DNA of 64,000 nt from Ochrovirga pacifica. Lineage in GTDB: Bacteria; Bacteroidota; Bacteroidia; Flavobacteriales; Flavobacteriaceae. Of this stretch, positions 1 through 64,000 are shown piece after piece; the first letter of the stretch is position 1; each line of letters begins with the position of its first letter. The stretch spans positions 1 to 64,000 of the forward strand of contig NZ_AFPK01000044.1 of NCBI RefSeq assembly GCF_000220525.1, given 5' to 3'. Below the pieces are notes generated by a model, which made no database searches, was not told the DNA's origin, and saw nothing but the letters and a program-made list of their open reading frames with translations. Both the position numbers and the translations under genes were made by a program.

Positions 1-1363
1 CTTTATTTTCAGGATCCTTAGCAATATTATTCCACTCCATTGGGTCTGTTCTATGATTGTATAACTCTTCAAAACCATCACCGTAAACTATGTATCTATG
101 ATCTTCACTTCTTAGAGTATAGTTCCCATCTCCTTTAGAAGTTAAAGCTGAGTGATTCCATTTTCCCTTTGGATTGGCTACCAAATGTGCAAAACTATTT
201 CCATCTAAATCTGTTTTATTAGGCAAACCACACATTTCTAACAATGTTGGATATACATCTATTAAAGAAACCGTTCTAGTACTTTCTCCTTTTGCTCCGT
301 TGAATGGATTGTAAACAATTAAAGGAGTTTTTGTAGCCTCTTCCCAAAGTGTTTGTTTAGACCAATGTTCTTTTTCTCCTAAATGCCAACCATGATCTCC
401 CATTAATACAACAATGGTATTGTTTTTATACTCGCTATTTTCCAACTGGTTTAATACATTTCCTACACAAGCATCTGCATAGGCTAAACAAGCTAAATAA
501 GCTTTAACAGCAGATTTCCATTTCTGATTTCTTAAAATCTCTTGATGTAATTTTTTACCAGCCCAATTTCTACCAGTTTTTCCAACATCGTCTAAATCAT
601 TTTGTAAAATTTTAGGAAGTTGAATCTTATCTTCATCAAATAAATCAAAATATTTTTGAGGAGCATACAAAGGCAAGTGAGGTCTAAAAATACCACATGC
701 TAAAAAGAAAGGTTGGTTGTGTTTTTGTCTTAAAAAACGAGCTGCATAATCCGATGACTTCCAATCGTTGGTTTGTTCGTCTTTAATCTGAACTCCTCCC
801 CAATCAAAAGAACGAGTTTTACTACCCTTTATGCCTGCTTTTTTAAAATCTAATCCCTGCTGAAAACGTTGTTCCTTTGGCGGATATTGACACCCCAAAC
901 CTCCTTTATGTTCTTGTTGAAAAGAACCTGGATCACTTCCTGGCTTAGGTGTAGGTTTGGTTCCTCTTGGACTGTGAAAAATTTTACCTGCTGCAGCTGT
1001 TTTATAACCATTGGCAGCAAAATATTGTGGCAACGTTACTGTGTTTTCAAATCCTTTTTGTTTTCTAAAATTTTCTTCATTACCATGAACACCTGTTCTA
1101 AAAGGTTGGTATCCGGTTAACATACTTGTTCTTGATGGGTTGCATAACGCAGCTGAACAATAAGCCTGCTTGAACACTGTACTTTTTTTTGCCAATGCAT
1201 CCATGTTAGGAGTAATGGCTTGCGGATGTCCTCCATAAGCACCAATCCAATCATTCATATCATCTACCATGATTAGCAACACGTTGGGTTTAGATTGTTG
1301 ACTATAGACTGATATTGTAAAAAGCAACACCAATGAGCTTATTAATTTTTTATTGATATTCAT
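1..1363 (-). CDS. S1-family sulfatase, iduronate-2-sulfatase-like (C-terminus beyond window)
   Basis: The reading frame runs from an ATG at 1363 off the left edge of the window, so about 454 codons are visible and the C-terminus is missing. A signal peptide covers roughly residues 1-22. The metal-binding start of the alkaline-phosphatase fold (MVDDM, D34 D35) is followed by the sulfatase signature CNPSR, in which C74 would be oxidised to formylglycine. The surrounding ALCNPSRTSMLTG pattern resembles iduronate-2-sulfatase-like S1 enzymes. It probably removes a sulfate ester from a galactan oligosaccharide in the periplasm. It lies 132 bp downstream of another sulfatase and has its own candidate upstream motif at 1432-1438. 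The subfamily is inferred; the sulfatase fold is secure. Confidence 0.9.
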   Translation of the reverse strand, partial: MNINKKLISSLVLLFTISVYSQQSKPNVLLIMVDDMNDWIGAYGGHPQAITPNMDALAKKSTVFKQAYCSAALCNPSRTSMLTGYQPFRTGVHGNEENFRKQKGFENTVTLPQYFAANGYKTAAAGKIFHSPRGTKPTPKPGSDPGSFQQEHKGGLGCQYPPKEQRFQQGLDFKKAGIKGSKTRSFDWGGVQIKDEQTNDWKSSDYAARFLRQKHNQPFFLACGIFRPHLPLYAPQKYFDLFDEDKIQLPKILQNDLDDVGKTGRNWAGKKLHQEILRNQKWKSAVKAYLACLAYADACVGNVLNQLENSEYKNNTIVVLMGDHGWHLGEKEHWSKQTLWEEATKTPLIVYNPFNGAKGESTRTVSLIDVYPTLLEMCGLPNKTDLDGNSFAHLVANPKGKWNHSALTSKGDGNYTLRSEDHRYIVYGDGFEELYNHRTDPMEWNNIAKDPENK

Positions 1364-1431
1364 AAATCATATTATTTCATTAAAACGAAGAAAATAAAAT
1401 CAAAGTAATAAGATATACTTGTACGTTAAAT

Positions 1432-1438
1432 AGATGTC
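1432..1438 (-). promoter_or_regulatory. Candidate regulatory motif GACATCT upstream of the partial sulfatase
   Basis: The heptamer GACATCT (minus strand) lies 69 bp upstream of the sulfatase start. The same heptamer occurs 66 and 82 bp upstream of two other genes of this locus (13045-13051 and 23640-23646). It may be an activator site near the -33 region. This is a pattern match only. Confidence 0.3.
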
Positions 1439-1495
1439 GCTATAAGTACTATTTACAACAAAGCCAGCCTTTATTAGGACTGGATTTGATTTTAT

Positions 1496-2995
1496 TTAAT
1501 TTTGAAGTACAGAGTTAGGTGGCAATGGAACCTTATTTTCTTTTCGCCATTCTACCAATTCTTTCAATAGTTTTTGTATTCTTTTAGATTCTGTTTTGAC
1601 CAAATTAACAGACTCTTTAGGATCTTTTTCTAAATTATAAAGTTCCAATTCTCCAGTAGCCAAATACTGAATTAACTTATAATTGTCTTTCCTTATTACA
1701 GAACACGCTTTTTGTTTTTTATTGTTACTAGCTAAGTGCCAGAACAAAGGTCTTTTCTCTAAAGATTTTTCATCTTTTTTAAACAAAGGAACCAAAGAGT
1801 TTCCATCTAACGTTTGTTGATAGTTTTGAATGTTTGCTAACTCTAAAAAAGTAGGAAAAAAATCTAGCAAACTAACTGCAACATGGGTTCTTCTCTCTTT
1901 TATTTTACCTGGCCAATTAATAAGCAAAGGTACACGTATACCACCTTCATAAATTTGTCTCTTTCGTCCTCTTAACAAATTGTTTTCGCCAATGTTGTAA
2001 CCATTATCAGATGTAAGAATAATTAATGTATTTTCTCTTAAGCCTTCTTTGTCTAAATATGTTACAATTTTCTGAATATTTTCGTCTACAGACTCAATCA
2101 TTGTAGCATATCCAGCCATAACTTTTCGCTTGTTTTCTGGCCCTATTCCCTGTCCCGTAACTTTATCTCCTTTTTTCTTAATGTACTTGTTGTACAATTT
2201 ATCATTTCTACTTTTTACAGGTTTGTGTACTGCATAGTAATTTAGATTGATGAAAAAAGGTTCTTTTTTATGTTCTCCCATAAAACGAATCGCTTCATCT
2301 GTCAATCGATCTGTTAACCATTCATCCGATGGTTTATTAATTATAAAAGGATTACTAAACGGAGCTCTATATCCTCCCTTATAACTTTTGTAGCCTTCTA
2401 TTTCAAAAGCGGGATCTCCTTTATACGTTCCTCCTACGTTTTCAATAAATCCACGTCCTTGCGGATAGTATTGTAACACTTCTTTGGTTTTATGTGCTGC
2501 CAGCCAAGTATAATCTCCTGGTTCTGGTTGTGTTAATTTTTGCTGAAAAGGATATGGTTGATTCAGTTCCTTTTCTGGGTAAGGTCCTACAATATGATAT
2601 TTCCCTAAGTGAATGGCTTTGTATCCACTTTTTGCCAAAGGCTGTGCATAAATTTCATGATCTTTAGTTACTGTCCATCTAGAAAATATATTTTCTTCTG
2701 CAGTTCCATGCTCTAAAACAGGTACATTGTACACTCCTGTTCTAAAAGATTGTTGCCCAGTAAAAATTGCACTTCTTGATGGAGAACAAGTAGGGTACAT
2801 ATAAGCATTGTCTACCAACAAACTATTTTTTGCTAATTTATCCAGATTAGGAGTTTCATAATATTTTGATCCATTGAAACCTACATCAGCATATCCTAAA
2901 TCATCTACCAAAATAAAAACAATATTGGGTTGCTTTTGTCCTAGCACGGTATAACCAATCAAGCAACATAAAATGAGAACGAAACTATTTTTCAT
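1496..2995 (-). CDS. S1-family sulfatase (arylsulfatase A-like)
   Basis: A secreted sulfatase of 499 residues. I chose the ATG at 2995 because it opens directly into a signal peptide (residues 1-19, ending TVLGQ); the frame upstream offers only a TTG and would overlap the esterase gene. Residues 24-32 carry the metal ligands (FILVDD, D31 D32), and CSPSR at 70-74 is the formylglycine signature. A later TSDNGYNIGE stretch matches the second metal-binding block of S1 sulfatases. The start is 7 bp after the esterase stop, so the two are co-transcribed. The expected role is hydrolysis of a sulfate ester on galactan oligosaccharides. The sulfate position cannot be read from sequence, and activation needs a maturase encoded elsewhere. 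Confidence 0.92.
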   Translation of the reverse strand: MKNSFVLILCCLIGYTVLGQKQPNIVFILVDDLGYADVGFNGSKYYETPNLDKLAKNSLLVDNAYMYPTCSPSRSAIFTGQQSFRTGVYNVPVLEHGTAEENIFSRWTVTKDHEIYAQPLAKSGYKAIHLGKYHIVGPYPEKELNQPYPFQQKLTQPEPGDYTWLAAHKTKEVLQYYPQGRGFIENVGGTYKGDPAFEIEGYKSYKGGYRAPFSNPFIINKPSDEWLTDRLTDEAIRFMGEHKKEPFFINLNYYAVHKPVKSRNDKLYNKYIKKKGDKVTGQGIGPENKRKVMAGYATMIESVDENIQKIVTYLDKEGLRENTLIILTSDNGYNIGENNLLRGRKRQIYEGGIRVPLLINWPGKIKERRTHVAVSLLDFFPTFLELANIQNYQQTLDGNSLVPLFKKDEKSLEKRPLFWHLASNNKKQKACSVIRKDNYKLIQYLATGELELYNLEKDPKESVNLVKTESKRIQKLLKELVEWRKENKVPLPPNSVLQN

Positions 2996-3002
2996 TTTAT
3001 TG

Positions 3003-3890
3003 TTATTTAAGGATTGAACATAAAGCTTTTGCAAAAGCAACTCCTAGTCTTTTCTGCCCCTCTGTGTTGTAATGTGTATCATCAGAATGTTTTGGATAAT
3101 CTGTCCAAGAAACATCGGTAGAAGTTTTTACCAAAGCAACATTTTTATTATCAGCAACCACTTGTTCCATAGCTTTTCTTACCAAAGTAGGACCTTGTTT
3201 AAACTTTCGGGGAGGAATGTTGATTTGTCCAATAACAAAAGGTAATTTTTCAATACCAAATTCTTTTCTGTATGCTGCAATTAAATTCTCTAAATTTTGT
3301 TGATATGCCGTAGCTTTTAATTCATTATTGGTATCTGCTTCTCCTTGCATCCACAAAACTCCAACTATTTTATAAGGAATTCCTTTTGATTCTAAAACAG
3401 CTAGGTTGCTTTTTATATTCTTGATGTGTTTTTGGTACAGCTGCATACTTTGTCTGGCTGCACCTCGTTCTGCAATTTTTGCTTTCTCTTGTGTCCAATT
3501 CGGGTTCCATGCTCCGTACAAAGAAGTTCCTCCTACGGCCGTTTTAATCAACAAAAAATCATCTTCTGGGTACGTTTCAGACAATACTACTCCTGAAAAC
3601 AGCTCGGGCCCAAAATGCTTCTTAAAATTGTATTTTTTATTGCTACCTCCATTATACCACGTTAAAGGAACAGGCTCTTTTTTTTGTGGTTCTCTTGTAG
3701 CCAACTTAACCCTAATTCCTGCTTTTTTTACCCTATCCAAAGCTTTTTCATCTAGGGCATCAAAATTTCCATGACCAGCCATGTTAGATTGCCCAGCCAA
3801 CAGTACTACTTGTACTTCCTTTTTTTGTGCTGTACATAAAAAAGAAAATAAGCATGAGGAAATGAATAGAAGTATTTTCCTGTAAATCAT
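3003..3890 (-). CDS. Secreted SASA-domain carbohydrate esterase (sialate O-acetylesterase-like)
   Basis: A 295-residue protein of the SGNH-type SASA (DUF303, CE6-like) esterase family. The ATG at 3890 opens a signal peptide ending at CTAQ (about residue 22). The nucleophile block GQSNM places the serine at S35, WMQGEAD is the central oxyanion block, and DDTHYN near the C-terminus supplies the Asp-His pair (H273). These enzymes remove acetyl or similar acyl groups from sugars. In this locus it may de-esterify a substituted galactan before the sulfatases and glycosidases act, which is inferred from its place directly upstream of a sulfatase. About 184 bp and a terminator separate it from the GH42-like gene, so it heads its own unit. 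Confidence 0.85.
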   Translation of the reverse strand: MIYRKILLFISSCLFSFLCTAQKKEVQVVLLAGQSNMAGHGNFDALDEKALDRVKKAGIRVKLATREPQKKEPVPLTWYNGGSNKKYNFKKHFGPELFSGVVLSETYPEDDFLLIKTAVGGTSLYGAWNPNWTQEKAKIAERGAARQSMQLYQKHIKNIKSNLAVLESKGIPYKIVGVLWMQGEADTNNELKATAYQQNLENLIAAYRKEFGIEKLPFVIGQINIPPRKFKQGPTLVRKAMEQVVADNKNVALVKTSTDVSWTDYPKHSDDTHYNTEGQKRLGVAFAKALCSILK

Positions 3891-4019
3891 TGTTAATTTT
3901 TTATTGTGTTTTACAGAGCACAAGTACGTTTATTTCTTTGGTTATGTTGTTCTTTTGCATTTACATTTTGTTTCTGATAGTAAATTAATCCTCTTTTTAA
4001 AATTCTCTAACAATTAAAC

Positions 4020-4053
4020 AAAAAAACCAACAGAAGGCTAGTTTGTTGGTTTT
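4020..4053 (-). terminator. Rho-independent terminator after the GH42-like gene
   Basis: On the minus strand a perfect 9-bp stem (AAAACCAAC/GTTGGTTTT) with a 13-nt loop is followed by a run of T. It lies 22 bp past the stop of the GH42-like gene and ends the unit that starts at 9389. Confidence 0.8.
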
Positions 4054-4074
4054 CTGTATCTCTATGTAGGTCGA

Positions 4075-6360
4075 TTATTTTTTAGTATCAACCTCAACAA
4101 AAAATACTTCGTTAGGTGCTAAAGTAGGTTTGTTGGTTACAGCAATTCCTTTAATCAGATCTTTGCAAACTGGTGTTAAGTTCCCATCCATAGAAATGTG
4201 AATTTGTGTTGGCTCTTTTCCAACATTTACAGCCGATAATACAACTTTACCATCTTGCTTTTTAATAGACTTCCATACACAAGTTTTTACTTTTAAAGGA
4301 TTTGTTTCTGTTACTTGTATACTTGGCAATAAATCTTTTTCTGCTAGCAAATCCATTGCTTTTTGTTCCATTTTTAGGGTATTTGCTACTTTTATCAACT
4401 TTCCTTTTTCTTGTTTTAGTTCTGTAGAAATAGCCTCTCCATATTCATTGTACTTTAAACTTTCTGAATCTAAAACAATCGTTCCTCCTTGATTTAAATA
4501 AGCTTGTAATGCGTTAAATTCTTCTTGAGTTACAAAGGGTGTTTTGTGAACCAAGACTACATCCCACAAAGTATTTTCTTGTTTGTTAATAATGTCTTTG
4601 GTTACAAAGCCTAAAGAAGTCCCATTAAAATGTAAACCTTCATACAACTCAAACACATCGTCCATATGTCTGGTTTTGTTAATGGCAGATGTTTTAGAAT
4701 AAAAAATTCGCAAAGGCTTTCTTAAACGTTGCAAACTCATAATTTCACGTCCAAAACTGTTTAAGTCAATCAACGTCATAGCAACTTCATTGGTTACTCT
4801 GGGTTGCATGTTGTTAGATCCCGCGTAACCTTTATCATTTTTAGCTTTCTTAGAAATAGCTCCATTAGCTCCTCTTGGCCAATACCAAATTTGACTAGCT
4901 GTCATTCCATAAGTATGTGCCAACCAAAAAGTAGCTCTTGCATATGCTGGATTCATATATAAATCACGAGATCTATTAGTAGATAAATAATGAAGTTCTG
5001 AATTAAAATTGATTTTGTTTGGACTTACAGATTTCATAAAATCAAATCCCATACACAATTCTCTCCAATCAAAAGCGTAGTGCTCTTCCCACTCATAAGG
5101 CTTTTTTTGCCAAATTCTTTTGTGTTCTGCACCAGAATCGTTTCCAATAATACCACTCATTTCGGTCAACGCCTCTAAGTCTATTCCATGTATTCTTGCA
5201 TTTTCAGTCCACAAATTAGGCATGATCTTTAAATGTACTTTTCCCTCTGGATCGTACTTTTGAATTTCATTTTTCATAAAACGATACCAATCTGTTACTC
5301 TATCCATATTAAAGGCAGCCCAATCGTACCATTTTGGTGTTCCTTTTAGGCTGATATCAATAGGAATTTGCAATTCCACAGTCTGAAAATTTTTAAAGTT
5401 GGTTTTCCATACCTTGTTTAAAGATGTAATATTTTTATGTTTTTCTTGTAACCAGTCTCTAAATTTATCCATCGTAAAATGCGAAACTCCTCCAGAAGCC
5501 CAAGGTTTTTTATTCTTAGTTTTATCTGTTTGTGTATAAAAATGAGGTTCGTTACACAACATGTATCCTAGTTCAGAAAACTTTTTACCTGCAGTACTGG
5601 GAACCACAGCTTTGATTAAGGCTTTCTGAATAACTCTAGCTCCTGGATTGTCTATATCGTAACCCGTATACGTATCTTCTCTCATACTAAAATTAGGTCC
5701 AAACTTTTCTTTTGCCCAATTGGGTACGGACTTGTGGTTGAAAAAAATAAATCCTAATGAGCCCTCTTTTTTAGCTTTTAATTCTTGTTCCTTTTTAGGC
5801 TGAAGATCTCCTTTTTCATTAATTACATAAGGTGGAGTGATAAAAAATCCATCTTGATTTCCGTGATATGCTGTCAATTTGGATGTTTTGGGTTTCCAAG
5901 TATAATCTGCCAAGAATACAGGTTGGTCTTTATAAGTAATTTGATCTCCATCTACATAAACTTCTTTCCAATCTACTTGTGGTGATGGTGTTCTAAATTG
6001 TTTTCCACTTAACACCAAAGACAACTCTTCTTTTGCTTTTTCTAGCATTAACAAAACCTCTTTTCTTTCAAAATCTGGCAATTCTTTGGCATATGTTGCT
6101 GCTTTGGGTTTGTAAGAAGCTACCAACTTGAATGCCTTGGTATTTGATTCTATATTTTTTTGATCCCAATCGGCAAACTCTAAAAATATTTCTGCAGTTC
6201 TAATTGTTGTTTTTTCCTTCAGAACGTCAATTCCTCTTTTCTCTGCTTTTTCAATTAGTTTTTCTAAATCTTTGATTTCGTGTGCAGCTTGTTTTTGTAC
6301 ATTCTGAGCAAAAAAACAACTAGTAAACAAACAAGCTATGGCTAGGATTCTTTTTTTCAT
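4075..6360 (-). CDS. GH42-like (clan GH-A) beta-galactosidase-type glycoside hydrolase
   Basis: A 761-residue secreted protein with a signal peptide (1-19). A helical N-terminal stretch (about 25-120) precedes a TIM barrel. CNEP at 269-272 supplies the likely acid/base E271, and NSEL at 453-456 the likely nucleophile E455. A Rossmann-like region near 570-690 resembles the trimerisation domain of GH42 enzymes, and a beta-rich tail ends the protein. The likely reaction is cleavage of beta-1,4-galactosyl linkages in desulfated or partly sulfated galactan oligosaccharides. Divergent GH42-like families act on agar and carrageenan fragments, so the exact CAZy family is left open. It is third in an operon with the flavoprotein and GH110 genes, starting 8 bp after GH110 ends. 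Confidence 0.75.
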   Translation of the reverse strand: MKKRILAIACLFTSCFFAQNVQKQAAHEIKDLEKLIEKAEKRGIDVLKEKTTIRTAEIFLEFADWDQKNIESNTKAFKLVASYKPKAATYAKELPDFERKEVLLMLEKAKEELSLVLSGKQFRTPSPQVDWKEVYVDGDQITYKDQPVFLADYTWKPKTSKLTAYHGNQDGFFITPPYVINEKGDLQPKKEQELKAKKEGSLGFIFFNHKSVPNWAKEKFGPNFSMREDTYTGYDIDNPGARVIQKALIKAVVPSTAGKKFSELGYMLCNEPHFYTQTDKTKNKKPWASGGVSHFTMDKFRDWLQEKHKNITSLNKVWKTNFKNFQTVELQIPIDISLKGTPKWYDWAAFNMDRVTDWYRFMKNEIQKYDPEGKVHLKIMPNLWTENARIHGIDLEALTEMSGIIGNDSGAEHKRIWQKKPYEWEEHYAFDWRELCMGFDFMKSVSPNKINFNSELHYLSTNRSRDLYMNPAYARATFWLAHTYGMTASQIWYWPRGANGAISKKAKNDKGYAGSNNMQPRVTNEVAMTLIDLNSFGREIMSLQRLRKPLRIFYSKTSAINKTRHMDDVFELYEGLHFNGTSLGFVTKDIINKQENTLWDVVLVHKTPFVTQEEFNALQAYLNQGGTIVLDSESLKYNEYGEAISTELKQEKGKLIKVANTLKMEQKAMDLLAEKDLLPSIQVTETNPLKVKTCVWKSIKKQDGKVVLSAVNVGKEPTQIHISMDGNLTPVCKDLIKGIAVTNKPTLAPNEVFFVEVDTKK

Positions 6361-6368
6361 TTGGGATT

Positions 6369-8195
6369 TTATTTTTTTGAATACTTAAAACCTTTATTCC
6401 TTTTAACCGTAAGAGTTGCTTCTGTGTTTTTATCCACATCAAAATATTTGGTTACCGTTCCCGTATATGTGTTTCTTGTAATGTTGATGTTTTTACAATT
6501 CTTAAGGTAAAACAAGGCATTATCAGGATACTGAGGTTTTTCTGTGGATGTTTGCTGTATGTTGTTTCCTTTAAAAACAAGTCCATCTAACCTGTCCGCC
6601 CAAACAATACAGTTGTCAAAGGTTTCAATTGTGTTGTTTTCAAACAAAATATTTCTATCGTAAACAGCTGTCTGATCAAAGGCTGATCCTAGCCTTGGCG
6701 ATACTTTTAGTACTGCATGCCCTGGAGCTCCTCCGTAGGCTACATGTTTAAAACGATTGTTTCTAATGGTTACATCTTCTACACTACCTGACTCAAACCA
6801 AAAATAACTTTCTCCTCTTAGCATGATGGAAGACATCATAGACGAAAAATCATTGTTTTCTAACAAGATTTTTTTGGGGGTTTTAATAATGATATTTCTA
6901 GCTCTGTGATCCCTAATTACACAATTACGCAGCGTAAATTCAGGATTCCAGGTTTTGTTTTCTAAAATATCTCCATCTTTTAAAGTGGTTGGAATTTCAT
7001 TTCCAAAGGTGATGTCCGTAAATCTATCATTAATGTATCGAATGGATTTTACTGTATTTATCGTACCTCTAGACGGATTTGGACTTTTAATAAACCAAAC
7101 CTCATCTCCTTTATCTGCAAATTTAAATCCTGTTTGCTCAAAATGCATTAAGCGAATTCTAACCGTCTGTTTGTCCAAAATTTTGTGTACCTCTACATAA
7201 GTTCCATGTACATTGGTACCATCGTCTAACATCCCTTCAAAACGACAATTATCAACCAAAATTTGTCCTTTGCAATTGGCAAAGTGTGTAGCATCTGCAA
7301 TAGTTGAAATCGCTCGATCCGACCCTTCTTTGATGTAAATTCCCGAATTCAAAATTTGAATTCCATCACATCTTTCGAACAAAAAACCCATTCCCAATGC
7401 GTGATGAATAACAACTTTGTCAAAAATAATATTGTTAGATTCTGTTACTTGAAAAGCTGGAGCATAACGATTTTGTTCGTGTGGTCCTTTGGAGTGAAAT
7501 ACCGATCCTACTCTTGGAAAATGTTTGATGTTTTCGTCGTAAATTCTTAGAATTCCATTCGGTTTTCTTTCTACTTTATTGGGTCTTAAAGACATGTCAA
7601 AAGCACCATAAGCAACTTGTTTTGTAGCTTTATCAAAAGCCAAAGTGCTTCCTAAAGAAGCAAAGTAAAAATGTTCTATATCTGGAAAAATAATACGTCC
7701 TCTTTGCAATTTCCAAGAATATCCTTTGGTATAAGGTTTCATTTCAAACCAATGTTCTTTTTTATTTACTGCAGTTACATCTCCTTGAAAACTGAATGGA
7801 ATATCCCAGTCTATAGTAATTCCTTTTACAGAGATTTGCTTGCAATTTAGAAATTGAAAAGGGGCTACTTGACCTCTAAAAATAAATTCTGCATTATTTC
7901 CTTCTAGGGTTACAGAGTTAAAGTCTTGAAACAAGAAAACAATCTTTTTTAAGCCATTTCCATGATTGGTAATGTAACAAAATTTTTCTTGTGCATAAGT
8001 GGGTAAAAAGTGATATACTCCTTTAGAAAACACTAATTTTAGATCTTTATCTTTTGTGTTTGCTATAGCCTCTCTAACCACAGTTGTAACATCATCACTA
8101 GGATGGATTTCTATAATTTCTTTTGCTTGGATTTGGTGTATTGTGAATAATAAACACAGTGATACCCATATTTTTTGAATGCTGTTATTTTTCAT
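6369..8195 (-). CDS. GH110 alpha-1,3-galactosidase homologue (right-handed beta-helix)
   Basis: A 608-residue secreted protein with signal peptide 1-24 and repeated short beta-helix coils through most of its length. The block ADATHF (300-305), then FEGMLDDGTNVHGTY (319-333), matches the conserved core of GH110 alpha-1,3-galactosidases such as the Bacteroides GlaB enzymes, as I recall those sequences. D301, D324 and D325 are the candidate catalytic acids; their spacing agrees with those I recall for a marine GH110. The family inverts and removes terminal alpha-1,3-linked galactose. In a carrageenan pathway it would break the alpha-1,3 bond that the beta-galactosidases cannot. The gene starts 12 bp after the flavoprotein gene and is followed at 8 bp by the GH42-like gene. 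Confidence 0.87.
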   Translation of the reverse strand: MKNNSIQKIWVSLCLLFTIHQIQAKEIIEIHPSDDVTTVVREAIANTKDKDLKLVFSKGVYHFLPTYAQEKFCYITNHGNGLKKIVFLFQDFNSVTLEGNNAEFIFRGQVAPFQFLNCKQISVKGITIDWDIPFSFQGDVTAVNKKEHWFEMKPYTKGYSWKLQRGRIIFPDIEHFYFASLGSTLAFDKATKQVAYGAFDMSLRPNKVERKPNGILRIYDENIKHFPRVGSVFHSKGPHEQNRYAPAFQVTESNNIIFDKVVIHHALGMGFLFERCDGIQILNSGIYIKEGSDRAISTIADATHFANCKGQILVDNCRFEGMLDDGTNVHGTYVEVHKILDKQTVRIRLMHFEQTGFKFADKGDEVWFIKSPNPSRGTINTVKSIRYINDRFTDITFGNEIPTTLKDGDILENKTWNPEFTLRNCVIRDHRARNIIIKTPKKILLENNDFSSMMSSIMLRGESYFWFESGSVEDVTIRNNRFKHVAYGGAPGHAVLKVSPRLGSAFDQTAVYDRNILFENNTIETFDNCIVWADRLDGLVFKGNNIQQTSTEKPQYPDNALFYLKNCKNINITRNTYTGTVTKYFDVDKNTEATLTVKRNKGFKYSKK

Positions 8196-8207
8196 TTATT
8201 CTATAAA

Positions 8208-9389
8208 TTATAATCTATCTTTGTATTGTTTTTTAAACTTTTTTAATTTCTTTTTTTGTTTTGCATGCAGGTTTTCTTCTTCATCTAGCAAAAACCAGTA
8301 CGCTCTTCTAGCAATTAAAAAATTATCTGCTTCTAATAAGTTTACCAATTGTTCTATAAGCAAATCCGAGCTAAATTGGTGCTGCTTTAAATTGCTTAAA
8401 AACATTTCTACTTCTTGATAACTAAACGTAGCTATTTGCTTACTTAGCTGATTGTAATATGCTGTATTTTCTCCTTTATTGGTTTTAGCTACTGAGTTAA
8501 GACAAGCTACTCGTTTTTTATAGTCTCCTTTAGCAAACAAATAAGTCACCGAAGCATAATAATGTTTAGCAGGTATGGTTTCTATATAATCCATTGCTCT
8601 TTTAAAAACAGCATACTCACTAAAAACTGCTTGCTGTACTACCTCTGTTACTGTAGCAGTATCTTTAAGACCTAAAAACAGAAAACTTTCGATGGCAAAT
8701 TTTTTATAATCTGAATCTTTATTTTTTAAAAACTCAGCAATCAAATCATCTTCAGAAAACTGTTTTCTTGTAATGTTTTTTATCTGGGATTCTATTTCTC
8801 CGTTTGCCCAATGCCATAATGTATAACAAGTCCAAACAGCTCCTTCAACGGTTTCGCTAGGACTTACGGTAGATGTTGCTCCAGATACAGCATCTACATC
8901 TACCGCACCGTGTTCTATAAAATCGGTAGTTACAAGATTGTCTTTAAATACATGGGCTAGCTCAGAATTTTTGTTCTGTAGTACCCATTCTAACTTTTTA
9001 TAGTCCTCAGAGGTAAACGGAGCTCCTTCTTTTTTTTCCAATCCCTCTCCATCTTGCAACTCATAATGTGTATATCGTCCTATTTCATCCCAAAACATGC
9101 GCACCGTAACTACCTTGCAAACATTTTCTCCACAATTAACGGAATCTACATCTAAATAAAATTCTTTGTTTCCATTAGCCTTTTGTCTCTCTACCAAATA
9201 ACATACTATCGGATTTTTTTTATCAATAGCAGGATGCACAACTGCAACCTTATGTACTTTTTCTGAAGGATTGGAAACTGTGTTAGATGATTGCAAAAAA
9301 CACATCAACACCAATACAAAAAAGAGATAAATTCTGTGTGTGTGGAGTCTTAAAAAAAAGGGTGTTTTTATGTTTTGTAAGCGATTCAT
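8208..9389 (-). CDS. Exported FMN-binding-domain protein fused to a helical (HEAT-like) domain
   Basis: I recognise the FMN-binding fold but not the whole protein. The ATG at 9389 gives 393 residues with an N-terminal hydrophobic segment (about 19-34). The alternative TTG at 9491 lies inside a terminator hairpin and is rejected. Residues 166-174 read DAVSGATST, the motif to which ApbE-type transferases attach FMN through a threonine (here T174) in RnfG/NqrC-like domains. An upstream region with C86 and C91 and a helical C-terminal half (about 200-393) of short repeated helices complete it. Its likely role is extracytosolic electron transfer. It heads the operon with GH110 and the GH42-like gene and follows the FAD oxidoreductase unit. 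Which reaction it serves is unknown. Confidence 0.7.
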   Translation of the reverse strand: MNRLQNIKTPFFLRLHTHRIYLFFVLVLMCFLQSSNTVSNPSEKVHKVAVVHPAIDKKNPIVCYLVERQKANGNKEFYLDVDSVNCGENVCKVVTVRMFWDEIGRYTHYELQDGEGLEKKEGAPFTSEDYKKLEWVLQNKNSELAHVFKDNLVTTDFIEHGAVDVDAVSGATSTVSPSETVEGAVWTCYTLWHWANGEIESQIKNITRKQFSEDDLIAEFLKNKDSDYKKFAIESFLFLGLKDTATVTEVVQQAVFSEYAVFKRAMDYIETIPAKHYYASVTYLFAKGDYKKRVACLNSVAKTNKGENTAYYNQLSKQIATFSYQEVEMFLSNLKQHQFSSDLLIEQLVNLLEADNFLIARRAYWFLLDEEENLHAKQKKKLKKFKKQYKDRL

Positions 9390-9450
9390 AAACACGGTGT
9401 TTATTGTAAAACAATACAACTTGTAAAAATGCAATATGTTTTTGTTAGGT

Positions 9451-9499
9451 AAAAAGCCGTGATTGATAAATTTCAAACTTAAATTCACCAATCACAGCT
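9451..9499 (-). terminator. Terminator between the FAD oxidoreductase and flavoprotein genes
   Basis: An 11-bp stem with one mismatch (AGCTGTGATTG/CAATCACGGCT, minus strand) with a 23-nt loop runs into TTTTT. It follows the oxidoreductase stop by 20 bp and shows that the flavoprotein gene begins a new unit. Confidence 0.65.
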
Positions 9500-9518
9500 C
9501 TGCTATTTTTTTATTTTT

Positions 9519-11486
9519 TTAAGCTTCGTAAGCTCTTATTTCAAACAACTTAGCTGTTTTATGTCCATACGTTTGTTTTAACTGAATTCTAATTGCCGAT
9601 GTTTTTATTTTGGTAAAATCAAATTTAATCAAGCGAGCAATATTTCTGTCTTTTGTTCCAACTTTTATCCATGTTCCATTCACTCTCACCTCTAAATCCA
9701 ATTCTCTTAGCAACTCTGGAGGCACGGTGTCAATAAACGTTTTTCTTTGTCTGTCTGACAATGGTTGTTTTCGCATAGTGATATTTTTATGCAAATTGGT
9801 ATCACATTTTATCTCTACCTTAGAAAGCTGTACGGGCTGTTCCCACTCTAACTGAAAGGTAGCTGGCAACCCTTCGGACTGCCAATGGTTTATTTCTCCG
9901 TCAATGTCTCTAGAAATTCCGTTGATGACATTTTTTGCAGCTCCAGATTTGGTTGATGTAGCGAAAATAGCACTCGCTTTTTTAGCTAAATCTTTAGGAT
10001 CATTAGCTACTACTTTTGGAATGTACACATCGTCTCGCATTAGCATTTCTTGTAACTGTTTGATGTGCTTCTGCTTTACTTCTCGTGGTGTAATTTTTTT
10101 GTTTACACAAATAGTTGCTGCTGTACCTGTGGCTTGCCCCATCAATGCACAAGTTCCCTGAATACGTGTTGATGACAACGCAATATGAGTTAAACTTGCA
10201 TTACGCCCAGCAAACATTAAATTGTCTATATTTTTAGAATACAAAGAACTAAAAGGAACTTGGTAAACGGTTTTAAAACGTTCGTGAAAAAAACTTGGAC
10301 GCTCTTTAATATCTAAAATTCCTCCTGGATTGTGCTCGTCCAAAGACCAACCTCCATAACCAATAGCATCTTCAAAATGTCTATGCCCTGTTAAATCTCT
10401 TTCTGACAATATATGATCTCCTATAAAACGACGAGACTCTCTACGTCCTGGCAAAGAACCTACCCATTCTAAAGCATAATTTGCAGAATCTGGATATTTT
10501 CCCGAGTTTTTTATGTAATCCCAAACCCCATGCAAATATCCCATCAAATCATGACGGTTGTCTTCTTGCACATCTATAATATCATGATCACTTCCAAGCT
10601 CTACCCACCAATATCCATCTAAATATTGACTAATTTTTCTTTCGTGGTTGGCATTGTCTCCATCGTATTTTTTTGCAAATGTCGGTGCTGTGTAAGGCAT
10701 CGGTCTGCCGTGATCTTTTCCTTGTAATAAAATAGAAGCTCCCATTTGCCATCCATCTGGCTGGTCTGGTGCATAGGTTTCATTAAACTCCGCTTTTCCT
10801 TCCCTTCCGGTTCTGTATAACGCTCCTGCTTTTGCAGCCATCAATCCATCTCCTGAGCAATCAATAAACATATCTCCTTTTACGGTAAATTCTGTTTCGG
10901 TAGTTAATTGCCAGCATTTTGTAGAAACAATTTTAGCTCCCTCCATTGTAGCATCAATGGCCTGCGTATTTAACATAACGGTTAAATTAGGTTCTCTAAC
11001 TACATAATCGTACACAATATGATCCCAAACAGGATACGATTGTTGCGGATTGTACAAACGGTTTTCTAACATTATTTCTTCCACAATTCCTGTTTCTCTT
11101 TCTGCTTTTCCTGTAGACAAACGGTTTACTCCGTTAAGAGTAACACGAATTTCGCTAGATGCATTTCCTCCTAAAACAGGACGGTCATTAATCAATACTG
11201 TTTTGGCTCCATTTCTTGCCGATGCTACTGCTGAACAAATACCTGCAACTCCTGCTCCAACCACAACTACATCGTAGGTTACTGTCTTTTTTCTTTCAGG
11301 ATTGGGGACTTTTTTTCCTGTTCCTAACTGATGCCATTGCCCATCACCTTCTACAGCCGTGGCACTGGTATTTCCTTGGTTAATTTCCTCTGCAACTCCG
11401 TCTAAAGATTTGCAAGAAGACAAAGGTATTACACTGGCTGCAACAGCTGCACCTGCCGCATTTTTTAAAAAATTTCTACGTTTCAT
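9519..11486 (-). CDS. FAD-dependent oxidoreductase lipoprotein with Tat-type signal and C-terminal discoidin-like domain
   Basis: A 655-residue flavoprotein of the FAD_oxidored (PF12831) type. The N-terminus has a twin-arginine motif (RRNFLK, residues 3-8), a hydrophobic segment and a lipobox LSSC with C25, so a pre-folded, cofactor-loaded lipoprotein is likely exported by Tat. GAGVAG at 77-82 is the dinucleotide-binding loop, followed by LGGNASS. Residues from about 510 form a beta-rich domain like coagulation factor 5/8 C modules, possibly sugar-binding. It starts 26 bp after the sulfatase gene, forming a two-gene unit. Its substrate is unknown; oxidation of a sugar or sugar-derived group is the simplest guess. 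Next downstream lies the FMN-motif protein, a possible electron partner. Confidence 0.8.
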   Translation of the reverse strand: MKRRNFLKNAAGAAVAASVIPLSSCKSLDGVAEEINQGNTSATAVEGDGQWHQLGTGKKVPNPERKKTVTYDVVVVGAGVAGICSAVASARNGAKTVLINDRPVLGGNASSEIRVTLNGVNRLSTGKAERETGIVEEIMLENRLYNPQQSYPVWDHIVYDYVVREPNLTVMLNTQAIDATMEGAKIVSTKCWQLTTETEFTVKGDMFIDCSGDGLMAAKAGALYRTGREGKAEFNETYAPDQPDGWQMGASILLQGKDHGRPMPYTAPTFAKKYDGDNANHERKISQYLDGYWWVELGSDHDIIDVQEDNRHDLMGYLHGVWDYIKNSGKYPDSANYALEWVGSLPGRRESRRFIGDHILSERDLTGHRHFEDAIGYGGWSLDEHNPGGILDIKERPSFFHERFKTVYQVPFSSLYSKNIDNLMFAGRNASLTHIALSSTRIQGTCALMGQATGTAATICVNKKITPREVKQKHIKQLQEMLMRDDVYIPKVVANDPKDLAKKASAIFATSTKSGAAKNVINGISRDIDGEINHWQSEGLPATFQLEWEQPVQLSKVEIKCDTNLHKNITMRKQPLSDRQRKTFIDTVPPELLRELDLEVRVNGTWIKVGTKDRNIARLIKFDFTKIKTSAIRIQLKQTYGHKTAKLFEIRAYEA

Positions 11487-11512
11487 TTCTATCTTTGGTT
11501 CTGTTTTTCTGA

Positions 11513-12979
11513 TTATAAATCTACCCCTGTTCCTTGTAGAGAATTATCGTGATCCCACATAATTAACCAGGGATCTTTGGTTTGTAACTGAAATTTTCTA
11601 AGCTGTGCTTTTAGTTCGGCTAATTTTTCTTGATATGCCTCATCTAACGCAAGATTGTTGGTTTCTCCTGGATCTTTTTCCAAATCAAACAACTCGAATT
11701 CCGCATGTTTTAAATAATCTTCTACAGTTTTGTTTCCATACATCTCTTCATGATTTCTATACACACTTTGCCAAGTAGAAGAAGCCCATAAATCTGATGC
11801 AAATGGATAGTCTAATTGCCAAGCAATATTCCATATCAACTTATATTTTCCTTGAATCACGGCTTTCATAGGATAGTACATGGTAATTTCATGAAATGTG
11901 TGCGATGCATATACAGTATTCCAACCTTCTGGATTTTCTTTTTCAAGAATTCCATGAAAAGACTTTCCGTGAAATTCCTTTTTATCATAAGATACACCTG
12001 CCATATCTAAAATAGTTGGAGTAATATCTACCCAAGAAATTTTGGCATTATTTATCCCTCCTTTGTTTTCTTGTTGGCTAGGGTCTTTAATAATACATGG
12101 AAGCTGAATTCCTGGTTCATAAACTGTTGTTTTAGCTCCAGGAAAAGCCATTCCGTTATCCGAAATATAAAAAACAATAGTATTGTTTAACTTATCTGCT
12201 TCTTTTAAGTGCTGCATCAAACGTCCAAAACCTTGATCTATTCTGGATATACTTTGATAGTATTGAGCTATTTCTTCCCTAGACTCTTTGGTGTCTGGCA
12301 AAAAATCGGGAACAACAACGTCATTAGGATCATAGACCACTTGGTTTTCCCCTGGATAAGGTTCTTTTTTATTTCCAAACGAGTTAGGCAAATTCCATGG
12401 TTCAGACTTAAAAGGATGTCCGCGGTGAGGATCGTCTGTACAGAAATATAAAAAGAAGGGCTTTTTTGATTGAATGACATCCACACAAGCATCGGCCATC
12501 TCTAAGGTACTTCTAGGGTTGGCCTCCAAAACCGTATTAAAATGATACACTTTTTCTGGTGCCACGTGGTATTTTCCAATCCTAGCGGTTTCATAACCTG
12601 CCTGTTCTAATAATATGGGTAATGATTTTACATGATCGTAAGTGCTGAAATGATGATAATCGTGCACATGTCCGTAAGATCCGGTTGCGTGTCCAAATTT
12701 TCCTGTTAGAATTACAGATCTACTTGCAGCACAACTTGCGCTGGTACAATACGCATTGTTAAATCGTACTCCTTCTGCAGCCAATTGATCCAAATTTGGA
12801 GTCTGAATTACTTTATTTCCATAAGCTCCTATAGCATCTTTTCCATGGTCATCTGCCACAAACAACACAATATTGGGTTGGTTACTTAACGTTTTTGATG
12901 GCGTTTCTTTTGATGGGCTACAAGCCATTAAGAAAACACCTAAAATAAAAATCTTTGATTGTTGTAAAATTGAAATCAT
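11513..12979 (-). CDS. S1-family sulfatase lipoprotein, heparan N-sulfatase-like, with CAASR signature
   Basis: A 488-residue sulfatase. The signal ends in a lipobox (FLMAC, C20), so it is probably anchored in a membrane. VADDHGKDAIGAYG (41-54) carries the first metal ligands and resembles the sulfamidase-like S1 subfamily. The activation signature is CAASR at 83-87 rather than the usual CxPSR; anaerobic sulfatase-maturing enzymes are known to accept alanine in the third position. Later blocks YISDNG and PGIQLPCI fit the fold. It is the first gene of a two-gene unit with the FAD oxidoreductase. It may remove sulfate from galactan oligosaccharides, and despite the family name no amino sugar need be involved. 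Confidence 0.9.
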   Translation of the reverse strand: MISILQQSKIFILGVFLMACSPSKETPSKTLSNQPNIVLFVADDHGKDAIGAYGNKVIQTPNLDQLAAEGVRFNNAYCTSASCAASRSVILTGKFGHATGSYGHVHDYHHFSTYDHVKSLPILLEQAGYETARIGKYHVAPEKVYHFNTVLEANPRSTLEMADACVDVIQSKKPFFLYFCTDDPHRGHPFKSEPWNLPNSFGNKKEPYPGENQVVYDPNDVVVPDFLPDTKESREEIAQYYQSISRIDQGFGRLMQHLKEADKLNNTIVFYISDNGMAFPGAKTTVYEPGIQLPCIIKDPSQQENKGGINNAKISWVDITPTILDMAGVSYDKKEFHGKSFHGILEKENPEGWNTVYASHTFHEITMYYPMKAVIQGKYKLIWNIAWQLDYPFASDLWASSTWQSVYRNHEEMYGNKTVEDYLKHAEFELFDLEKDPGETNNLALDEAYQEKLAELKAQLRKFQLQTKDPWLIMWDHDNSLQGTGVDL

Positions 12980-13044
12980 GCTCTATAGGATTGATAAATT
13001 TTGATCCGTTAAGTTAGTGTAAATTTAGACGCTCATCATGACAC

Positions 13045-13051
13045 AGATGTC
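13045..13051 (-). promoter_or_regulatory. Candidate regulatory motif GACATCT upstream of the CAASR sulfatase
   Basis: GACATCT on the minus strand lies 66 bp upstream of the sulfatase start, in context AAAGACATCTG. Seventeen bases downstream is TAAATTTA, one base from the TAnnTTTG -7 box. Confidence 0.35.
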
Positions 13052-13099
13052 TTTTACAGGAGATATTATGTTCTTTTGCGTAAAATTTTCTGAATACAT

Positions 13100-14668
13100 T
13101 TACTTAACAACTAGCTTCTTAATAACTGACTTAGAACCAAATGAAATTTTCACAAAGTAAACTCCGCTTAAATTTTTATTCAATTCTATTCTTGGCCTAG
13201 CCTGTTGTGTTTCTATTTCTTTGACCAGTTGTCCTGAAGTACTAAATATGCTTAGCTGAGCTCCTACAGGACAAGAAATATTAAAATATTGATTTGCGGG
13301 ATTGGGAACTATCGTTATCAATTGGTCTAAATTAGATTGTTTTCCTTCGCAACTTACTGCGGTTTCAACCTCTATTAAATCTCCTAATTGGCTTTCTATT
13401 TCAAAAAATGGTTGGTAAAACTGTTTCACTTTTTCTCCATTTTTATAGACTGTATAAGGTGCAGTTCCTTGAACAATCTCAATCTTTGTTGTATTCCTTA
13501 GTGAAGATAAATTTACTTCTAATAGGGTTGCCTCTGGAACTGTTAAAACATACTCGTTGGAAACAGAAGTTTGCATAGAACCTAGCTTTAAACGATATTC
13601 TCCTGGGGTTAAATCTGTAATAGTTATAGCCTGAGTAAACGTTTTCTTTTCTTGATTAAACTCCACAAAATACGTTCCTTCTGTTTCTGTATCAATGTGT
13701 ATCTGTCCGTTGTTTTTATCTAAACAAGTTTCTCCTATTGCCTTCAGTTCAAACTTAGGGTTGCTATACGCTCGCTTTAATTTAAACATAATATCATCTA
13801 CATAAAATTCTCCTTGATATGGACCTTCTTCAGAAAAATTGGGAACAAAAATTTGAAATGTTCCTTCTTGAACCGATTCACTTATTACCACCTCTTTAGT
13901 AAGTAAAATCCACTGCCCCTTTGCTACCTCTTCTAAATTCCATTCTGTAGAATGCCATGGAGCAACAATTTGTGTATAAAAGCTGGGGATTGTAGTTTTA
14001 TTGGCTACCCAAACCTGCAGGCTCACATCATAAACCCCTGCTACCAGACTAAGATTTTTCTCTTTGGTGGTTTCAATTTTACTTGTATATGCCAATTCTT
14101 TTGGAATGACAGATGCGGGAACTAAAAGCTGTAAATCATCCAAATAAAAAGTTCCGACAGCTCCTGTACTGCTATCCATCACAATTCTAACATTGGTGTT
14201 TTCAAACGGCTCTGAAAGGGTAAAAGGAACCTTCACTTCAACCCACTGATCTTTAACTACAGAAGTTACATCTAAATTAACATTGACATCATTCTTGCCC
14301 TCTGTTCTAAAATTCACTCTTATTTTTGATATAGACGTAGATTCGCTAGCAACCCAAATCATAGCTTTTAGTTCATAACTGCCCGACTTTAAATTGATAA
14401 GCATCTCTGAAATGGAAGAACTTCCAAATGCTTTTTTACTACCCGTAAAAGAAGTTGCATTGGTGTACTTTAAACTTCTTTGGGTTCCATCGGCTCCTTT
14501 ATTGTTCACTATAGACCAATTATCGGGCTGCTGCATCCACCAACCATCGTCTCCTGTTTCAATTTCAAAACCGTAATAAGAACGATCTAAAACGTTTATT
14601 TTTTCTTGTGCCTTTACCATCATTATGGTTAAAAACAGACCTAAAAAAATGTTGATTTTTATTTTCAT
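13100..14668 (-). CDS. T9SS-secreted protein with two jelly-roll domains, function unknown
   Basis: I do not recognise an enzyme here. The 522-residue protein has a signal peptide (1-20), two beta-sandwich regions of the carbohydrate-binding kind (about 25-185 and 190-290), a short repeat-like section, and a type A T9SS sorting domain (about 445-522: VPNPANQYF, then SGVYFVKI and the basic tail KKLVVK). It should be exported through the outer membrane and attached to the surface or released. It starts 6 bp after the stop of the 967-residue GH150-like gene, so the two are translated from one message. A substrate-binding partner of that enzyme is the likely role; this is inferred from context only. 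Confidence 0.8.
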   Translation of the reverse strand: MKIKINIFLGLFLTIMMVKAQEKINVLDRSYYGFEIETGDDGWWMQQPDNWSIVNNKGADGTQRSLKYTNATSFTGSKKAFGSSSISEMLINLKSGSYELKAMIWVASESTSISKIRVNFRTEGKNDVNVNLDVTSVVKDQWVEVKVPFTLSEPFENTNVRIVMDSSTGAVGTFYLDDLQLLVPASVIPKELAYTSKIETTKEKNLSLVAGVYDVSLQVWVANKTTIPSFYTQIVAPWHSTEWNLEEVAKGQWILLTKEVVISESVQEGTFQIFVPNFSEEGPYQGEFYVDDIMFKLKRAYSNPKFELKAIGETCLDKNNGQIHIDTETEGTYFVEFNQEKKTFTQAITITDLTPGEYRLKLGSMQTSVSNEYVLTVPEATLLEVNLSSLRNTTKIEIVQGTAPYTVYKNGEKVKQFYQPFFEIESQLGDLIEVETAVSCEGKQSNLDQLITIVPNPANQYFNISCPVGAQLSIFSTSGQLVKEIETQQARPRIELNKNLSGVYFVKISFGSKSVIKKLVVK

Positions 14669-14674
14669 ATACGA

Positions 14675-17578
14675 TTAATTTAAAGGAGAACTTAACGTAA
14701 TGTCTATAAATCTAAAACCACCTAAAGGTACATCTACAGTAACCGTTCCTTGGACTTGGTAAGAAGTTCCATCTAAAATATCTCTCATTTCAATAGGATT
14801 TATTGTCTGAAACTGTACCACCGCTTTTTGAGCCTTAGGATTTAGATATCCTCCATCAATAAGTGTTAATCTTAGATTTGTAGACGATGTTTGTGCTACC
14901 ACCCAAGCCACATCACCAGAAACTGTTAAAGGCATTTTTTTTGCTCTTTGTTGAATGTCTTTTTGAACTGTATGATGATAATTTTTTGCATCGTATTGTT
15001 GCGTGCCATCTTCAGAATAATAATACCTACCATCGGTATAATATTCTTTTAAAATGTTTTTGTATAAAGGGTGCAACTTATCTTTTAGCTTTCCTCTAGG
15101 TGCTGTAAGATCTGCATTTGCTCCTTGCTGTGGAGGAGTAATTAAAACTAATCCGTTTGGATAATTTGGCAAATAATTTTGTCTTCGGTCTTTTACATTT
15201 GCTGCATAGCTAGAAAAATCCCAGGGTGTGTTTTTTGCTCCCATCCAATTGGCATTTTGTCGGCTAAACACAAAAGCATTGTTATTGATAAATTCTTCGT
15301 CGTAATGCGTAGCCCATTTTAAACTACTTCCTTCTGTAAGAAAATGAGTATCTGGAGGTAGCATACTGATATGTACTGGAGAAATGCTTAACAACTCATT
15401 GGGTTTGGGCACAAACAATGCTCCTTTAGCTACCAATTCCCATACAATACTCATGTAATCTGGATCAATTGCAAAATTATTGATATAGGTTGCTCCGTTA
15501 GCCATATGATAAATTAAATGACGTAAAAAGTGATTGGGAAGTTGTTGATGACAAAATTGCCTAGACCTGTCATAACTAGGATTATCTGGTACAGTTCTAG
15601 TACCCCAATCAGTTACTGCACCACTTGCCCAAATACCTACTCTGCTGGCGATACTTATATCCATGGCTTTGTCTGTGGTTTCTTCCATAGAAGGCACAAA
15701 AACATTCGCATATTTTCCAGACAACAATCCTTTCCACATAGGCATGTATACATTGGCCTGCCAAAAATTATGCTTAGTTCTTACATAAATATTTGCATTT
15801 TTTGTTTGGCAATAGGCCGCTAAAGGATAAAACATATCCTCCATAACCCAAGCAAAATCTTCTGAATGATCTTCTAGCTCAGGAAAAATCATCACTGTTT
15901 TTTTCCCTTTTGCATAATCCAGAGTTTGTTTTCTTGTTTCTAGCTGAAAAAAGTACGGATCGTTACCATGCCCACCCCAGTAAGCAATTCCCTCGTCACC
16001 CGCTGGAGATTCATCGTACCAAGCATTGATCATATTTATAGACTCTTGCTGACTGAGTACGTATTTTTTACGTCCGTCTCTTTTTTGCTGATACTTTGCA
16101 TTGCCTAAAGACGATCGATCCCAATTTTCTGTCTTAGAAAAATGACTACCACCCAAAAATTTTGGACTTTGGTAATGGTTTCTAATATTTGTTGCGGTCA
16201 ACTTTGCCAAGCCACTACTTAAATCCTCTGTCATAAAGTAAATAGCTCTTGCTGCTCTTTGCTCCGATGGCTGTTGATATCTAGCTAAGGCTTCTCTTGA
16301 CTTTGTTGTATTTGCTAAAATTTCTTGAATTTTTCCTTTAGGAATTAAAGCTTGATATTCTTGTTTCCAATTTGGATGCCCTGTATTTACTATATGAATT
16401 TGACTTCCCCCACTTTGACAACTTGCCAAAATTAGTTGATTGGAATTGGAACGTTTCCACATATCATAATACGCATATTTGGTTTCTAACTTTTCTTCTG
16501 ATGTAAAGTCTTTTGACACCAAAACCATATGATTTCCTACTAAGAATAAATACTTTTCTTGATCTACATCCACAATCAACTCTGGCTGTACTACAGAATA
16601 TCCAAATCCTAATTTATTAATTTTGTATTGGTCTGTGGTATCGTCTTTTAAATGGACTCTAGCTACATTGGCTTCATTTTGATGGTTAGAAGCTCCTAGC
16701 AGAATTTCATAAATTCCATCTTTATCATAATCCGAAAAACGCAATTCTCCAATAGGACTTGTTGCTTGGGTTTCTATTCTTTTAATAGGATTATCGGCCA
16801 ACACATCAAACACATAAATTGCTCCTTTGTCTTGCGAAGGATTGTTACTAGCATGCATAATTAAATAATCATTCTCTGCATCTTTGGGCATGGGTCTTAA
16901 AAAATTGGCATAATGCACAAAGTCTTTGGCTGTGGTAGTACCCCATGTTTTTTCTTTGGAATAATCTTTAGACTTTAGTTGTTTTACCAAACTTCCTGAA
17001 GCAGACAAATAATAACAATTTAAATCTAAACTTCCCCCAATAACATAATACTGTCCTTCTTTTTTAACAGCTGTTACCGCATACATAGGAACTTCATTTT
17101 TTTGGTAATTCCACAATTCTTTTCCCTTTGCATTGATACAATAAATACGACCATCGGCATTGGCAACCAAAACTTCATCATCTCCATCACCTGTTAGATC
17201 TACACACCAAAGATCGTGTATCATAAACCCCGATACATTATTTTTCCAAAGCACCAGTCCATTATAATTTACTGACAGTAGAGTTCCCTCGTAAGTACTG
17301 GCCACAATAACCTCTTTACCATTTTGTTTTGCCGTTCTAACTTTATGAATTGTATGTCCGGTTTCTATACTATAAATCGCTCCTACTTCTTTTACCTTAT
17401 TTGGCAACGAATACTTAAGAGCGGTTTCTCCTGTATATTGTTTATCTTTAACAAAAGACCATTGTTCCATTTCTGATGTTTTCCATTGACTTTGTTGGGT
17501 TTCAAAATTGTATTTTTTTTGAGCACACAATGATTGAAACACACAAAAAATCAACAAAAATCTTATTGTTTTATTCAT
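14675..17578 (-). CDS. Putative GH150 lambda-carrageenase, beta-propeller plus catalytic domain (paralogue A)
   Basis: A 967-residue secreted protein with signal peptide 1-19. A short jelly-roll-like piece (about 22-60) is followed by an N-terminal beta-propeller (about 70-400) with calcium-loop motifs such as DLTGDGDDE (127-135) and DYDKDGIYE (283-291). The C-terminal half (about 470-967) carries WGGHGNDP (534-541), PELEDH (566-571) and PSMEET (629-634), all kept in the paralogue at 19226-22048. Size and layout match CglA, the about 942-residue lambda-carrageenase that founded GH150. The predicted action is endo-cleavage of beta-1,4 bonds in lambda-carrageenan. It has no T9SS tail, but the next gene encodes a T9SS protein. 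The family call rests on architecture and context, not on alignment. Confidence 0.65.
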   Translation of the reverse strand: MNKTIRFLLIFCVFQSLCAQKKYNFETQQSQWKTSEMEQWSFVKDKQYTGETALKYSLPNKVKEVGAIYSIETGHTIHKVRTAKQNGKEVIVASTYEGTLLSVNYNGLVLWKNNVSGFMIHDLWCVDLTGDGDDEVLVANADGRIYCINAKGKELWNYQKNEVPMYAVTAVKKEGQYYVIGGSLDLNCYYLSASGSLVKQLKSKDYSKEKTWGTTTAKDFVHYANFLRPMPKDAENDYLIMHASNNPSQDKGAIYVFDVLADNPIKRIETQATSPIGELRFSDYDKDGIYEILLGASNHQNEANVARVHLKDDTTDQYKINKLGFGYSVVQPELIVDVDQEKYLFLVGNHMVLVSKDFTSEEKLETKYAYYDMWKRSNSNQLILASCQSGGSQIHIVNTGHPNWKQEYQALIPKGKIQEILANTTKSREALARYQQPSEQRAARAIYFMTEDLSSGLAKLTATNIRNHYQSPKFLGGSHFSKTENWDRSSLGNAKYQQKRDGRKKYVLSQQESINMINAWYDESPAGDEGIAYWGGHGNDPYFFQLETRKQTLDYAKGKKTVMIFPELEDHSEDFAWVMEDMFYPLAAYCQTKNANIYVRTKHNFWQANVYMPMWKGLLSGKYANVFVPSMEETTDKAMDISIASRVGIWASGAVTDWGTRTVPDNPSYDRSRQFCHQQLPNHFLRHLIYHMANGATYINNFAIDPDYMSIVWELVAKGALFVPKPNELLSISPVHISMLPPDTHFLTEGSSLKWATHYDEEFINNNAFVFSRQNANWMGAKNTPWDFSSYAANVKDRRQNYLPNYPNGLVLITPPQQGANADLTAPRGKLKDKLHPLYKNILKEYYTDGRYYYSEDGTQQYDAKNYHHTVQKDIQQRAKKMPLTVSGDVAWVVAQTSSTNLRLTLIDGGYLNPKAQKAVVQFQTINPIEMRDILDGTSYQVQGTVTVDVPLGGFRFIDITLSSPLN

Positions 17579-17699
17579 TTACAAACTCTAATTAAATTTC
17601 ATTATATATTTCTCAAAAATAAGTTTCAACTTTTGATACTTCGTTTGCTAGTGTTTTTATTTTGTGTTCCTGAATACAATTCAACAGGTTTACAACCAC

Positions 17700-17735
17700 A
17701 AAAAGGGCTTTGGCACCAAGTACCAAAACCCTTTT
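17700..17735 (-). terminator. Terminator after the 424-residue T9SS protein
   Basis: A 13-bp stem with one G-T pair (AAAAGGGTTTTGG/CCAAAGCCCTTTT, minus strand), 9-nt loop, then T residues, 33 bp past the stop codon at 17768. Confidence 0.8.
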
Positions 17736-17767
17736 ATCATACTTAACTATGTTGTACAACGTAATTG

Positions 17768-19042
17768 CTACATAATAACCTTAACAGCCTCTTGCTTAGA
17801 GCCTTTAGTAATTTTCACAATGTAAATTCCGTTTGATAGACCTGTATTTGATACTTGCTGACCTGTAATGCTATATACAGCCTCTAAATTAGCTCCTGAA
17901 ACTGTAATAGTTCCTTGCTTTACATTGATAAAAGCTCCTTGGATCTTTTTACTTTCTGTAGACAAAGTTGCATCTGTAATTGTAGCTGTAATCTGATCTA
18001 CAAATACCACATCTCCATTTAATAAATTTTCAGTACTTCCACCAGCATCATGGTTGATGGAAAACCAAAAAGTAACTCCATCAAAAGCATCAGGACAAGT
18101 TAAATCGAATGTTACTTCTTCCCACCCCATAGTAGTATTGGTGGTAGATACACTTGTGATGGGTCTGGTAGAAGTTTCTGTTCCTCCGTTGGTTAATTTA
18201 ACTCTTGATGACAAACTAATTGGTGCAGAACGATTGGTTTTTACCCACATTTTTACTTGAATGGTAGAACCTGCTGTGTAAGGTGTATCGTATATTTTTT
18301 CATAATTGCTAAAAGTCCAGTAGGTATCGTCTGCATCTGCAGTAAAATTGAACTTTAAACTTTGAGAACCATCATGAGCCTGTGTAGAAGTAATTCCTCT
18401 GGTTGCAAAAGTTTTAGCTCCAGATAGGTGAGTAATTCCCGAAGGTCCATCAAAACTTGGGTTTAGTACAAATTCAGAATAAGTGGTTGCGGGCATTGAA
18501 GACAAAAACTCAATCTCATCTAAATAAAAAGCATCTCCAGCGGTGTCTGGTTCATTTTGTCTTACCATCAAATAAAAATTAGACAAATCTCCCGTCCACA
18601 ATGTATAATCACTCATGTCTAAATAAGAAGTAATATATTCATCAGAATTAGCACCTATAGAAAAACTAACATTTCCATTAGTATTTGTTTTAATATTAGC
18701 ACCATTTCCGTTGGTTCCTCCCAATCTAATCTCTACACCATTTGTTTCATTTTTATAAATAATTCTAATATACTTAGTGGTTGTTGCATTAATGCCTGTA
18801 AGCACTGTACCTGCTCCGTTATTTTTTATTCCAAAATTAGAGTTAGAACCTAATCTAATCAACTTTAATGCTCCGCTTCCCGAAACTCCTTCACCTGCTG
18901 CGTGAGTTACTTCACTATTTGCTCCCCAGCTTTTAGACCAATCTTGTAAATCCGTATCAAAGGTAAATGTTTGTGCATGTAACGTTGTTCCCACAAATAG
19001 AGAAAACACAAAAATTGTTGATTTTAGTAGTTTTTTTATCAT
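17768..19042 (-). CDS. T9SS-secreted jelly-roll protein, function unknown (GH150-associated)
   Basis: A 424-residue protein with signal peptide 1-23, two beta-sandwich domains (about 25-180 and 185-350) and a type A T9SS sorting domain whose end reads AVYSITGQQV, NGIYIVKI, then a basic tail. No catalytic motif is visible. The two sandwiches share sequence style (SLKFNFTADA, VDQITATI) with carbohydrate-binding modules. It stands between the two GH150-like genes with its own terminator on each side. Its sorting domain is close to that of the 441-residue protein at 22233-23558, which suggests copying of a unit. It probably binds galactan at the cell surface. Confidence 0.8.
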   Translation of the reverse strand: MIKKLLKSTIFVFSLFVGTTLHAQTFTFDTDLQDWSKSWGANSEVTHAAGEGVSGSGALKLIRLGSNSNFGIKNNGAGTVLTGINATTTKYIRIIYKNETNGVEIRLGGTNGNGANIKTNTNGNVSFSIGANSDEYITSYLDMSDYTLWTGDLSNFYLMVRQNEPDTAGDAFYLDEIEFLSSMPATTYSEFVLNPSFDGPSGITHLSGAKTFATRGITSTQAHDGSQSLKFNFTADADDTYWTFSNYEKIYDTPYTAGSTIQVKMWVKTNRSAPISLSSRVKLTNGGTETSTRPITSVSTTNTTMGWEEVTFDLTCPDAFDGVTFWFSINHDAGGSTENLLNGDVVFVDQITATITDATLSTESKKIQGAFINVKQGTITVSGANLEAVYSITGQQVSNTGLSNGIYIVKITKGSKQEAVKVIM

Positions 19043-19165
19043 TTTAATAAATTTTTGGTTATTAATTTTTTGTTAAATTAAATAATACCTTAAAAAACCA
19101 TCAACACATCAAAAACCAGCCACAACACTTTTTTGACAAATCAATACTTTTCATTTTTCTGAATG

Positions 19166-19201
19166 CAAAAAACCGTGTCTTTTATTGATAAAGACACGGT
19201 T
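19166..19201 (-). terminator. Terminator after the 940-residue GH150-like gene
   Basis: A perfect 12-bp stem (AACCGTGTCTTT/AAAGACACGGTT) with a 7-nt loop and a T run on the minus strand, 25 bp past the stop at 19226. This is a strong intrinsic terminator. Confidence 0.9.
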
Positions 19202-19225
19202 TAACAACCAATTTACTTGATAATT

Positions 19226-22048
19226 TTACAAGGCTTGTTTGATAGTGACATCTATAAATCGGAAACCTCCTAACGGAATTTCTATGGATGTTCTTTGCTG
19301 GCTGCTTTTAAATTTTTCCTGACTCAATATATCTTGAATTTGAACAGGAACCACCTTATGAAACTGAATTGTGGCAGTGCTTTTTTTAGGATTGATGTAG
19401 CCATTGTCTAACAATGTTACCCTTAATTTATCTGGAGCTATTTGAGCTACTACCCAAGCAACCTCTCCAGACACAGTTAAAGGAAGTTCTTTAGCATATT
19501 TTTGAATTTCTTTTTCTACTACCTTATAATACTCTTTTGCATTGTATTTCGTTTTTCCATCGGCAGAAAAATAAGAACGTCCATCGGTAATAAATTCTTT
19601 GGTAATGTTTTTATACATGGAATGCAAATTGTCTTTCAACAAACCTCTTGGTACATTTTGTTGTGCAAAAACACCATTTTGTGGTGGGGTAATTAATACC
19701 AAACCGTTGGGATATGGAGCTAAAAAATTCAATCTTCTTTCTTTTACCCCGCTTGCATAACGAGAAAAATCCCAAGGAGTAATAACTGCTCCAGGCCAAG
19801 AACCATTCATTCTACTAAACACCATTGGGTTTTCGGCTTCTTCTTTTTCATTAAAAAAAACAGTCCATTTTACATTAGCTCCATCTTCTAAAAAACGATG
19901 ATCAGGTTCTTTCATACTTAAATGTACAGGCGAAATACTTAACACTTCATTTCTTTTAGGCACATACAAAGCTCCTTTGGCAATTAGCTCCCAATACAAA
20001 CTTATATACTCTTGATTTACTGGAAAATTATTGATAAACTGAGCTCCATTTGCTGTATGAAAAATTAACATTCTAAGCATGTGATTGGGCAATCTTTGGT
20101 TTCCTAACTGTCTAGATCTATCAAAAGAAACATTGTCTGGTACTGCTCTTGTTCCCCAACTTTTTACTGCACCACTAGTCCACATTCCCATTCTTCCTGC
20201 CAAACTCAACTCCATGGTTTTGTCTGTAGTTTCTTCCATAGAAGGGATAAAAACATCCGCAAATTCTCCAGACATTAATCTAGACCAAGGACTTAGATAG
20301 TTAGATCCCAACCAAAAAATATTTTTAGACCTAAGGAAGATATTGGTGTTTTTTCCTTGTGCATAATTTGCCAAAGGATATATTAAATCATTTAACAAAA
20401 AGGTTAAATTGCTTTCGTTATGATCTTCTACCTCTGGATAAATTAACACTGTTTTTTTTCCTCTGGCTTTGTCTATTACTTTTTTGGTAGTGGCAATGCT
20501 AAACATATAAGGGTCGTTACCATGCCCACCCCAATAAGAAATTCCAGGAGCATTTTTATAGTTTTCAGCAATCTCTGAAACAGCTTGTATACTTGTAAGA
20601 GTATATTTTTTTCTTCGATCTCTTGTGTTTTGGTATTTTGAATTAGACAGTACAGAACGATCAAACTTTTCTACATTTTTCATAAAAACAGAATTCAAAA
20701 ACACAGGATTTTTATAGGTTGTTTCAATTTCTGTTTTTAGTTTTTGTAAATTTTCAGGAATTTTTTCTGTCATTAAATACACCAATTGCGATGAATTTTC
20801 TACTTCTGGTTTTTGATAAGCTTTTAACTGTTTTTTTATTTGCTGTGTATTCTCTAAGATTGTAGCAATTTTTCCTTTAGGCTCTAATTGCTGATAGTCT
20901 TTTTTCCACACTTCGCTATTCAAATCAAACACATGAATGCAACTCCCACCACTTTGAGCACTTGCCATAATCATTTGGTTATTTTTTTCATCTTTCCACA
21001 CATCATAATAGGCATATTTGCTTTGTATAATTTCTTCTTTTAACGTGTTGTCTGAAGGTTGATAGAGTCTAATCTGGTTTCCTATTCTAGTGATGTAGTA
21101 ATTTTTATTTCTTTGATTTAACACAATGGTTTGGGCAATATCGTAACCAAACCTTACTTTTTTTATTTCATGAAAACTAAAACGATTTGCATCTATATCG
21201 TAAGTGGTAACTAATAAATCGTTGGAATGAGCAGAAGCTCCCATTATAATTTCATCATTCCCATCTTGATCCACATCTGCTATTTTAAAATCACCAATAG
21301 GACGAATTCTAATTTTTTTCTTTAGTGATTTATTTCCTTTTACAGGAACTTTTTTAAACGGCAATTCTTCTAGAGGATTAAAAAAATATAAAGTTCCTGG
21401 CACGTTCATGTGATTGTTAGTCCCCAACACCACCAAGCCATTAGTACCATCACTTTTTTGATAAGGTCTTATAAAGTTGGCCGTAGCAATTCCTGCTTTA
21501 GGAAGTTCTTTTTTGTTTTTACTCCATGGTTTTTCTATAGAAAAGCGAGAGGTTTTTATCTCTTTAATCAAAGTTCCTTGTGCAGACAAATAATACAAAG
21601 AAGTATCAAATCCTCCTGCAACCACATAAGTTTTATCTTCCTTTTTTACCATTGTAACAGCGTACATAGGTGCTTGATTTTTCTGAAAAGACCACATCAC
21701 TTCTCCAAAACTATTCACACAATAAATTGTACCGTTGGCATTGGCTACCACCACTTCATCTATGGCATCACCATCTAAATCACCAGACCATAAATCATGA
21801 TTCATAAAACCTGAAAGTGGCTGTTCCCATAGCAACTTCCCCTCATCACTGTAAGCCAATAAAGTTCCTTCATAAGAACTTGCAATAAGTACCGTTTGCT
21901 TTTTGTAATTAGCCGTTTGCACTTTTTGAATGGTATAGTTGGTATCTATACTCATCGTTTTTTTACGCCTGTTGTTTTTTTCTTTTTCTGATGCTTGAAC
22001 AATGCTTAAAAAAGCAAGAAAACTCAATACAAGTAGTTTCAATTTCAT
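19226..22048 (-). CDS. Putative GH150 lambda-carrageenase, beta-propeller plus catalytic domain (paralogue B)
   Basis: A 940-residue paralogue of the 14675-17578 product. Signal peptide 1-19 is followed by a short basic stretch (NNRRKK) and then directly by the propeller, so it lacks the N-terminal jelly-roll piece of paralogue A. Calcium loops DLDGDAIDE and DVDQDGNDE are visible. The C-terminal half keeps WGGHGNDPY, PEVEDH, PSMEETTDK and WGTRAVPDN at matching places. The length is close to the characterised lambda-carrageenase. It has no sorting tail or lipobox, so location after the inner membrane is uncertain. It forms a single-gene unit bounded by terminators. Divergence between the two copies suggests different sulfation preferences, which is inference. 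Confidence 0.65.
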   Translation of the reverse strand: MKLKLLVLSFLAFLSIVQASEKEKNNRRKKTMSIDTNYTIQKVQTANYKKQTVLIASSYEGTLLAYSDEGKLLWEQPLSGFMNHDLWSGDLDGDAIDEVVVANANGTIYCVNSFGEVMWSFQKNQAPMYAVTMVKKEDKTYVVAGGFDTSLYYLSAQGTLIKEIKTSRFSIEKPWSKNKKELPKAGIATANFIRPYQKSDGTNGLVVLGTNNHMNVPGTLYFFNPLEELPFKKVPVKGNKSLKKKIRIRPIGDFKIADVDQDGNDEIIMGASAHSNDLLVTTYDIDANRFSFHEIKKVRFGYDIAQTIVLNQRNKNYYITRIGNQIRLYQPSDNTLKEEIIQSKYAYYDVWKDEKNNQMIMASAQSGGSCIHVFDLNSEVWKKDYQQLEPKGKIATILENTQQIKKQLKAYQKPEVENSSQLVYLMTEKIPENLQKLKTEIETTYKNPVFLNSVFMKNVEKFDRSVLSNSKYQNTRDRRKKYTLTSIQAVSEIAENYKNAPGISYWGGHGNDPYMFSIATTKKVIDKARGKKTVLIYPEVEDHNESNLTFLLNDLIYPLANYAQGKNTNIFLRSKNIFWLGSNYLSPWSRLMSGEFADVFIPSMEETTDKTMELSLAGRMGMWTSGAVKSWGTRAVPDNVSFDRSRQLGNQRLPNHMLRMLIFHTANGAQFINNFPVNQEYISLYWELIAKGALYVPKRNEVLSISPVHLSMKEPDHRFLEDGANVKWTVFFNEKEEAENPMVFSRMNGSWPGAVITPWDFSRYASGVKERRLNFLAPYPNGLVLITPPQNGVFAQQNVPRGLLKDNLHSMYKNITKEFITDGRSYFSADGKTKYNAKEYYKVVEKEIQKYAKELPLTVSGEVAWVVAQIAPDKLRVTLLDNGYINPKKSTATIQFHKVVPVQIQDILSQEKFKSSQQRTSIEIPLGGFRFIDVTIKQAL

Positions 22049-22134
22049 TGGTTTTTATCTTTAAAATAAACAGCTGTAAAAAACATATTTTTTTAGCATT
22101 CACTGTCCTTGTGTATACATAAATTGTAGCTATC

Positions 22135-22213
22135 AAAAAAAATCCCTTATTCGTTAGACAGTCTCCAAAATGTATCATACATTTCTGGATGCTCTATCCT
22201 ATGAATAAGGGAT
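22135..22213 (-). terminator. Branched terminator-like structure after the 441-residue T9SS protein
   Basis: On the minus strand an 11-bp perfect outer stem (ATCCCTTATTC/GAATAAGGGAT) encloses 50 nt and is followed by eight T. Inside lie an 8-bp near-palindrome (AAATGTAT, one base, ATACATTT; 22168-22184) and a 4-bp hairpin (GGAT/ATCC; 22187-22199). It begins 20 bp after the stop at 22233. It is larger and more branched than the other terminators of the locus. Confidence 0.6.
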
Positions 22214-22232
22214 GCTACTATTATATTTTTTT

Positions 22233-23558
22233 TTACAATACTACTTTTACAGTATCGTGTTTATTTCCTTTGGCTATTTTAACAATATAAATACCACTAG
22301 CTAAACCTGTTGTTTCTACTTGTTGACCTGTAATAGAATATACAGATTCTAAATTTGCACCAATAACAGAAATTGTTCCATTGTTAGCCTTTACAATAGC
22401 TCCTTCTATTTTAGAGGTAGTTGTTGATAAAGTAGCAGCATCTATCCATTTTAAATTGTCAATATACACCACAGTATTGGCATCCGCTGATAAAATTTTT
22501 AATGTACACCCTGCATCTGTAGTTTGCTCAAACATATCTACTGTTGATGTTAATGTATGCCAACTATCTTTTGATAAATTAGGGTCTAAATCAATAGACA
22601 TTGTCTTAAAAGGAGTTGCAGGGCTTGAATCGTTATTGGCTTTGATATTTAAGGTTAATTTGGAAGGAACTGTTTTCCCAGAAGGGATGTATACATCTGC
22701 TTGAATTGCATAATCTCCAGCTGCAAAACTAATTAACGAAGTTCCTGGGGTAGTTTCATTTCCTCCTTGAATGTTTTTCTCTCCTGCACCTACTGACGAA
22801 TCGTATTTTAAGCTATACGTTCCAGAGCTAGCTTGCTCATCTGTAAAAGAATAATAATCATCGTGCTGTAAAAACCAACCTGTTGCAGTTGAGTTTCCGT
22901 TTGCATTGGGCTCAATAATTCCTTCTACCACTGCATCTGCAGCTTCAAAACCAAAGTATTCTTCAAAAGTGTGGCTAGCAACCCCGTTGTATTCTTCTAT
23001 TTTTATATCATCTACATAAACTGTACTTGTTCCTGAAGCAGGTACTGTTCCTTGAAAGTTGATTGTCATCCAGTTTTTACTATCTCCTAAATTAGGATCT
23101 GCAGTAGTTGTTACAATTTTATAAACTTTGGTCCACACGCCATTTGGTACCGCAGAGATATCAATATTTGCCCCAGAACCTTTGATAGGTAAGTTTAAAC
23201 TTTGTGGCTGTGTACCACTGGTTACTTTTACCCAAGCGGAAATTAAATAGTCTCTTTCTGTTAAGCCAAAATTTCCTTCTTTGTTTACATTAGACCTCCA
23301 TGTTTGAAGTTTTGCAGCTGTAGGATTTGCTAGACTGTAGTCAAAAACAGCTTTCATGCTATAAGTTCCTGAGTGTGCTTCCTCGTTAGATTGTGTAAAA
23401 CCTGACACTTGAGTCCATGCCGTAACAATATCAGAAGTACCCCCATTGTAGTCTACACTGGTCAACTCAAAACCAAAAGCATCGGCATTTAATATTTGAG
23501 CATTTGCACCAAAAGCCATCAAAAACATAGCTGATATTTGAAGTAATTGTTTTTTCAT
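22233..23558 (-). CDS. T9SS-secreted jelly-roll protein, function unknown (GH150-associated)
   Basis: A 441-residue secreted protein: signal peptide 1-20 (MAFGANAQ end), two beta-sandwich domains (about 25-190 and 195-370), and a type A T9SS sorting domain (about 375-441, ending with a basic DTVKVV tail). The sorting domain is nearly the same as in the 424-residue protein (shared VYSITGQQV and SGIYIVKI). No catalytic residues are recognisable; the sandwiches resemble carbohydrate-binding modules, with phrases such as VYVDDIKIEEYN that are usual in such domains. It precedes the 940-residue GH150-like gene in transcription order, so every GH150-like gene has T9SS neighbours. It has a GACATCT motif 82 bp upstream. 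Confidence 0.8.
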   Translation of the reverse strand: MKKQLLQISAMFLMAFGANAQILNADAFGFELTSVDYNGGTSDIVTAWTQVSGFTQSNEEAHSGTYSMKAVFDYSLANPTAAKLQTWRSNVNKEGNFGLTERDYLISAWVKVTSGTQPQSLNLPIKGSGANIDISAVPNGVWTKVYKIVTTTADPNLGDSKNWMTINFQGTVPASGTSTVYVDDIKIEEYNGVASHTFEEYFGFEAADAVVEGIIEPNANGNSTATGWFLQHDDYYSFTDEQASSGTYSLKYDSSVGAGEKNIQGGNETTPGTSLISFAAGDYAIQADVYIPSGKTVPSKLTLNIKANNDSSPATPFKTMSIDLDPNLSKDSWHTLTSTVDMFEQTTDAGCTLKILSADANTVVYIDNLKWIDAATLSTTTSKIEGAIVKANNGTISVIGANLESVYSITGQQVETTGLASGIYIVKIAKGNKHDTVKVVL

Positions 23559-23639
23559 AATATTTAAAGTTTTTAATAATTAAATTATGAATACGAAATA
23601 ATTACAATTCAATAAAAACTATATCTAGCTATGTAAATT

Positions 23640-23646
23640 AGATGTC
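23640..23646 (-). promoter_or_regulatory. Candidate regulatory motif GACATCT upstream of the 441-residue protein gene
   Basis: GACATCT on the minus strand, context AAAGACATCTAATTTA, 82 bp upstream of the start at 23558. Third of three copies in promoter regions of this locus. Confidence 0.35.
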
Positions 23647-23668
23647 TTTCTCGGTTAATTTTTACAAT

Positions 23669-23697
23669 AAAAAAAGCACACCCACTAGGTGTGCTTT
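23669..23697 (-). terminator. Terminator overlapping the end of the CstA-like gene
   Basis: A 10-bp stem (AAAGCACACC/GGTGTGCTTT) with a 5-nt loop followed by a T run on the minus strand. The stop codon of the transporter gene lies inside it. Confidence 0.85.
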
Positions 23698-25151
23698 GAC
23701 ATTTTACGAAAAATTTTAAACTTTTTTTGTCTTTTAGTTCTTTTAACAAACACTATAAATAAAATAGTAATTGCTATTGTTAGCAATGCTCCTAGCGTAT
23801 AAGACCATTGCTTTTCTAACTGAAAACCTTCTGGAGCTATTAAAATATAAGTACTACAAACCATGGTCATAAAAATGGCAGGTAACAACGTAACCCAATA
23901 ATTCTTTTGTTTGCCTATTAAATAGGCAGTTATGGTCCACAAAACAACAACCGCTAATGTTTGGTTGGCCCATGCAAAATACCTCCAAATAATAGCAAAG
24001 TTTACTTTGGTTAACACAAAAGCCACGACAAACAAAGGAACACTAATATACAATCTCTTATAAATACTTTTTTGATCAAACGAAAACACATCTGCTAGAA
24101 TTAACCTTGCAGATCTAAAAGCTGTGTCTCCTGAGGTAATGGGAGCTGCAACAATTCCTAAAACTGCTAAAATTCCACCTACACTACCTAACATATTTAA
24201 CGATATTTCATTAGCTGCCCACGCTGCACTATTTCCATTTTCAGCCATTGCTTGGTTTAGTCCATGTACATCACCAAAAAACACCATCGCTGCTGCTGCC
24301 CAAACCAAAGCAACAATTCCCTCAGTAATCATAGCTCCAAAAAACACTTTTTTTCCTTCCACTTCATTTTTAACACAACGAGCCATTAAAGGAGATTGTG
24401 TTGCATGAAAACCCGAAATTGCTCCGCAAGCAATGGTAATAAACAACATAGGAAAAATAGGTGTATTTTCTGAATTGTGTTTCATGTTTACTAAGTTAGA
24501 AGGGATTATTTCTGGAATCTGATAGTCTCCCGTTAACAAAACCACCAGCAAACCTAAAGCCATAAATAACATTGCTGCTCCAAACACAGGATACAGTTTA
24601 CTAATAACCTTATCTATAGGTAACAAAGTGGATAATATATAATAAATTAAAATAAAAGCAACCCAAACAGAAATTCCCAAAGCATTCGCTGTCATTCCAT
24701 CTATTATTTTGGCAGGACCTACTAAAAAAACAGCTCCCACAAAAATTAACAATACCACTGTAAAAAAACGCATAAATTGTTTGATGGCATTCCCTAAATA
24801 AATCCCAACTACCTCACTAATACTTAACCCTCCATGACGTAACGACATCATTCCAGAAAAATAATCGTGAACTGCACCTCCAAAAACACATCCAAAAACA
24901 ATCCATAAAAAAGCCGATGGTCCATACATTGCTCCTGCAATAGCTCCAAAAATAGGACCTAGACCAGCTATGTTAAGAAACTGAATTAAAAAAACTTTCC
25001 ACAAAGGCAAAGGCATATAATCAATATCATCTCTCTGGCTGATGGCTGGGGTTTCTTTATTAGGATCTATAACAAAAATGTTTTCTATGATTTTTCCATA
25101 CACAAAATAGCCTACCACTAAGATGACTATTGAAATTACAAATGATTTCAT
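23685..25151 (-). CDS. CstA-family (carbon starvation) transporter
   Basis: A 488-residue polytopic membrane protein with about 12-14 hydrophobic segments. The opening (FVIDPNKETPA, then GLGPIFGAIAGAMYG and HDYFSGMMSLRHGG) is characteristic of the CstA/BtsT family, which in enterobacteria imports peptides or pyruvate. It is shorter than the roughly 700-residue E. coli CstA, as is usual for the short form. It starts 1 bp after the stop of the GH2 gene, so it is co-translated with a beta-galactosidase. That position suggests a role in handling carbon from galactan breakdown, such as uptake of pyruvate or another small product; the substrate is unknown. Confidence 0.88.
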   Translation of the reverse strand: MKSFVISIVILVVGYFVYGKIIENIFVIDPNKETPAISQRDDIDYMPLPLWKVFLIQFLNIAGLGPIFGAIAGAMYGPSAFLWIVFGCVFGGAVHDYFSGMMSLRHGGLSISEVVGIYLGNAIKQFMRFFTVVLLIFVGAVFLVGPAKIIDGMTANALGISVWVAFILIYYILSTLLPIDKVISKLYPVFGAAMLFMALGLLVVLLTGDYQIPEIIPSNLVNMKHNSENTPIFPMLFITIACGAISGFHATQSPLMARCVKNEVEGKKVFFGAMITEGIVALVWAAAAMVFFGDVHGLNQAMAENGNSAAWAANEISLNMLGSVGGILAVLGIVAAPITSGDTAFRSARLILADVFSFDQKSIYKRLYISVPLFVVAFVLTKVNFAIIWRYFAWANQTLAVVVLWTITAYLIGKQKNYWVTLLPAIFMTMVCSTYILIAPEGFQLEKQWSYTLGALLTIAITILFIVFVKRTKRQKKFKIFRKMSKHT

Positions 25152-25152
25152 A

Positions 25153-27558
25153 CTATTTAATTACTTGTTTTGCTGTTTTTAAATGATCTGCACTTACGAC
25201 TATTTCTATTTTTCCTTCTTCCAACACCTTAAGAATTAACAAACACTTTCCTTGATGTGTTTTACATTTTTCTTTGTTTGTAAAACTTAAATGATCTTGC
25301 ATATCTCCATTATCAAAAGCCAAAATTTTTGCATTGTTACTAACAAACACTGTTAAGTCATCCGATTCCCAAGTTACTAACTTTCCTTTTTTATCTAAAA
25401 CACTTACCTCTACCTGAACAACATCTCCTTTATGTAACTGCTGTTTATTTGTCTTTAATTGAATTTTATATGCTTTTTTTGTTGTGTATAATACATCTTC
25501 TGTTACTTTTTTTCCGTTAGTGTACCCCACAGCTTTTAATTCACCAGGTTGATAAACTACTTTCTTCCATTTCATGATTTTATTTGGAAAATTTACCATT
25601 TTTTGAGTTCCTATTTTTTTTCCATTCACATACAGCTCCACCACATCACAGTTGGTATAGCTTACCAAATCATATGTTTTTCCTTTTTTTAAATTCCATG
25701 TTGCATCCATTGGAGGCCAACCCCATTTTCCTGAAGTAGAAAAATCAGCAGCATCTCCTTGATAAACATAGGTTTTAATCATTGGAGCATCTGTCCATAC
25801 GGACTGATAAAAATACGCTCTATTCTTTTTGAAACCCGCAAAATTTAACAAACCGCTATCTGTACCCAATTTTGGCCATTTTTTTGATTCTCCTAAATAA
25901 TCCATTCCAGACCATAAAAATAGTCCCATATTATGCTCATTGTCTAACACATCAAACCAAGGTGATTTTTCTATATTGGCAAATCTTTTGTCTGCTGTGC
26001 TATTAAAATATGTATAGCTTTCTGTGCTTACAAAAGGTTTTCCTGGATTTTGCACTCCAATAGCTTTACACCATTGTTCTCCGTAATTCAATGCTATCAA
26101 ATCCATATACTCACAGGTTTCTATTATGTCTTGTACTTTTTGCGAGGGTACACCATCTCTTCCTCTTTCCATTCCCGAAATTACAGGTCTTGTATTGTCT
26201 ATAGATCTAACAAAATTGGTATACTTTTTTAAGCCCACCTTCTGTTCGATTGTTCCAGGGGAATGATTCTCGTTTCCTACACTCCAAATAATTACACTAG
26301 GATGGTTGATGTCTCTACGAATAGATTGCTCGTAATTTTTTTGCCATTCTGTTTCAAAATAAGGATTGGAAAACCCCATAGGGTTAAAGAAATTTCCTTT
26401 TCTTGTTTTTCCCCTTACAAAACCATCATCATTCCACTTATCTACAAACTCGTCCATTACTAAAAACCCCATTTCATCGCACAAATTCATAAACTCTGGT
26501 GCTGCTACGTTGTGTGCTGTTCTTATCGCATTACAACCTATTTCTTTTAAGGTTTGCAATCTTGTTTTCCAAACTTCAATAGGCACCGCTACACCTAAAG
26601 AACCGGCATCTACATGCAAACAAACTCCTTTCATTTTTAAAGGTTTTTCATTTAAAAAGAATCCTTTTTTAGCATCGAACTTTATGGTTCTTACTCCAAA
26701 AACACTTTCGTAATCGTCTACCACCTGTCCATTGATAATAATTTGAGTAAGTGTTTTGTACAAGTTAGGAGCATCAATATGCCATCTTTTGGGGTTTTTA
26801 AGTGTTATTTTTTGTAGGGTTTTGTAAGTTGTGTTTAAGGTAGTATTGACAACATTTGCTGCTACCCCTACTTGATTATTAGCTTCATCAAACAAAGTAG
26901 TTTTAAGAGTTACTTGCTCTTTATTAGCAAAGTTTTCTATTAAGGTTTCTATTTCAACTATTGCCTCTTTATTGTTTATTTTAGGTGTGGTTATTTTTGT
27001 ACCCCAATTCTTTACATGTGTATTGTGGGTAATGGTTAACCATGAGTTTCTGTAAATTCCAGAGCCTGTATACCAGCGAGCACTTGGTTGGTCGGAATGA
27101 TCTACTCTAACAGCAATTACATTAGATTCATCAAACTTTAAAAATTCAGTTATATCGTAGTAAAAACTAGTAAATCCGTTGTATTGTGCTCCTACATAAA
27201 TTCCGTTAATCCAAATTTTAGCATTTCTATAAATAGCATCAAATTGGATCTCAACATACTTTCCTTTGTGTTTTTTTGGTATTACAAACTCTTTTCTATA
27301 CCACCCTATTCCGCCAGGAAACCAGGCATTTCTACCCGAATTTGATTCACTCAGTTTTTGCTCTATACTCCAATCATGCGGAAGGTTTAATTCTCTCCAA
27401 TGATCGTCTTGGTAGTTAGGTTCTGAATATTTTAAACTATCAGACAAACTAAATTTCCAATGGTTGTTAAAACCTTGCTTGATTCTAACATGAGTTTGAG
27501 CTGTTGCCATTGCTCCCCAAAAAACGAATAGTACAAGAAGGTATCTTCTAATTTTCAT
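25153..27558 (-). CDS. GH2 beta-galactosidase
   Basis: An 801-residue secreted GH2 enzyme. The ATG at 27558 opens a signal peptide (1-20, ending MATA); upstream there is only a TTG. Domains in order: sugar-binding sandwich (about 25-180), immunoglobulin-like domain (about 180-290), TIM barrel (about 290-590) and C-terminal beta domains. The acid/base is E430 in WSVGNEN and the nucleophile E513 in FVSTES. NAIRTAHN (343-350) is the usual barrel motif. It most likely removes non-reducing beta-galactose from neutral or desulfated galactan oligosaccharides; a beta-glucuronidase or mannosidase role is less likely in this context. It is the first gene of a unit with the CstA-like transporter. Confidence 0.9.
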   Translation of the reverse strand: MKIRRYLLVLFVFWGAMATAQTHVRIKQGFNNHWKFSLSDSLKYSEPNYQDDHWRELNLPHDWSIEQKLSESNSGRNAWFPGGIGWYRKEFVIPKKHKGKYVEIQFDAIYRNAKIWINGIYVGAQYNGFTSFYYDITEFLKFDESNVIAVRVDHSDQPSARWYTGSGIYRNSWLTITHNTHVKNWGTKITTPKINNKEAIVEIETLIENFANKEQVTLKTTLFDEANNQVGVAANVVNTTLNTTYKTLQKITLKNPKRWHIDAPNLYKTLTQIIINGQVVDDYESVFGVRTIKFDAKKGFFLNEKPLKMKGVCLHVDAGSLGVAVPIEVWKTRLQTLKEIGCNAIRTAHNVAAPEFMNLCDEMGFLVMDEFVDKWNDDGFVRGKTRKGNFFNPMGFSNPYFETEWQKNYEQSIRRDINHPSVIIWSVGNENHSPGTIEQKVGLKKYTNFVRSIDNTRPVISGMERGRDGVPSQKVQDIIETCEYMDLIALNYGEQWCKAIGVQNPGKPFVSTESYTYFNSTADKRFANIEKSPWFDVLDNEHNMGLFLWSGMDYLGESKKWPKLGTDSGLLNFAGFKKNRAYFYQSVWTDAPMIKTYVYQGDAADFSTSGKWGWPPMDATWNLKKGKTYDLVSYTNCDVVELYVNGKKIGTQKMVNFPNKIMKWKKVVYQPGELKAVGYTNGKKVTEDVLYTTKKAYKIQLKTNKQQLHKGDVVQVEVSVLDKKGKLVTWESDDLTVFVSNNAKILAFDNGDMQDHLSFTNKEKCKTHQGKCLLILKVLEEGKIEIVVSADHLKTAKQVIK

Positions 27559-27769
27559 AAATACTTTTGATTTTAAAACAAGGTTGGACAATTTAGCCCT
27601 ATAGATTTATAATTTTCAACTGTTGATTGACCAAGCTCAACACAAAAAAACTACATCCAAAATCAAAACTACTAGAAACTAAACTTTAAAAAGTCTTTGT
27701 GGGTTTATGAAATGGTTTTATGTGTACTAAAATCTAATTACCAATACTATACATAGCCTTAAGATTTAG

Positions 27770-27800
27770 AAAAAGTCTTAAGTTTTTAGGCTTAAGACTT
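27770..27800 (-). terminator. Terminator after the GH43-like gene
   Basis: A perfect 10-bp inverted repeat (AAGTCTTAAG/CTTAAGACTT) with an 8-nt loop, followed by T residues on the minus strand. It overlaps the stop codon at 27799-27801. Confidence 0.85.
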
Positions 27801-28806
27801 ACATTTTTAAATTTATTTTATCAACTCCCTGTCTTGTTGGTGTTACTGTAATAATACTCCCATTTTCCTTAAAAAATAGCTCATCAACACAAACAGATCT
27901 TTTAAAGCCACTATTAGAAATATCTTGTGTATGATAGAAAACATACCATTTTCCTTTGTACTGAACTATTGATCCATGAGACGTCCAAGAACTAACTGCT
28001 TCCATTACCTTTCCTTGATACACAAAAGGCCCTAACGGATTTTGAGAAGTTGCATATACCATAGTAGCATCTTTAGCCCAACCGTTTGAATAAACATAGT
28101 AATACAAATCCTTTCTCTTAAACACCCAAGGACCTTCTCCATAAACTCCATCTCCTCCATGATTTACTTGTAAATTTGTTGCTTCTTTACCTCTTTCTTT
28201 CCAAAGCAAACGTTTTCCTTGTTTATCTAAAATTACAATTTCGTATAAGGGTCCCTCTCTTTCAATCATATTCTTTTTTAATTTTACTACCCTAGCATCT
28301 CTACATCCAAAATATAAATAAGCCTGCTCATCATCATCTATTAAAATAGCGGGATCAATAGGCTCTGGTCCTGCAAATGATTCTTCTAAAGAATCAATCA
28401 AAGGTTTTCCTAAAGCATCTTTAAAAGGCCCTGTTGGATGATTCGCAATTGCAACTCCAATTTTTTTTCTTTCTACTGGATAATAAAAATAATACTTCCC
28501 ATTTCTTTTTACAGCATCTGGTGCCCAAGCCCATTTATTTGCCCATTTAATGTCTTTTAAAGAAAAAACAGCTCCATGATCTCTCCAGTCTACCATATTG
28601 GTTGTAGAAAAACAGGCCCAATCTAACATATCAAAATAAGTTGCATTGTCTTCATCGTGTGATGCATACACGTATAAAGTATCATTAAAAACTCTAGCAG
28701 ATGGATCTGCTATATATTTATGTGTGATGAATGGATTTTGAGCTTGTATACCTGTTACAACAATAAAAGTAAGCAACATTAAAAGCTTTGAGTATGTTTT
28801 ATTCAT
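27799..28806 (-). CDS. GH43-like glycoside hydrolase
   Basis: A 335-residue secreted five-bladed propeller enzyme. The ATG at 28806 opens a signal peptide (1-23, ending IQAQ). The three acids of GH43 are visible: base D34 in IADPSA, the pKa-tuning D151 in PIDPAI, and acid E224 in YGEGPW. The remaining blade motifs (YYFYYP, YVFYHT) fit. GH43 includes arabinosidases, xylosidases and galactan-active enzymes; in agar and carrageenan loci related propeller enzymes act on galactose or anhydrogalactose ends. The substrate is therefore open. It is the first gene of the locus in transcription order and has its own terminator. A possible TAnnTTTG box is at 28882-28889. Confidence 0.85.
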   Translation of the reverse strand: MNKTYSKLLMLLTFIVVTGIQAQNPFITHKYIADPSARVFNDTLYVYASHDEDNATYFDMLDWACFSTTNMVDWRDHGAVFSLKDIKWANKWAWAPDAVKRNGKYYFYYPVERKKIGVAIANHPTGPFKDALGKPLIDSLEESFAGPEPIDPAILIDDDEQAYLYFGCRDARVVKLKKNMIEREGPLYEIVILDKQGKRLLWKERGKEATNLQVNHGGDGVYGEGPWVFKRKDLYYYVYSNGWAKDATMVYATSQNPLGPFVYQGKVMEAVSSWTSHGSIVQYKGKWYVFYHTQDISNSGFKRSVCVDELFFKENGSIITVTPTRQGVDKINLKM

Positions 28807-28881
28807 TTTAAAAAATTTTAAGGTTTCATTTTTCTTTAAATATAAAATCAAATATTCAAGAAAACAAGCTTAGTTTACATA

Positions 28882-28889
28882 CAAAACTA
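28882..28889 (-). promoter_or_regulatory. Possible -7 box for the GH43-like gene
   Basis: TAGTTTTG on the minus strand matches TAnnTTTG, 76 bp upstream of the start. No convincing -33 TTTG is seen at the right distance. Confidence 0.35.
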
Positions 28890-28911
28890 AGACTAACTAA
28901 AAGACATAAAA

Positions 28912-28941
28912 AAAAGCCTTAAACCTAAAGATTTAAGACTT
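28912..28941 (-). terminator. Terminator after tRNA-Gln
   Basis: A 10-bp stem with one wobble (AAGTCTTAAA/TTTAAGGCTT, minus strand) and eight T follow the tRNA directly. Its sequence resembles the terminator at 27770-27800. Confidence 0.85.
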
Positions 28942-28946
28942 TTTTG

Positions 28947-29017
28947 TTGTCCCACAAGGACTCGAACCTTGAATGACGGTACCAAAAACCGGAGTGTTAC
29001 CATTACACCATGGGACA
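28947..29017 (-). tRNA. tRNA-Gln (anticodon TTG)
   Basis: The minus strand folds into a full cloverleaf: acceptor TGTCCCA/TGGGACA, D arm with GTGTAATGGTAACAC, anticodon loop TTTTGGT giving TTG, and T arm AAGGTTCGAGTCCTT. The 3' CCA is not encoded. The lowest anticodon-stem pair is a mismatch. Its 3' end faces the galactan locus. Confidence 0.93.
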
Positions 29018-29032
29018 GTGCGTTAGCGGTTG

Positions 29033-29064
29033 CAAATATAGAGCAGATATACGATTCTACCAAA
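29033..29064 (-). promoter_or_regulatory. Bacteroidetes-type promoter for tRNA-Gln
   Basis: Minus strand: TTTG (29061-29064), 20-bp spacer, TATATTTG (29033-29040), then the tRNA 15 bp on. This is the full TTTG/TAnnTTTG consensus of the Bacteroidetes primary sigma factor. Confidence 0.85.
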
Positions 29065-29208
29065 CTTTTTTTCAAAAAAAATACAACTTTTTTTTGCTTA
29101 AACAGACTACAAATTGACTATCAGTAAAATAAGAAAAAACTTGCATTTTATTTTTTCTAAAAAAAGGAACATTTTTTGTTATTTACCCCATCAGCATCAA
29201 GAAATAAT

Positions 29209-29216
29209 TAAATTTG
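29209..29216 (+). promoter_or_regulatory. Possible -7 box for the DUF2723 gene
   Basis: TAAATTTG matches TAnnTTTG and lies 30 bp before the chosen ATG at 29246. The nearest TTTG upstream is too far (about 30 bp) for a normal spacer. Confidence 0.4.
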
Positions 29217-29245
29217 TGACTAAAATTTTACGCTTAAATCATCAG

Positions 29246-32200
29246 ATGAAAGAACACACTTATCAAAAATGGAACGTAATTCTAGGATGGATTGTTTTTG
29301 CCATATCATTAATCACTTACACACTTACGCTAGAACCTACTGTTAGTTTCTGGGACTGTGGTGAATACATATCGACTTCGGTAAAATTAGAAGTGGGCCA
29401 TCCACCAGGTGCTCCTTTGTTTCAAATGCTGGGTGCATTTTTTGCCATGTTCAGTGCCTCTCCTAGCCATGTGGCTTATATGGTAAACTTTATGTCTGGT
29501 TTGGCTAGTGCCTTTACAATTTTGTTTATGTTTTGGTCTTTGACAAATTTGATAAAAAGAGTGGCTCTAAAAAATGGAGAACTTACCCAAAATAACACAA
29601 TTGCTATTTTAGGTAGTGCTGCTGTTGGTAGCTTAACGTATACTTTTTCTGATAGTTTTTGGTTTAGTGCCGTTGAAGCTGAAGTGTATGCCATGTCTTC
29701 TTTTTTAATGGCTTTGCTTTTTTGGTTAGGTCTAAAATGGGAACGTTCTTTTTCTGAACCTAGAGGAAATAAATGGTTGTTGTTAATTTCTTTAGTGATT
29801 GGGCTTTCGTTCGGAGTGCACATCTTATCTTTATTAGTCATTCCGTCTATCGTATTTATTTATTTAAATCAACACTATAAAAAATATACCACTAAAAATT
29901 TTATTATTGCAAATGCGATTGCTATTGGTACCTTGATTTTTATTTTTAAATTCTTATTCCCGTTTACCTTACGTTACTTTAGTGCTTCGGAATTATTTTT
30001 TGTAAACACCGTAGGAATGCCGTTCCATACAGGGACAATAATTGCTGGAATTACCATTATTGTTGCTTTTTACTTTGGATTGAATTATACCCGAAAAAAC
30101 AAAAAACACATTGCTAACACTACTATTTTATCTGTTTTATTTGTAATGATTGGTTTTTCTTGTTGGATTCTTTTGCCTATTAGAGCCAATACAAACACAA
30201 CTATTAACGAAAACAATCCTGAGTCTGCAAGAGAATTATTAGCTTACTACAATCGTGAACAATATGGTGATGCAAATATTTTTTACGATACTTATTACTC
30301 TGCTAAATATGACAGAGAACCAGCCCGAGATGCTCAAGGAAACGTAATTTATGAAGATGCAAAGCCTAAATATGAAAAAGACGAAAAAAGCGGAAAATAC
30401 ATTATCGTTAACGATTATAAAAATGCGGTAGAAAAAGTTTCTAACAAACATAAAGGATTTATACCTCGTATGGTAATGCCAGCATCAGAACCTTATTACA
30501 AGTCTATTGCTGGAATACCATCCAACAGCAAAGAACGACCTACATTTGCACAAAACTTATGGTTTATGGCTAAATACCAATTTGGCTATATGTACTTTAG
30601 GTATTTGTTTTGGAACTTTATAGGAAAACAAAATGATGAACAAGGTCGACTGGATCCTTTTAACGGAAACTGGATTTCGGGAATCAAGCCTATAGACAAC
30701 CTTTCTGTTGGAATTTCCCAGGACAACCTACCCGATGATGTAAAAGAAAATAAAGGAAGAAATATGTATTACGGAATTCCTTTTATTCTAGGAATTATTG
30801 GTCTTTTATACCATTCTTCTAGGGACAAACGTAATTTTTACAACTTATTGCTTTTCTTTATTTTTACAGGGTTTGCCATTATTTTTTATACCAATCCAAA
30901 ACCTTTTGAACCTAGAGAAAGAGATTACGCCATTGTAGGATCTTTTTACATATTTGCCATGTGGGTAGGTTTTGGTGTTTATGCTTTGTTTCAAAAAATC
31001 AGCAATGCAGGTAAATCCTCTAAAGCTATTGCTTTTGCCATTCCAACAATATGCTTGCTGGCTTCTCCTGTTCTAATGGCATCTGAAAACTGGGATGACC
31101 ACGATCGTTCGTATCGTTATACTGCCTATTTTAACGCAAAAGCTTACTTAGATTCTTGTGACGAAAACGCAATTCTTTTTACCATTGGAGACAATGACAC
31201 GTTCCCTCTTTGGTACATGCAAGAAGTGGAAGGCTATAGAACAGACATTAAAATTATCAACACTAGCTTATTAGCAACTGACTGGTATATTGACCAAATG
31301 AAACGCAAAACATATGATGCCCCTCCTATTCCATCTCAGTTAACCCACGAACAATACAGACATGGAACATTAGACGTAGCTTACCATACAGGACAAGTAC
31401 AAGACCGTTGGGATATTGATAATTTTATGAGATGGATTAGTTCTTCCAACAAAAGAACCTACATAGAAGTTGCCAACGGTAAATTTGAAAAATTCTACCC
31501 TACCAACAAATTAAGACTTCAGGTAGATAAAAATGCTGTGTTAAAAAATGGAATTGTAAAAGAAAAAGATACTGCCTTAATTGTAGATTACATGGACTTG
31601 GACATTGATGAAAGAGGGTTGACAAAAAACAGAATCTTAATGTTAGACATATTAGCGAACAATAACTGGAAAAGACCTATTTATTTTACAGGAGGTTCTA
31701 ATGCAGACGAAGAGTACCTTTGGTTAAAAGACCACTTGCAATTAGACGGCTTGGCTTTTCAGTTAGTACCAATCCAAACCAAAAGTGAATATGGAATATT
31801 GGGAATGGGTAGGATTGATACCGAAAAATTATACAATAAAATCAAAGATTGGAATTTTGGGCATAGAGGCAAAGACTTTTATGTTGATGTAGAATCTAGA
31901 AAAAATTCTATCTCTTACAGAAACAATATCTCTAGACTGGTTGAAGCACTAATCAACGAAGGAAAATTAGACAAAGCCGAAGAAATTTTAGATTTAAGTT
32001 TTGAGAAACTTCCTATAGAAAAATACCAGCAATATGGAGTGTGTCTTGGTTTTCCGGAGCAGTACTACTTGCTAAACAAACCCGAAAAAGCACAAAAAGC
32101 AGCAAAACAGTTAATCGCTATTTTTCAACAAAGACTAAAGTATTTTAGTACCTTAACTATGGGCAACATCAACTACTTATCGCAAGATTTAGAAAGGGAA

Positions 32201-32323
32201 TTTCAAATGTATCAAACCGTAGCAAGAGATGTAAATAAATACGAAAAAGATGAAGCTTTTAAGAAAAAAGTAGAAGAAGAATTTGTAAATCACATTCAGT
32301 TATTTGAAGGTCTGTTTGAATAA
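29246..32323 (+). CDS. DUF2723 GT-C-fold integral membrane protein
   Basis: The ATG at 29246 gives 1,025 residues and leads straight into the family start; the longer frame is not needed. The region TLEPTVSFWDCGEYI followed by LEVGHPPGAPLF is the hallmark of DUF2723 proteins, whose first 8-12 membrane segments form a GT-C-like glycosyltransferase core with an acidic catalytic loop (WDCGEY). A periplasmic section and further membrane helices follow (to about 640), then a soluble C-terminal region with helical repeats. The family is widespread in Bacteroidetes and is thought to act on lipid-linked sugars and proteins; the substrate is not established. The stop overlaps the next ATG by one base (TAATG), so the deacetylase is translationally coupled. 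Confidence 0.85.
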   Translation: MKEHTYQKWNVILGWIVFAISLITYTLTLEPTVSFWDCGEYISTSVKLEVGHPPGAPLFQMLGAFFAMFSASPSHVAYMVNFMSGLASAFTILFMFWSLTNLIKRVALKNGELTQNNTIAILGSAAVGSLTYTFSDSFWFSAVEAEVYAMSSFLMALLFWLGLKWERSFSEPRGNKWLLLISLVIGLSFGVHILSLLVIPSIVFIYLNQHYKKYTTKNFIIANAIAIGTLIFIFKFLFPFTLRYFSASELFFVNTVGMPFHTGTIIAGITIIVAFYFGLNYTRKNKKHIANTTILSVLFVMIGFSCWILLPIRANTNTTINENNPESARELLAYYNREQYGDANIFYDTYYSAKYDREPARDAQGNVIYEDAKPKYEKDEKSGKYIIVNDYKNAVEKVSNKHKGFIPRMVMPASEPYYKSIAGIPSNSKERPTFAQNLWFMAKYQFGYMYFRYLFWNFIGKQNDEQGRLDPFNGNWISGIKPIDNLSVGISQDNLPDDVKENKGRNMYYGIPFILGIIGLLYHSSRDKRNFYNLLLFFIFTGFAIIFYTNPKPFEPRERDYAIVGSFYIFAMWVGFGVYALFQKISNAGKSSKAIAFAIPTICLLASPVLMASENWDDHDRSYRYTAYFNAKAYLDSCDENAILFTIGDNDTFPLWYMQEVEGYRTDIKIINTSLLATDWYIDQMKRKTYDAPPIPSQLTHEQYRHGTLDVAYHTGQVQDRWDIDNFMRWISSSNKRTYIEVANGKFEKFYPTNKLRLQVDKNAVLKNGIVKEKDTALIVDYMDLDIDERGLTKNRILMLDILANNNWKRPIYFTGGSNADEEYLWLKDHLQLDGLAFQLVPIQTKSEYGILGMGRIDTEKLYNKIKDWNFGHRGKDFYVDVESRKNSISYRNNISRLVEALINEGKLDKAEEILDLSFEKLPIEKYQQYGVCLGFPEQYYLLNKPEKAQKAAKQLIAIFQQRLKYFSTLTMGNINYLSQDLEREFQMYQTVARDVNKYEKDEAFKKKVEEEFVNHIQLFEGLFE

Positions 32324-32955
32324 TGAACATATATCCTGTAAAAATACCTTATCTCATCAAATCCATTTTTCACAAATGGATTTGGTGTTTTAACACCTCT
32401 GAAAAACACATTTATCTTACTTTTGATGATGGTCCTATACCCGAAATTACACCTTGGGTTTTAGAACAACTAAACAACTATAATGCAAAAGCCACTTTTT
32501 TTTGTATTGGAGATAACATTAAAAAACATCCTGAAGTTTTTCATCAAATAATAGAAAAAGGACATCGTGTAGGAAACCATACTTATCATCATATAAACGG
32601 ATGGAAACACACTACCACTACTTATATTAATAATTGTCATAAAACAGAACTACTACTTCCCGATTCTGAAAAAACAAAAATTTTTAGACCCCCCTACGGT
32701 AAAATCAAAAGAGAACAAGCTAAAACGTTAAGAAAAAAAGGATACAAAATAATTATGTGGGAGGTACTAAGCGGAGATTTTGATACAAGCATTTCTGCCG
32801 ATCAGTGTATCAAAAATGTTTTGAGAGCTGTAAACAAAGGAAGCATTGTTGTTTTTCACGATAGTAAAAAAGCCTTTCCAAGATTACAAGGGGCATTGCC
32901 TATAATCTTAAAAGAACTTCATCAAAAAGGATATGTTTTTAAAACAATTCCTTAA
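32323..32955 (+). CDS. Polysaccharide deacetylase (NodB-type, CE4)
   Basis: A 210-residue CE4 enzyme. The motifs are in order: TFDDGP (metal and base aspartates), HTYHH (zinc histidines), RPPYG and VVFHDS. No clear signal peptide is seen, though the N-terminus has a hydrophobic stretch, so cytoplasmic or membrane-associated action is possible. It removes N-acetyl groups from sugar polymers such as peptidoglycan; the exact target is not readable. Its start overlaps the stop of the DUF2723 gene by one base, which suggests joint work on envelope sugars. It converges with the thioredoxin-like gene, and the two stop codons overlap. Confidence 0.9.
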   Translation: MNIYPVKIPYLIKSIFHKWIWCFNTSEKHIYLTFDDGPIPEITPWVLEQLNNYNAKATFFCIGDNIKKHPEVFHQIIEKGHRVGNHTYHHINGWKHTTTTYINNCHKTELLLPDSEKTKIFRPPYGKIKREQAKTLRKKGYKIIMWEVLSGDFDTSISADQCIKNVLRAVNKGSIVVFHDSKKAFPRLQGALPIILKELHQKGYVFKTIP

Positions 32956-33251
32956 ACATATTGTTGCACCAAATTGATTAATGTGTTGGCATCTTGCTCC
33001 CCAGACTGTCTCCACTTCATGGTTCCGTTTTTATAGATTACATAAGTAGGATTTGCTTTGACCTTTAGAGCACTTGCTAAGGTTTCGTTTTTTTCAATAT
33101 CAATCTTAATCACTTTTGCTCTATCTCCCAAAGCCGCAACAACATCTCTTAAAACCAAACCTGTTGGCTCTACTTCTTCATCACTCCATTGAGCATAAAA
33201 ATCAATAAGAACAGGGACATCAACTTTTATTAAATCACCAAATTTTGTCAT
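32952..33251 (-). CDS. Thioredoxin-fold protein lacking the CxxC active site
   Basis: A 99-residue cytoplasmic protein with the thioredoxin outline: LIDFYAQW (15-22), VIKIDIEKN (48-55), the cis-proline loop NPTYVIY (P68) and a C-terminal helix. At the active site the family WCGPC is replaced by W22-S-D-E-E, so both cysteines are gone and classical disulfide exchange is impossible. I recall similar cysteine-poor thioredoxin-like proteins in other flavobacteria, so it may be a kept family with a binding or chaperone role. It is transcribed away from polA and its stop overlaps that of the deacetylase gene. Confidence 0.85.
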   Translation of the reverse strand: MTKFGDLIKVDVPVLIDFYAQWSDEEVEPTGLVLRDVVAALGDRAKVIKIDIEKNETLASALKVKANPTYVIYKNGTMKWRQSGEQDANTLINLVQQYV

Positions 33252-33471
33252 AATTTATATTGTGTTTATAAGTTTTGTATTTGCGTTCTTTTTTTATTTG
33301 GAACTGTATTAAAAATAATGCATTTAAAACATTTCCTGCAATTATACAAAAAAACTATCAAATATTTTTAAATCCTCAAGAGTCTTTATCAACAAAAACC
33401 TTTAAAAATCTAAGTCTTTAGGCACATATCAACTGTTTTATTTACTTTTACATCACTTAAACAAACACCTT

Positions 33472-36279
33472 ATGGCTTCAGAAAAAAGACTGTTCTTGTT
33501 AGATGCTTATGCTTTAATTTTTAGAGGATATTACGCATTGATTAAAAACCCTAGAATCAACTCCAAAGGAATGGATACTTCTGCAATTTTAGGTTTTACC
33601 AACTCTTTATTGGATGTTATTAAAAGAGAACAACCTCAACTGCTAGCCGTTGCTTTTGACAAAGGAGGATCGGTAAGTAGAACTGAATCTTTCGAAGCCT
33701 ACAAAGCAAACAGACAAGAAACCCCAGAAGCAATTAAGATCGCAGTTCCGTACATACAGCAAATTTTGCGTGCTATGAACATACCTATTATTGAAAAGGA
33801 AGGATTTGAAGCAGATGATTTGATAGGCACCTTGGCCAAACAAGCCGAAAAGGAAGGCTGTCAGGTATACATGGTAACACCTGATAAAGACTATGCTCAG
33901 CTGGTTTCAGAAAACATTTTTATGTACCGACCTGCTAGAATGGGGAATGGAATTGAAATTTGGAACGTAGACAAAGTAAAAGAAAAATTTGAAGTAGACA
34001 CCCCATTACAAGTAATAGATTACTTAGGAATGATGGGAGATGCTGTAGACAATATTCCGGGATTACCAGGAGTTGGTGATAAAACCGCTAAAAAATTCAT
34101 CAAACAATACGGCTCTATGGAAGGCTTACTAGCCAATACTCATGAGCTGAAAGGAAAAATGAAAGAAAAAATTGAAGCTAATAAGGAACTTGGACTGCTT
34201 TCTAAACAATTAGCTACTATAATTTTGGACTGCCCTGTTGAATATCATGAAGAAGATTTTACGATGTGCCCTCCCAATTTTGAAGAAGTCCACGCTATTT
34301 TTCAGGAACTAGAATTTAGACGAACGGCAGAAACTATTAACAAAATTTTTAACATTAACATTAGCACCATTACAGAAACAACTTCTGAAAACACAACTGT
34401 AAGTCCACAAAAAAACAACACTAAAGAGCAATTAGATTTGTTTTCAGAAACTACACAAAATGTAACCATAGAAACAGGCTACGCTACATTAGAAAGTTCA
34501 AAACCTATTTACCAATACATCCATACAGATCTTGCCAGAAAGCTCTTCATTCAAAAATTGATGCAGCAACCAAAAGTTGCTTTTGAGATTATTAGTGAAC
34601 GAATAAATTTTGTAGACGAAATTATAGGATTTGGTTTTTCTTACCAAGCAAACTCTGGCTACTACATCCCCACAAAGAACAATAAACTACAAATTCTTAA
34701 AGAGCTACAAGCTTTTTTTGAAAACGATGCGATTGAAAAAATAGCATACGAACTTAAGGGAAATATCAAAATATTAGCTCAATATAAAATTGAGCTTAAG
34801 GGTGCAGCCTTTGATATCAGTTTAGCTCACTACCTATTGCATCCTGACATGAGACATCAACTAGATGTGCTTTCAGAAACTTATCTAAACTACCAAGTTA
34901 CACATCAAGAAAAAGTTTTAGGAAAAGGAAGAAACAAAGTTACACTGTCTGATTTAGACTTAAACACCATTACTCCATACACTTGCGAACAAAGTGACTT
35001 ATGCTTTCAATTAGAGCAAGGGTTTAGACAAGATTTAAAAGAAAACAACTTACACAAACTCTATACAGAAATAGAATTACCTTTATTAAAAGTATTGGCA
35101 AAAATGGAACTGGAAGGTATTAACTTAGATGTTCCTTATTTAAAAGAACTATCTCTTGCTTTAGAAAATGACATTCAGTTATTGGAACAAGAAATACATC
35201 AACTAGCTGGAGAAGAATTTAACATTGCCTCACCAAAACAATTAGGAATTGTTCTTTTTGAAAAACTAGCATTGATAGATAAGCCAAAAAAAACCAAAAC
35301 AGGTCAGTACGCAACAGGAGAAGATATTTTAACCAAGCTATCAGAAGAACATACAATTGCCGAAAAAATACTAAACTACAGAGGTTTGGTAAAACTAAAA
35401 AATACCTATGTAGATAGTTTACCAAACGAAGTAAATCCTGTTACCAAACGAGTGCACACTACCTACAGCCAATCTACTGCTGCTACAGGAAGACTGAGCT
35501 CTAACAATCCGAATCTACAAAACATTCCCATAAGAACGGAACGAGGTAGGTTGATCCGTAAGGCGTTTGTTAAAAAAGATGAAGAACACGTACTTTTGGC
35601 AGCAGATTACTCGCAAATAGAACTAAGACTGATAGCGGAATTGAGCCAAGACCCAGAGATGCTAGCCTCTTTTAATAACGGAGACGATATTCACCGATCT
35701 ACGGCAGCCAAAGTCTTTAATGTTCCATTAGACCAAGTTACAAGAGAACAACGTAGCCAAGCAAAAACCGTAAATTTTGGTATTATTTATGGAGTTTCAG
35801 CTTTTGGATTGAGTCAGCAAACCAACCTAAGCAGAAAAGAATCAAAGGAGCTAATTGACACCTACTATCAAACCTATCCAACATTAAAAAAATACATGGC
35901 AGACCAAGTAACTTTTGCCAAAGAACACGGATATGTAAAAACCTTACTAGAAAGGCGTAGGTATTTAAAAAACATCAATTCTGCCAACGCTATTGTCCGT
36001 TCAGCTGATGAACGAAATGCTGTAAATGCTCCCATTCAAGGAACTGCTGCAGACATTATTAAAATAGCGATGATTGATATTCAAAAAACATTAGAAAAAG
36101 GCAATTACAAAAGTAAAATGTTACTACAGGTACACGATGAATTAGTTTTTGACATCTACAAAAATGAATTGAACGAACTACGTCCTATGATTGTCTCAAA
36201 AATGGAAAATGCATACAAGCTAAACGTTCCTTTACTTGTAGAAACAGATTTGGGAGACAATTGGCTGGATGCACATTAA
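33472..36279 (+). CDS. polA: DNA polymerase I, proofreading domain degenerate
   Basis: A 935-residue family A polymerase. Residues 1-290 form the 5'-3' nuclease (FEADDLIGT, TPDKDYAQLV, GMMGDAVDNIPG). Residues about 345-530 are the 3'-5' exonuclease fold, but its acidic motifs are altered: FEII for FDTE at 371-374, YELKGN at the Exo II position (426-431), and YTCEQ for YxxxD at 503-507. Residues 550-935 are the polymerase, with DYSQIELR (motif A), RSQAKTVNFGIIYG (motif B) and QVHDELVFD (motif C) intact. It should fill gaps and remove RNA primers but probably not proofread. A TACTTTTA box at 33443-33450 is a weak promoter candidate. Confidence 0.97.
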   Translation: MASEKRLFLLDAYALIFRGYYALIKNPRINSKGMDTSAILGFTNSLLDVIKREQPQLLAVAFDKGGSVSRTESFEAYKANRQETPEAIKIAVPYIQQILRAMNIPIIEKEGFEADDLIGTLAKQAEKEGCQVYMVTPDKDYAQLVSENIFMYRPARMGNGIEIWNVDKVKEKFEVDTPLQVIDYLGMMGDAVDNIPGLPGVGDKTAKKFIKQYGSMEGLLANTHELKGKMKEKIEANKELGLLSKQLATIILDCPVEYHEEDFTMCPPNFEEVHAIFQELEFRRTAETINKIFNINISTITETTSENTTVSPQKNNTKEQLDLFSETTQNVTIETGYATLESSKPIYQYIHTDLARKLFIQKLMQQPKVAFEIISERINFVDEIIGFGFSYQANSGYYIPTKNNKLQILKELQAFFENDAIEKIAYELKGNIKILAQYKIELKGAAFDISLAHYLLHPDMRHQLDVLSETYLNYQVTHQEKVLGKGRNKVTLSDLDLNTITPYTCEQSDLCFQLEQGFRQDLKENNLHKLYTEIELPLLKVLAKMELEGINLDVPYLKELSLALENDIQLLEQEIHQLAGEEFNIASPKQLGIVLFEKLALIDKPKKTKTGQYATGEDILTKLSEEHTIAEKILNYRGLVKLKNTYVDSLPNEVNPVTKRVHTTYSQSTAATGRLSSNNPNLQNIPIRTERGRLIRKAFVKKDEEHVLLAADYSQIELRLIAELSQDPEMLASFNNGDDIHRSTAAKVFNVPLDQVTREQRSQAKTVNFGIIYGVSAFGLSQQTNLSRKESKELIDTYYQTYPTLKKYMADQVTFAKEHGYVKTLLERRRYLKNINSANAIVRSADERNAVNAPIQGTAADIIKIAMIDIQKTLEKGNYKSKMLLQVHDELVFDIYKNELNELRPMIVSKMENAYKLNVPLLVETDLGDNWLDAH

Positions 36280-36298
36280 ACTATTCTATTCAAAAAAA

Positions 36299-36332
36299 AA
36301 AGAGCAGTAATAAAATAATTACCGCTCTTTTT
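36299..36332. terminator. Bidirectional terminator between polA and the convergent T9SS gene
   Basis: A 13-bp stem with one mismatch (AAAGAGCAGTAAT/ATTACCGCTCTTT) with A and T runs on both sides, between two converging genes. Confidence 0.85.
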
Positions 36333-36357
36333 TAGTTTGTTTAAAAACAAGCTAAGG

Positions 36358-37710
36358 TTACTTTTTTATAAAACGCTTTGTTGAAACTACATTTGTATCG
36401 CTGTAAATTTTAACAACGTAAATACCACTATTTAAATTGGAAACATTTAAAGAACTGGTATTTTTAGCCTCTACTACTTTTGCACCTGTAATCGCATATA
36501 TTTCTATTTTTGAAATAGTTTGATTCTTAACAGCAACATTAAGCCTATCCTCAACAGGATTTGGGTAAACCAAAGCGTTAGTGTCGTCAATTGTTATTTT
36601 TTCAGAGCTTAATGTTGAACAATTAAAACAAGCATTTAAATCATCAATGTAAATTGCTTCACCAGCTTGCAGTGTGTTATTTGCATGAATCACTGGTCTA
36701 AATTGTACTTGATTAAAATCTGTTCCTCTAGAAACAGCATTTCCTTCAAAAGTAAACTCCGTCCAAGTATTTACAGGTACTGTGATTACATCTGTAATAA
36801 ATAAGTTTCCATCAGCCCAAGGCTCTATCTGTACGTCGTTCATTAAAAACCTATAACTTCCCTGTAATCTTATTTCTCTCTCTGTTACACCAGAACCTTC
36901 AGCTGCTTCAAAATACACCCAGTAGCTAGCTCTCAAATCGAAAGTAGTTCCTGTTGATACAGTACTAGGCAGATCATAACTGTAATTCGTCCAAATGTAT
37001 TGAGTAGAGCTTCCGTCGTGATTTGATGCGTAGTTAACTTTAAGGCTTCTAGTTCCTGTTCTTACTTGCTCTGTTGAAACGGTAACATCGTTAAAAGCTC
37101 TGCCTTGTGGATTCCAAGGACTGTAGTCTGTAGTAGTTCCTGCCATTCCATCATCAAAACTAGGGTTTTGAACGATCCCCGCATATGTTGTTGGGTCAAA
37201 AAACTCAATTTCATCAATGGTAATAGTACCTGCAATACTAGTAGTGTTATCCAACCTGAATTGTACTTGCATATTTAACTCTTCTCCCACCCATTGTGTT
37301 GATGACATCGCAAAGAAATAAGTTTTGTAATCCGTATCTGCTGTTGTAATACTTATTTCTGGTGTCCAAGTTACCGCTCCACCATCATTGTCATGTCCTA
37401 TACGCATTGAAATTGCATTAGAAAGATTCTTTACAACAACTTTTGCATAAGTGTAAGAGTTAGCATCAACACCATTAGGTGATGATACAAACCTTTTAAG
37501 AGTGGCGTTTTTACCTGCACCATCAAAACTTATAACTCCTTTTCCATTATCTGTAGTTTGAACAACGGTAGTTGTACCATAATTCTTTTCCCAAAGCTCT
37601 GTGTCTCCTGACGTTTCAAAATCAAAAGTTTGTTGAGCGTGTAAAGCCTGCGTACTTAACATACCTATAAATGCAATAGGAAGAGTTTTCATAAGTAATT
37701 GTTTTCTCAT
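36358..37710 (-). CDS. T9SS-secreted jelly-roll protein, orphan relative of the galactan-locus proteins
   Basis: A 450-residue secreted protein with signal peptide (to about residue 25, ALHAQ), two beta-sandwich domains (about 27-180 and 185-365) and a type A T9SS sorting domain (VYPNPVEDRLNV, SGIYVVKIYS, basic tail RFIKK). Its opening TFDFETSGDTELWEKNYG resembles that of the 424-residue protein at 17768-19042. No catalytic motif is recognised. It lies alone between polA and the ribosomal gene pair, about 7.5 kb from the galactan locus. It may be a carbohydrate-binding surface protein; the ligand is unknown. Confidence 0.8.
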   Translation of the reverse strand: MRKQLLMKTLPIAFIGMLSTQALHAQQTFDFETSGDTELWEKNYGTTTVVQTTDNGKGVISFDGAGKNATLKRFVSSPNGVDANSYTYAKVVVKNLSNAISMRIGHDNDGGAVTWTPEISITTADTDYKTYFFAMSSTQWVGEELNMQVQFRLDNTTSIAGTITIDEIEFFDPTTYAGIVQNPSFDDGMAGTTTDYSPWNPQGRAFNDVTVSTEQVRTGTRSLKVNYASNHDGSSTQYIWTNYSYDLPSTVSTGTTFDLRASYWVYFEAAEGSGVTEREIRLQGSYRFLMNDVQIEPWADGNLFITDVITVPVNTWTEFTFEGNAVSRGTDFNQVQFRPVIHANNTLQAGEAIYIDDLNACFNCSTLSSEKITIDDTNALVYPNPVEDRLNVAVKNQTISKIEIYAITGAKVVEAKNTSSLNVSNLNSGIYVVKIYSDTNVVSTKRFIKK

Positions 37711-37937
37711 AAATTTAATTTTTAATAGTTAAAATTGTTTTATTCGCAACTAAATTCGTTTTTTTATAATCAAAACAAAAAAAACACATACATGATTTTA
37801 CATAGACATTCAAAAAAAACAACCATATGTTCTGTTTTTTAACAATATGTTGCATCGACAATGAATGTAAATTGTAAAAAAAGAAAAGAAATTTAAAGTG
37901 TTGCATAATTATATAGTGCTAATTAAAAAAATAGTTC

Positions 37938-37945
37938 TACTTTTG
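37938..37945 (+). promoter_or_regulatory. -7 box for the rplM-rpsI operon
   Basis: TACTTTTG matches TAnnTTTG, 59 bp before the rplM start. The 294-bp gap 37711-38004 holds otherwise only AT-rich sequence and a short possible hairpin (CTTC/GAAG at about 37951-37971) in the leader. Confidence 0.6.
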
Positions 37946-38004
37946 CAGTCCCTTCGAGATTTCGGAGAAGAATTATTGTTTAATTATCACAAAAACTAAT
38001 GTAA

Positions 38005-38460
38005 ATGAACACATTAAGTTACAAAACAGTATCGGCTAACAAAGCTACAGCTGACAAGCAATGGGTTTTAGTTGATGCGGACGGGCAAACATTGGGTCGT
38101 TTAGCTTCTAAAGTTGCAAAACTTATTAGAGGTAAGTACAAGCCAAGCTTTACTCCACACGTAGATTGTGGAGACAACGTTGTTATTATCAACGCTGAAA
38201 AAATTCAATTAACTGGAAAAAAATGGTCTGACAAATCTTACATTCGTCACACAGGATATCCAGGAGGTCAAAGAAGTTTAACTGCAACAGAAATGTTCGA
38301 AAAAGATCCTACAAGATTGATTGAGAAAGCAGTAAAAGGAATGTTACCTAAAAATAAATTAGGAAACGCTCTTTACAAAAACTTATATGTTTATGCTGGT
38401 GCAGAGCATGCTCAAGAAGCTCAACAACCAACAGCTATTAACTTAAATGACCTTAAATAA
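38005..38460 (+). CDS. rplM: 50S ribosomal protein L13
   Basis: 151 residues with the L13 core: WVLVDADGQTLGRLAS (20-35), a GDNVVIINAEKI block and MLPKNKLGN near 110-118. It is full length for the bacterial family. It is an early-assembling protein of the large subunit. It is followed 2 bp later by rpsI, the standard rplM-rpsI pair. In this organism a short alanine- and glutamine-rich tail follows the core, as in other Bacteroidetes. Confidence 0.98.
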   Translation: MNTLSYKTVSANKATADKQWVLVDADGQTLGRLASKVAKLIRGKYKPSFTPHVDCGDNVVIINAEKIQLTGKKWSDKSYIRHTGYPGGQRSLTATEMFEKDPTRLIEKAVKGMLPKNKLGNALYKNLYVYAGAEHAQEAQQPTAINLNDLK

Positions 38461-38462
38461 TT

Positions 38463-38849
38463 ATGGAAACAGTTCACAAAATTGGTAGAAGAAAAACTGC
38501 CGTAGCAAGAGTATACGTTTCTGAAGGACAAGGAAACATTACTGTTAATGGAAAAGAATTGACTGCTTATTTAACTACAGGTACATTACAGTACAAAGTA
38601 AAACAAGCATTATTATTAACCGACAATTTAGAGTCTTTTAACATTACTGTAAATGTATACGGTGGTGGTGTTACAGGTCAGGCAGAAGCAATTCGTTTGG
38701 CAATTTCTAGAGCGTTGTGTGAAATTAACCCAGAAAACAGAGCTATCTTAAAACCTGAAGGATTATTAACTCGTGATCCAAGAATGGTAGAACGTAAAAA
38801 ATACGGTCAGAAGAAAGCACGTAAGAAATACCAATTCTCTAAGCGTTAA
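38463..38849 (+). CDS. rpsI: 30S ribosomal protein S9
   Basis: 128 residues, full length for S9. IGRRKTAVARVYV at the start, GGGVTGQAEAIRLAISRAL in the middle and the basic tail KKARKKYQFSKR, whose terminal lysine-arginine reaches the P-site tRNA, are all present. It is co-transcribed with rplM (2-bp gap). A structured region lies between it and rpsB. Confidence 0.98.
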   Translation: METVHKIGRRKTAVARVYVSEGQGNITVNGKELTAYLTTGTLQYKVKQALLLTDNLESFNITVNVYGGGVTGQAEAIRLAISRALCEINPENRAILKPEGLLTRDPRMVERKKYGQKKARKKYQFSKR

Positions 38850-38865
38850 TATTTACAGTGTTTTT

Positions 38866-39010
38866 AAAGTTGCAAGTCTTAAAGATTTTTTTAAACCTTT
38901 TAACGTTCAACTTTACAAACCAAATAACAAATTAAAAACATTGTTTAGTCAAATGGCTAAGACTTCGGTAGAACTACTTAGCCATTGCCTAAATAAACAT
39001 TCTAAACAAT
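38866..39010 (+). promoter_or_regulatory. Structured leader upstream of rpsB (candidate S2 autoregulatory element)
   Basis: Three pairings can be read: AAAGTTG/CAACTTT (38866-38872 with 38908-38914); a 9-bp outer stem ATTGTTTAG/CTAAACAAT (38940-38948 with 39002-39010) ending 7 bp before the rpsB ATG; and inside it a perfect 10-bp stem AATGGCTAAG/CTTAGCCATT (38952-38961 with 38977-38986) whose loop contains CTTCGG. TTTAG can also pair with CTAAA at 38989-38993, giving a competing fold. This looks like a regulatory RNA rather than a plain spacer. The first hairpin could instead belong to rpsI termination. Confidence 0.5.
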
Positions 39011-39017
39011 ATATATT

Positions 39018-39758
39018 ATGGCAAATATCCAAGAATTATTAGAAGCAGGTGTACACTTTGGACACTTAACTAGAAAGTGGAACCCAAGTATGGCTCCTTA
39101 CATCTACACAGAGCGTAACGGAGTACACATCATCGATTTATACAAAACATCAGCTAAAATTGACGAAGCATCTGCTGCTTTAGAAAAAATTGCTGCATCA
39201 GGAAGAAAAATCTTATTTGTTGCTACTAAAAAGCAAGCAAAAGATATTGTTGCTGAAAAAGCAGGAGCTGTAAACATGCCTTACATTACAGAAAGATGGC
39301 CAGGAGGTATGTTAACCAACTTTGTTACTATCCGTAAAGCTGTTAAGAAAATGGCTCAGATTGATAGAATGAAAACGGATGGATCTTTTGATGCACTATC
39401 AAAAAGAGAAAAATTACAAATTGACCGTCAACGTGCTAAATTAGAAAAGAACTTAGGTTCTATTGCAGACATGACACGTTTACCAGGAGCTTTGTTTGTA
39501 ATTGACGTTAAAAAAGAACACATTGCTGTTGCCGAAGCAAAAAAATTAAACATTCCTGTTTTTGCAATGGTAGATACTAACTCTGACCCAAGCGATGTAG
39601 ACTTTGTAATTCCATCTAACGATGATGCTTCTAAGTCTATTGATAAAATTTTAAGCTTAACTACCGAGGCAGTAGCTAAAGGGTTAAGCGAAAGAAAAGC
39701 TGGTAAAGAAGCTGCAGCTTCTGCAAAAGAAGAAGCAACAGCTGAAGAGGCTAAATAA
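39018..39758 (+). CDS. rpsB: 30S ribosomal protein S2
   Basis: 246 residues with S2 hallmarks: LLEAGVHFGHLTRKWNP (7-23), the coiled-coil-forming section around 100-145, ERWPGGMLTN and DTNSDP. An alanine- and glutamate-rich tail follows. It binds the small subunit late and is needed for S1 docking in many bacteria. It is followed by an intrinsic terminator or attenuator before tsf and preceded by a structured leader, suggesting feedback control. Confidence 0.98.
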   Translation: MANIQELLEAGVHFGHLTRKWNPSMAPYIYTERNGVHIIDLYKTSAKIDEASAALEKIAASGRKILFVATKKQAKDIVAEKAGAVNMPYITERWPGGMLTNFVTIRKAVKKMAQIDRMKTDGSFDALSKREKLQIDRQRAKLEKNLGSIADMTRLPGALFVIDVKKEHIAVAEAKKLNIPVFAMVDTNSDPSDVDFVIPSNDDASKSIDKILSLTTEAVAKGLSERKAGKEAAASAKEEATAEEAK

Positions 39759-39777
39759 TTACAAAAATTTAACATGT

Positions 39778-39812
39778 AACGGTACAAAACTTTTCTAATT
39801 TTGTACCGTTCA
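39778..39812 (+). terminator. Terminator or attenuator between rpsB and tsf
   Basis: A perfect 12-bp stem (AACGGTACAAAA/TTTTGTACCGTT) with a 9-nt loop; the T run after it is short and broken (CATTTTAT). Partial read-through into tsf is likely, since no clear promoter is seen in the 34 bp before the tsf start. Confidence 0.7.
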
Positions 39813-39844
39813 TTTTATAAACAATATTTTAAAGAATAAATACT

Positions 39845-40666
39845 ATGGCAGATATTAAAGCAGCTGACGTAATGAAATTAAGAAAAATTACGGGTGCTGG
39901 TATGATGGATTGTAAAAAAGCTTTGGCTGAATCTAATGGAGATTTTGACGGAGCTATTGAAGTTTTACGTAAAAGAGGTCAGAAAATGGCTGCAAAAAGA
40001 GCAGACCGTGAGTCTACCGAAGGTGCTGCCATTGCAGTTGTAAATCAAGACAGTACAAAAGGAGTTTCTATTGTATTAGGTTGTGAGACTGACTTTGTTG
40101 GTAAAAACGAATCTTTTGTTGCTTTGGCTAACCAAATTGCTGAAATCGCTTTATCTGTATCGACTAAAGAAGAATTATTAGCTGCTGATTTTGGTGGTGT
40201 TTCTGTTGCAGACAAATTGGTAGAGCAAACAGGAGTTATTGGTGAGAAATTAGAAATTAATGCTTTCTCTAAAGTAGAAGCTCCATTTGTAGGTTCTTAC
40301 ATTCACGCAGGAAATAAAATTGCTACTTTAGTAGGATTGTCTGGTGCTGCTGATGGTGCTGAAGTAGTTGCAAAAGATGTAGCTATGCAAGCTGCTGCTA
40401 TGAATCCTATTGCTTTAAACGAAGAAGGTGTTGATGCTTCTGTAATAGAAAAAGAAATTGAAATTGCAAAAGATCAATTAAGAGCAGAAGGAAAACCTGA
40501 AGCTATGTTAGACAATATCGCAAAAGGAAAAATTAAACGTTTCTTTAAAGATAATACTTTAGTAAATCAAGACTTTATTAAAGATGGTAAGCAATCTGTT
40601 GCTCAATACGTAAAAACGATTGGAGACATTGAGGTTGTTGCCTTTACAAGAGTTGCATTGGGTTAA
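39845..40666 (+). CDS. tsf: Elongation factor Ts
   Basis: 273 residues. The N-terminal UBA-like module (ADVMKLRKITGAGMMDCKKAL) and the TDFVGKNE core that inserts between the EF-Tu domains are present, followed by the dimerisation region. It is the guanine-nucleotide exchange factor for EF-Tu. It follows rpsB as in most bacteria and is closed by a strong terminator. Confidence 0.98.
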   Translation: MADIKAADVMKLRKITGAGMMDCKKALAESNGDFDGAIEVLRKRGQKMAAKRADRESTEGAAIAVVNQDSTKGVSIVLGCETDFVGKNESFVALANQIAEIALSVSTKEELLAADFGGVSVADKLVEQTGVIGEKLEINAFSKVEAPFVGSYIHAGNKIATLVGLSGAADGAEVVAKDVAMQAAAMNPIALNEEGVDASVIEKEIEIAKDQLRAEGKPEAMLDNIAKGKIKRFFKDNTLVNQDFIKDGKQSVAQYVKTIGDIEVVAFTRVALG

Positions 40667-40693
40667 TTATTAGTCTGTGCTAAAAATACAAAG

Positions 40694-40720
40694 CCTCTCA
40701 TTTTTATGAGAGGTTTTTTT
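40694..40720 (+). terminator. Rho-independent terminator after tsf
   Basis: Perfect 8-bp stem CCTCTCAT/ATGAGAGG, 4-nt loop and seven T. Confidence 0.92.
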
Positions 40721-40776
40721 GTACATCAAAAAAAAGAAACTGACATTCTAACAACTTAGATTTTGAACTAAAATTT

Positions 40777-40784
40777 TATATTTG
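40777..40784 (+). promoter_or_regulatory. -7 box for pyrH-frr
   Basis: TATATTTG matches TAnnTTTG, 19 bp before the pyrH start. The nearest TTTG upstream (40762-40765) is too close to serve as a normal -33 box. Confidence 0.55.
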
Positions 40785-40803
40785 CACAAATCTTTAAAAA
40801 ATC

Positions 40804-41514
40804 ATGCAATACAAAAGAATACTATTAAAATTAAGCGGTGAAGCTTTGATGGGTTCCCAACAGTATGGAATAGACACAGAGCGTTTGGCGGAGTATGCAA
40901 AAGAAATCAAAGAAGCAGTAGATACAGGGTTACAAATAGCCATTGTAATTGGAGGTGGAAACATTTTTAGAGGAATTTCTGGTGTTGCACAAGGAATGGA
41001 TCGAGTTCAAGGAGATTATATGGGGATGTTAGCTACTTGTATTAATGGAATGGCTTTGCAAAGTGCTATTGAAGCGCAAGGAGTGCCTACTAGACTATTA
41101 ACAGCCATTAAAATGGAAGAAATTGCTGAACCTTTTATCAAACGAAGAGCGGTAAGACACCTAGAAAAAGGCAGAGTTGTTATTTTTGGAGCAGGAACAG
41201 GAAACCCATATTTTACAACCGATACCGCTTCGGTACTTAGAGCTATCGAAATTCAGGCAGATGTAATCTTAAAAGGAACACGTGTTGATGGTATTTATAC
41301 AGCAGATCCCGAAAAAGATCCAAATGCAACTAAATTTGAATCTATCAGCTATCAAGATGTATTGCAAAAAGGTTTGAAGATTATGGATTCTACCGCTTTT
41401 ACTTTAAGTGAAGAAAACAAATTGCCTATCTTGGTGTTTGACATGAATACCAAAGGAAACTTAATAAAATTGATTAAAGGGGAAAATATTGGTACAGTTG
41501 TAACAGAAAAATAA
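40804..41514 (+). CDS. pyrH: UMP kinase
   Basis: 236 residues of the amino-acid-kinase fold. [13 protein letters not shown] starts the protein, GGGNIFRG is the glycine-rich phosphate loop, and [11 protein letters not shown] is the nucleotide-binding loop. It phosphorylates UMP to UDP in the cytoplasm. It has its own -7 box after the tsf terminator and is followed 8 bp later by frr, a common pair. Confidence 0.97.
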
Positions 41515-41522
41515 GAAACAAA

Positions 41523-42077
41523 ATGAACGAAGAAGTTGCTTTTATTATCGATACAACCAAAGAGGGAATGGAAAATGCTATCGCTCATTTGGTAAAAGAA
41601 TTTAGTAATATTAGAGCAGGTAAAGCAAGCCCTGCTATGTTAGGTAGTGTTATGGTAGACTACTACGGATCTAAAACTCCATTAAGCCAAGTAGCCAATG
41701 TAAACACTCCTGATGCACAAACAATTACCGTACAACCATGGGAAAAAAACATGATTCCTGAAATTGAAAAAGGAATTATGAATGCCAACCTTGGTTTTAA
41801 CCCAATGAACAACGGTGAAAATATTATTATAAACGTACCTGCGTTAACAGAAGAAAGACGTAAAGAATTGTCTAAACAAGCAAAAGCTGAAGCTGAACAC
41901 GCTAAAGTAAGCGTGAGAAACATTCGTAGAGATGCTAACAACGACATCAAAAAAACAGATATTTCTGAAGACGAACAAAAAGGTGCTGAGCAAGATGTAC
42001 AAGATTTAACTGATAAATACATCAAAAAAATTGATGAATTGTATACTGTTAAAGATGCAGAAATAATGAAAGTTTAA
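41523..42077 (+). CDS. frr: Ribosome recycling factor
   Basis: 184 residues, normal length. FSNIRAGKASPAML near the start, the YYGSKTPLSQVANV segment and the basic RNIRRDANNDIKK helix match RRF. It splits post-termination ribosomes with EF-G. It is co-transcribed with pyrH, ending at a 13-bp-stem terminator. Confidence 0.97.
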   Translation: MNEEVAFIIDTTKEGMENAIAHLVKEFSNIRAGKASPAMLGSVMVDYYGSKTPLSQVANVNTPDAQTITVQPWEKNMIPEIEKGIMNANLGFNPMNNGENIIINVPALTEERRKELSKQAKAEAEHAKVSVRNIRRDANNDIKKTDISEDEQKGAEQDVQDLTDKYIKKIDELYTVKDAEIMKV

Positions 42078-42102
42078 TTACTTTTGTAACCATCTAATTT
42101 TT

Positions 42103-42146
42103 AAAGCTATCTAATCGAGTAAATCTACGAAATTAGATAGCTTTTT
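42103..42146 (+). terminator. Rho-independent terminator after frr
   Basis: A perfect 13-bp stem (AAAGCTATCTAAT/ATTAGATAGCTTT) with a 16-nt loop and trailing T run. Confidence 0.88.
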
Positions 42147-42173
42147 ACATCAAACTTGTTACATCTTCCTTTT

Positions 42174-44501
42174 ATGAATTTTTGGAATACACTTGCCAGA
42201 ACCATTCTAACCCATAGAGTTGCTACTTTAATTTTAATTGCTTGTATTACCACAGCATTAGCACTACAGTTTAAAAATGTACAATTTTCTTATACAGAAG
42301 CCAATCTTTTACCCGAAGACCATCCTGTAAATATTGAGTATGATGAGTTCCTCTCTATATTTGGTGAAGAAGGAAACCTTATTGTTTTGGCTGTACAAGA
42401 CTCTTCTTTAATAAACAATGCTACTAAATTCAACAATTGGATTGCTCTTGCTGATCAAATAGCGAGTTATAAAAATGAAATAGAAGGTGTTGTTTCTTTT
42501 AGTAATATTAAAGAACTTCAAAAAAATACCAGTAAGCAAAAATTTGAACTTAAATCTTTGTTTCCCAATAAGAAATTAAATCAACAAGAAATAGATAGCA
42601 TTAAAAATCATATTTTTGACAACCTTCCTTTTTACGACAACTTATTATTCAACAAAAAAACAGGTACATTACAAACTTTGGTTTATGTTGACAAAGAGAT
42701 TGTAAACACAAAAATTAGATCGGACTTTGTTAAAAATGTTTTCAAACCCTTACTAAAAAAGTTTGAAAAAGAAAACAATCTTCAAATAAGGGTTTCTGGT
42801 GTTCCATATATCCGAAGTATGAATTCTGCTAGTGTAAAATCGGAAATGGGAATGTTTGTGGCATTAGGATTAGGAATTACAGGACTGATATTTTTCTTGT
42901 TTTTCAGGTCGCTACGAGCAACAACCATTACGCTTATGGTAGTTATAATTGGAGTGGTGTGGTCTATTGGTTTTATCGGTTTGTTTGGATATACCATATC
43001 TATATTAACAGCTTTAATTCCACCTTTAATTATTGTAATTGGGGTACCTAACGCAATTTTTTTAATTCATAAATACCAGCAAGAAGTTAACAAACATGGC
43101 AACAAGGCCAAGTCTTTACAAAGAGTAATCACTAAGGTAGGAAATGCTACTTTGATGACTAATATTACTACATCGGCAGGATTTGCAACCTTTATATTCA
43201 CTAAAAGTCAATTACTAAAAGAGTTTGGTGTAGTTGCCTCTATTAGTATTTTAGGAATTTTTGTTTTATCTATCTGCTTAATTCCTACACTTTATAGTTT
43301 TTTACCACTGCCTAAAGCCAAACATTTAAGACATTTAGAAAAAAAATGGGCTGATACGATTATTAGTAAAATGACTCAAATTGTACGTCATAAAAGACAG
43401 TATGTTTATTTGGCTACTTTTATGGTTGCTTTTATTGCACTGATAGGTGCCGAACGTATTAAAGTATCGGGAAGTTTGATAGAAGACATGTCTAAAAAAA
43501 CTCAGTTTTACAAAGATATTCTGTTTTTTGAAAAAGAGTTTGGAGGAATTTTACCTTTAGAAATTCTGATTGATACCCAAAAAGATAAAGGGGTGATGAA
43601 TTTAAGCACCCTAAAACGTATTGAGAAAATGGAACAAGAGATTATTAAAATTCCTGAATTATCTAAACCCATTTCTATCAACAATTTGGTTAAATTTTCT
43701 AAACAAGCCTTTTATAACGGAAATGTTAACTTTTACAAATTGCCAACTTCACAAGAAAAAAACTTTATTCTTAGCTATGCTCAAAACTCTGGTGCAAATA
43801 CCAATGCACTAAGTACTATGGTAGATTCTACAGGTAGATATGCTAGAATTACCACATTTATGAAAGATATAGGTACCGAGCGTATGGAGCAAATTCAGGA
43901 CAGGTTACAGCTTATTATAGATGAGCATTTTCCATCAAAAAAATACAGCGTAAAGATGACTGGAAAAGCATTGGTATTTGTAAAAGGAACCAATTATTTA
44001 ATAAACAACTTAACCATTTCGCTAACTCTTGCAGTACTATTAATTTCTATTTTTATTGGTTCTTTATTTAAAAACTATAAAATGATTTTAATCTCTCTAG
44101 TTCCCAACCTACTCCCTTTGTTGCTAACTGCTGGAATTATGGGGTATGTTGGTATTCCGCTAAAGCCTTCTACTATTTTAGTGTTTAGTATTGCTTTTGG
44201 AATTTCTGTAGATGATACCATTCATTTTTTGGCAAAATACCGACAAGAACTGATAGCAAGCAAAGGAAAAATAAGAAAATCTGTTTACAAAGCCTTAAGG
44301 GAAACAGGAATAAGTATGTTCTATACCTCTATTGTTTTGTTTTTTGGATTTTTGGTATTCATTATCTCCAGTTTTGGAGGAACCAAAGCATTGGGTGGCT
44401 TAATTTCTATTACGTTGCTTTTTGCAATGATTTCTAACCTGATTATTTTACCTGCTTTGCTCATTACATTCGAAAGAAACATTCGTAAAAAAGAACTTTA
44501 A
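42174..44501 (+). CDS. MMPL/RND-family membrane transporter
   Basis: A 775-residue inner-membrane protein; the ATG at 42174 is used, since the frame upstream starts only with TTG. A first helix (about 12-30), a large periplasmic loop starting EANLLPEDHP, and five helices (about 205-380) form the first half; a second loop and five helices (about 600-770) repeat it. SIAFGISVDDTIHFLAKYR holds the proton-relay aspartates of the RND superfamily (GIxVDD). Such proteins export lipids or hydrophobic compounds, and the cargo is not known here. The gene stands alone between frr and a convergent rluA-family gene. Confidence 0.88.
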   Translation: MNFWNTLARTILTHRVATLILIACITTALALQFKNVQFSYTEANLLPEDHPVNIEYDEFLSIFGEEGNLIVLAVQDSSLINNATKFNNWIALADQIASYKNEIEGVVSFSNIKELQKNTSKQKFELKSLFPNKKLNQQEIDSIKNHIFDNLPFYDNLLFNKKTGTLQTLVYVDKEIVNTKIRSDFVKNVFKPLLKKFEKENNLQIRVSGVPYIRSMNSASVKSEMGMFVALGLGITGLIFFLFFRSLRATTITLMVVIIGVVWSIGFIGLFGYTISILTALIPPLIIVIGVPNAIFLIHKYQQEVNKHGNKAKSLQRVITKVGNATLMTNITTSAGFATFIFTKSQLLKEFGVVASISILGIFVLSICLIPTLYSFLPLPKAKHLRHLEKKWADTIISKMTQIVRHKRQYVYLATFMVAFIALIGAERIKVSGSLIEDMSKKTQFYKDILFFEKEFGGILPLEILIDTQKDKGVMNLSTLKRIEKMEQEIIKIPELSKPISINNLVKFSKQAFYNGNVNFYKLPTSQEKNFILSYAQNSGANTNALSTMVDSTGRYARITTFMKDIGTERMEQIQDRLQLIIDEHFPSKKYSVKMTGKALVFVKGTNYLINNLTISLTLAVLLISIFIGSLFKNYKMILISLVPNLLPLLLTAGIMGYVGIPLKPSTILVFSIAFGISVDDTIHFLAKYRQELIASKGKIRKSVYKALRETGISMFYTSIVLFFGFLVFIISSFGGTKALGGLISITLLFAMISNLIILPALLITFERNIRKKEL

Positions 44502-44504
44502 TTT

Positions 44505-45362
44505 TTAGAATTCCATCAATCTTTTAAATTTTGATGGAACTTCTTTAAACACCTCTAACTTCTTATCTAAAAAAGGATGTTTAAAAGAAAGACTTTGTGC
44601 ATGCAAAAACAAACCTTTCCCTTTTAAAACAGCTCCTTCTTTGCCATACAAAGTATCTCCTAAAATTGGAGTTCCTAAATAAGCACAATGGATTCTAAGC
44701 TGATGTCTTCTTCCCGTAAGGGGCTTAAGCTCTACCCAGTTTAAACAAGTATATTTTTCTGAAGGTACTGTTTTTAACACTTTAAACATAGACACACTTT
44801 CTTTATCCTCAATTGGACTTGTGATTTGTCCCTCGGTCAACATTTTTCCTTGCGTAATGGCTATGTACGTTTTTTGAATCTTTCTATCTTTAAACAAGTC
44901 ACCCAAAACATGAAGACTACGAGCTGTTTTCCCAACCAAAAGCAAGCCACTAGTAGCAAAATCTAATCGATGTATAGGTTGTGGTTTTACGGCATCTTTT
45001 TCGCTACTCACCTGTAAGTTAAACTCTAACGCATTGCTAATGGTTTTTGCTTTGTTTCCACTTACCAACATTCCTGCAGGTTTGTAAATTACAGCTAAAA
45101 AATTGTCTTGGTACAATATATCCAAAGGCATTTGAATGTTCTTTTTCTGCAAACTTTCATCTTCAATTAGTGTCAGTTCTTCATTTCCTAGCAAAAATTG
45201 TCCAGATACTCCTCTGATTCCATTTACACAAATCAAGCCTTTTTTAATGGCTTTCTTAACTCCAGACTTGGTAGGTACCTGATTGAAAATTCCGACCGCA
45301 TAATCTGAAAGCCGAATTTTCTCTGTAAGTACTGGAACTTTGTGATGTTGCAATATATTCAT
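44505..45362 (-). CDS. RluA-family pseudouridine synthase
   Basis: 285 residues from the ATG at 45362 (only a TTG lies further upstream). An S4-like RNA-binding region (about 14-65) precedes the catalytic domain; HRLDFATSG (131-139) has the catalytic aspartate D134, and LTGRRHQLRIH is the RNA-binding loop. It isomerises uridine to pseudouridine in rRNA or tRNA; the target position cannot be told from sequence. It converges with the MMPL gene, and a hairpin (TTCCATCA/TGATGGAA) covers its last codons. Confidence 0.93.
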   Translation of the reverse strand: MNILQHHKVPVLTEKIRLSDYAVGIFNQVPTKSGVKKAIKKGLICVNGIRGVSGQFLLGNEELTLIEDESLQKKNIQMPLDILYQDNFLAVIYKPAGMLVSGNKAKTISNALEFNLQVSSEKDAVKPQPIHRLDFATSGLLLVGKTARSLHVLGDLFKDRKIQKTYIAITQGKMLTEGQITSPIEDKESVSMFKVLKTVPSEKYTCLNWVELKPLTGRRHQLRIHCAYLGTPILGDTLYGKEGAVLKGKGLFLHAQSLSFKHPFLDKKLEVFKEVPSKFKRLMEF

Positions 45363-45519
45363 GATTTGCAATATTGATAAATTTGACTTTTTTTAATTCT
45401 GACTAAATGGGTATTTGACACAATCAAATAATAATCATTAAATATTAAATTCTTCTTGTGTTTTATAGACTTTCTAATTTGCAGATTTTGTAATTTGCAT
45501 TGGAAAAGTAATTAAAATT

Positions 45520-46095
45520 ATGGAATATTTATACGTAAAAGCTTTGCATATTATTTTTGTAGTAACTTGGTTTGCTGGTTTGTTTTATATGGTTCGATTG
45601 TTTATTTATCATGTAGAAGCAGAACAAAAACCAGATAATGCAAGAATTATTTTACAACGTCAGTACAAATTGATGGAAAAAAGGTTATGGTATATTATTA
45701 CTTGGCCTTCCGCTATCATTACTTTAATTACTGCAGTGTATTTATTGTATTTATCTCCTGGCTTTTTAACACAAGGTTGGATGTGGGTAAAGCTTTGTTT
45801 TGTAGCAGCACTGTTTGCTTATCAATTTGCATGTCATTACATTTATAAAAAACTTCAAAACAACGTAATTGATTACTCTGCTTTTCAGTTAAGAATGTGG
45901 AATGAAATAGCTACCATTATTTTGTTTTCTGTGGTATTTTTAGTGGTTTTAAAAAACACCATCAATTGGATTTGGGGAGTTGCAGGAATCTTAATTATTG
46001 CAATTTTGCTAATGCTTATGACCAAATTATACAAAAGAATGAGAGCAAAAAAAAGTTGGGACACTGAAGAAAGTGGTAATTTACCTAAAGAATAG
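45520..46095 (+). CDS. hemJ: HemJ-type protoporphyrinogen IX oxidase
   Basis: A 191-residue membrane protein with about five helices. The opening KALHIIFVVTWFAGLFYMVRL with H10 matches the HemJ (UPF0093) family, which oxidises protoporphyrinogen IX and replaces HemG or HemY in many bacteria. A variable basic tail (about 170-191) follows the last helix. It is monocistronic and converges with the GT2 gene, the stops being only a few bases apart. Confidence 0.9.
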   Translation: MEYLYVKALHIIFVVTWFAGLFYMVRLFIYHVEAEQKPDNARIILQRQYKLMEKRLWYIITWPSAIITLITAVYLLYLSPGFLTQGWMWVKLCFVAALFAYQFACHYIYKKLQNNVIDYSAFQLRMWNEIATIILFSVVFLVVLKNTINWIWGVAGILIIAILLMLMTKLYKRMRAKKSWDTEESGNLPKE

Positions 46096-46100
46096 CAATT

Positions 46101-47234
46101 TTACTTTAGAAAAATAACTTCTCCTCTACCATCTGCTGTGTTACTACCAATAAGAAAGTTGGTCGCATTGGGTAAAATTTTAAATAGGACTTTGTGAAAA
46201 CGATGCGTTCCTATATGATTGATAATTTCTTGATAAGACATGGCTTTTTCTTCAAACCACACCTCTTCTACTTCATATTCTCTTATCACTTCTTCTAAGC
46301 GTAATATACTTTGAGGACTTACTGTAATAATTTCTTTGTTTAACTGTAAATCTTTTACAATATCTCTTTGCCCTACAAATAATATTTTTTTTGTATCTGC
46401 TATTAAAATAGGAGCATTGGACAACTGAAAATACTTTAGCAAAAACCAAAACTTTACCCCTACTTTCATCAGAGTTACATCTATGCCTGTAACTTTAAAA
46501 TGCTTTTTGTAAAAAATATTCATGGCACCATAAAAATGTCTTAAATATTTTACATCTTTTCTGGTACTTTCTCCTTTGTAGTGAATGACTACAGATTTTC
46601 CATAATAATAATTGCTATATCCTGATTTTGTTAATTTATAGCTTAAATCAATATCTTCTCCATACATAAAATAGTCTTCATCAAAACCACCTACTTGTAG
46701 GTATCGTTCTTTTTTTAAAAGCATAAAAGCCCCCACCAAAACCTCTATCTGTCCCACACCATCTTTGGTTAAATAATTGGCATAATATCCTGTAGCATTT
46801 ATTCCCAACATTCTACCTAAAGAACGTTTGGGAGTAGGAAGTCCTCTTTTACTTTCAGGTAAAAAAATACCTGTACCATCTATCAAACGAACTCCTAAAG
46901 CACCTAAATCTTGTTGAGCATCGGCAAAAGGTAGTATTTCCTTAAATAATTTTTCTCCTACAACAGTATCTGGATTAAGAATTAACACATATTCACCCTG
47001 AGCAATTGCCACTCCTTGGTTGTTGGCTTTAGAAAACCCAACATTTTTAGTGTTGGCTATTAATTTTGCTTGCGGAAAACGGGTACGAACCATTTCGCAG
47101 CTATTGTCTATTGAAACATTATCTACAACAATTACTTCACCATCTACGTTTTCCAAAGCTTTGTAAACACTTAGTAAACATTGCTCTAAAAAATAACATA
47201 CATTATAGCTAACAATTACAACAGAAAGTTTCAT
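46101..47234 (-). CDS. GT2-family glycosyltransferase (rhamnosyltransferase-like)
   Basis: 377 residues. SVVIVSYNVCYFLEQCL opens the GT-A fold, VIVVDN and NVGFSKANNQG bind the nucleotide sugar, LNPDT is the DxD-like metal site, and GAFMLLKKERY with FDEDYFMYGEDIDL is the acceptor loop. There is a weakly hydrophobic stretch near 255-275. It likely adds a sugar to an envelope glycan. A C-terminal section of about 90 residues after the GT core (from about 285) is not assigned. It is followed at its 3' end by hemJ in convergent orientation. Confidence 0.9.
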   Translation of the reverse strand: MKLSVVIVSYNVCYFLEQCLLSVYKALENVDGEVIVVDNVSIDNSCEMVRTRFPQAKLIANTKNVGFSKANNQGVAIAQGEYVLILNPDTVVGEKLFKEILPFADAQQDLGALGVRLIDGTGIFLPESKRGLPTPKRSLGRMLGINATGYYANYLTKDGVGQIEVLVGAFMLLKKERYLQVGGFDEDYFMYGEDIDLSYKLTKSGYSNYYYGKSVVIHYKGESTRKDVKYLRHFYGAMNIFYKKHFKVTGIDVTLMKVGVKFWFLLKYFQLSNAPILIADTKKILFVGQRDIVKDLQLNKEIITVSPQSILRLEEVIREYEVEEVWFEEKAMSYQEIINHIGTHRFHKVLFKILPNATNFLIGSNTADGRGEVIFLK

Positions 47235-47328
47235 AACCCTATTTTTTTCCGAATATATATAATATCTGCTTTTTAACTTGCTTATCAGTGCTAAATTTCT
47301 AGCTAAAATAAAGTTACCAAATTCGTTT

Positions 47329-48990
47329 TTATTTAGGACTTACTTCATTCAATCCTTTTTTAAAAGCCTCGGGATTTTCAACCAAGTGATAACGTGGATC
47401 GTCTATATTATCAATAATAATTTCCTCAAATTTTGGATTGGCCTTAGTAAGTAATACTTTACAATCTTTGCTTAAATGTCTTAGTTTGACTTCTTTTCCT
47501 AAATCATTGTATTTATTTACAATATTTCGGATGGCCTCTAGACCAGAATGATCTGTTACTCTAGATTCTATAAAATCTATTTCTATATATTTTGGATCGT
47601 TTTTAGGATCGAACTTTTCGTTAAAAACATTGACAGAACCAAAGAACAAAGGACCCCAAATTTCGTACGTAGGCACGCCGTCTTTTACTCTTTTTCTTGC
47701 ACGTATTCTAACGGCATTTTCCCAAGCAAATACCAAAGCAGAAATAATAACCCCAGCAAATACAGCAATGGCTAAATCGAAAATTACAGTAATTACAGAA
47801 ACAGCCACTAAAACAAAGGCATCGGCAGCAGGAATTTTTCTAAGGATACGAATACTAGACCATGCAAATGTTTCGAATACCATAACAAACATTACTCCAA
47901 TCAATGCAGCTATAGGAACTTGTTCTATGTATTTATCAGCAAAAAGAATAAACGACAATAAAGTAAGTGCCATCATTACCCCAGACAAACGACCTCTACC
48001 TTTTGCATTGATATTAATTACAGTCTGTCCAATCATTCCGCAACCTCCAGTTCCTCCTAACAAACCACTGGCTATATTTCCCATTCCCTGAGCTATACAT
48101 TCTCTGTTTCCGTTTCCTCTTGTATCTGTTAGCTCATCAACCAAATTCATCGTCATTAAAGATTCTATCAAACCAACCGAAGCTGCTAAAAATGCATAGG
48201 GCAATAAGAACGATAAAGTATCTAAATTAAAGGGTAAGTTTTGCCAAAACTCTTGATTAGGAGTTGGAAATTTTCCTTTTAGTCCTTCTCCTCCTCCTTC
48301 ACGAATGTAAGATCCTACCGTAGACACTTCTAAATCAGAAAAAACAACCAGCAATGTTACAATTAAAATAGCAGTTAATGCAGGTGGTAAAGTCTTGGTG
48401 ATTTTAGGTAATACAAAGATAATTGCCATGGTTAGGGCTACCAAACCTATCATCATGTAAAGCTCTGTACCTGTCATAAAACTGGTTACATAATGTTTTA
48501 CACCTTCTGCAGAAACTTCTAAAGTTTTGTGACTAAACATTTTTACCTGAGCCCAAAATATAACAATAGCCAATCCGTTTACAAAACCAAGCATTACTGG
48601 GTGAGGTATTAATCGAACAAAACGTCCTAGTTTAAAAACACCTGCTAAAATTTGAATGATTCCCATTAAAATTACAGCTCCTAATAAGTAATAGTATCCC
48701 ATATTTTCTATAGGAGTATCCATTAGCATTCCTTTGGCATGTCCTTCCTGTATCATATGCACAAAAATAACAGCAACGGCACCAGCAGCACCAGATATCA
48801 GTCCTGGTCTCCCTCCAAAAACTGCTGTAATTAACCCAATAATAAAAGCACCAGACAAGGCTACTAAAGGATCTATTTGTGCCACAAAAGCAAAAGCAAC
48901 AACTTCGGGAATCATGGCCAAAGAAACGGTCATTCCTGCTAAAATATCGTTCTTAGGATTTTTAGTAAAACTTTTTAAAAACTCACTCAT
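47329..48990 (-). CDS. SulP-family anion transporter with STAS domain
   Basis: 553 residues from the ATG at 48990. The membrane part (about 10-410) begins with the SulP motif region LAGMTVSLAMIPEVVAFAF and has about 12-14 segments. A STAS domain occupies about 430-540 (FFGSVNVF, IDFIESRVTDHSG). SulP proteins move sulfate, bicarbonate or other anions. In a bacterium that strips sulfate from galactans a link to sulfate handling is conceivable, but the gene lies in a housekeeping region about 20 kb from that locus and bicarbonate is equally possible. Confidence 0.92.
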   Translation of the reverse strand: MSEFLKSFTKNPKNDILAGMTVSLAMIPEVVAFAFVAQIDPLVALSGAFIIGLITAVFGGRPGLISGAAGAVAVIFVHMIQEGHAKGMLMDTPIENMGYYYLLGAVILMGIIQILAGVFKLGRFVRLIPHPVMLGFVNGLAIVIFWAQVKMFSHKTLEVSAEGVKHYVTSFMTGTELYMMIGLVALTMAIIFVLPKITKTLPPALTAILIVTLLVVFSDLEVSTVGSYIREGGGEGLKGKFPTPNQEFWQNLPFNLDTLSFLLPYAFLAASVGLIESLMTMNLVDELTDTRGNGNRECIAQGMGNIASGLLGGTGGCGMIGQTVININAKGRGRLSGVMMALTLLSFILFADKYIEQVPIAALIGVMFVMVFETFAWSSIRILRKIPAADAFVLVAVSVITVIFDLAIAVFAGVIISALVFAWENAVRIRARKRVKDGVPTYEIWGPLFFGSVNVFNEKFDPKNDPKYIEIDFIESRVTDHSGLEAIRNIVNKYNDLGKEVKLRHLSKDCKVLLTKANPKFEEIIIDNIDDPRYHLVENPEAFKKGLNEVSPK

Positions 48991-49076
48991 TTTTCTTGAT
49001 TTTAGAGCTGCAAAAGTAAGTTTTATAAGTAAGTAGGACAACTCTACAACATTAATAAATACTTATGTGGTACTGT

Positions 49077-49715
49077 TTAAGCTTTTTTTAAGTGCAAGCC
49101 CCAGAGAATTACAATGGGAATTGCCATTAACAAAACCTCTACAGGATGCTGATAAAAAACCGAAGGTTGCATTACAATTGTTAGCAAATAACCCGCTACT
49201 GCCCCACCAATATGGGCTGTATGCCCTACATTCCCCACTTGATTTCTCATTCCGTATATAGAATATAATAGGTATGCAATTCCAAAAAAATATCCTTTAA
49301 TGGGAATTGGAATTAATAACAAATATAGTTTCATATCAGGAAACAATACAATGCTAGAATAAACAATTCCTGTAACTGCTCCTGATGCCCCAACCGCACT
49401 GTAATATGGGTCGTTTTTATGAACAAACAAAGACAAATAGTTCCCCGCCAACAAGCTTACTCCATATACTAACAAAAACTGCACACTGCTAAAAGAATAC
49501 AAAACAGTTCCAGAAAACAGATACAATGCGTACATATTAAACCCTAAATGAAAATAATCTACGTGTAAAAAACCTGAAGAAAACAATCGGTATTGCTCTC
49601 CCTTTTGAATACTTAATACACTGAATTTGTATTTATTGAAAAAAAACTGCTCTTTAAAACCTTTTAAACTTGCTAGAATATTAGCAGCTATCAATGCGAT
49701 GACTATAAAATTCAT
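49077..49715 (-). CDS. Rhomboid-family intramembrane serine protease
   Basis: 212 residues with six membrane segments. H56 and N60 in HLGFNMY, the catalytic serine S111 in GASGAVTG and the catalytic histidine H168 in GHTAHIGG complete the rhomboid dyad. It cleaves membrane-anchored proteins within the bilayer; substrates are not predictable. It lies between the SulP gene (same strand, 86 bp) and the divergent acyltransferase gene. Confidence 0.93.
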   Translation of the reverse strand: MNFIVIALIAANILASLKGFKEQFFFNKYKFSVLSIQKGEQYRLFSSGFLHVDYFHLGFNMYALYLFSGTVLYSFSSVQFLLVYGVSLLAGNYLSLFVHKNDPYYSAVGASGAVTGIVYSSIVLFPDMKLYLLLIPIPIKGYFFGIAYLLYSIYGMRNQVGNVGHTAHIGGAVAGYLLTIVMQPSVFYQHPVEVLLMAIPIVILWGLHLKKA

Positions 49716-49772
49716 TTTTGTTTCTATTCATTTTGTAGGATATATATTCGATATTTGCAACTCCTTTTATTG

Positions 49773-50696
49773 ATGAAGATGAACAAAGACCGAATTATTT
49801 TTCACATTGTATACCCTATTATTTATCTACTGGCTAAGTTACCACTTTGGTTTTTATATGGTGTTTCTAATTTGATATATTATCTAATCTACTACATTAT
49901 TGGATATCGAAAAAAAACAGTACGAAAAAATTTAGCTTTGTGTTTTCCTAACAAATCTGAAAAAGAACGTTTGGAAATAGAAAAAAAATCATTCCGTCAC
50001 TTTGTAGATATTTTTATAGAAATGTTAAAAGGCTTTGGAATACCACAAAAAGAAATAGACAAACGTTACAAATACACCAATCCCCAAATTTTTAGAGAAA
50101 TAGAAAAACTAAACAAATCTGTAATTCTTTTAGGGGCACATTACGGAAACTGGGAATGGTTGTTTAATATCAATCATCATACACGTTTGCAATGTTACGG
50201 AGCCTATCGCAAAGTAAAAAATCCTTATTTTGATCGTTTTGTAAAAGAAAATAGAGGTCGTTTTGGATCTAACTTTATCACCACCAAAGAAACCATTCCA
50301 CAAATTGTAAAAAATTACAGAAAAGGAATACATTCTATGTACGGATTGTTAAGCGATCAAACGCCACATATTTCTAAAACCCATTATTGGGCACCATTTT
50401 TTGGTCATATTGTTCCTATACACACAGGTGCAGAAATGTTGGCTCAACGTTTTGATTTTGCCGTAATTTACATGCGTGTAAAAATGCCCAAAAGAGGATT
50501 TTATGAAATTACTTTTGAACTTTTGACCGAATCGCCAGAAAAAACAAAAGGCTATCCAATGACAGATTTGTATTTAAGAAAATTAGAAAAAGATATACAA
50601 GAAAGACCTGAATTGTATTTTTGGACACACAAACGATTTAAGTATTTAGGCAAAATGCCTAAAGACAATCAAGATGTTTTGATAAAAAACAAGTAA
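49773..50696 (+). CDS. LpxL/HtrB-type lipid A acyltransferase
   Basis: 307 residues from the ATG at 49773; the frame upstream has only a TTG. One N-terminal membrane anchor (about 10-30) precedes the acyltransferase domain with the HxxxxE dyad H123-E128 (GAHYGNWEW) and the later SDQTPH block. It transfers an acyl chain to lipid A or a related lipid at the inner membrane. It is followed 13 bp later by the LytTR gene, so the two may share a transcript. Confidence 0.88.
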   Translation: MKMNKDRIIFHIVYPIIYLLAKLPLWFLYGVSNLIYYLIYYIIGYRKKTVRKNLALCFPNKSEKERLEIEKKSFRHFVDIFIEMLKGFGIPQKEIDKRYKYTNPQIFREIEKLNKSVILLGAHYGNWEWLFNINHHTRLQCYGAYRKVKNPYFDRFVKENRGRFGSNFITTKETIPQIVKNYRKGIHSMYGLLSDQTPHISKTHYWAPFFGHIVPIHTGAEMLAQRFDFAVIYMRVKMPKRGFYEITFELLTESPEKTKGYPMTDLYLRKLEKDIQERPELYFWTHKRFKYLGKMPKDNQDVLIKNK

Positions 50697-50709
50697 ATTT
50701 AACATTGGT

Positions 50710-51558
50710 ATGATAGAACAATTTAAAACCTGGTGTAATAAACCTTACTTCTTAGTAGATAAACTAAACGTAAAGCTTTCCATGGTTTTAGGAGTGGGTT
50801 TGTTTACCTACTTATTTTTGTTTGTTTTTCAGCCTTATGGAATTAATAAAGTTATAAACGCCAACCACTTTCTTATTGTTGGATATGGTTTTTTGGTAAG
50901 CGTTAGTTTGTTTATTAGTTATTTTGTGCTGCCTAGACTATTTCCATTTTACTTTAGCGTAAAAAGCTGGACTATACAAAAAGAAGCACTTTTTTTACTC
51001 GCTTCCTTTTTGCTAATTAGCACTACAAACTATTTTTATCACCATTTTTTTGTAGCTCACTACTTGCCTAATTTTTCTTTTTTACGATTTGTATCTGTTG
51101 TATTTTCTATTGGTATTTTCCCTGTATTTATCATCATCTTTTTAGTAGAGCGCTATTTGTATAGAAAACACAATTTGGAACCTACAAAAATTATAGAAAC
51201 CATACGAAAAGAAAAAAAAGAAACGGTTTCCATTCCTTCAGACAATATTAAAGAAGCTCCTTTAGTTTTGGATATTGATGCTATTATTTACGCACAATCT
51301 AACAACAACTACACCACTATTTTTTACTTAGAACATCAAAAAGTAAAAAAAGAATTGATGCGAATTACTTTAAAAAAAGTAGCTGCTATCTTAGAAAAAC
51401 ATCCACAATTTGTACGTTGTCATCGTTCTTATTTGGTAAATAAAAACGAAATTTTAAAGGTGGAAGGAAACGCACGTTCGCTACAAGTTTATCTAAAACC
51501 TATAGATCATGTAGTACCTGTATCCAGATCTTTCCCAAAAGAACGTTTGCAATACTAG
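50710..51558 (+). CDS. Membrane-anchored LytTR DNA-binding regulator
   Basis: 282 residues. Four hydrophobic segments (about 20-160) are followed by a linker and a LytTR DNA-binding domain (about 185-282) with the typical ends IIYAQSNNNYTTIFY, VRCHRSYLVN and VPVSRSF. There is no receiver domain, so the membrane part may sense the signal directly. It lies directly upstream of the carotenoid operon, and repeats likely to be its binding sites start 2 bp after its stop. Control of carotenoid genes is therefore plausible but inferred from position. Confidence 0.88.
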   Translation: MIEQFKTWCNKPYFLVDKLNVKLSMVLGVGLFTYLFLFVFQPYGINKVINANHFLIVGYGFLVSVSLFISYFVLPRLFPFYFSVKSWTIQKEALFLLASFLLISTTNYFYHHFFVAHYLPNFSFLRFVSVVFSIGIFPVFIIIFLVERYLYRKHNLEPTKIIETIRKEKKETVSIPSDNIKEAPLVLDIDAIIYAQSNNNYTTIFYLEHQKVKKELMRITLKKVAAILEKHPQFVRCHRSYLVNKNEILKVEGNARSLQVYLKPIDHVVPVSRSFPKERLQY

Positions 51559-51559
51559 T

Positions 51560-51633
51560 CCATTAACCACAAAAGTGTTAAGAGAAGTGCCCATACCTCC
51601 CATTAGTCACAAATTCTGCCCAAAAACCACATA
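51560..51633 (+). repeat. Three direct repeats upstream of the carotenoid operon
   Basis: CCATTAACCACAAA (51560), CCATTAGTCACAAA (51600) and CCAAAAACCACATA (51620) share CCA..A..CACA and are spaced 40 and 20 bp, multiples of about two helix turns. They lie between the LytTR gene and crtI. A TTTG at 51649-51652 could be the -33 element downstream of them. These are candidate operator sites. Confidence 0.5.
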
Positions 51634-51704
51634 TTCTATCAAGCAATATTTGTAAATTGTATTATTGTGATGGCTATCTGTTTAGCCCAAAACAATAAAT
51701 CAAC

Positions 51705-53165
51705 ATGCAAAAAGAAATCGTAATTATCGGAGCGGGATTTTCATCTTTAGCTGCCAGTTGTTATCTAGCCAGAGCAGGACATGGGGTTACTGTACTGGAA
51801 AAAAATAGTCACTTTGGGGGAAGGGCTCAACAACTGCACAAAGATGGATTTGTGTTTGACATGGGGCCAACCTTTTATTGGATGCCCGATGTCTTTGAAA
51901 AGTTTTTTTCTGACTTTAACAAATGCCCCTCCGACTACTATCAGTTAGAAAGGTTAGATCCGGGATATCAAGTATATTCCGATGTAAACAAAGTCATAGA
52001 AATTGCTGCCAATTTTGATGAAATTGTAAACACATTTGAAAGCATTGAAAAAGGAGCTGGAGCTGCTTTACAAAAATTTATAACCGATGCCGAAAACAAT
52101 TACAATTTAGCCATCAAAGATTTGGTGTACCAACCTGGTGAAAACTTAATGGAAATCATTACTCCTAAAACAGCTCTAAAAATTGGAGCTTTTTTTGGGA
52201 CTATCAAATCACAAGTTGCAAAATTCATCAAACATCCAGACTTAAAACAAGTGTTAGAGTTTCCCGTACTTTTTTTAGGAGCCAAACCCGAAACCACTCC
52301 GCAGTTTTATAACTTTATGAACTATGCCGATTTGCAACTAGGCACATGGCATCCGAAAAAAGGAATGCACCAGGTTGCTATGGGAATGGTGGCTTTAGCG
52401 AAAGAATTGGGTGTAACTTTTAAGGCTAATGAAAATGTAGAACACATCAACCTAATAACAAATAAAGTCGTATCAGTAACCACTAACAATCAAACTTATA
52501 CCTGCGATATTTTGCTAAGCGGTGCTGATTATCATTTTACCGAAACCTTACTTCCCAAAGAATATCGTCAATATTCAGAAAGTTATTGGAACAAAAAAAC
52601 GTTTGCTCCTTCGGCACTTTTGTTCTACGTAGCTTTTGATAAAAAGTTAGAAAATGTAGCACATCACACCTTGTTTTTTGACACTGATTTTGATATTCAT
52701 GCCAAATCTATATACGATACTAAAGAATGGCCTACCAACCCATTGTTTTACGCTAGTTTCCCAAGTATTACAGATGACTATTTTGCTCCAGAAGGAAAAG
52801 AAGCTGCTACTTTTTTAATTCCTATTGCTCCTGGTTTAGAAGATAGTACAAAAATAAGAGAACATTATTTTGAAATTATCATTAACAGATTAGAAAAAAT
52901 AACAAACCAAAGTGTGGCTCCTTTCGTACGTTTTAAAGAGAGTTACTGCGTAAAAGATTTTAAAGAACAATTTAACTCTTATAAAGGAAACGCCTACGGA
53001 TTGGCCAATACCTTGCTACAAACACACATATTAAGACCTAAATTAAAAAGTAAAAAAATAAATAACCTATATTTTACAGGTCAGTTAACAGTACCAGGAC
53101 CAGGGGTTCCTCCTGCCATTATTTCTGGAGAAATTGTTAGCCAACTTATTCTAAAAAACAAGTAA
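51705..53165 (+). CDS. crtI: Phytoene desaturase
   Basis: 486 residues. The N-terminal FAD-binding fold IVIIGAGFSSLAASC (5-19) with E32 and GGRAQQ is followed by a substrate domain and the C-terminal flavin signature TGQLTVPGPGVPPAI. It converts phytoene to lycopene. It is the first gene of a tightly packed carotenoid operon, 146 bp downstream of the LytTR gene; crtB follows after 2 bp. Confidence 0.95.
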   Translation: MQKEIVIIGAGFSSLAASCYLARAGHGVTVLEKNSHFGGRAQQLHKDGFVFDMGPTFYWMPDVFEKFFSDFNKCPSDYYQLERLDPGYQVYSDVNKVIEIAANFDEIVNTFESIEKGAGAALQKFITDAENNYNLAIKDLVYQPGENLMEIITPKTALKIGAFFGTIKSQVAKFIKHPDLKQVLEFPVLFLGAKPETTPQFYNFMNYADLQLGTWHPKKGMHQVAMGMVALAKELGVTFKANENVEHINLITNKVVSVTTNNQTYTCDILLSGADYHFTETLLPKEYRQYSESYWNKKTFAPSALLFYVAFDKKLENVAHHTLFFDTDFDIHAKSIYDTKEWPTNPLFYASFPSITDDYFAPEGKEAATFLIPIAPGLEDSTKIREHYFEIIINRLEKITNQSVAPFVRFKESYCVKDFKEQFNSYKGNAYGLANTLLQTHILRPKLKSKKINNLYFTGQLTVPGPGVPPAIISGEIVSQLILKNK

Positions 53166-53167
53166 TT

Positions 53168-54004
53168 ATGAAAGCACTTTTTGACAACACAAGTTACCAA
53201 TGCAGCCAATTGATTACCAAAAGTTATAGTACTTCCTTTTCTATGGGAATTTTACTGTTTAAACCCTCTATTCGCCCAGCTATTTATGCCATTTATGGTT
53301 TTGTTCGTTATGCAGATGAAATTGTAGATACTTTTTTAGAGTTTCCTCAGCAAGAATTGTTGGATGAATTTGAAGCTGATTACTACAAAGCTCTAGAACG
53401 CAAGATTAGTTTAAACCCCATACTAAATGCTTTTCAAGAAGTTGTTCATCGTTATGACCTACAACCTTTTGTAAAAGATTTTCTAAAAAGTATGAGACGA
53501 GACTTGTCTCAAACCATTTACATTTCACAACAAGATTACGAAGCCTATATTTATGGATCTGCCGATGTCGTTGGATTGATGTGCTTACGAGTTTTTGTAA
53601 ACAACAACGAAGAAAAGTTTCGAGAGTTAAAACCTTATGCTATGAAATTAGGATCTGCGTTTCAGAAAGTAAATTTTTTGCGAGACTTAAAAGACGATCT
53701 CGAAAATCTAGATCGCTCTTACTTTCCAAATCTTACTACTTTGCCTATGAGTCCCGAAACCAAACAAGAAATTATTAATGATATAGAAGCTGATTTTGAA
53801 CAGGCATTGGTAGGAATTAAAAAACTTCCTATTGAAAGTAAAATGGGTGTATATTTAGCTTATAAATATTATTTAAAACTACTAAACAAGCTAAAAGCAA
53901 CAACCAGTGAAGAAATTATGAATCAGCGTATTCGTGTATCTAACTCAACCAAAATTTTAATTTTGATGAGGGCATATACCAAATACTCATTGAGATTAGT
54001 TTAA
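53168..54004 (+). CDS. crtB: Phytoene synthase
   Basis: 278 residues of the squalene/phytoene synthase family. The two aspartate-rich motifs are visible: YADEIVD (D50, D54) and FLRDLKDDLENLD near 175-190. It condenses two geranylgeranyl diphosphates to phytoene. It follows crtI by 2 bp and is followed by the uncharacterised gene after 1 bp, in keeping with one message. Confidence 0.95.
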   Translation: MKALFDNTSYQCSQLITKSYSTSFSMGILLFKPSIRPAIYAIYGFVRYADEIVDTFLEFPQQELLDEFEADYYKALERKISLNPILNAFQEVVHRYDLQPFVKDFLKSMRRDLSQTIYISQQDYEAYIYGSADVVGLMCLRVFVNNNEEKFRELKPYAMKLGSAFQKVNFLRDLKDDLENLDRSYFPNLTTLPMSPETKQEIINDIEADFEQALVGIKKLPIESKMGVYLAYKYYLKLLNKLKATTSEEIMNQRIRVSNSTKILILMRAYTKYSLRLV

Positions 54005-54005
54005 T

Positions 54006-54467
54006 ATGAGATGGCTATTGTTTTTTTGGATGTTTACTATATATGCACATTCTCAAAAGTGCAAAGACTTAGACACCATAAGAGCTATTTTTCAAAAAGG
54101 AGTAAATGAGCAAGAATTAGAACGCATGATTGAAATTTGCGAACGCTCTTCTTGTCGTCAAATAATTCCCTACTACGCAGCTTCTCTTATGAAAAAAGCA
54201 GAATTTGTTTGGTCTCCTTTTGAGAAGTTAAGTACCTTTAAAAAAGGAAAAAAAAAGCTAGAAGAATTTATTGCTAAAAACCCTAAAAATATAGAAGCCA
54301 AATACATCCGTTGGTTGACACAAAAAATGGCTCCCAAATTTTTAGGATACCGTGATCGTTTAGAAGAAGATTATCAATATATACAAAAAAACATCCATCA
54401 AAGTAATATTAATCCTAGCTACCAAAAAGTGATGTTGAATCATATAAAAAAAATACAAGATGAATAA
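54006..54467 (+). CDS. Small secreted protein of unknown function in the carotenoid operon
   Basis: I do not recognise this 153-residue protein. It has a signal peptide (1-16, AHSQ end), then a helical region with charged residues (KKGKKKLEEF, RLEEDYQYIQ) and a CRQ/CKD cysteine pair set near residues 19 and 50. It looks periplasmic. It begins 1 bp after crtB and its last 8 bp overlap crtZ, so it belongs to the operon. I recall similar genes in other flavobacterial carotenoid clusters, but no function is known to me. A role in pigment placement or turnover would be a guess. Confidence 0.75.
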   Translation: MRWLLFFWMFTIYAHSQKCKDLDTIRAIFQKGVNEQELERMIEICERSSCRQIIPYYAASLMKKAEFVWSPFEKLSTFKKGKKKLEEFIAKNPKNIEAKYIRWLTQKMAPKFLGYRDRLEEDYQYIQKNIHQSNINPSYQKVMLNHIKKIQDE

Positions 54468-54918
54468 CCTATTGCTGTACTTTTTAACAACTACAGGTAC
54501 ATTTTTACTGATGGAATGTATTACCTGGTGTACACATAAATTTGTAATGCATGGTTTTTTGTGGTACCTTCACGAGGATCATCATCAACCAAAATACCAA
54601 GGTGTCTTTGAAAAAAATGATGCTTTTTTTGTCATTTTTGCCATTCCTAGTATTGCCTTGTTTTATTTTGGAATTCATCCCGAGCTCAACTATTTATTTT
54701 TTATCGGATCGGGAATTTTATTATACGGTATTGCCTACTTTTTAGTACATGACATCATTATTCACCAACGTTTTCCTTGGTTTAAGAACATTAAAAATCC
54801 GTATATCAAATCGCTGCGAAAGGCACATAAAGTTCATCATAAACACTTAGGAAAACAAGACGGAGAATGTTTTGGAATGCTGTACGTTCCTATCAAATAC
54901 TTTAAACAATATTTTTAA
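54460..54918 (+). CDS. crtZ: Beta-carotene hydroxylase
   Basis: 152 residues with four membrane segments. The di-iron histidine motifs of the fatty acid hydroxylase family are HKFVMH, HEDHH, HDIIIHQRF and HKVHHKH. It adds 3-hydroxyls to beta-carotene rings, giving zeaxanthin, the usual pigment of marine flavobacteria. It overlaps the previous gene by 8 bp and its stop shares one base with the crtY start (TAATG). Confidence 0.93.
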   Translation: MNNLLLYFLTTTGTFLLMECITWCTHKFVMHGFLWYLHEDHHQPKYQGVFEKNDAFFVIFAIPSIALFYFGIHPELNYLFFIGSGILLYGIAYFLVHDIIIHQRFPWFKNIKNPYIKSLRKAHKVHHKHLGKQDGECFGMLYVPIKYFKQYF

Positions 54919-55610
54919 TGCAGGCATACACGTATTTGCTAATTGATTTGGCTTGTATTTCTGTTCCTTTATTTGCAAGTTTTTATCCCAAACATGCTTT
55001 TTACAAAGAGTGGAAACCTTTTTTTACAAGTTGTGCATTGGTTGCTATTTTCTTTTTAATATGGGACGAAATCTTTACTCGTTTTGAATTTTGGGGGTTT
55101 AACCCAGATTATCTTACAAAAATTTATGTAGGCCATTTGCCCTTAGAAGAAATTCTGTTTTTTTTCTGTATTCCTTACGCTTGTTCTTTTACCTATTTTG
55201 CTTTTTTGTATTTGTTACCTAACAAAAAACACAGCAATAAACTTGCGCAACTAAACTACGCATTGGCTATGTTCTGTTTAGGTTTAAGTGTCTTAAACTA
55301 CAGCAAATGGTATTCGTTTTTAACCTTTCTTTTTTTAGGGTTGTTCTTGCTATACCTTCGTCTAAAAAAAATAAACTTATACTATTACTACTTGGCCTAT
55401 GTAACCATTTTACCTTTCTTTTTTATCAGTAACGGAATCCTAACAGGAAGTTTTTTAGAAGCTCCAATTGTTTGGTATAACAATACACAAAATTTAGGAA
55501 TTAGACTTTTTACTATTCCTTTTGAAGATGCTTTTTATGGAATGTTACTAATTTTTGGTAATATTTATTTTCATCAACTTTTTAAAAACTCATCGCATGA
55601 AAAAAGTTAA
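54918..55610 (+). CDS. crtY: Lycopene cyclase, fused CrtYc-CrtYd type
   Basis: 230 residues, with about six to seven membrane helices. It resembles the heterodimeric actinobacterial cyclase halves joined in one chain: the first half has GHLPLEEILFF and the second TIPFEDAFYG, the paired acidic motifs of that family. It converts lycopene to beta-carotene. This is a different class from the CrtY flavoprotein cyclase found in other flavobacteria. It overlaps crtZ by one base and the photolyase gene by 14 bp. Confidence 0.88.
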   Translation: MQAYTYLLIDLACISVPLFASFYPKHAFYKEWKPFFTSCALVAIFFLIWDEIFTRFEFWGFNPDYLTKIYVGHLPLEEILFFFCIPYACSFTYFAFLYLLPNKKHSNKLAQLNYALAMFCLGLSVLNYSKWYSFLTFLFLGLFLLYLRLKKINLYYYYLAYVTILPFFFISNGILTGSFLEAPIVWYNNTQNLGIRLFTIPFEDAFYGMLLIFGNIYFHQLFKNSSHEKS

Positions 55611-56883
55611 TGTATTTTGGTTTCGTAGAGATTTGCGCACTTTTGATAACACAGGCCTAAACAAAGCCTTACAGAGTAGCAATCCTGTATTGCCTATTTT
55701 TATTTTTGACGAGCATATTTTAGACGAACTTCCTATAAAAGATGCCCGTGTAACTTTTATTTACAAAGCTTTAGCTGCTATTGATAAAGAACTAAAAAAA
55801 CACCAAAGTAGTTTACTGGTTTTACAAGGAAAACCAGAAGAAGTATGGCAACAGCTTTTTAAAGATTACCAAATACAAGAAGTATTTACCAACAAAGATT
55901 ACGAACCTTATGCTTTAAATAGAGATCGTGCTATTTATAAATTGACAAAAGAACATCAAGCAGCATTTTATAGGTTTAAGGATCAGGTAATTTTTGAAGA
56001 AAAAGAAATTGTAAAAGAAGATGGAAATCCATATACCGTTTATACTCCCTACAAAAAAAAATGGATTAATAAATTTAAAAACAACACATTAACTGTTTCC
56101 GAATGCAGTTTTTCCAACTTTCTACATTTCGAAGCTTCTTTTCCAAAACTGAGCGATATCGGTTTTCAAGAAACAGAAATAGAACTTCCAGAATTTTCAC
56201 CTAAAAACATTCAAAATTATGGAGACAACAGAGATTACCCAGCTAAAAATCACACTACACATATAGGGGTTCATCTTCGTTTTGGTACGGTAAGTATTAG
56301 AAAGATTGTAGTGGACTACGGAAAACAAAACGATATATACTTAAGTGAATTGATTTGGAGAGAGTTTTTTATGCAAATTTTATTTCATTTTCCCAAAGTA
56401 CAGCAACATAATTTTAGAGCAAAATACGATGCCATTCCATGGAGAAATAACGAAAAAGAATTTCAAAAATGGTGTGATGGACAAACTGGATACCCTATGG
56501 TAGATGCAGGAATGAGAGAACTAAACACTACTGGCTACATGCACAACCGAGTTAGAATGATTGTTGCCAGTTTCTTATGCAAGCATTTATTGATTGATTG
56601 GAAATGGGGAGAAGCCTATTTTGCCCAAAAATTATTAGATTACGAGTTGGCTGCTAACAATGGAAACTGGCAATGGGCTGCGGGCACAGGCTGTGATGCT
56701 GCTCCTTATTTTAGAGTTTTTAATCCCACCACGCAAATTGAAAAGTTTGATAAAAATAATGAGTACATCAAAAAATGGATTCCTGAGCTTAACGATTCTA
56801 ATTATCCAAAACCCATGGTAGATCATAAAATGGCTAGAGAAAGAGCTATTAGCACCTATAAAAAAGCACTTTCTACAAACTAA
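55597..56883 (+). CDS. DNA photolyase/cryptochrome family protein
   Basis: 428 residues from the ATG at 55597. The N-terminal antenna domain begins VNVFWFRRDLRTFDN (4-18); the FAD domain has IWREFFMQ, WCDGQTGYPMVDAGMREL and NNGNWQWAAGTG, including the tryptophan-rich region. It should repair UV photoproducts (class I CPD photolyase-like); a cryptochrome role cannot be excluded. It is the last gene of the carotenoid operon, overlapping crtY by 14 bp, so pigment and light repair are expressed together. Confidence 0.9.
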   Translation: MKKVNVFWFRRDLRTFDNTGLNKALQSSNPVLPIFIFDEHILDELPIKDARVTFIYKALAAIDKELKKHQSSLLVLQGKPEEVWQQLFKDYQIQEVFTNKDYEPYALNRDRAIYKLTKEHQAAFYRFKDQVIFEEKEIVKEDGNPYTVYTPYKKKWINKFKNNTLTVSECSFSNFLHFEASFPKLSDIGFQETEIELPEFSPKNIQNYGDNRDYPAKNHTTHIGVHLRFGTVSIRKIVVDYGKQNDIYLSELIWREFFMQILFHFPKVQQHNFRAKYDAIPWRNNEKEFQKWCDGQTGYPMVDAGMRELNTTGYMHNRVRMIVASFLCKHLLIDWKWGEAYFAQKLLDYELAANNGNWQWAAGTGCDAAPYFRVFNPTTQIEKFDKNNEYIKKWIPELNDSNYPKPMVDHKMARERAISTYKKALSTN

Positions 56884-56965
56884 TTGGCAAAATTTTATTG
56901 TTGAATGATTAGTACCTTGAACAACTTTTCAATCTTTGCAAACACGTTATTAATATATTTTTAGC

Positions 56966-57349
56966 ATGAAAAGAACTTTACAAATAGCTGCTATTTACAA
57001 TTTAGTATGGGGTGCATGGGTGGTACTATTCCCCCATCACTTTTTTGATTTAGTGGGCTTAGAACGTTTAAACCTACCTATGATTTGGCAAGGAGTTGGA
57101 ATGATTGTAGGTGTCTACGGACTAGGTTATTGGTGGGCATCTTATCACCCTTTAAAACATTGGCCCGTAATAACTGTAGGCTTTTTAGGAAAAATATTTG
57201 GGCCGATAGGTTTTGTTATGAACTATGCACAAGGTTTGGTTCCTTTTGATTTTTTTTACACCCTTATTTTTAATGATTTAATATGGTGGATTCCTTTTGG
57301 AAATATTCTTTGGAAAGTACACACACAACAAAAATGGAAACTTAATTAA
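56966..57349 (+). CDS. Small integral membrane protein
   Basis: A 127-residue protein with four predicted membrane helices and many tryptophans (IWQGVGMIVGVYGLGYWWA, LIWWIPFGNILWKVH). I do not recognise a characterised family; similar proteins are often labelled conserved hypothetical. It begins 82 bp after the photolyase and could still be part of that transcript. No catalytic residues stand out. Confidence 0.7.
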   Translation: MKRTLQIAAIYNLVWGAWVVLFPHHFFDLVGLERLNLPMIWQGVGMIVGVYGLGYWWASYHPLKHWPVITVGFLGKIFGPIGFVMNYAQGLVPFDFFYTLIFNDLIWWIPFGNILWKVHTQQKWKLN

Positions 57350-57413
57350 GTAAGTTTTTTGAGCTGTTTTATTTTTTTACTAGTTTTAGACTACCATCAT
57401 AAATTGTTTTAGA

Positions 57414-57947
57414 GTGGAAAAACTAAAGTTCCCGATAGGTCCTTGTCCAGAAACTAAAGACCCTAGCAATCAAGAAATCCAAAAATGGATTCAGGATATT
57501 GCAAACTTTCCTAAAAGTGTTAAAGAAATTACTCAAAATTTAACAGTCGAAGAATTGAACTGGAAATATCGTCCAGAGGGTTGGACTCTAAAACAAGTTG
57601 TTCATCATTGTGCAGATAGTCATCTTAATAGCTTGATTCGTTTTAAACTAACCCTTACAGAAAACAAACCCACCATAAAACCTTATTTAGAAGACAAATG
57701 GGCTGAACTTGCCGATGCTTTAGATGATGATGTTTCTACTTCTATAGCTTTGCTTACAGCTTTGCATAAAAAATGGGTGTTTTTGTTAAAGTCACTAAGT
57801 ACAGAACAATTACAGATGCAATTTGTCCATCCAGAACATGGAAAACAATTTTCCTTGCTACAAATTATTGAAGTATATGCTTGGCATTGCAACCATCATT
57901 TGGCTCATATCAAAAATGCAATTATATCTAAAGGTAAATACAACTAA
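57414..57947 (+). CDS. YfiT/DinB-type metal-dependent transferase-like protein, GTG start
   Basis: 177 residues read from a GTG, which is the only plausible start because the family's N-terminus (KLKFPIGPCP) begins there. It is a DinB-like four-helix bundle with three likely metal histidines, in VVHHCADSH and HCNHHLAHI. Members of this group (YfiT, bacillithiol transferases) conjugate thiols to electrophiles, or act as metal hydrolases. The partner thiol here is unknown. It is followed 3 bp later by a secreted protein gene. Confidence 0.82.
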   Translation: MEKLKFPIGPCPETKDPSNQEIQKWIQDIANFPKSVKEITQNLTVEELNWKYRPEGWTLKQVVHHCADSHLNSLIRFKLTLTENKPTIKPYLEDKWAELADALDDDVSTSIALLTALHKKWVFLLKSLSTEQLQMQFVHPEHGKQFSLLQIIEVYAWHCNHHLAHIKNAIISKGKYN

Positions 57948-57950
57948 AAC

Positions 57951-58451
57951 ATGCTTAAACATTTTATTTTCTTTTTAACTATTGTTGGATTTCTTAATAG
58001 TAATGCACAAAAACAAAACATTACACTACATGCTATTAGTGATTTTAAGCAAGTATCGCAAAAAAATCACGTTTCGTTTTACGTACACAAATACAAAAAA
58101 GCTTTGGCTATTAATGCAGGAAAACACAAAGGGAAATTTGCAATAGCACAAGCTACCAAAACAATTGCTAAAGGAACCTATCAAGTAACGATAACCACCT
58201 TAGGAGAAATTGATGGGGAATCTACCTATAGATTGTTTGTTAACGACCAACAGGTTGCGGAACAACAAAACCAACCAACTGAAAAAGATTACCAACCACA
58301 AACATTAAACTTTGGTACAATAAAAATTCCTAAAAAAGCTACAATTAAAATAGCTTTTAACAGCCATACCAATGGAAAAATTCCAGAAGGTAACGGAACC
58401 GCTTTTTCTAGAGGTAGATGGACACAATTGACATTAACACCTTTAGACTAA
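57951..58451 (+). CDS. Secreted beta-rich protein of unknown function
   Basis: A 166-residue protein with a signal peptide (1-19, NSNAQ end) and a beta-sandwich look (YQVTITTLGEIDGESTYRLFVNDQQVA), reminiscent of carbohydrate-binding modules, without a sorting tail. I do not recognise a family. It is followed 4 bp later by an SGNH hydrolase, so it may be its binding partner. Confidence 0.65.
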   Translation: MLKHFIFFLTIVGFLNSNAQKQNITLHAISDFKQVSQKNHVSFYVHKYKKALAINAGKHKGKFAIAQATKTIAKGTYQVTITTLGEIDGESTYRLFVNDQQVAEQQNQPTEKDYQPQTLNFGTIKIPKKATIKIAFNSHTNGKIPEGNGTAFSRGRWTQLTLTPLD

Positions 58452-58455
58452 CTTT

Positions 58456-59385
58456 ATGAAGTATTTTTATACACTACTACTTTGTCTTTGTAGCTTAATT
58501 TGTTGTGCACAAACACAGTACAAAATTCCCAATCATGCAAAACGTATTCTTTTTTTAGGAAATAGCATAAGTTACCAAGGACATTATATTACTTACATAG
58601 AAACAGTTTTATCTTTAGAAAACCCTAACGGTTCAGAAAAAACATTTATTAACGTGGGCTTGCCTAGCGAAACAGTATCTCAGCTATCAGAGCCTAATCA
58701 TGCACAAGGTGCCTTTCCTCGACCTAAATTGCAAGAACGTTTGGGTAGAATATTAGACAAAACAAAACCTGATTTTGTGATTGCTTGTTATGGTATCAAT
58801 GATGGAATTTACATGCCTTTTGATTCTGATAGATTTAAAGCCTATCAAAAAGGAATGCTTTGGCTAAACAACGAACTCATCAAAAAAAAATTACCTGTAT
58901 TATACCTTACTCCATCTCCTTACGATAAAATGTCAGACCCAGCATACAGCAATGTTATTGATTTGTATTCTAATTGGCTAATGAGTTTGTCTTTTACTAA
59001 AAACTGGAATGTGATTGATGTTCATGAAGGAATGAAAAATGAATTGCTAAATCATCGAAAAACCAAACCCAACTTTACCTTTACTCGTGATGGAATTCAT
59101 CCAACACCTCATGGACACTGGGTTATGGCGAAGCAAATACTAGCTGGTTTAGGCCTACAGCATATGTTACAATACACTACTTTTGCACAAGCGTTACAAA
59201 ACTATCAACATGGTGAGGCTGTTTATAAACTTATTAACCAAAGGCAGCAATTAATGAAAGATGCATGGCTAACATATACAGGCCATAAAAGACCACAAAT
59301 GAAAAAGGGAATTCCCATAGCACAAGCTAAAGAACAGCACTTTATCATTCAACAAAAAATTAATAATTTACTAAAAGCTCAATAA
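58456..59385 (+). CDS. Secreted SGNH/GDSL-type hydrolase
   Basis: 309 residues with signal peptide (1-19). The four SGNH blocks are present: LFLGNSISYQGHYI (serine), a glycine near PSETVSQL, CYGINDG (asparagine) and RDGIHPTPHGH (Asp-His). Such enzymes hydrolyse esters of sugars or lipids. A C-terminal helical extension of about 60 residues (about 245-309) follows. It is co-transcribed with the small secreted protein. Its stop abuts the stop of the convergent yjbQ. Confidence 0.85.
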   Translation: MKYFYTLLLCLCSLICCAQTQYKIPNHAKRILFLGNSISYQGHYITYIETVLSLENPNGSEKTFINVGLPSETVSQLSEPNHAQGAFPRPKLQERLGRILDKTKPDFVIACYGINDGIYMPFDSDRFKAYQKGMLWLNNELIKKKLPVLYLTPSPYDKMSDPAYSNVIDLYSNWLMSLSFTKNWNVIDVHEGMKNELLNHRKTKPNFTFTRDGIHPTPHGHWVMAKQILAGLGLQHMLQYTTFAQALQNYQHGEAVYKLINQRQQLMKDAWLTYTGHKRPQMKKGIPIAQAKEQHFIIQQKINNLLKAQ

Positions 59386-59808
59386 TTACAAACCAAAAGC
59401 AGTAATAACCACAGACCTAGCACCTCCATAGTTTCTATGCTCTCCTAAATAAATACCTTGCCAAATTCCTAAATTTAGTTTTCCGTTGGTAATAGGAATG
59501 GTCACAGAACAACCTAACATAGATGCTTTTAAGTGTGCTGGCATATCATCGCTACCCTCATAATTGTGTTTGTAATAAGGCATATTTTCAGGTATCATTT
59601 TATCAATGTGTGTTTCAAAATCATATCGTACTGTTGGATCTGCATTTTCATTAATGGTTAAACTAGCCGATGTATGTTTAATAAACACTTGTAACTGACC
59701 TTTGATAATAGTGCTTAATTCTGGCATCGCAGAAATAACCTCTTCTGTTATAAGATGATATCCTCTTTTTCTAGCTTTTAATTTTATTTCTTTTTGATGA
59801 AATTTCAT
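59386..59808 (-). CDS. YjbQ/UPF0047 family protein (secondary thiamine-phosphate synthase)
   Basis: 140 residues, normal length. FIKHTSASLTINENADPTVRYDFE and IWQGIYLGEHR match the UPF0047 family, whose E. coli member YjbQ has weak thiamine-phosphate synthase activity. The conserved histidines and the GxxxGxxRxYG end (NYGGARSVV) are present. Its real role is uncertain. It is cytoplasmic and convergent with the SGNH gene with no gap between stops. Confidence 0.9.
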   Translation of the reverse strand: MKFHQKEIKLKARKRGYHLITEEVISAMPELSTIIKGQLQVFIKHTSASLTINENADPTVRYDFETHIDKMIPENMPYYKHNYEGSDDMPAHLKASMLGCSVTIPITNGKLNLGIWQGIYLGEHRNYGGARSVVITAFGL

Positions 59809-59912
59809 AAGAATACTAAAATTTTGTAAGTTCTATTTTTCTACATAGATACGTGTTTCTTTTGATTAAATTTTAAGTAACCTAAAGTTTATAAAACATA
59901 AAAATTAGCCTC

Positions 59913-59939
59913 TACTTTTAAGTTTCAATAACGTTATTG
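59913..59939 (+). promoter_or_regulatory. Possible promoter with 14-bp palindrome upstream of the nucleotidase gene
   Basis: TACTTTTA (59913-59920, one base from TAnnTTTG) is followed by the perfect 14-bp palindrome CAATAACGTTATTG (59926-59939), 60 bp before the start. The palindrome sits where a repressor could act, between yjbQ and the lipoprotein gene. Confidence 0.4.
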
Positions 59940-59998
59940 TAATACACCTAGTAATTAGAGCGAAGTAAATTAGCACATTATTAAACTTAATAAACATC

Positions 59999-61996
59999 AT
60001 GAAAAAAATAGTATGTGCAATCGCTGTTATCTTTTCTTTGTATAGCTGCGATGATGAAATTAGAGAAGTTGAAAAAATCGTAGAAGTTGAAGTAGATGCT
60101 TCTGTACAAGCCAAATTAGAAAATAGCGATTTTGTTCTTCAGTTATTACACTATGCAGATGTAGACGGTGACGAGGAAATTGCATTAAACAGTATCAATC
60201 AATTTGCAACTTTAGTAAAACACTTTCAAAACGATGCTTTGTTTGGAGAAAACACCTTAACAGTAAACTCTGGAGATATCATTATTCCTGGTCCTCGTTA
60301 CAACACCGCAGAAGAAAGTGTAATTAGAGCAATGACAGGTAGTGATGAGCCAGGACATATTGATATTGCTTTTGCAAACGCTTTTGGTGTAGATGCAGCT
60401 GTAGTAGGAAATCACGAATTAGATCAAGGGCCTGGAGAATTGGCAGATGCTATTTCTTCTGAATCTAGAAACGGAGTTACTTTTTCGGGTTCTAAATTTC
60501 CATATTTAGCAACTAACGTAGACTTTTCTGGAGAATCTGATTTTACAGTAGGAATTGACGGAGCGGAAACAAACACCCTAGGTGCTCAGGTAGCAAAATA
60601 CGCTATTAAAACAATAAAAGGACAAAAAATAGGTATTGTTGGAGCTTGTTCTCCTACTTTTCCTAGAATTACCTCTGTAGGAAATTTAGCTTTTACACCT
60701 GGTCTAAACTTTACCAACGAGCAATTGGCTGCCGAAATTCAAATATCAGTAAACGCTTTAAAAGCACAAGGGGTAAATAAAATAGTATTGCTAGCACACA
60801 TGCAACAAATTTCTGTAGAAAAAGCTTTGGCAAAATTGTTAACTGATGTAGATATTATTGTTGCTGGTGGTTCTAACACTAGAATGGGTGATGATAACGA
60901 CGTTTTGTTTCAAACAGATACAGCTTTTGATGAAGTATATCCATACACAACCACCAACACAAACGACGAGCCTGTGTTAGTGGTAAATGTAGATGGAGAT
61001 TACAAATACTTAGGAAGATTGGTTGTTGGTTTTGATGCAAATGGTGTTATTGACTTAGAAACACTAAGCACTGTGTACAATGGTGTTTACCCATCAAACA
61101 ATAATGGTGTTGCAGATCTTGAAGATGCTGTTAGTGATTTGATAGACAAACAATTTTCGAATGTGATTGGGTATTCAAATGTCTTTTTAGATGGAAGAAG
61201 AGAGCAAGTAAGAACGCAAGAAACCAACTTAGGGAATATGTCTGCTGATGCAAACTTGTGGTATGCGAACCTACTATCTAACGAAACGGTAGATATTTCT
61301 ATTAAAAATGGAGGTGGAATAAGAGCTGCTATGGGACAAATTGTGGTTGCTCCTGATGGAACAACCACATTATTACCATCGGCAGACAAAACTATTTCTG
61401 AAGGACACCTTAGAGCTGCTTTTAAATTTGACAACGGATTGGTGAGACTTACAGTAACCGCAACAGAATTAAAAGACATTTTTGAACATGGAGTGGCCGC
61501 TACAGCAGATGGAGCTACACCAGGACAGTTTCCACAAATTAGTGGTTTAAAGATTGAATACGATGCTAGTCAATCAGCAAGAACAACAAAAGGTACTGGT
61601 AACAGAATACAAAAATTAATTGTAACTGGAGCAGATGGAACTAAGAATGATGTTGTGGTGCAAAATGGAACCATCCAAGGAGATGCAAATAGAACTTACA
61701 ACATCGTAACTCTTAACTTTTTAGCAGGTGGTGGTGATGAGTATCCTTTTACCGAACTTTCTAACCCTAATAGAATCAACTTTTACTCTGGAACAGGTTA
61801 TGGAGAAGATACCGATTATCCTGATGGAGTTCTAAGCAATGACCCTAATTTAAATGATGACTTTAGTTATACAGGAGGTGAACAAGATGCTATTGCCGAA
61901 TACATGTTGGCCAAACATGCAACTGAAGCTACAGCGTTTAATGAAGAAGAAACTACTGCAGAAAACGACTCAAGAATTGTTCGTTTAGATGATTAA
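59999..61996 (+). CDS. UshA-type metallophosphatase/5'-nucleotidase lipoprotein
   Basis: A 665-residue lipoprotein (lipobox SLYSC, C17). The calcineurin-like phosphatase domain has LLHYADVDG (D54, D56), NSGDIIIPG, GNHELDQG and a histidine-containing metal loop; the 5'-nucleotidase C-terminal domain follows from about residue 390 (NMSADANLW, GGGIRAAM). The first motif has D-V-D where E. coli UshA has D-H-H, a changed metal ligand. It may release phosphate from nucleotides or related esters outside the cell. Pi-dependence is not shown. A terminator follows. Confidence 0.85.
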   Translation: MKKIVCAIAVIFSLYSCDDEIREVEKIVEVEVDASVQAKLENSDFVLQLLHYADVDGDEEIALNSINQFATLVKHFQNDALFGENTLTVNSGDIIIPGPRYNTAEESVIRAMTGSDEPGHIDIAFANAFGVDAAVVGNHELDQGPGELADAISSESRNGVTFSGSKFPYLATNVDFSGESDFTVGIDGAETNTLGAQVAKYAIKTIKGQKIGIVGACSPTFPRITSVGNLAFTPGLNFTNEQLAAEIQISVNALKAQGVNKIVLLAHMQQISVEKALAKLLTDVDIIVAGGSNTRMGDDNDVLFQTDTAFDEVYPYTTTNTNDEPVLVVNVDGDYKYLGRLVVGFDANGVIDLETLSTVYNGVYPSNNNGVADLEDAVSDLIDKQFSNVIGYSNVFLDGRREQVRTQETNLGNMSADANLWYANLLSNETVDISIKNGGGIRAAMGQIVVAPDGTTTLLPSADKTISEGHLRAAFKFDNGLVRLTVTATELKDIFEHGVAATADGATPGQFPQISGLKIEYDASQSARTTKGTGNRIQKLIVTGADGTKNDVVVQNGTIQGDANRTYNIVTLNFLAGGGDEYPFTELSNPNRINFYSGTGYGEDTDYPDGVLSNDPNLNDDFSYTGGEQDAIAEYMLAKHATEATAFNEEETTAENDSRIVRLDD

Positions 61997-62018
61997 AAAA
62001 TAATTTCTATTTTTCTTA

Positions 62019-62047
62019 AAAAGCTACTCATACCGAGTAGCTTTTTT
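62019..62047 (+). terminator. Rho-independent terminator after the nucleotidase gene
   Basis: An 11-bp stem (AAAAGCTACTC/GAGTAGCTTTT) with a 5-nt loop and trailing T run. Confidence 0.88.
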
Positions 62048-62168
62048 GTTACTGAACACTTACTGTCTGACAATTTTTCATTTTCACAAGACATTTTTTC
62101 ACTCCATTTTAACAGGCACATCCTTTGTATAGTGATTAAAAAAATGTTTCACCAAAAAAAATTATGTT

Positions 62169-62606
62169 ATGTCTGTAGTAAAATTTTCAAACACATACCC
62201 TAGTTTGTTGGATCGTTTTTTTCCGTACGACATATGGACTCAACACACAAAAAACACCAACAAAAACAATGCTTACGAGCCTTTGGTAAATGTATATCAA
62301 ACAGAAAAAGGCTATGCAATAGAACTGATTGTGCCTGGTTATAGAAAAGAAGATATACAAATAGAGGTACAAGAAAATTTATTGAGTATTTCTTCTAAAA
62401 AACTGCCCCAAGAACAATTACAACCTGAAAAAAAATACACTTATAGAGAATTTTATTATCAGGATTTTAAAAGAAGTTTTAGCTTAACAGAAGAACTTAA
62501 TACCGATGGAATTTCTGCAAAATACGAAGAAGGAATTCTAACAGTATCCATTCCTAAAAAAGAAGCTTTACCTTCTAAACCTGTACAATTGATAACAATT
62601 GAATAA
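62169..62606 (+). CDS. Small heat-shock protein (Hsp20 family)
   Basis: 145 residues. A short N-terminal arm (VKFSNTYPSLLDRFFPYDIW) precedes the alpha-crystallin domain (about 40-140), with the EEGILTVSIPK end motif. It holds unfolded proteins as an ATP-independent chaperone. Upstream there is no obvious heat-shock element. The next gene starts 56 bp downstream. Confidence 0.93.
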   Translation: MSVVKFSNTYPSLLDRFFPYDIWTQHTKNTNKNNAYEPLVNVYQTEKGYAIELIVPGYRKEDIQIEVQENLLSISSKKLPQEQLQPEKKYTYREFYYQDFKRSFSLTEELNTDGISAKYEEGILTVSIPKKEALPSKPVQLITIE

Positions 62607-62662
62607 GCAATTTGCTTGAGTTTTTATTTGATTTTTTATGTGTCTTTTAACCTTTTTACGCT

Positions 62663-62863
62663 ATGATAGAATTACAAAAACATGTATTAAACCAAGTTTA
62701 TCCAAACAAAGAGTTATTTATGAAAGAGTTGATGAAATCTAAAAAGTGGTTGCAGCCTCATGAAATTTCTGAATTAAAGAATTGGTTGCTTCAGCGTAAA
62801 TTTCATCAACATCAACAGATTGTAGAAGCTGTTTTAGACAATTCTTATCAGTTGGCTTCTTAA
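62663..62863 (+). CDS. Small protein of unknown function, 66 residues
   Basis: A helical protein rich in lysine, leucine and glutamine (MKELMKSKKWLQPHEISELKNWL). No signal peptide or metal motif is visible; I do not recognise a family. The upstream region has no clear SD site, as is normal here. It lies between Hsp20 and the HDAC-like gene and ends at a 16-bp-stem terminator, which supports a real transcribed gene. Confidence 0.6.
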   Translation: MIELQKHVLNQVYPNKELFMKELMKSKKWLQPHEISELKNWLLQRKFHQHQQIVEAVLDNSYQLAS

Positions 62864-62872
62864 AAACTATTG

Positions 62873-62910
62873 AACTACCATTTCTAAAGATTTAGGAATG
62901 GTAGTTTTTT
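62873..62910 (+). terminator. Rho-independent terminator after the 66-residue gene
   Basis: A 16-bp stem with one wobble (AACTACCATTTCTAAA/TTTAGGAATGGTAGTT), 2-nt loop, then T residues. Confidence 0.9.
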
Positions 62911-62956
62911 ACAAGCTAAAAAGTAACTTTGTACCTACTATTCAAACTTTAATCTT

Positions 62957-63859
62957 TTGCTAAAAATTGCTTATCACCCTTGCTACGAACATCCGCTTAA
63001 AAAAGGACATCGTTTTCCTATGGAAAAATACGATTTGATACCTAAGCAGCTTATGTACGAGGGAACTTGCGATTTTGAGAATTTCTTTAAGCCACTAAAA
63101 GCTAATTTTTGCGACTTGATAGAAGCCCATACCGAGGCTTATGTAAATCGTCTCCTCAATTTACAATTAACCAAAGAGGAAATTCGACAATCGGGTTTTC
63201 CTTTAAGCAAACAAATCGTAGATAGAGAACTCATCATCACCCAAGGAACTATTGATTGTTCTTATTATGCTTTAGAATATGGTATTGCTATGAACGTTGC
63301 TGGAGGCACGCATCATGCATATAGCAATCGTCCTGATCCTTTTTGTTATCTAAACGATCAAGCTGTTGGAGCTACATATCTACTCAAAAATCGGCTTGCT
63401 AAAAAAGTTTTGATTGTAGACCTGGATGTACACCAAGGAAACGGAACGGCTGAAATCTTTAGAAACACTCCAGAGGTTTTTACTTTTTCCATGCACGGGA
63501 AACACAATTATCCTTTTGAAAAGGAAATCTCTGATTTAGACATAGGCTTAGAGAACAATTGTACAGATGATGAATATTTATCAACCTTAAAACAAGTGTT
63601 ACCTAAACTCCTAAAAGAACAACAACCTGATTTCGTTTTTTATCAATCAGGTGTAGACATTTTAGCTTCCGATAAACTAGGTAAACTAGCTTGTTCTATT
63701 GAAGGTTGTAAAGATCGAGATCAATTTGTATTGGAAACCTTTTTTGAGCTAAATATTCCTGTAGTTTGTTGCATGGGAGGAGGATATTCTAAAGAACTAA
63801 GGACTATTGTAGAAGCGCATTGTAATACGTTTAGAATTGCTAATGAATTAGTTAACTAA
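62957..63859 (+). CDS. Histone deacetylase-family (class II-like) zinc deacetylase, TTG start
   Basis: 300 residues. The frame has no ATG before residue 22, while the conserved N-terminus (KIAYHPCYEHPLKKGHRFPMEKY) begins at the TTG at 62957, so TTG is the start. The HDAC core is complete: GGTHHAY (catalytic histidines), DLDVHQGNGT (zinc ligands), and MGGGYS. Bacterial members remove acetyl or related groups from polyamines, protein lysines or small molecules. It is directly after a terminator and therefore likely has its own promoter. The true substrate is unknown. Confidence 0.88.
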   Translation: MLKIAYHPCYEHPLKKGHRFPMEKYDLIPKQLMYEGTCDFENFFKPLKANFCDLIEAHTEAYVNRLLNLQLTKEEIRQSGFPLSKQIVDRELIITQGTIDCSYYALEYGIAMNVAGGTHHAYSNRPDPFCYLNDQAVGATYLLKNRLAKKVLIVDLDVHQGNGTAEIFRNTPEVFTFSMHGKHNYPFEKEISDLDIGLENNCTDDEYLSTLKQVLPKLLKEQQPDFVFYQSGVDILASDKLGKLACSIEGCKDRDQFVLETFFELNIPVVCCMGGGYSKELRTIVEAHCNTFRIANELVN

Positions 63860-63957
63860 TTTTTATTACACTTATTTTTTTTAAGACAGCTACTATAAAT
63901 CCCTTTTTTTTATTATTCTTGTTAAGAATACTCTATTCAACATAAAAAAATTGCATA

Positions 63958-64000
63958 ATGAAAAAAATTCTATTAGTCTTTGCATTTGCATTGGTTGGTC
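63958..64000 (+). CDS. Start of a secreted or membrane protein gene (truncated by the window)
   Basis: An ATG at 63958 opens MKKILLVFAFALVG, a typical signal-peptide start, and runs off the right edge. Only 14 codons are visible, so no function can be assigned. Confidence 0.6.
   Translation, partial: MKKILLVFAFALVG

Follow-up and report, generated by a model that had tools for sequence, protein, structure and literature searches.

The usual account of how seaweed sulfated galactans are broken down names hydrolases, sulfatases and lyases. What would a protein with a covalently bound flavin do among such enzymes? The question is raised by a gene of Ochrovirga pacifica (Flavobacteriaceae) in a stretch of 64,000 nucleotides (contig NZ_AFPK01000044.1, positions 1 to 64,000; the window), for which a sequence-only reading had proposed a covalently flavinylated partner in glycan breakdown. 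The features of the window used below, all on the minus strand, are as follows.

1496..2995, minus strand: sulfatase of the same cluster
4075..6360, minus strand: GH42-like glycosidase (PF02449, E 7.7e-9)
6369..8195, minus strand: GH110-type protein (GLAA-B barrels, beta helix; Pfam scan), probable alpha-1,3-galactosidase
8208..9389, minus strand: flavin-carrier protein P0001, 393 amino acids (aa), with an N-terminal hydrophobic helix, a beta/alpha domain with the flavinylation motif and a helical-repeat domain (reading frame, model and alignment)
8211..8837, minus strand: C-terminal helical-repeat (HEAT-like) domain of the carrier, about residues 185-393, a possible docking platform (predicted model, sequence and fold matches)
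8874..8894, minus strand: codons of D166-A-V-S-G-A-T172, the ApbE flavinylation motif, with T172 the predicted FMN acceptor
9117..9134, minus strand: codons of C86 to C91, a conserved C-x4-C cysteine pair
9519..11486, minus strand: PF12831 FAD oxidoreductase, 655 aa, with a Tat-type start (MKRRNFLKN) and a C-terminal CBM32-like module at about residues 497-655 (Pfam, model and fold match)
11513..12979, minus strand: sulfatase (Pfam scan)
14675..17578, minus strand: lambda-carrageenase (CGLA domains; Pfam scan)
19226..22048, minus strand: second lambda-carrageenase (CGLA domains; Pfam scan)
23685..25151, minus strand: CstA-like membrane transporter

Judged from its gene content, the locus is a lambda-carrageenan cluster: one strand encodes two lambda-carrageenases, the GH110-type and GH42-like proteins, a GH2, sulfatases and an esterase-like protein, a set in which the two CGLA proteins, the GLAA-B protein and the sulfatases mark a lambda-carrageenan utilization locus. 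A Pfam scan of 19 window genes showed no SusC/SusD pair; the cluster reaches the contig start and is possibly cut off there. The GH110 and GH42-like genes follow the carrier gene on the same strand at gaps of 12 and 8 bp, in agreement with the operon first proposed. The carrier had also been taken for the first gene of that operon, which is ruled out by the PF12831 oxidoreductase, a sulfatase and both lambda-carrageenases upstream on the same strand. We also considered and dropped a promoter just ahead of the carrier gene, as a consensus scan gave no minus-strand promoter-like site in the 129 bp between oxidoreductase and carrier; such sites were at shuffle level in the region (34 found; shuffles, mean 32.5, standard deviation 5.9).

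The carrier gene (8208-9389) is genuine, and its minus-strand frame of 393 aa does contain DAVSGATST at residues 166-174. The ApbE motif, as defined in the accessible part of PMC12052999, is D-x-x-[ST]-G-A-[ST] with FMN attached at the last residue; the carrier has it exactly, and the predicted acceptor is therefore T172. T174, the acceptor named by the sequence-only reading, is ruled out both by this published motif and by the variability of position 174, where just 3 of 69 aligned carriers (the window's own included) have a T. In an alignment of 95 carriers, taken from the family-genome search and a scan of genome contigs and again including the window's own, five residues are invariant (T172, G104, K119, G183 and W192), and D166 (94), C91 (94), C86 (93) and G170 (91) are nearly so. 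The strict motif is present in 72/95, and 90/95 have D-x-x-[STA]-G-x-[ST], a relaxed form; five of the 23 departures from the strict form are at D166 or G170. Some members have DAVSGPT, DAMSGET or DAVTRPT, and every change at 169-171 retains T172. Conserved to this degree, the motif is not a matter of chance. A further cysteine, C188, is kept in 68/69 sequences of one alignment (A3) and is replaced by T or S in 9/36 of another (A1).

The structural model of the carrier (mean pLDDT, 90.2; pTM, 0.82) has an N-terminal helix at 11-32, five strands and one helix at 43-138, a poorly ordered loop at 158-172 that ends at the acceptor (modeled at pLDDT <50), and helices from 185 to 388. The latter are predicted with high confidence, so that the fusion to a helical domain described earlier is borne out. 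By sequence this part resembles HEAT-like repeats weakly (PF13646 in 4/36 members at E ≤ 0.1), and its best fold match has a Z of 12.5, which for helical repeats possibly reflects just a common arrangement.

Profile scores fall short of the FMN-binding domain (FMN_bind; PF04205) that the sequence-only reading saw in the carrier. The carrier scores 15.3 bits as a whole protein and 17.0 bits as the domain alone, below the curated cut-off of 22, and PF04205 matches occur in 21/60 members of the N-domain alignment at E ≤ 1 (best, 5.6e-4). When the N-domain was compared locally, profile to profile, with 18 FMN_bind domains, the probability was 75-76% and E about 2e-5, over just 15-17 columns around the motif (74.9% over 16 columns with 30 FMN_bind domains); in the controls, the helical part stayed below 5%, and 20 column-shuffled profiles scored at most 12.2 versus 36.3. 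Global profile alignment of the N-domain with FMN_bind gave 0.04% probability (helical control, 1.0%). Because of this value and of the score below the PF04205 cut-off, the flavin pocket stays putative; and since the local match is short while the global alignment failed, the N-domain would be a flavinylation domain in its own right or else an FMN_bind domain that has diverged very far. The order of strands and helix in the model of this domain (residues 36-184) is compatible with FMN_bind by eye only; searched by fold, the whole carrier drew helical-repeat proteins. NCBIfam models gave nothing for the window carrier and scattered weak matches for its relatives (best, rnfG in 1/69 at E 3.6e-4), and a search of solved structures gave just a weak match to the FMN_bind crystal domain 8p2b (E 0.083 and E 0.047). 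Designed repeat proteins also matched the N-domain profile (E 0.0014 and 0.0068), but no single stretch was significant, and we discounted these matches as noise from repeats.

Relatives of the carrier were found in 30/249 genomes of the same family, its own included, one of them (G212) as a broken remnant. A scan of genome contigs with the window carrier as a single protein gave no relative; with a profile of an 11-sequence alignment it gave 78 carrier loci. Their records include Flavobacteriaceae, Saprospiraceae, Flammeovirga, Planctomycetes, Kiritimatiellae, Pontiellaceae and Verrucomicrobia, some of these family names not being part of the record titles. In a sample of the phylum, the family was present in 8/395 genomes (E 1e-8), and the carrier is therefore a specialized trait.

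Among 104 distinct carriers (>250 aa only; identical last 200 residues counted once; PF12831 assigned by cluster membership), 87 directly follow a PF12831 gene on the same strand (median gap, 2 bp; many 4-bp overlaps). Six have it elsewhere in the locus (carrier first in five, the pair separated by apbE in one), and for 11 the stretch retrieved contains no PF12831 member of the cluster. These 11 are mainly Planctomycetes, Kiritimatiellae, Verrucomicrobia and Pontiellaceae records; one lies at a contig edge, and another (L086) has a diverged PF12831 about 3 kb upstream. The survey of homologues next to PF12831 oxidoreductases that had been suggested from the sequence thus gave a clear association: 33/34 carrier loci versus 2/40 control regions (Fisher, 1.7e-17), where the controls are regions of about 20 kb at hand-chosen positions in carrier-bearing family genomes, several loci and regions share one genome, and these same oxidoreductases belong to the cluster from which the PF12831 profile was made. 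For 64 pairs, the distances among carriers are correlated with those among their oxidoreductases (r, 0.716; maximum of 1,000 permutations, 0.244), which is owed in part to shared species history. The pairing occurs also in other seaweed-degrading bacteria.

Several single loci add to this picture. At one carrier homologue without PF12831 (L131:5818-8671), a nitroreductase gene identified by Pfam precedes the carrier and a look-alike, by eye, lies on its other side, a layout suggesting that the carrier domain may serve other flavoenzymes. In L123 and L125, assembly error or decay has broken the PF12831 gene beside the carrier into two frames, and in L123 the carrier as well. In a Pontiellaceae locus (L095), the carrier is followed by a gene with a Planctomycete-type cytochrome c domain and a membrane-protein match below cut-off. 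In Flavobacterium sp. 7A (L091), apbE lies between the oxidoreductase and carrier genes.

A rival reading takes the motif for a loop that is not flavinylated or a relic kept for structure, and the protein for a chaperone or scaffold, built of helical repeats, of the exported oxidoreductase. It would account for the helical repeat in the C-terminal half, for an FMN_bind similarity confined to the motif, and for the members with DAVSGPT, DAMSGET or DAVTRPT. It sits poorly with a T172 that is among the five invariant residues of 95 carriers and outlasts all changes at 169-171, and with an apbE inserted between the pair in one relative; we regard it as quite unlikely.

The oxidoreductase matches PF12831 over model positions 1-416 of 416 (298.2 bits, above the curated cut-off), and its model has a mean pLDDT of 82.5. 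In fold searches, the FAD part resembles many flavoenzymes with no clear nearest function, and the part from about residue 497 matches CBM32 and related sugar-binding modules (Z up to 18.6; 1.6 Å over 123 residues); by its model, the FAD enzyme has a sugar-binding part of its own. A twin-arginine pattern is present in 58/64 adjacent oxidoreductases, four of the six misses beginning MKRRKFF, and TatC is encoded in the O. pacifica genome. By a threshold of our own, 65/69 and 31/36 aligned carriers have a hydrophobic N-terminal segment. From these signals, carrier and oxidoreductase both appear to be exported.

The ApbE that the sequence-only reading called for is encoded once in the genome (E 2.2e-80), with a lipobox-like TTGC near its start (lipoprotein-like by eye). 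This is a weak test: ApbE is present in 246/249 family genomes (210/210 of the more complete ones), and its presence therefore discriminates little and was dropped as a strong argument for flavinylation. All 46 carrier genomes tested have ApbE (28 from the 29 carrier-positive family genomes other than O. pacifica, and 18 reached through 19 of the 78 loci). Elsewhere in the genome (L070, contig C16, 4679-16510), a membrane protein with an FMN_bind domain and, by eye, ferredoxin-like cysteines adjoins three proteins with heme-type CxxCH sites, two of them >1,000 aa, in what looks like a separate extracytosolic electron-transfer locus.

At the genome level, close forms of carrier (E ≤ 1e-58) and oxidoreductase (57% identity or more over nearly full length) were found in the same 10/249 family genomes, with at most four oxidoreductase candidates scored per genome and with the close-form limits and the oxidoreductase groups drawn after the tables had been seen. 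Close forms coincided also in 3/3 genomes of the phylum sample, two of which were already in the first sample. A second oxidoreductase group (42-45% identity, about 650 aa) is confined to five genomes, all carrier-positive, and a third (34-38%, about 600 aa) is found in 15 genomes with the carrier; the oxidoreductase of G218 (34%, 647 aa) is in a genome without it. A fourth group (about 760-830 aa, 38-43%) is unlinked to the carrier, which is missing from 5 of its 17 genomes and a remnant only in a sixth (G212). Two of the 30 carrier genomes (G003 and G020) gave no oxidoreductase at E 1e-40, and G020 has a diverged one beside its carrier.

In 4 of the 10 genomes, O. pacifica included, there are two or three close oxidoreductases but a single carrier, which suggests, from gene counts, that one carrier is shared by several oxidoreductases per genome. 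The second close oxidoreductase of O. pacifica (L229, contig C26) is 59-61% identical and has a Tat-type start; there is no carrier gene beside it on its 11.6-kb contig. Around it (898-9137) lies a second carrageenan-type cluster with, by eye, GH127-like, GH16-like and two sulfatase genes.

The glycan setting of the carriers is supported, if less sharply than the pairing with the oxidoreductase: sulfatases (17/34 carrier loci versus 10/40 control regions; p 0.02) and SusD (13/34 versus 4/40; p 0.004) are enriched, SusC (14/34 versus 11/40; p 0.16) and GH2 (6/34 versus 2/40; p 0.09) not significantly so. A CstA-like transporter is enriched as well (12/34 versus 1/40) and directly follows 22 of the 104 distinct carriers, and so may transport what the redox step yields. 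Sulfatases are present in 50 of the 78 loci from the contig scan. This last count and the gene pairing and genome co-occurrence that tie the carrier to a PF12831 enzyme with a sugar-binding module argue against a carrier that reduces a periplasmic disulfide or metal site via C86-x4-C91 in a merely incidental glycan setting; despite the strong conservation of both cysteines (C86, 93/95; C91, 94/95), we hold this to be very improbable.

The motif, its invariance, the gene pairing, the genome co-occurrence, the domain architecture and the export signals read from the sequence, all of them observed, point to a protein that is probably a dedicated, covalently flavinylated periplasmic electron carrier for the exported, glycan-bound FAD oxidoreductase encoded upstream. 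The original proposal of a flavinylated partner in glycan breakdown thus survives in part: the invariant acceptor, ApbE and the PF12831 association favor it, its operon position, T174 and the PF04205 score do not, and flavinylation and the glycan reaction are predicted. In the mechanism that we propose, in which we infer FMN attachment, complex formation, electron direction and sugar substrate, ApbE would flavinylate the periplasmic carrier on T172, and the Tat-exported oxidoreductase would dock on sulfated galactan or its oligosaccharides via its CBM32-like module and dehydrogenate a sugar hydroxyl. Electrons would then pass from the FADH2 of the oxidoreductase to the covalent FMN of the carrier and on to the respiratory chain, with the helical-repeat domain as the docking surface, and a single carrier may act for several oxidoreductases within a genome.

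The main rival to this dedicated oxidative carrier is the reverse electron direction, from the quinol pool through the covalent FMN to an FAD enzyme that reduces a glycan-derived compound, as in FMN_bind-fused fumarate and urocanate reductases. Flavinylated reductases of both kinds feed their FAD active site via FMN, according to the accessible part of PMC8238504. The solved sequences closest to the oxidoreductase are likewise flavocytochrome c fumarate reductases, in a match that covers only residues 70-142, the start of the FAD domain. The cytochrome c neighbor in L095 fits an oxidative sink instead. We know of no sugar reduction step in galactan catabolism, and we consider reverse flow unlikely. 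A bolder form of the oxidative reading is doubtful, if conceivable: an undescribed class of covalent-FMN proteins as the shared redox hub for several polysaccharide clusters per cell, where exported, glycan-bound FAD enzymes would oxidize sulfated sugars, leading to non-hydrolytic cleavage or desulfation, and a single carrier would collect the electrons for respiration.

If true, the dedicated carrier would add a respiratory redox step to seaweed sulfated galactan breakdown, bring ApbE flavinylation into carbohydrate use, and name a partner for the PF12831 enzymes of such clusters. The literature searched, most of it outside subscription journals and including the accessible parts of PMC10979944 and PMC12052999, yielded no description of a flavin-carrier/PF12831 pair. 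An FAD-dependent oxidoreductase adjoining a SusC/D pair is mentioned in the accessible part of PMC11345257; FMN is not mentioned in that of PMC11748540, and the main text of PMC8238504, as far as accessible, is without polysaccharide, carbohydrate, Bacteroid, sulfatase and PF12831.

Among known systems, the locus resembles PUL 8 of Pseudoalteromonas carrageenovora and the clusters of Flavobacteriaceae S85, which in the accessible part of PMC6262041 combine GH150 lambda-carrageenases with GH110 and GH2; sulfatases are common to PUL 8 and the window cluster. Unlike here, a flavin carrier goes unmentioned for those clusters in the same part of PMC6262041, whose main text is without FMN and has the word oxidoreductase once. 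As in the DUF2271 and DUF3570 substrates of ApbE (PMC8238504, accessible part), the motif would be in a domain other than FMN_bind, although neither family is among the Pfam matches of the window carrier or the tallies for its relatives. With the FMN_bind carriers of PF04205 (NqrC, RnfG, NosR and PplA), the window carrier shares a D-x-x-[ST]-G-A-T motif preceded by strands and a helix and followed by a helix, putative export as read from its sequence, and an ApbE in the genome; it differs from them in its score below the PF04205 cut-off, its motif-only similarity, its C-x4-C pair and helical-repeat domain, and its partner, a PF12831 FAD oxidoreductase in a glycan cluster. The FMN_bind-containing fumarate and urocanate reductases, as far as described in the accessible part of PMC8238504, likewise join a covalent FMN motif to an extracytosolic FAD enzyme; here, by contrast, the two parts are separate genes, the PF12831 enzyme has a CBM32-like module, the setting is polysaccharide breakdown, and the direction is probably oxidative.
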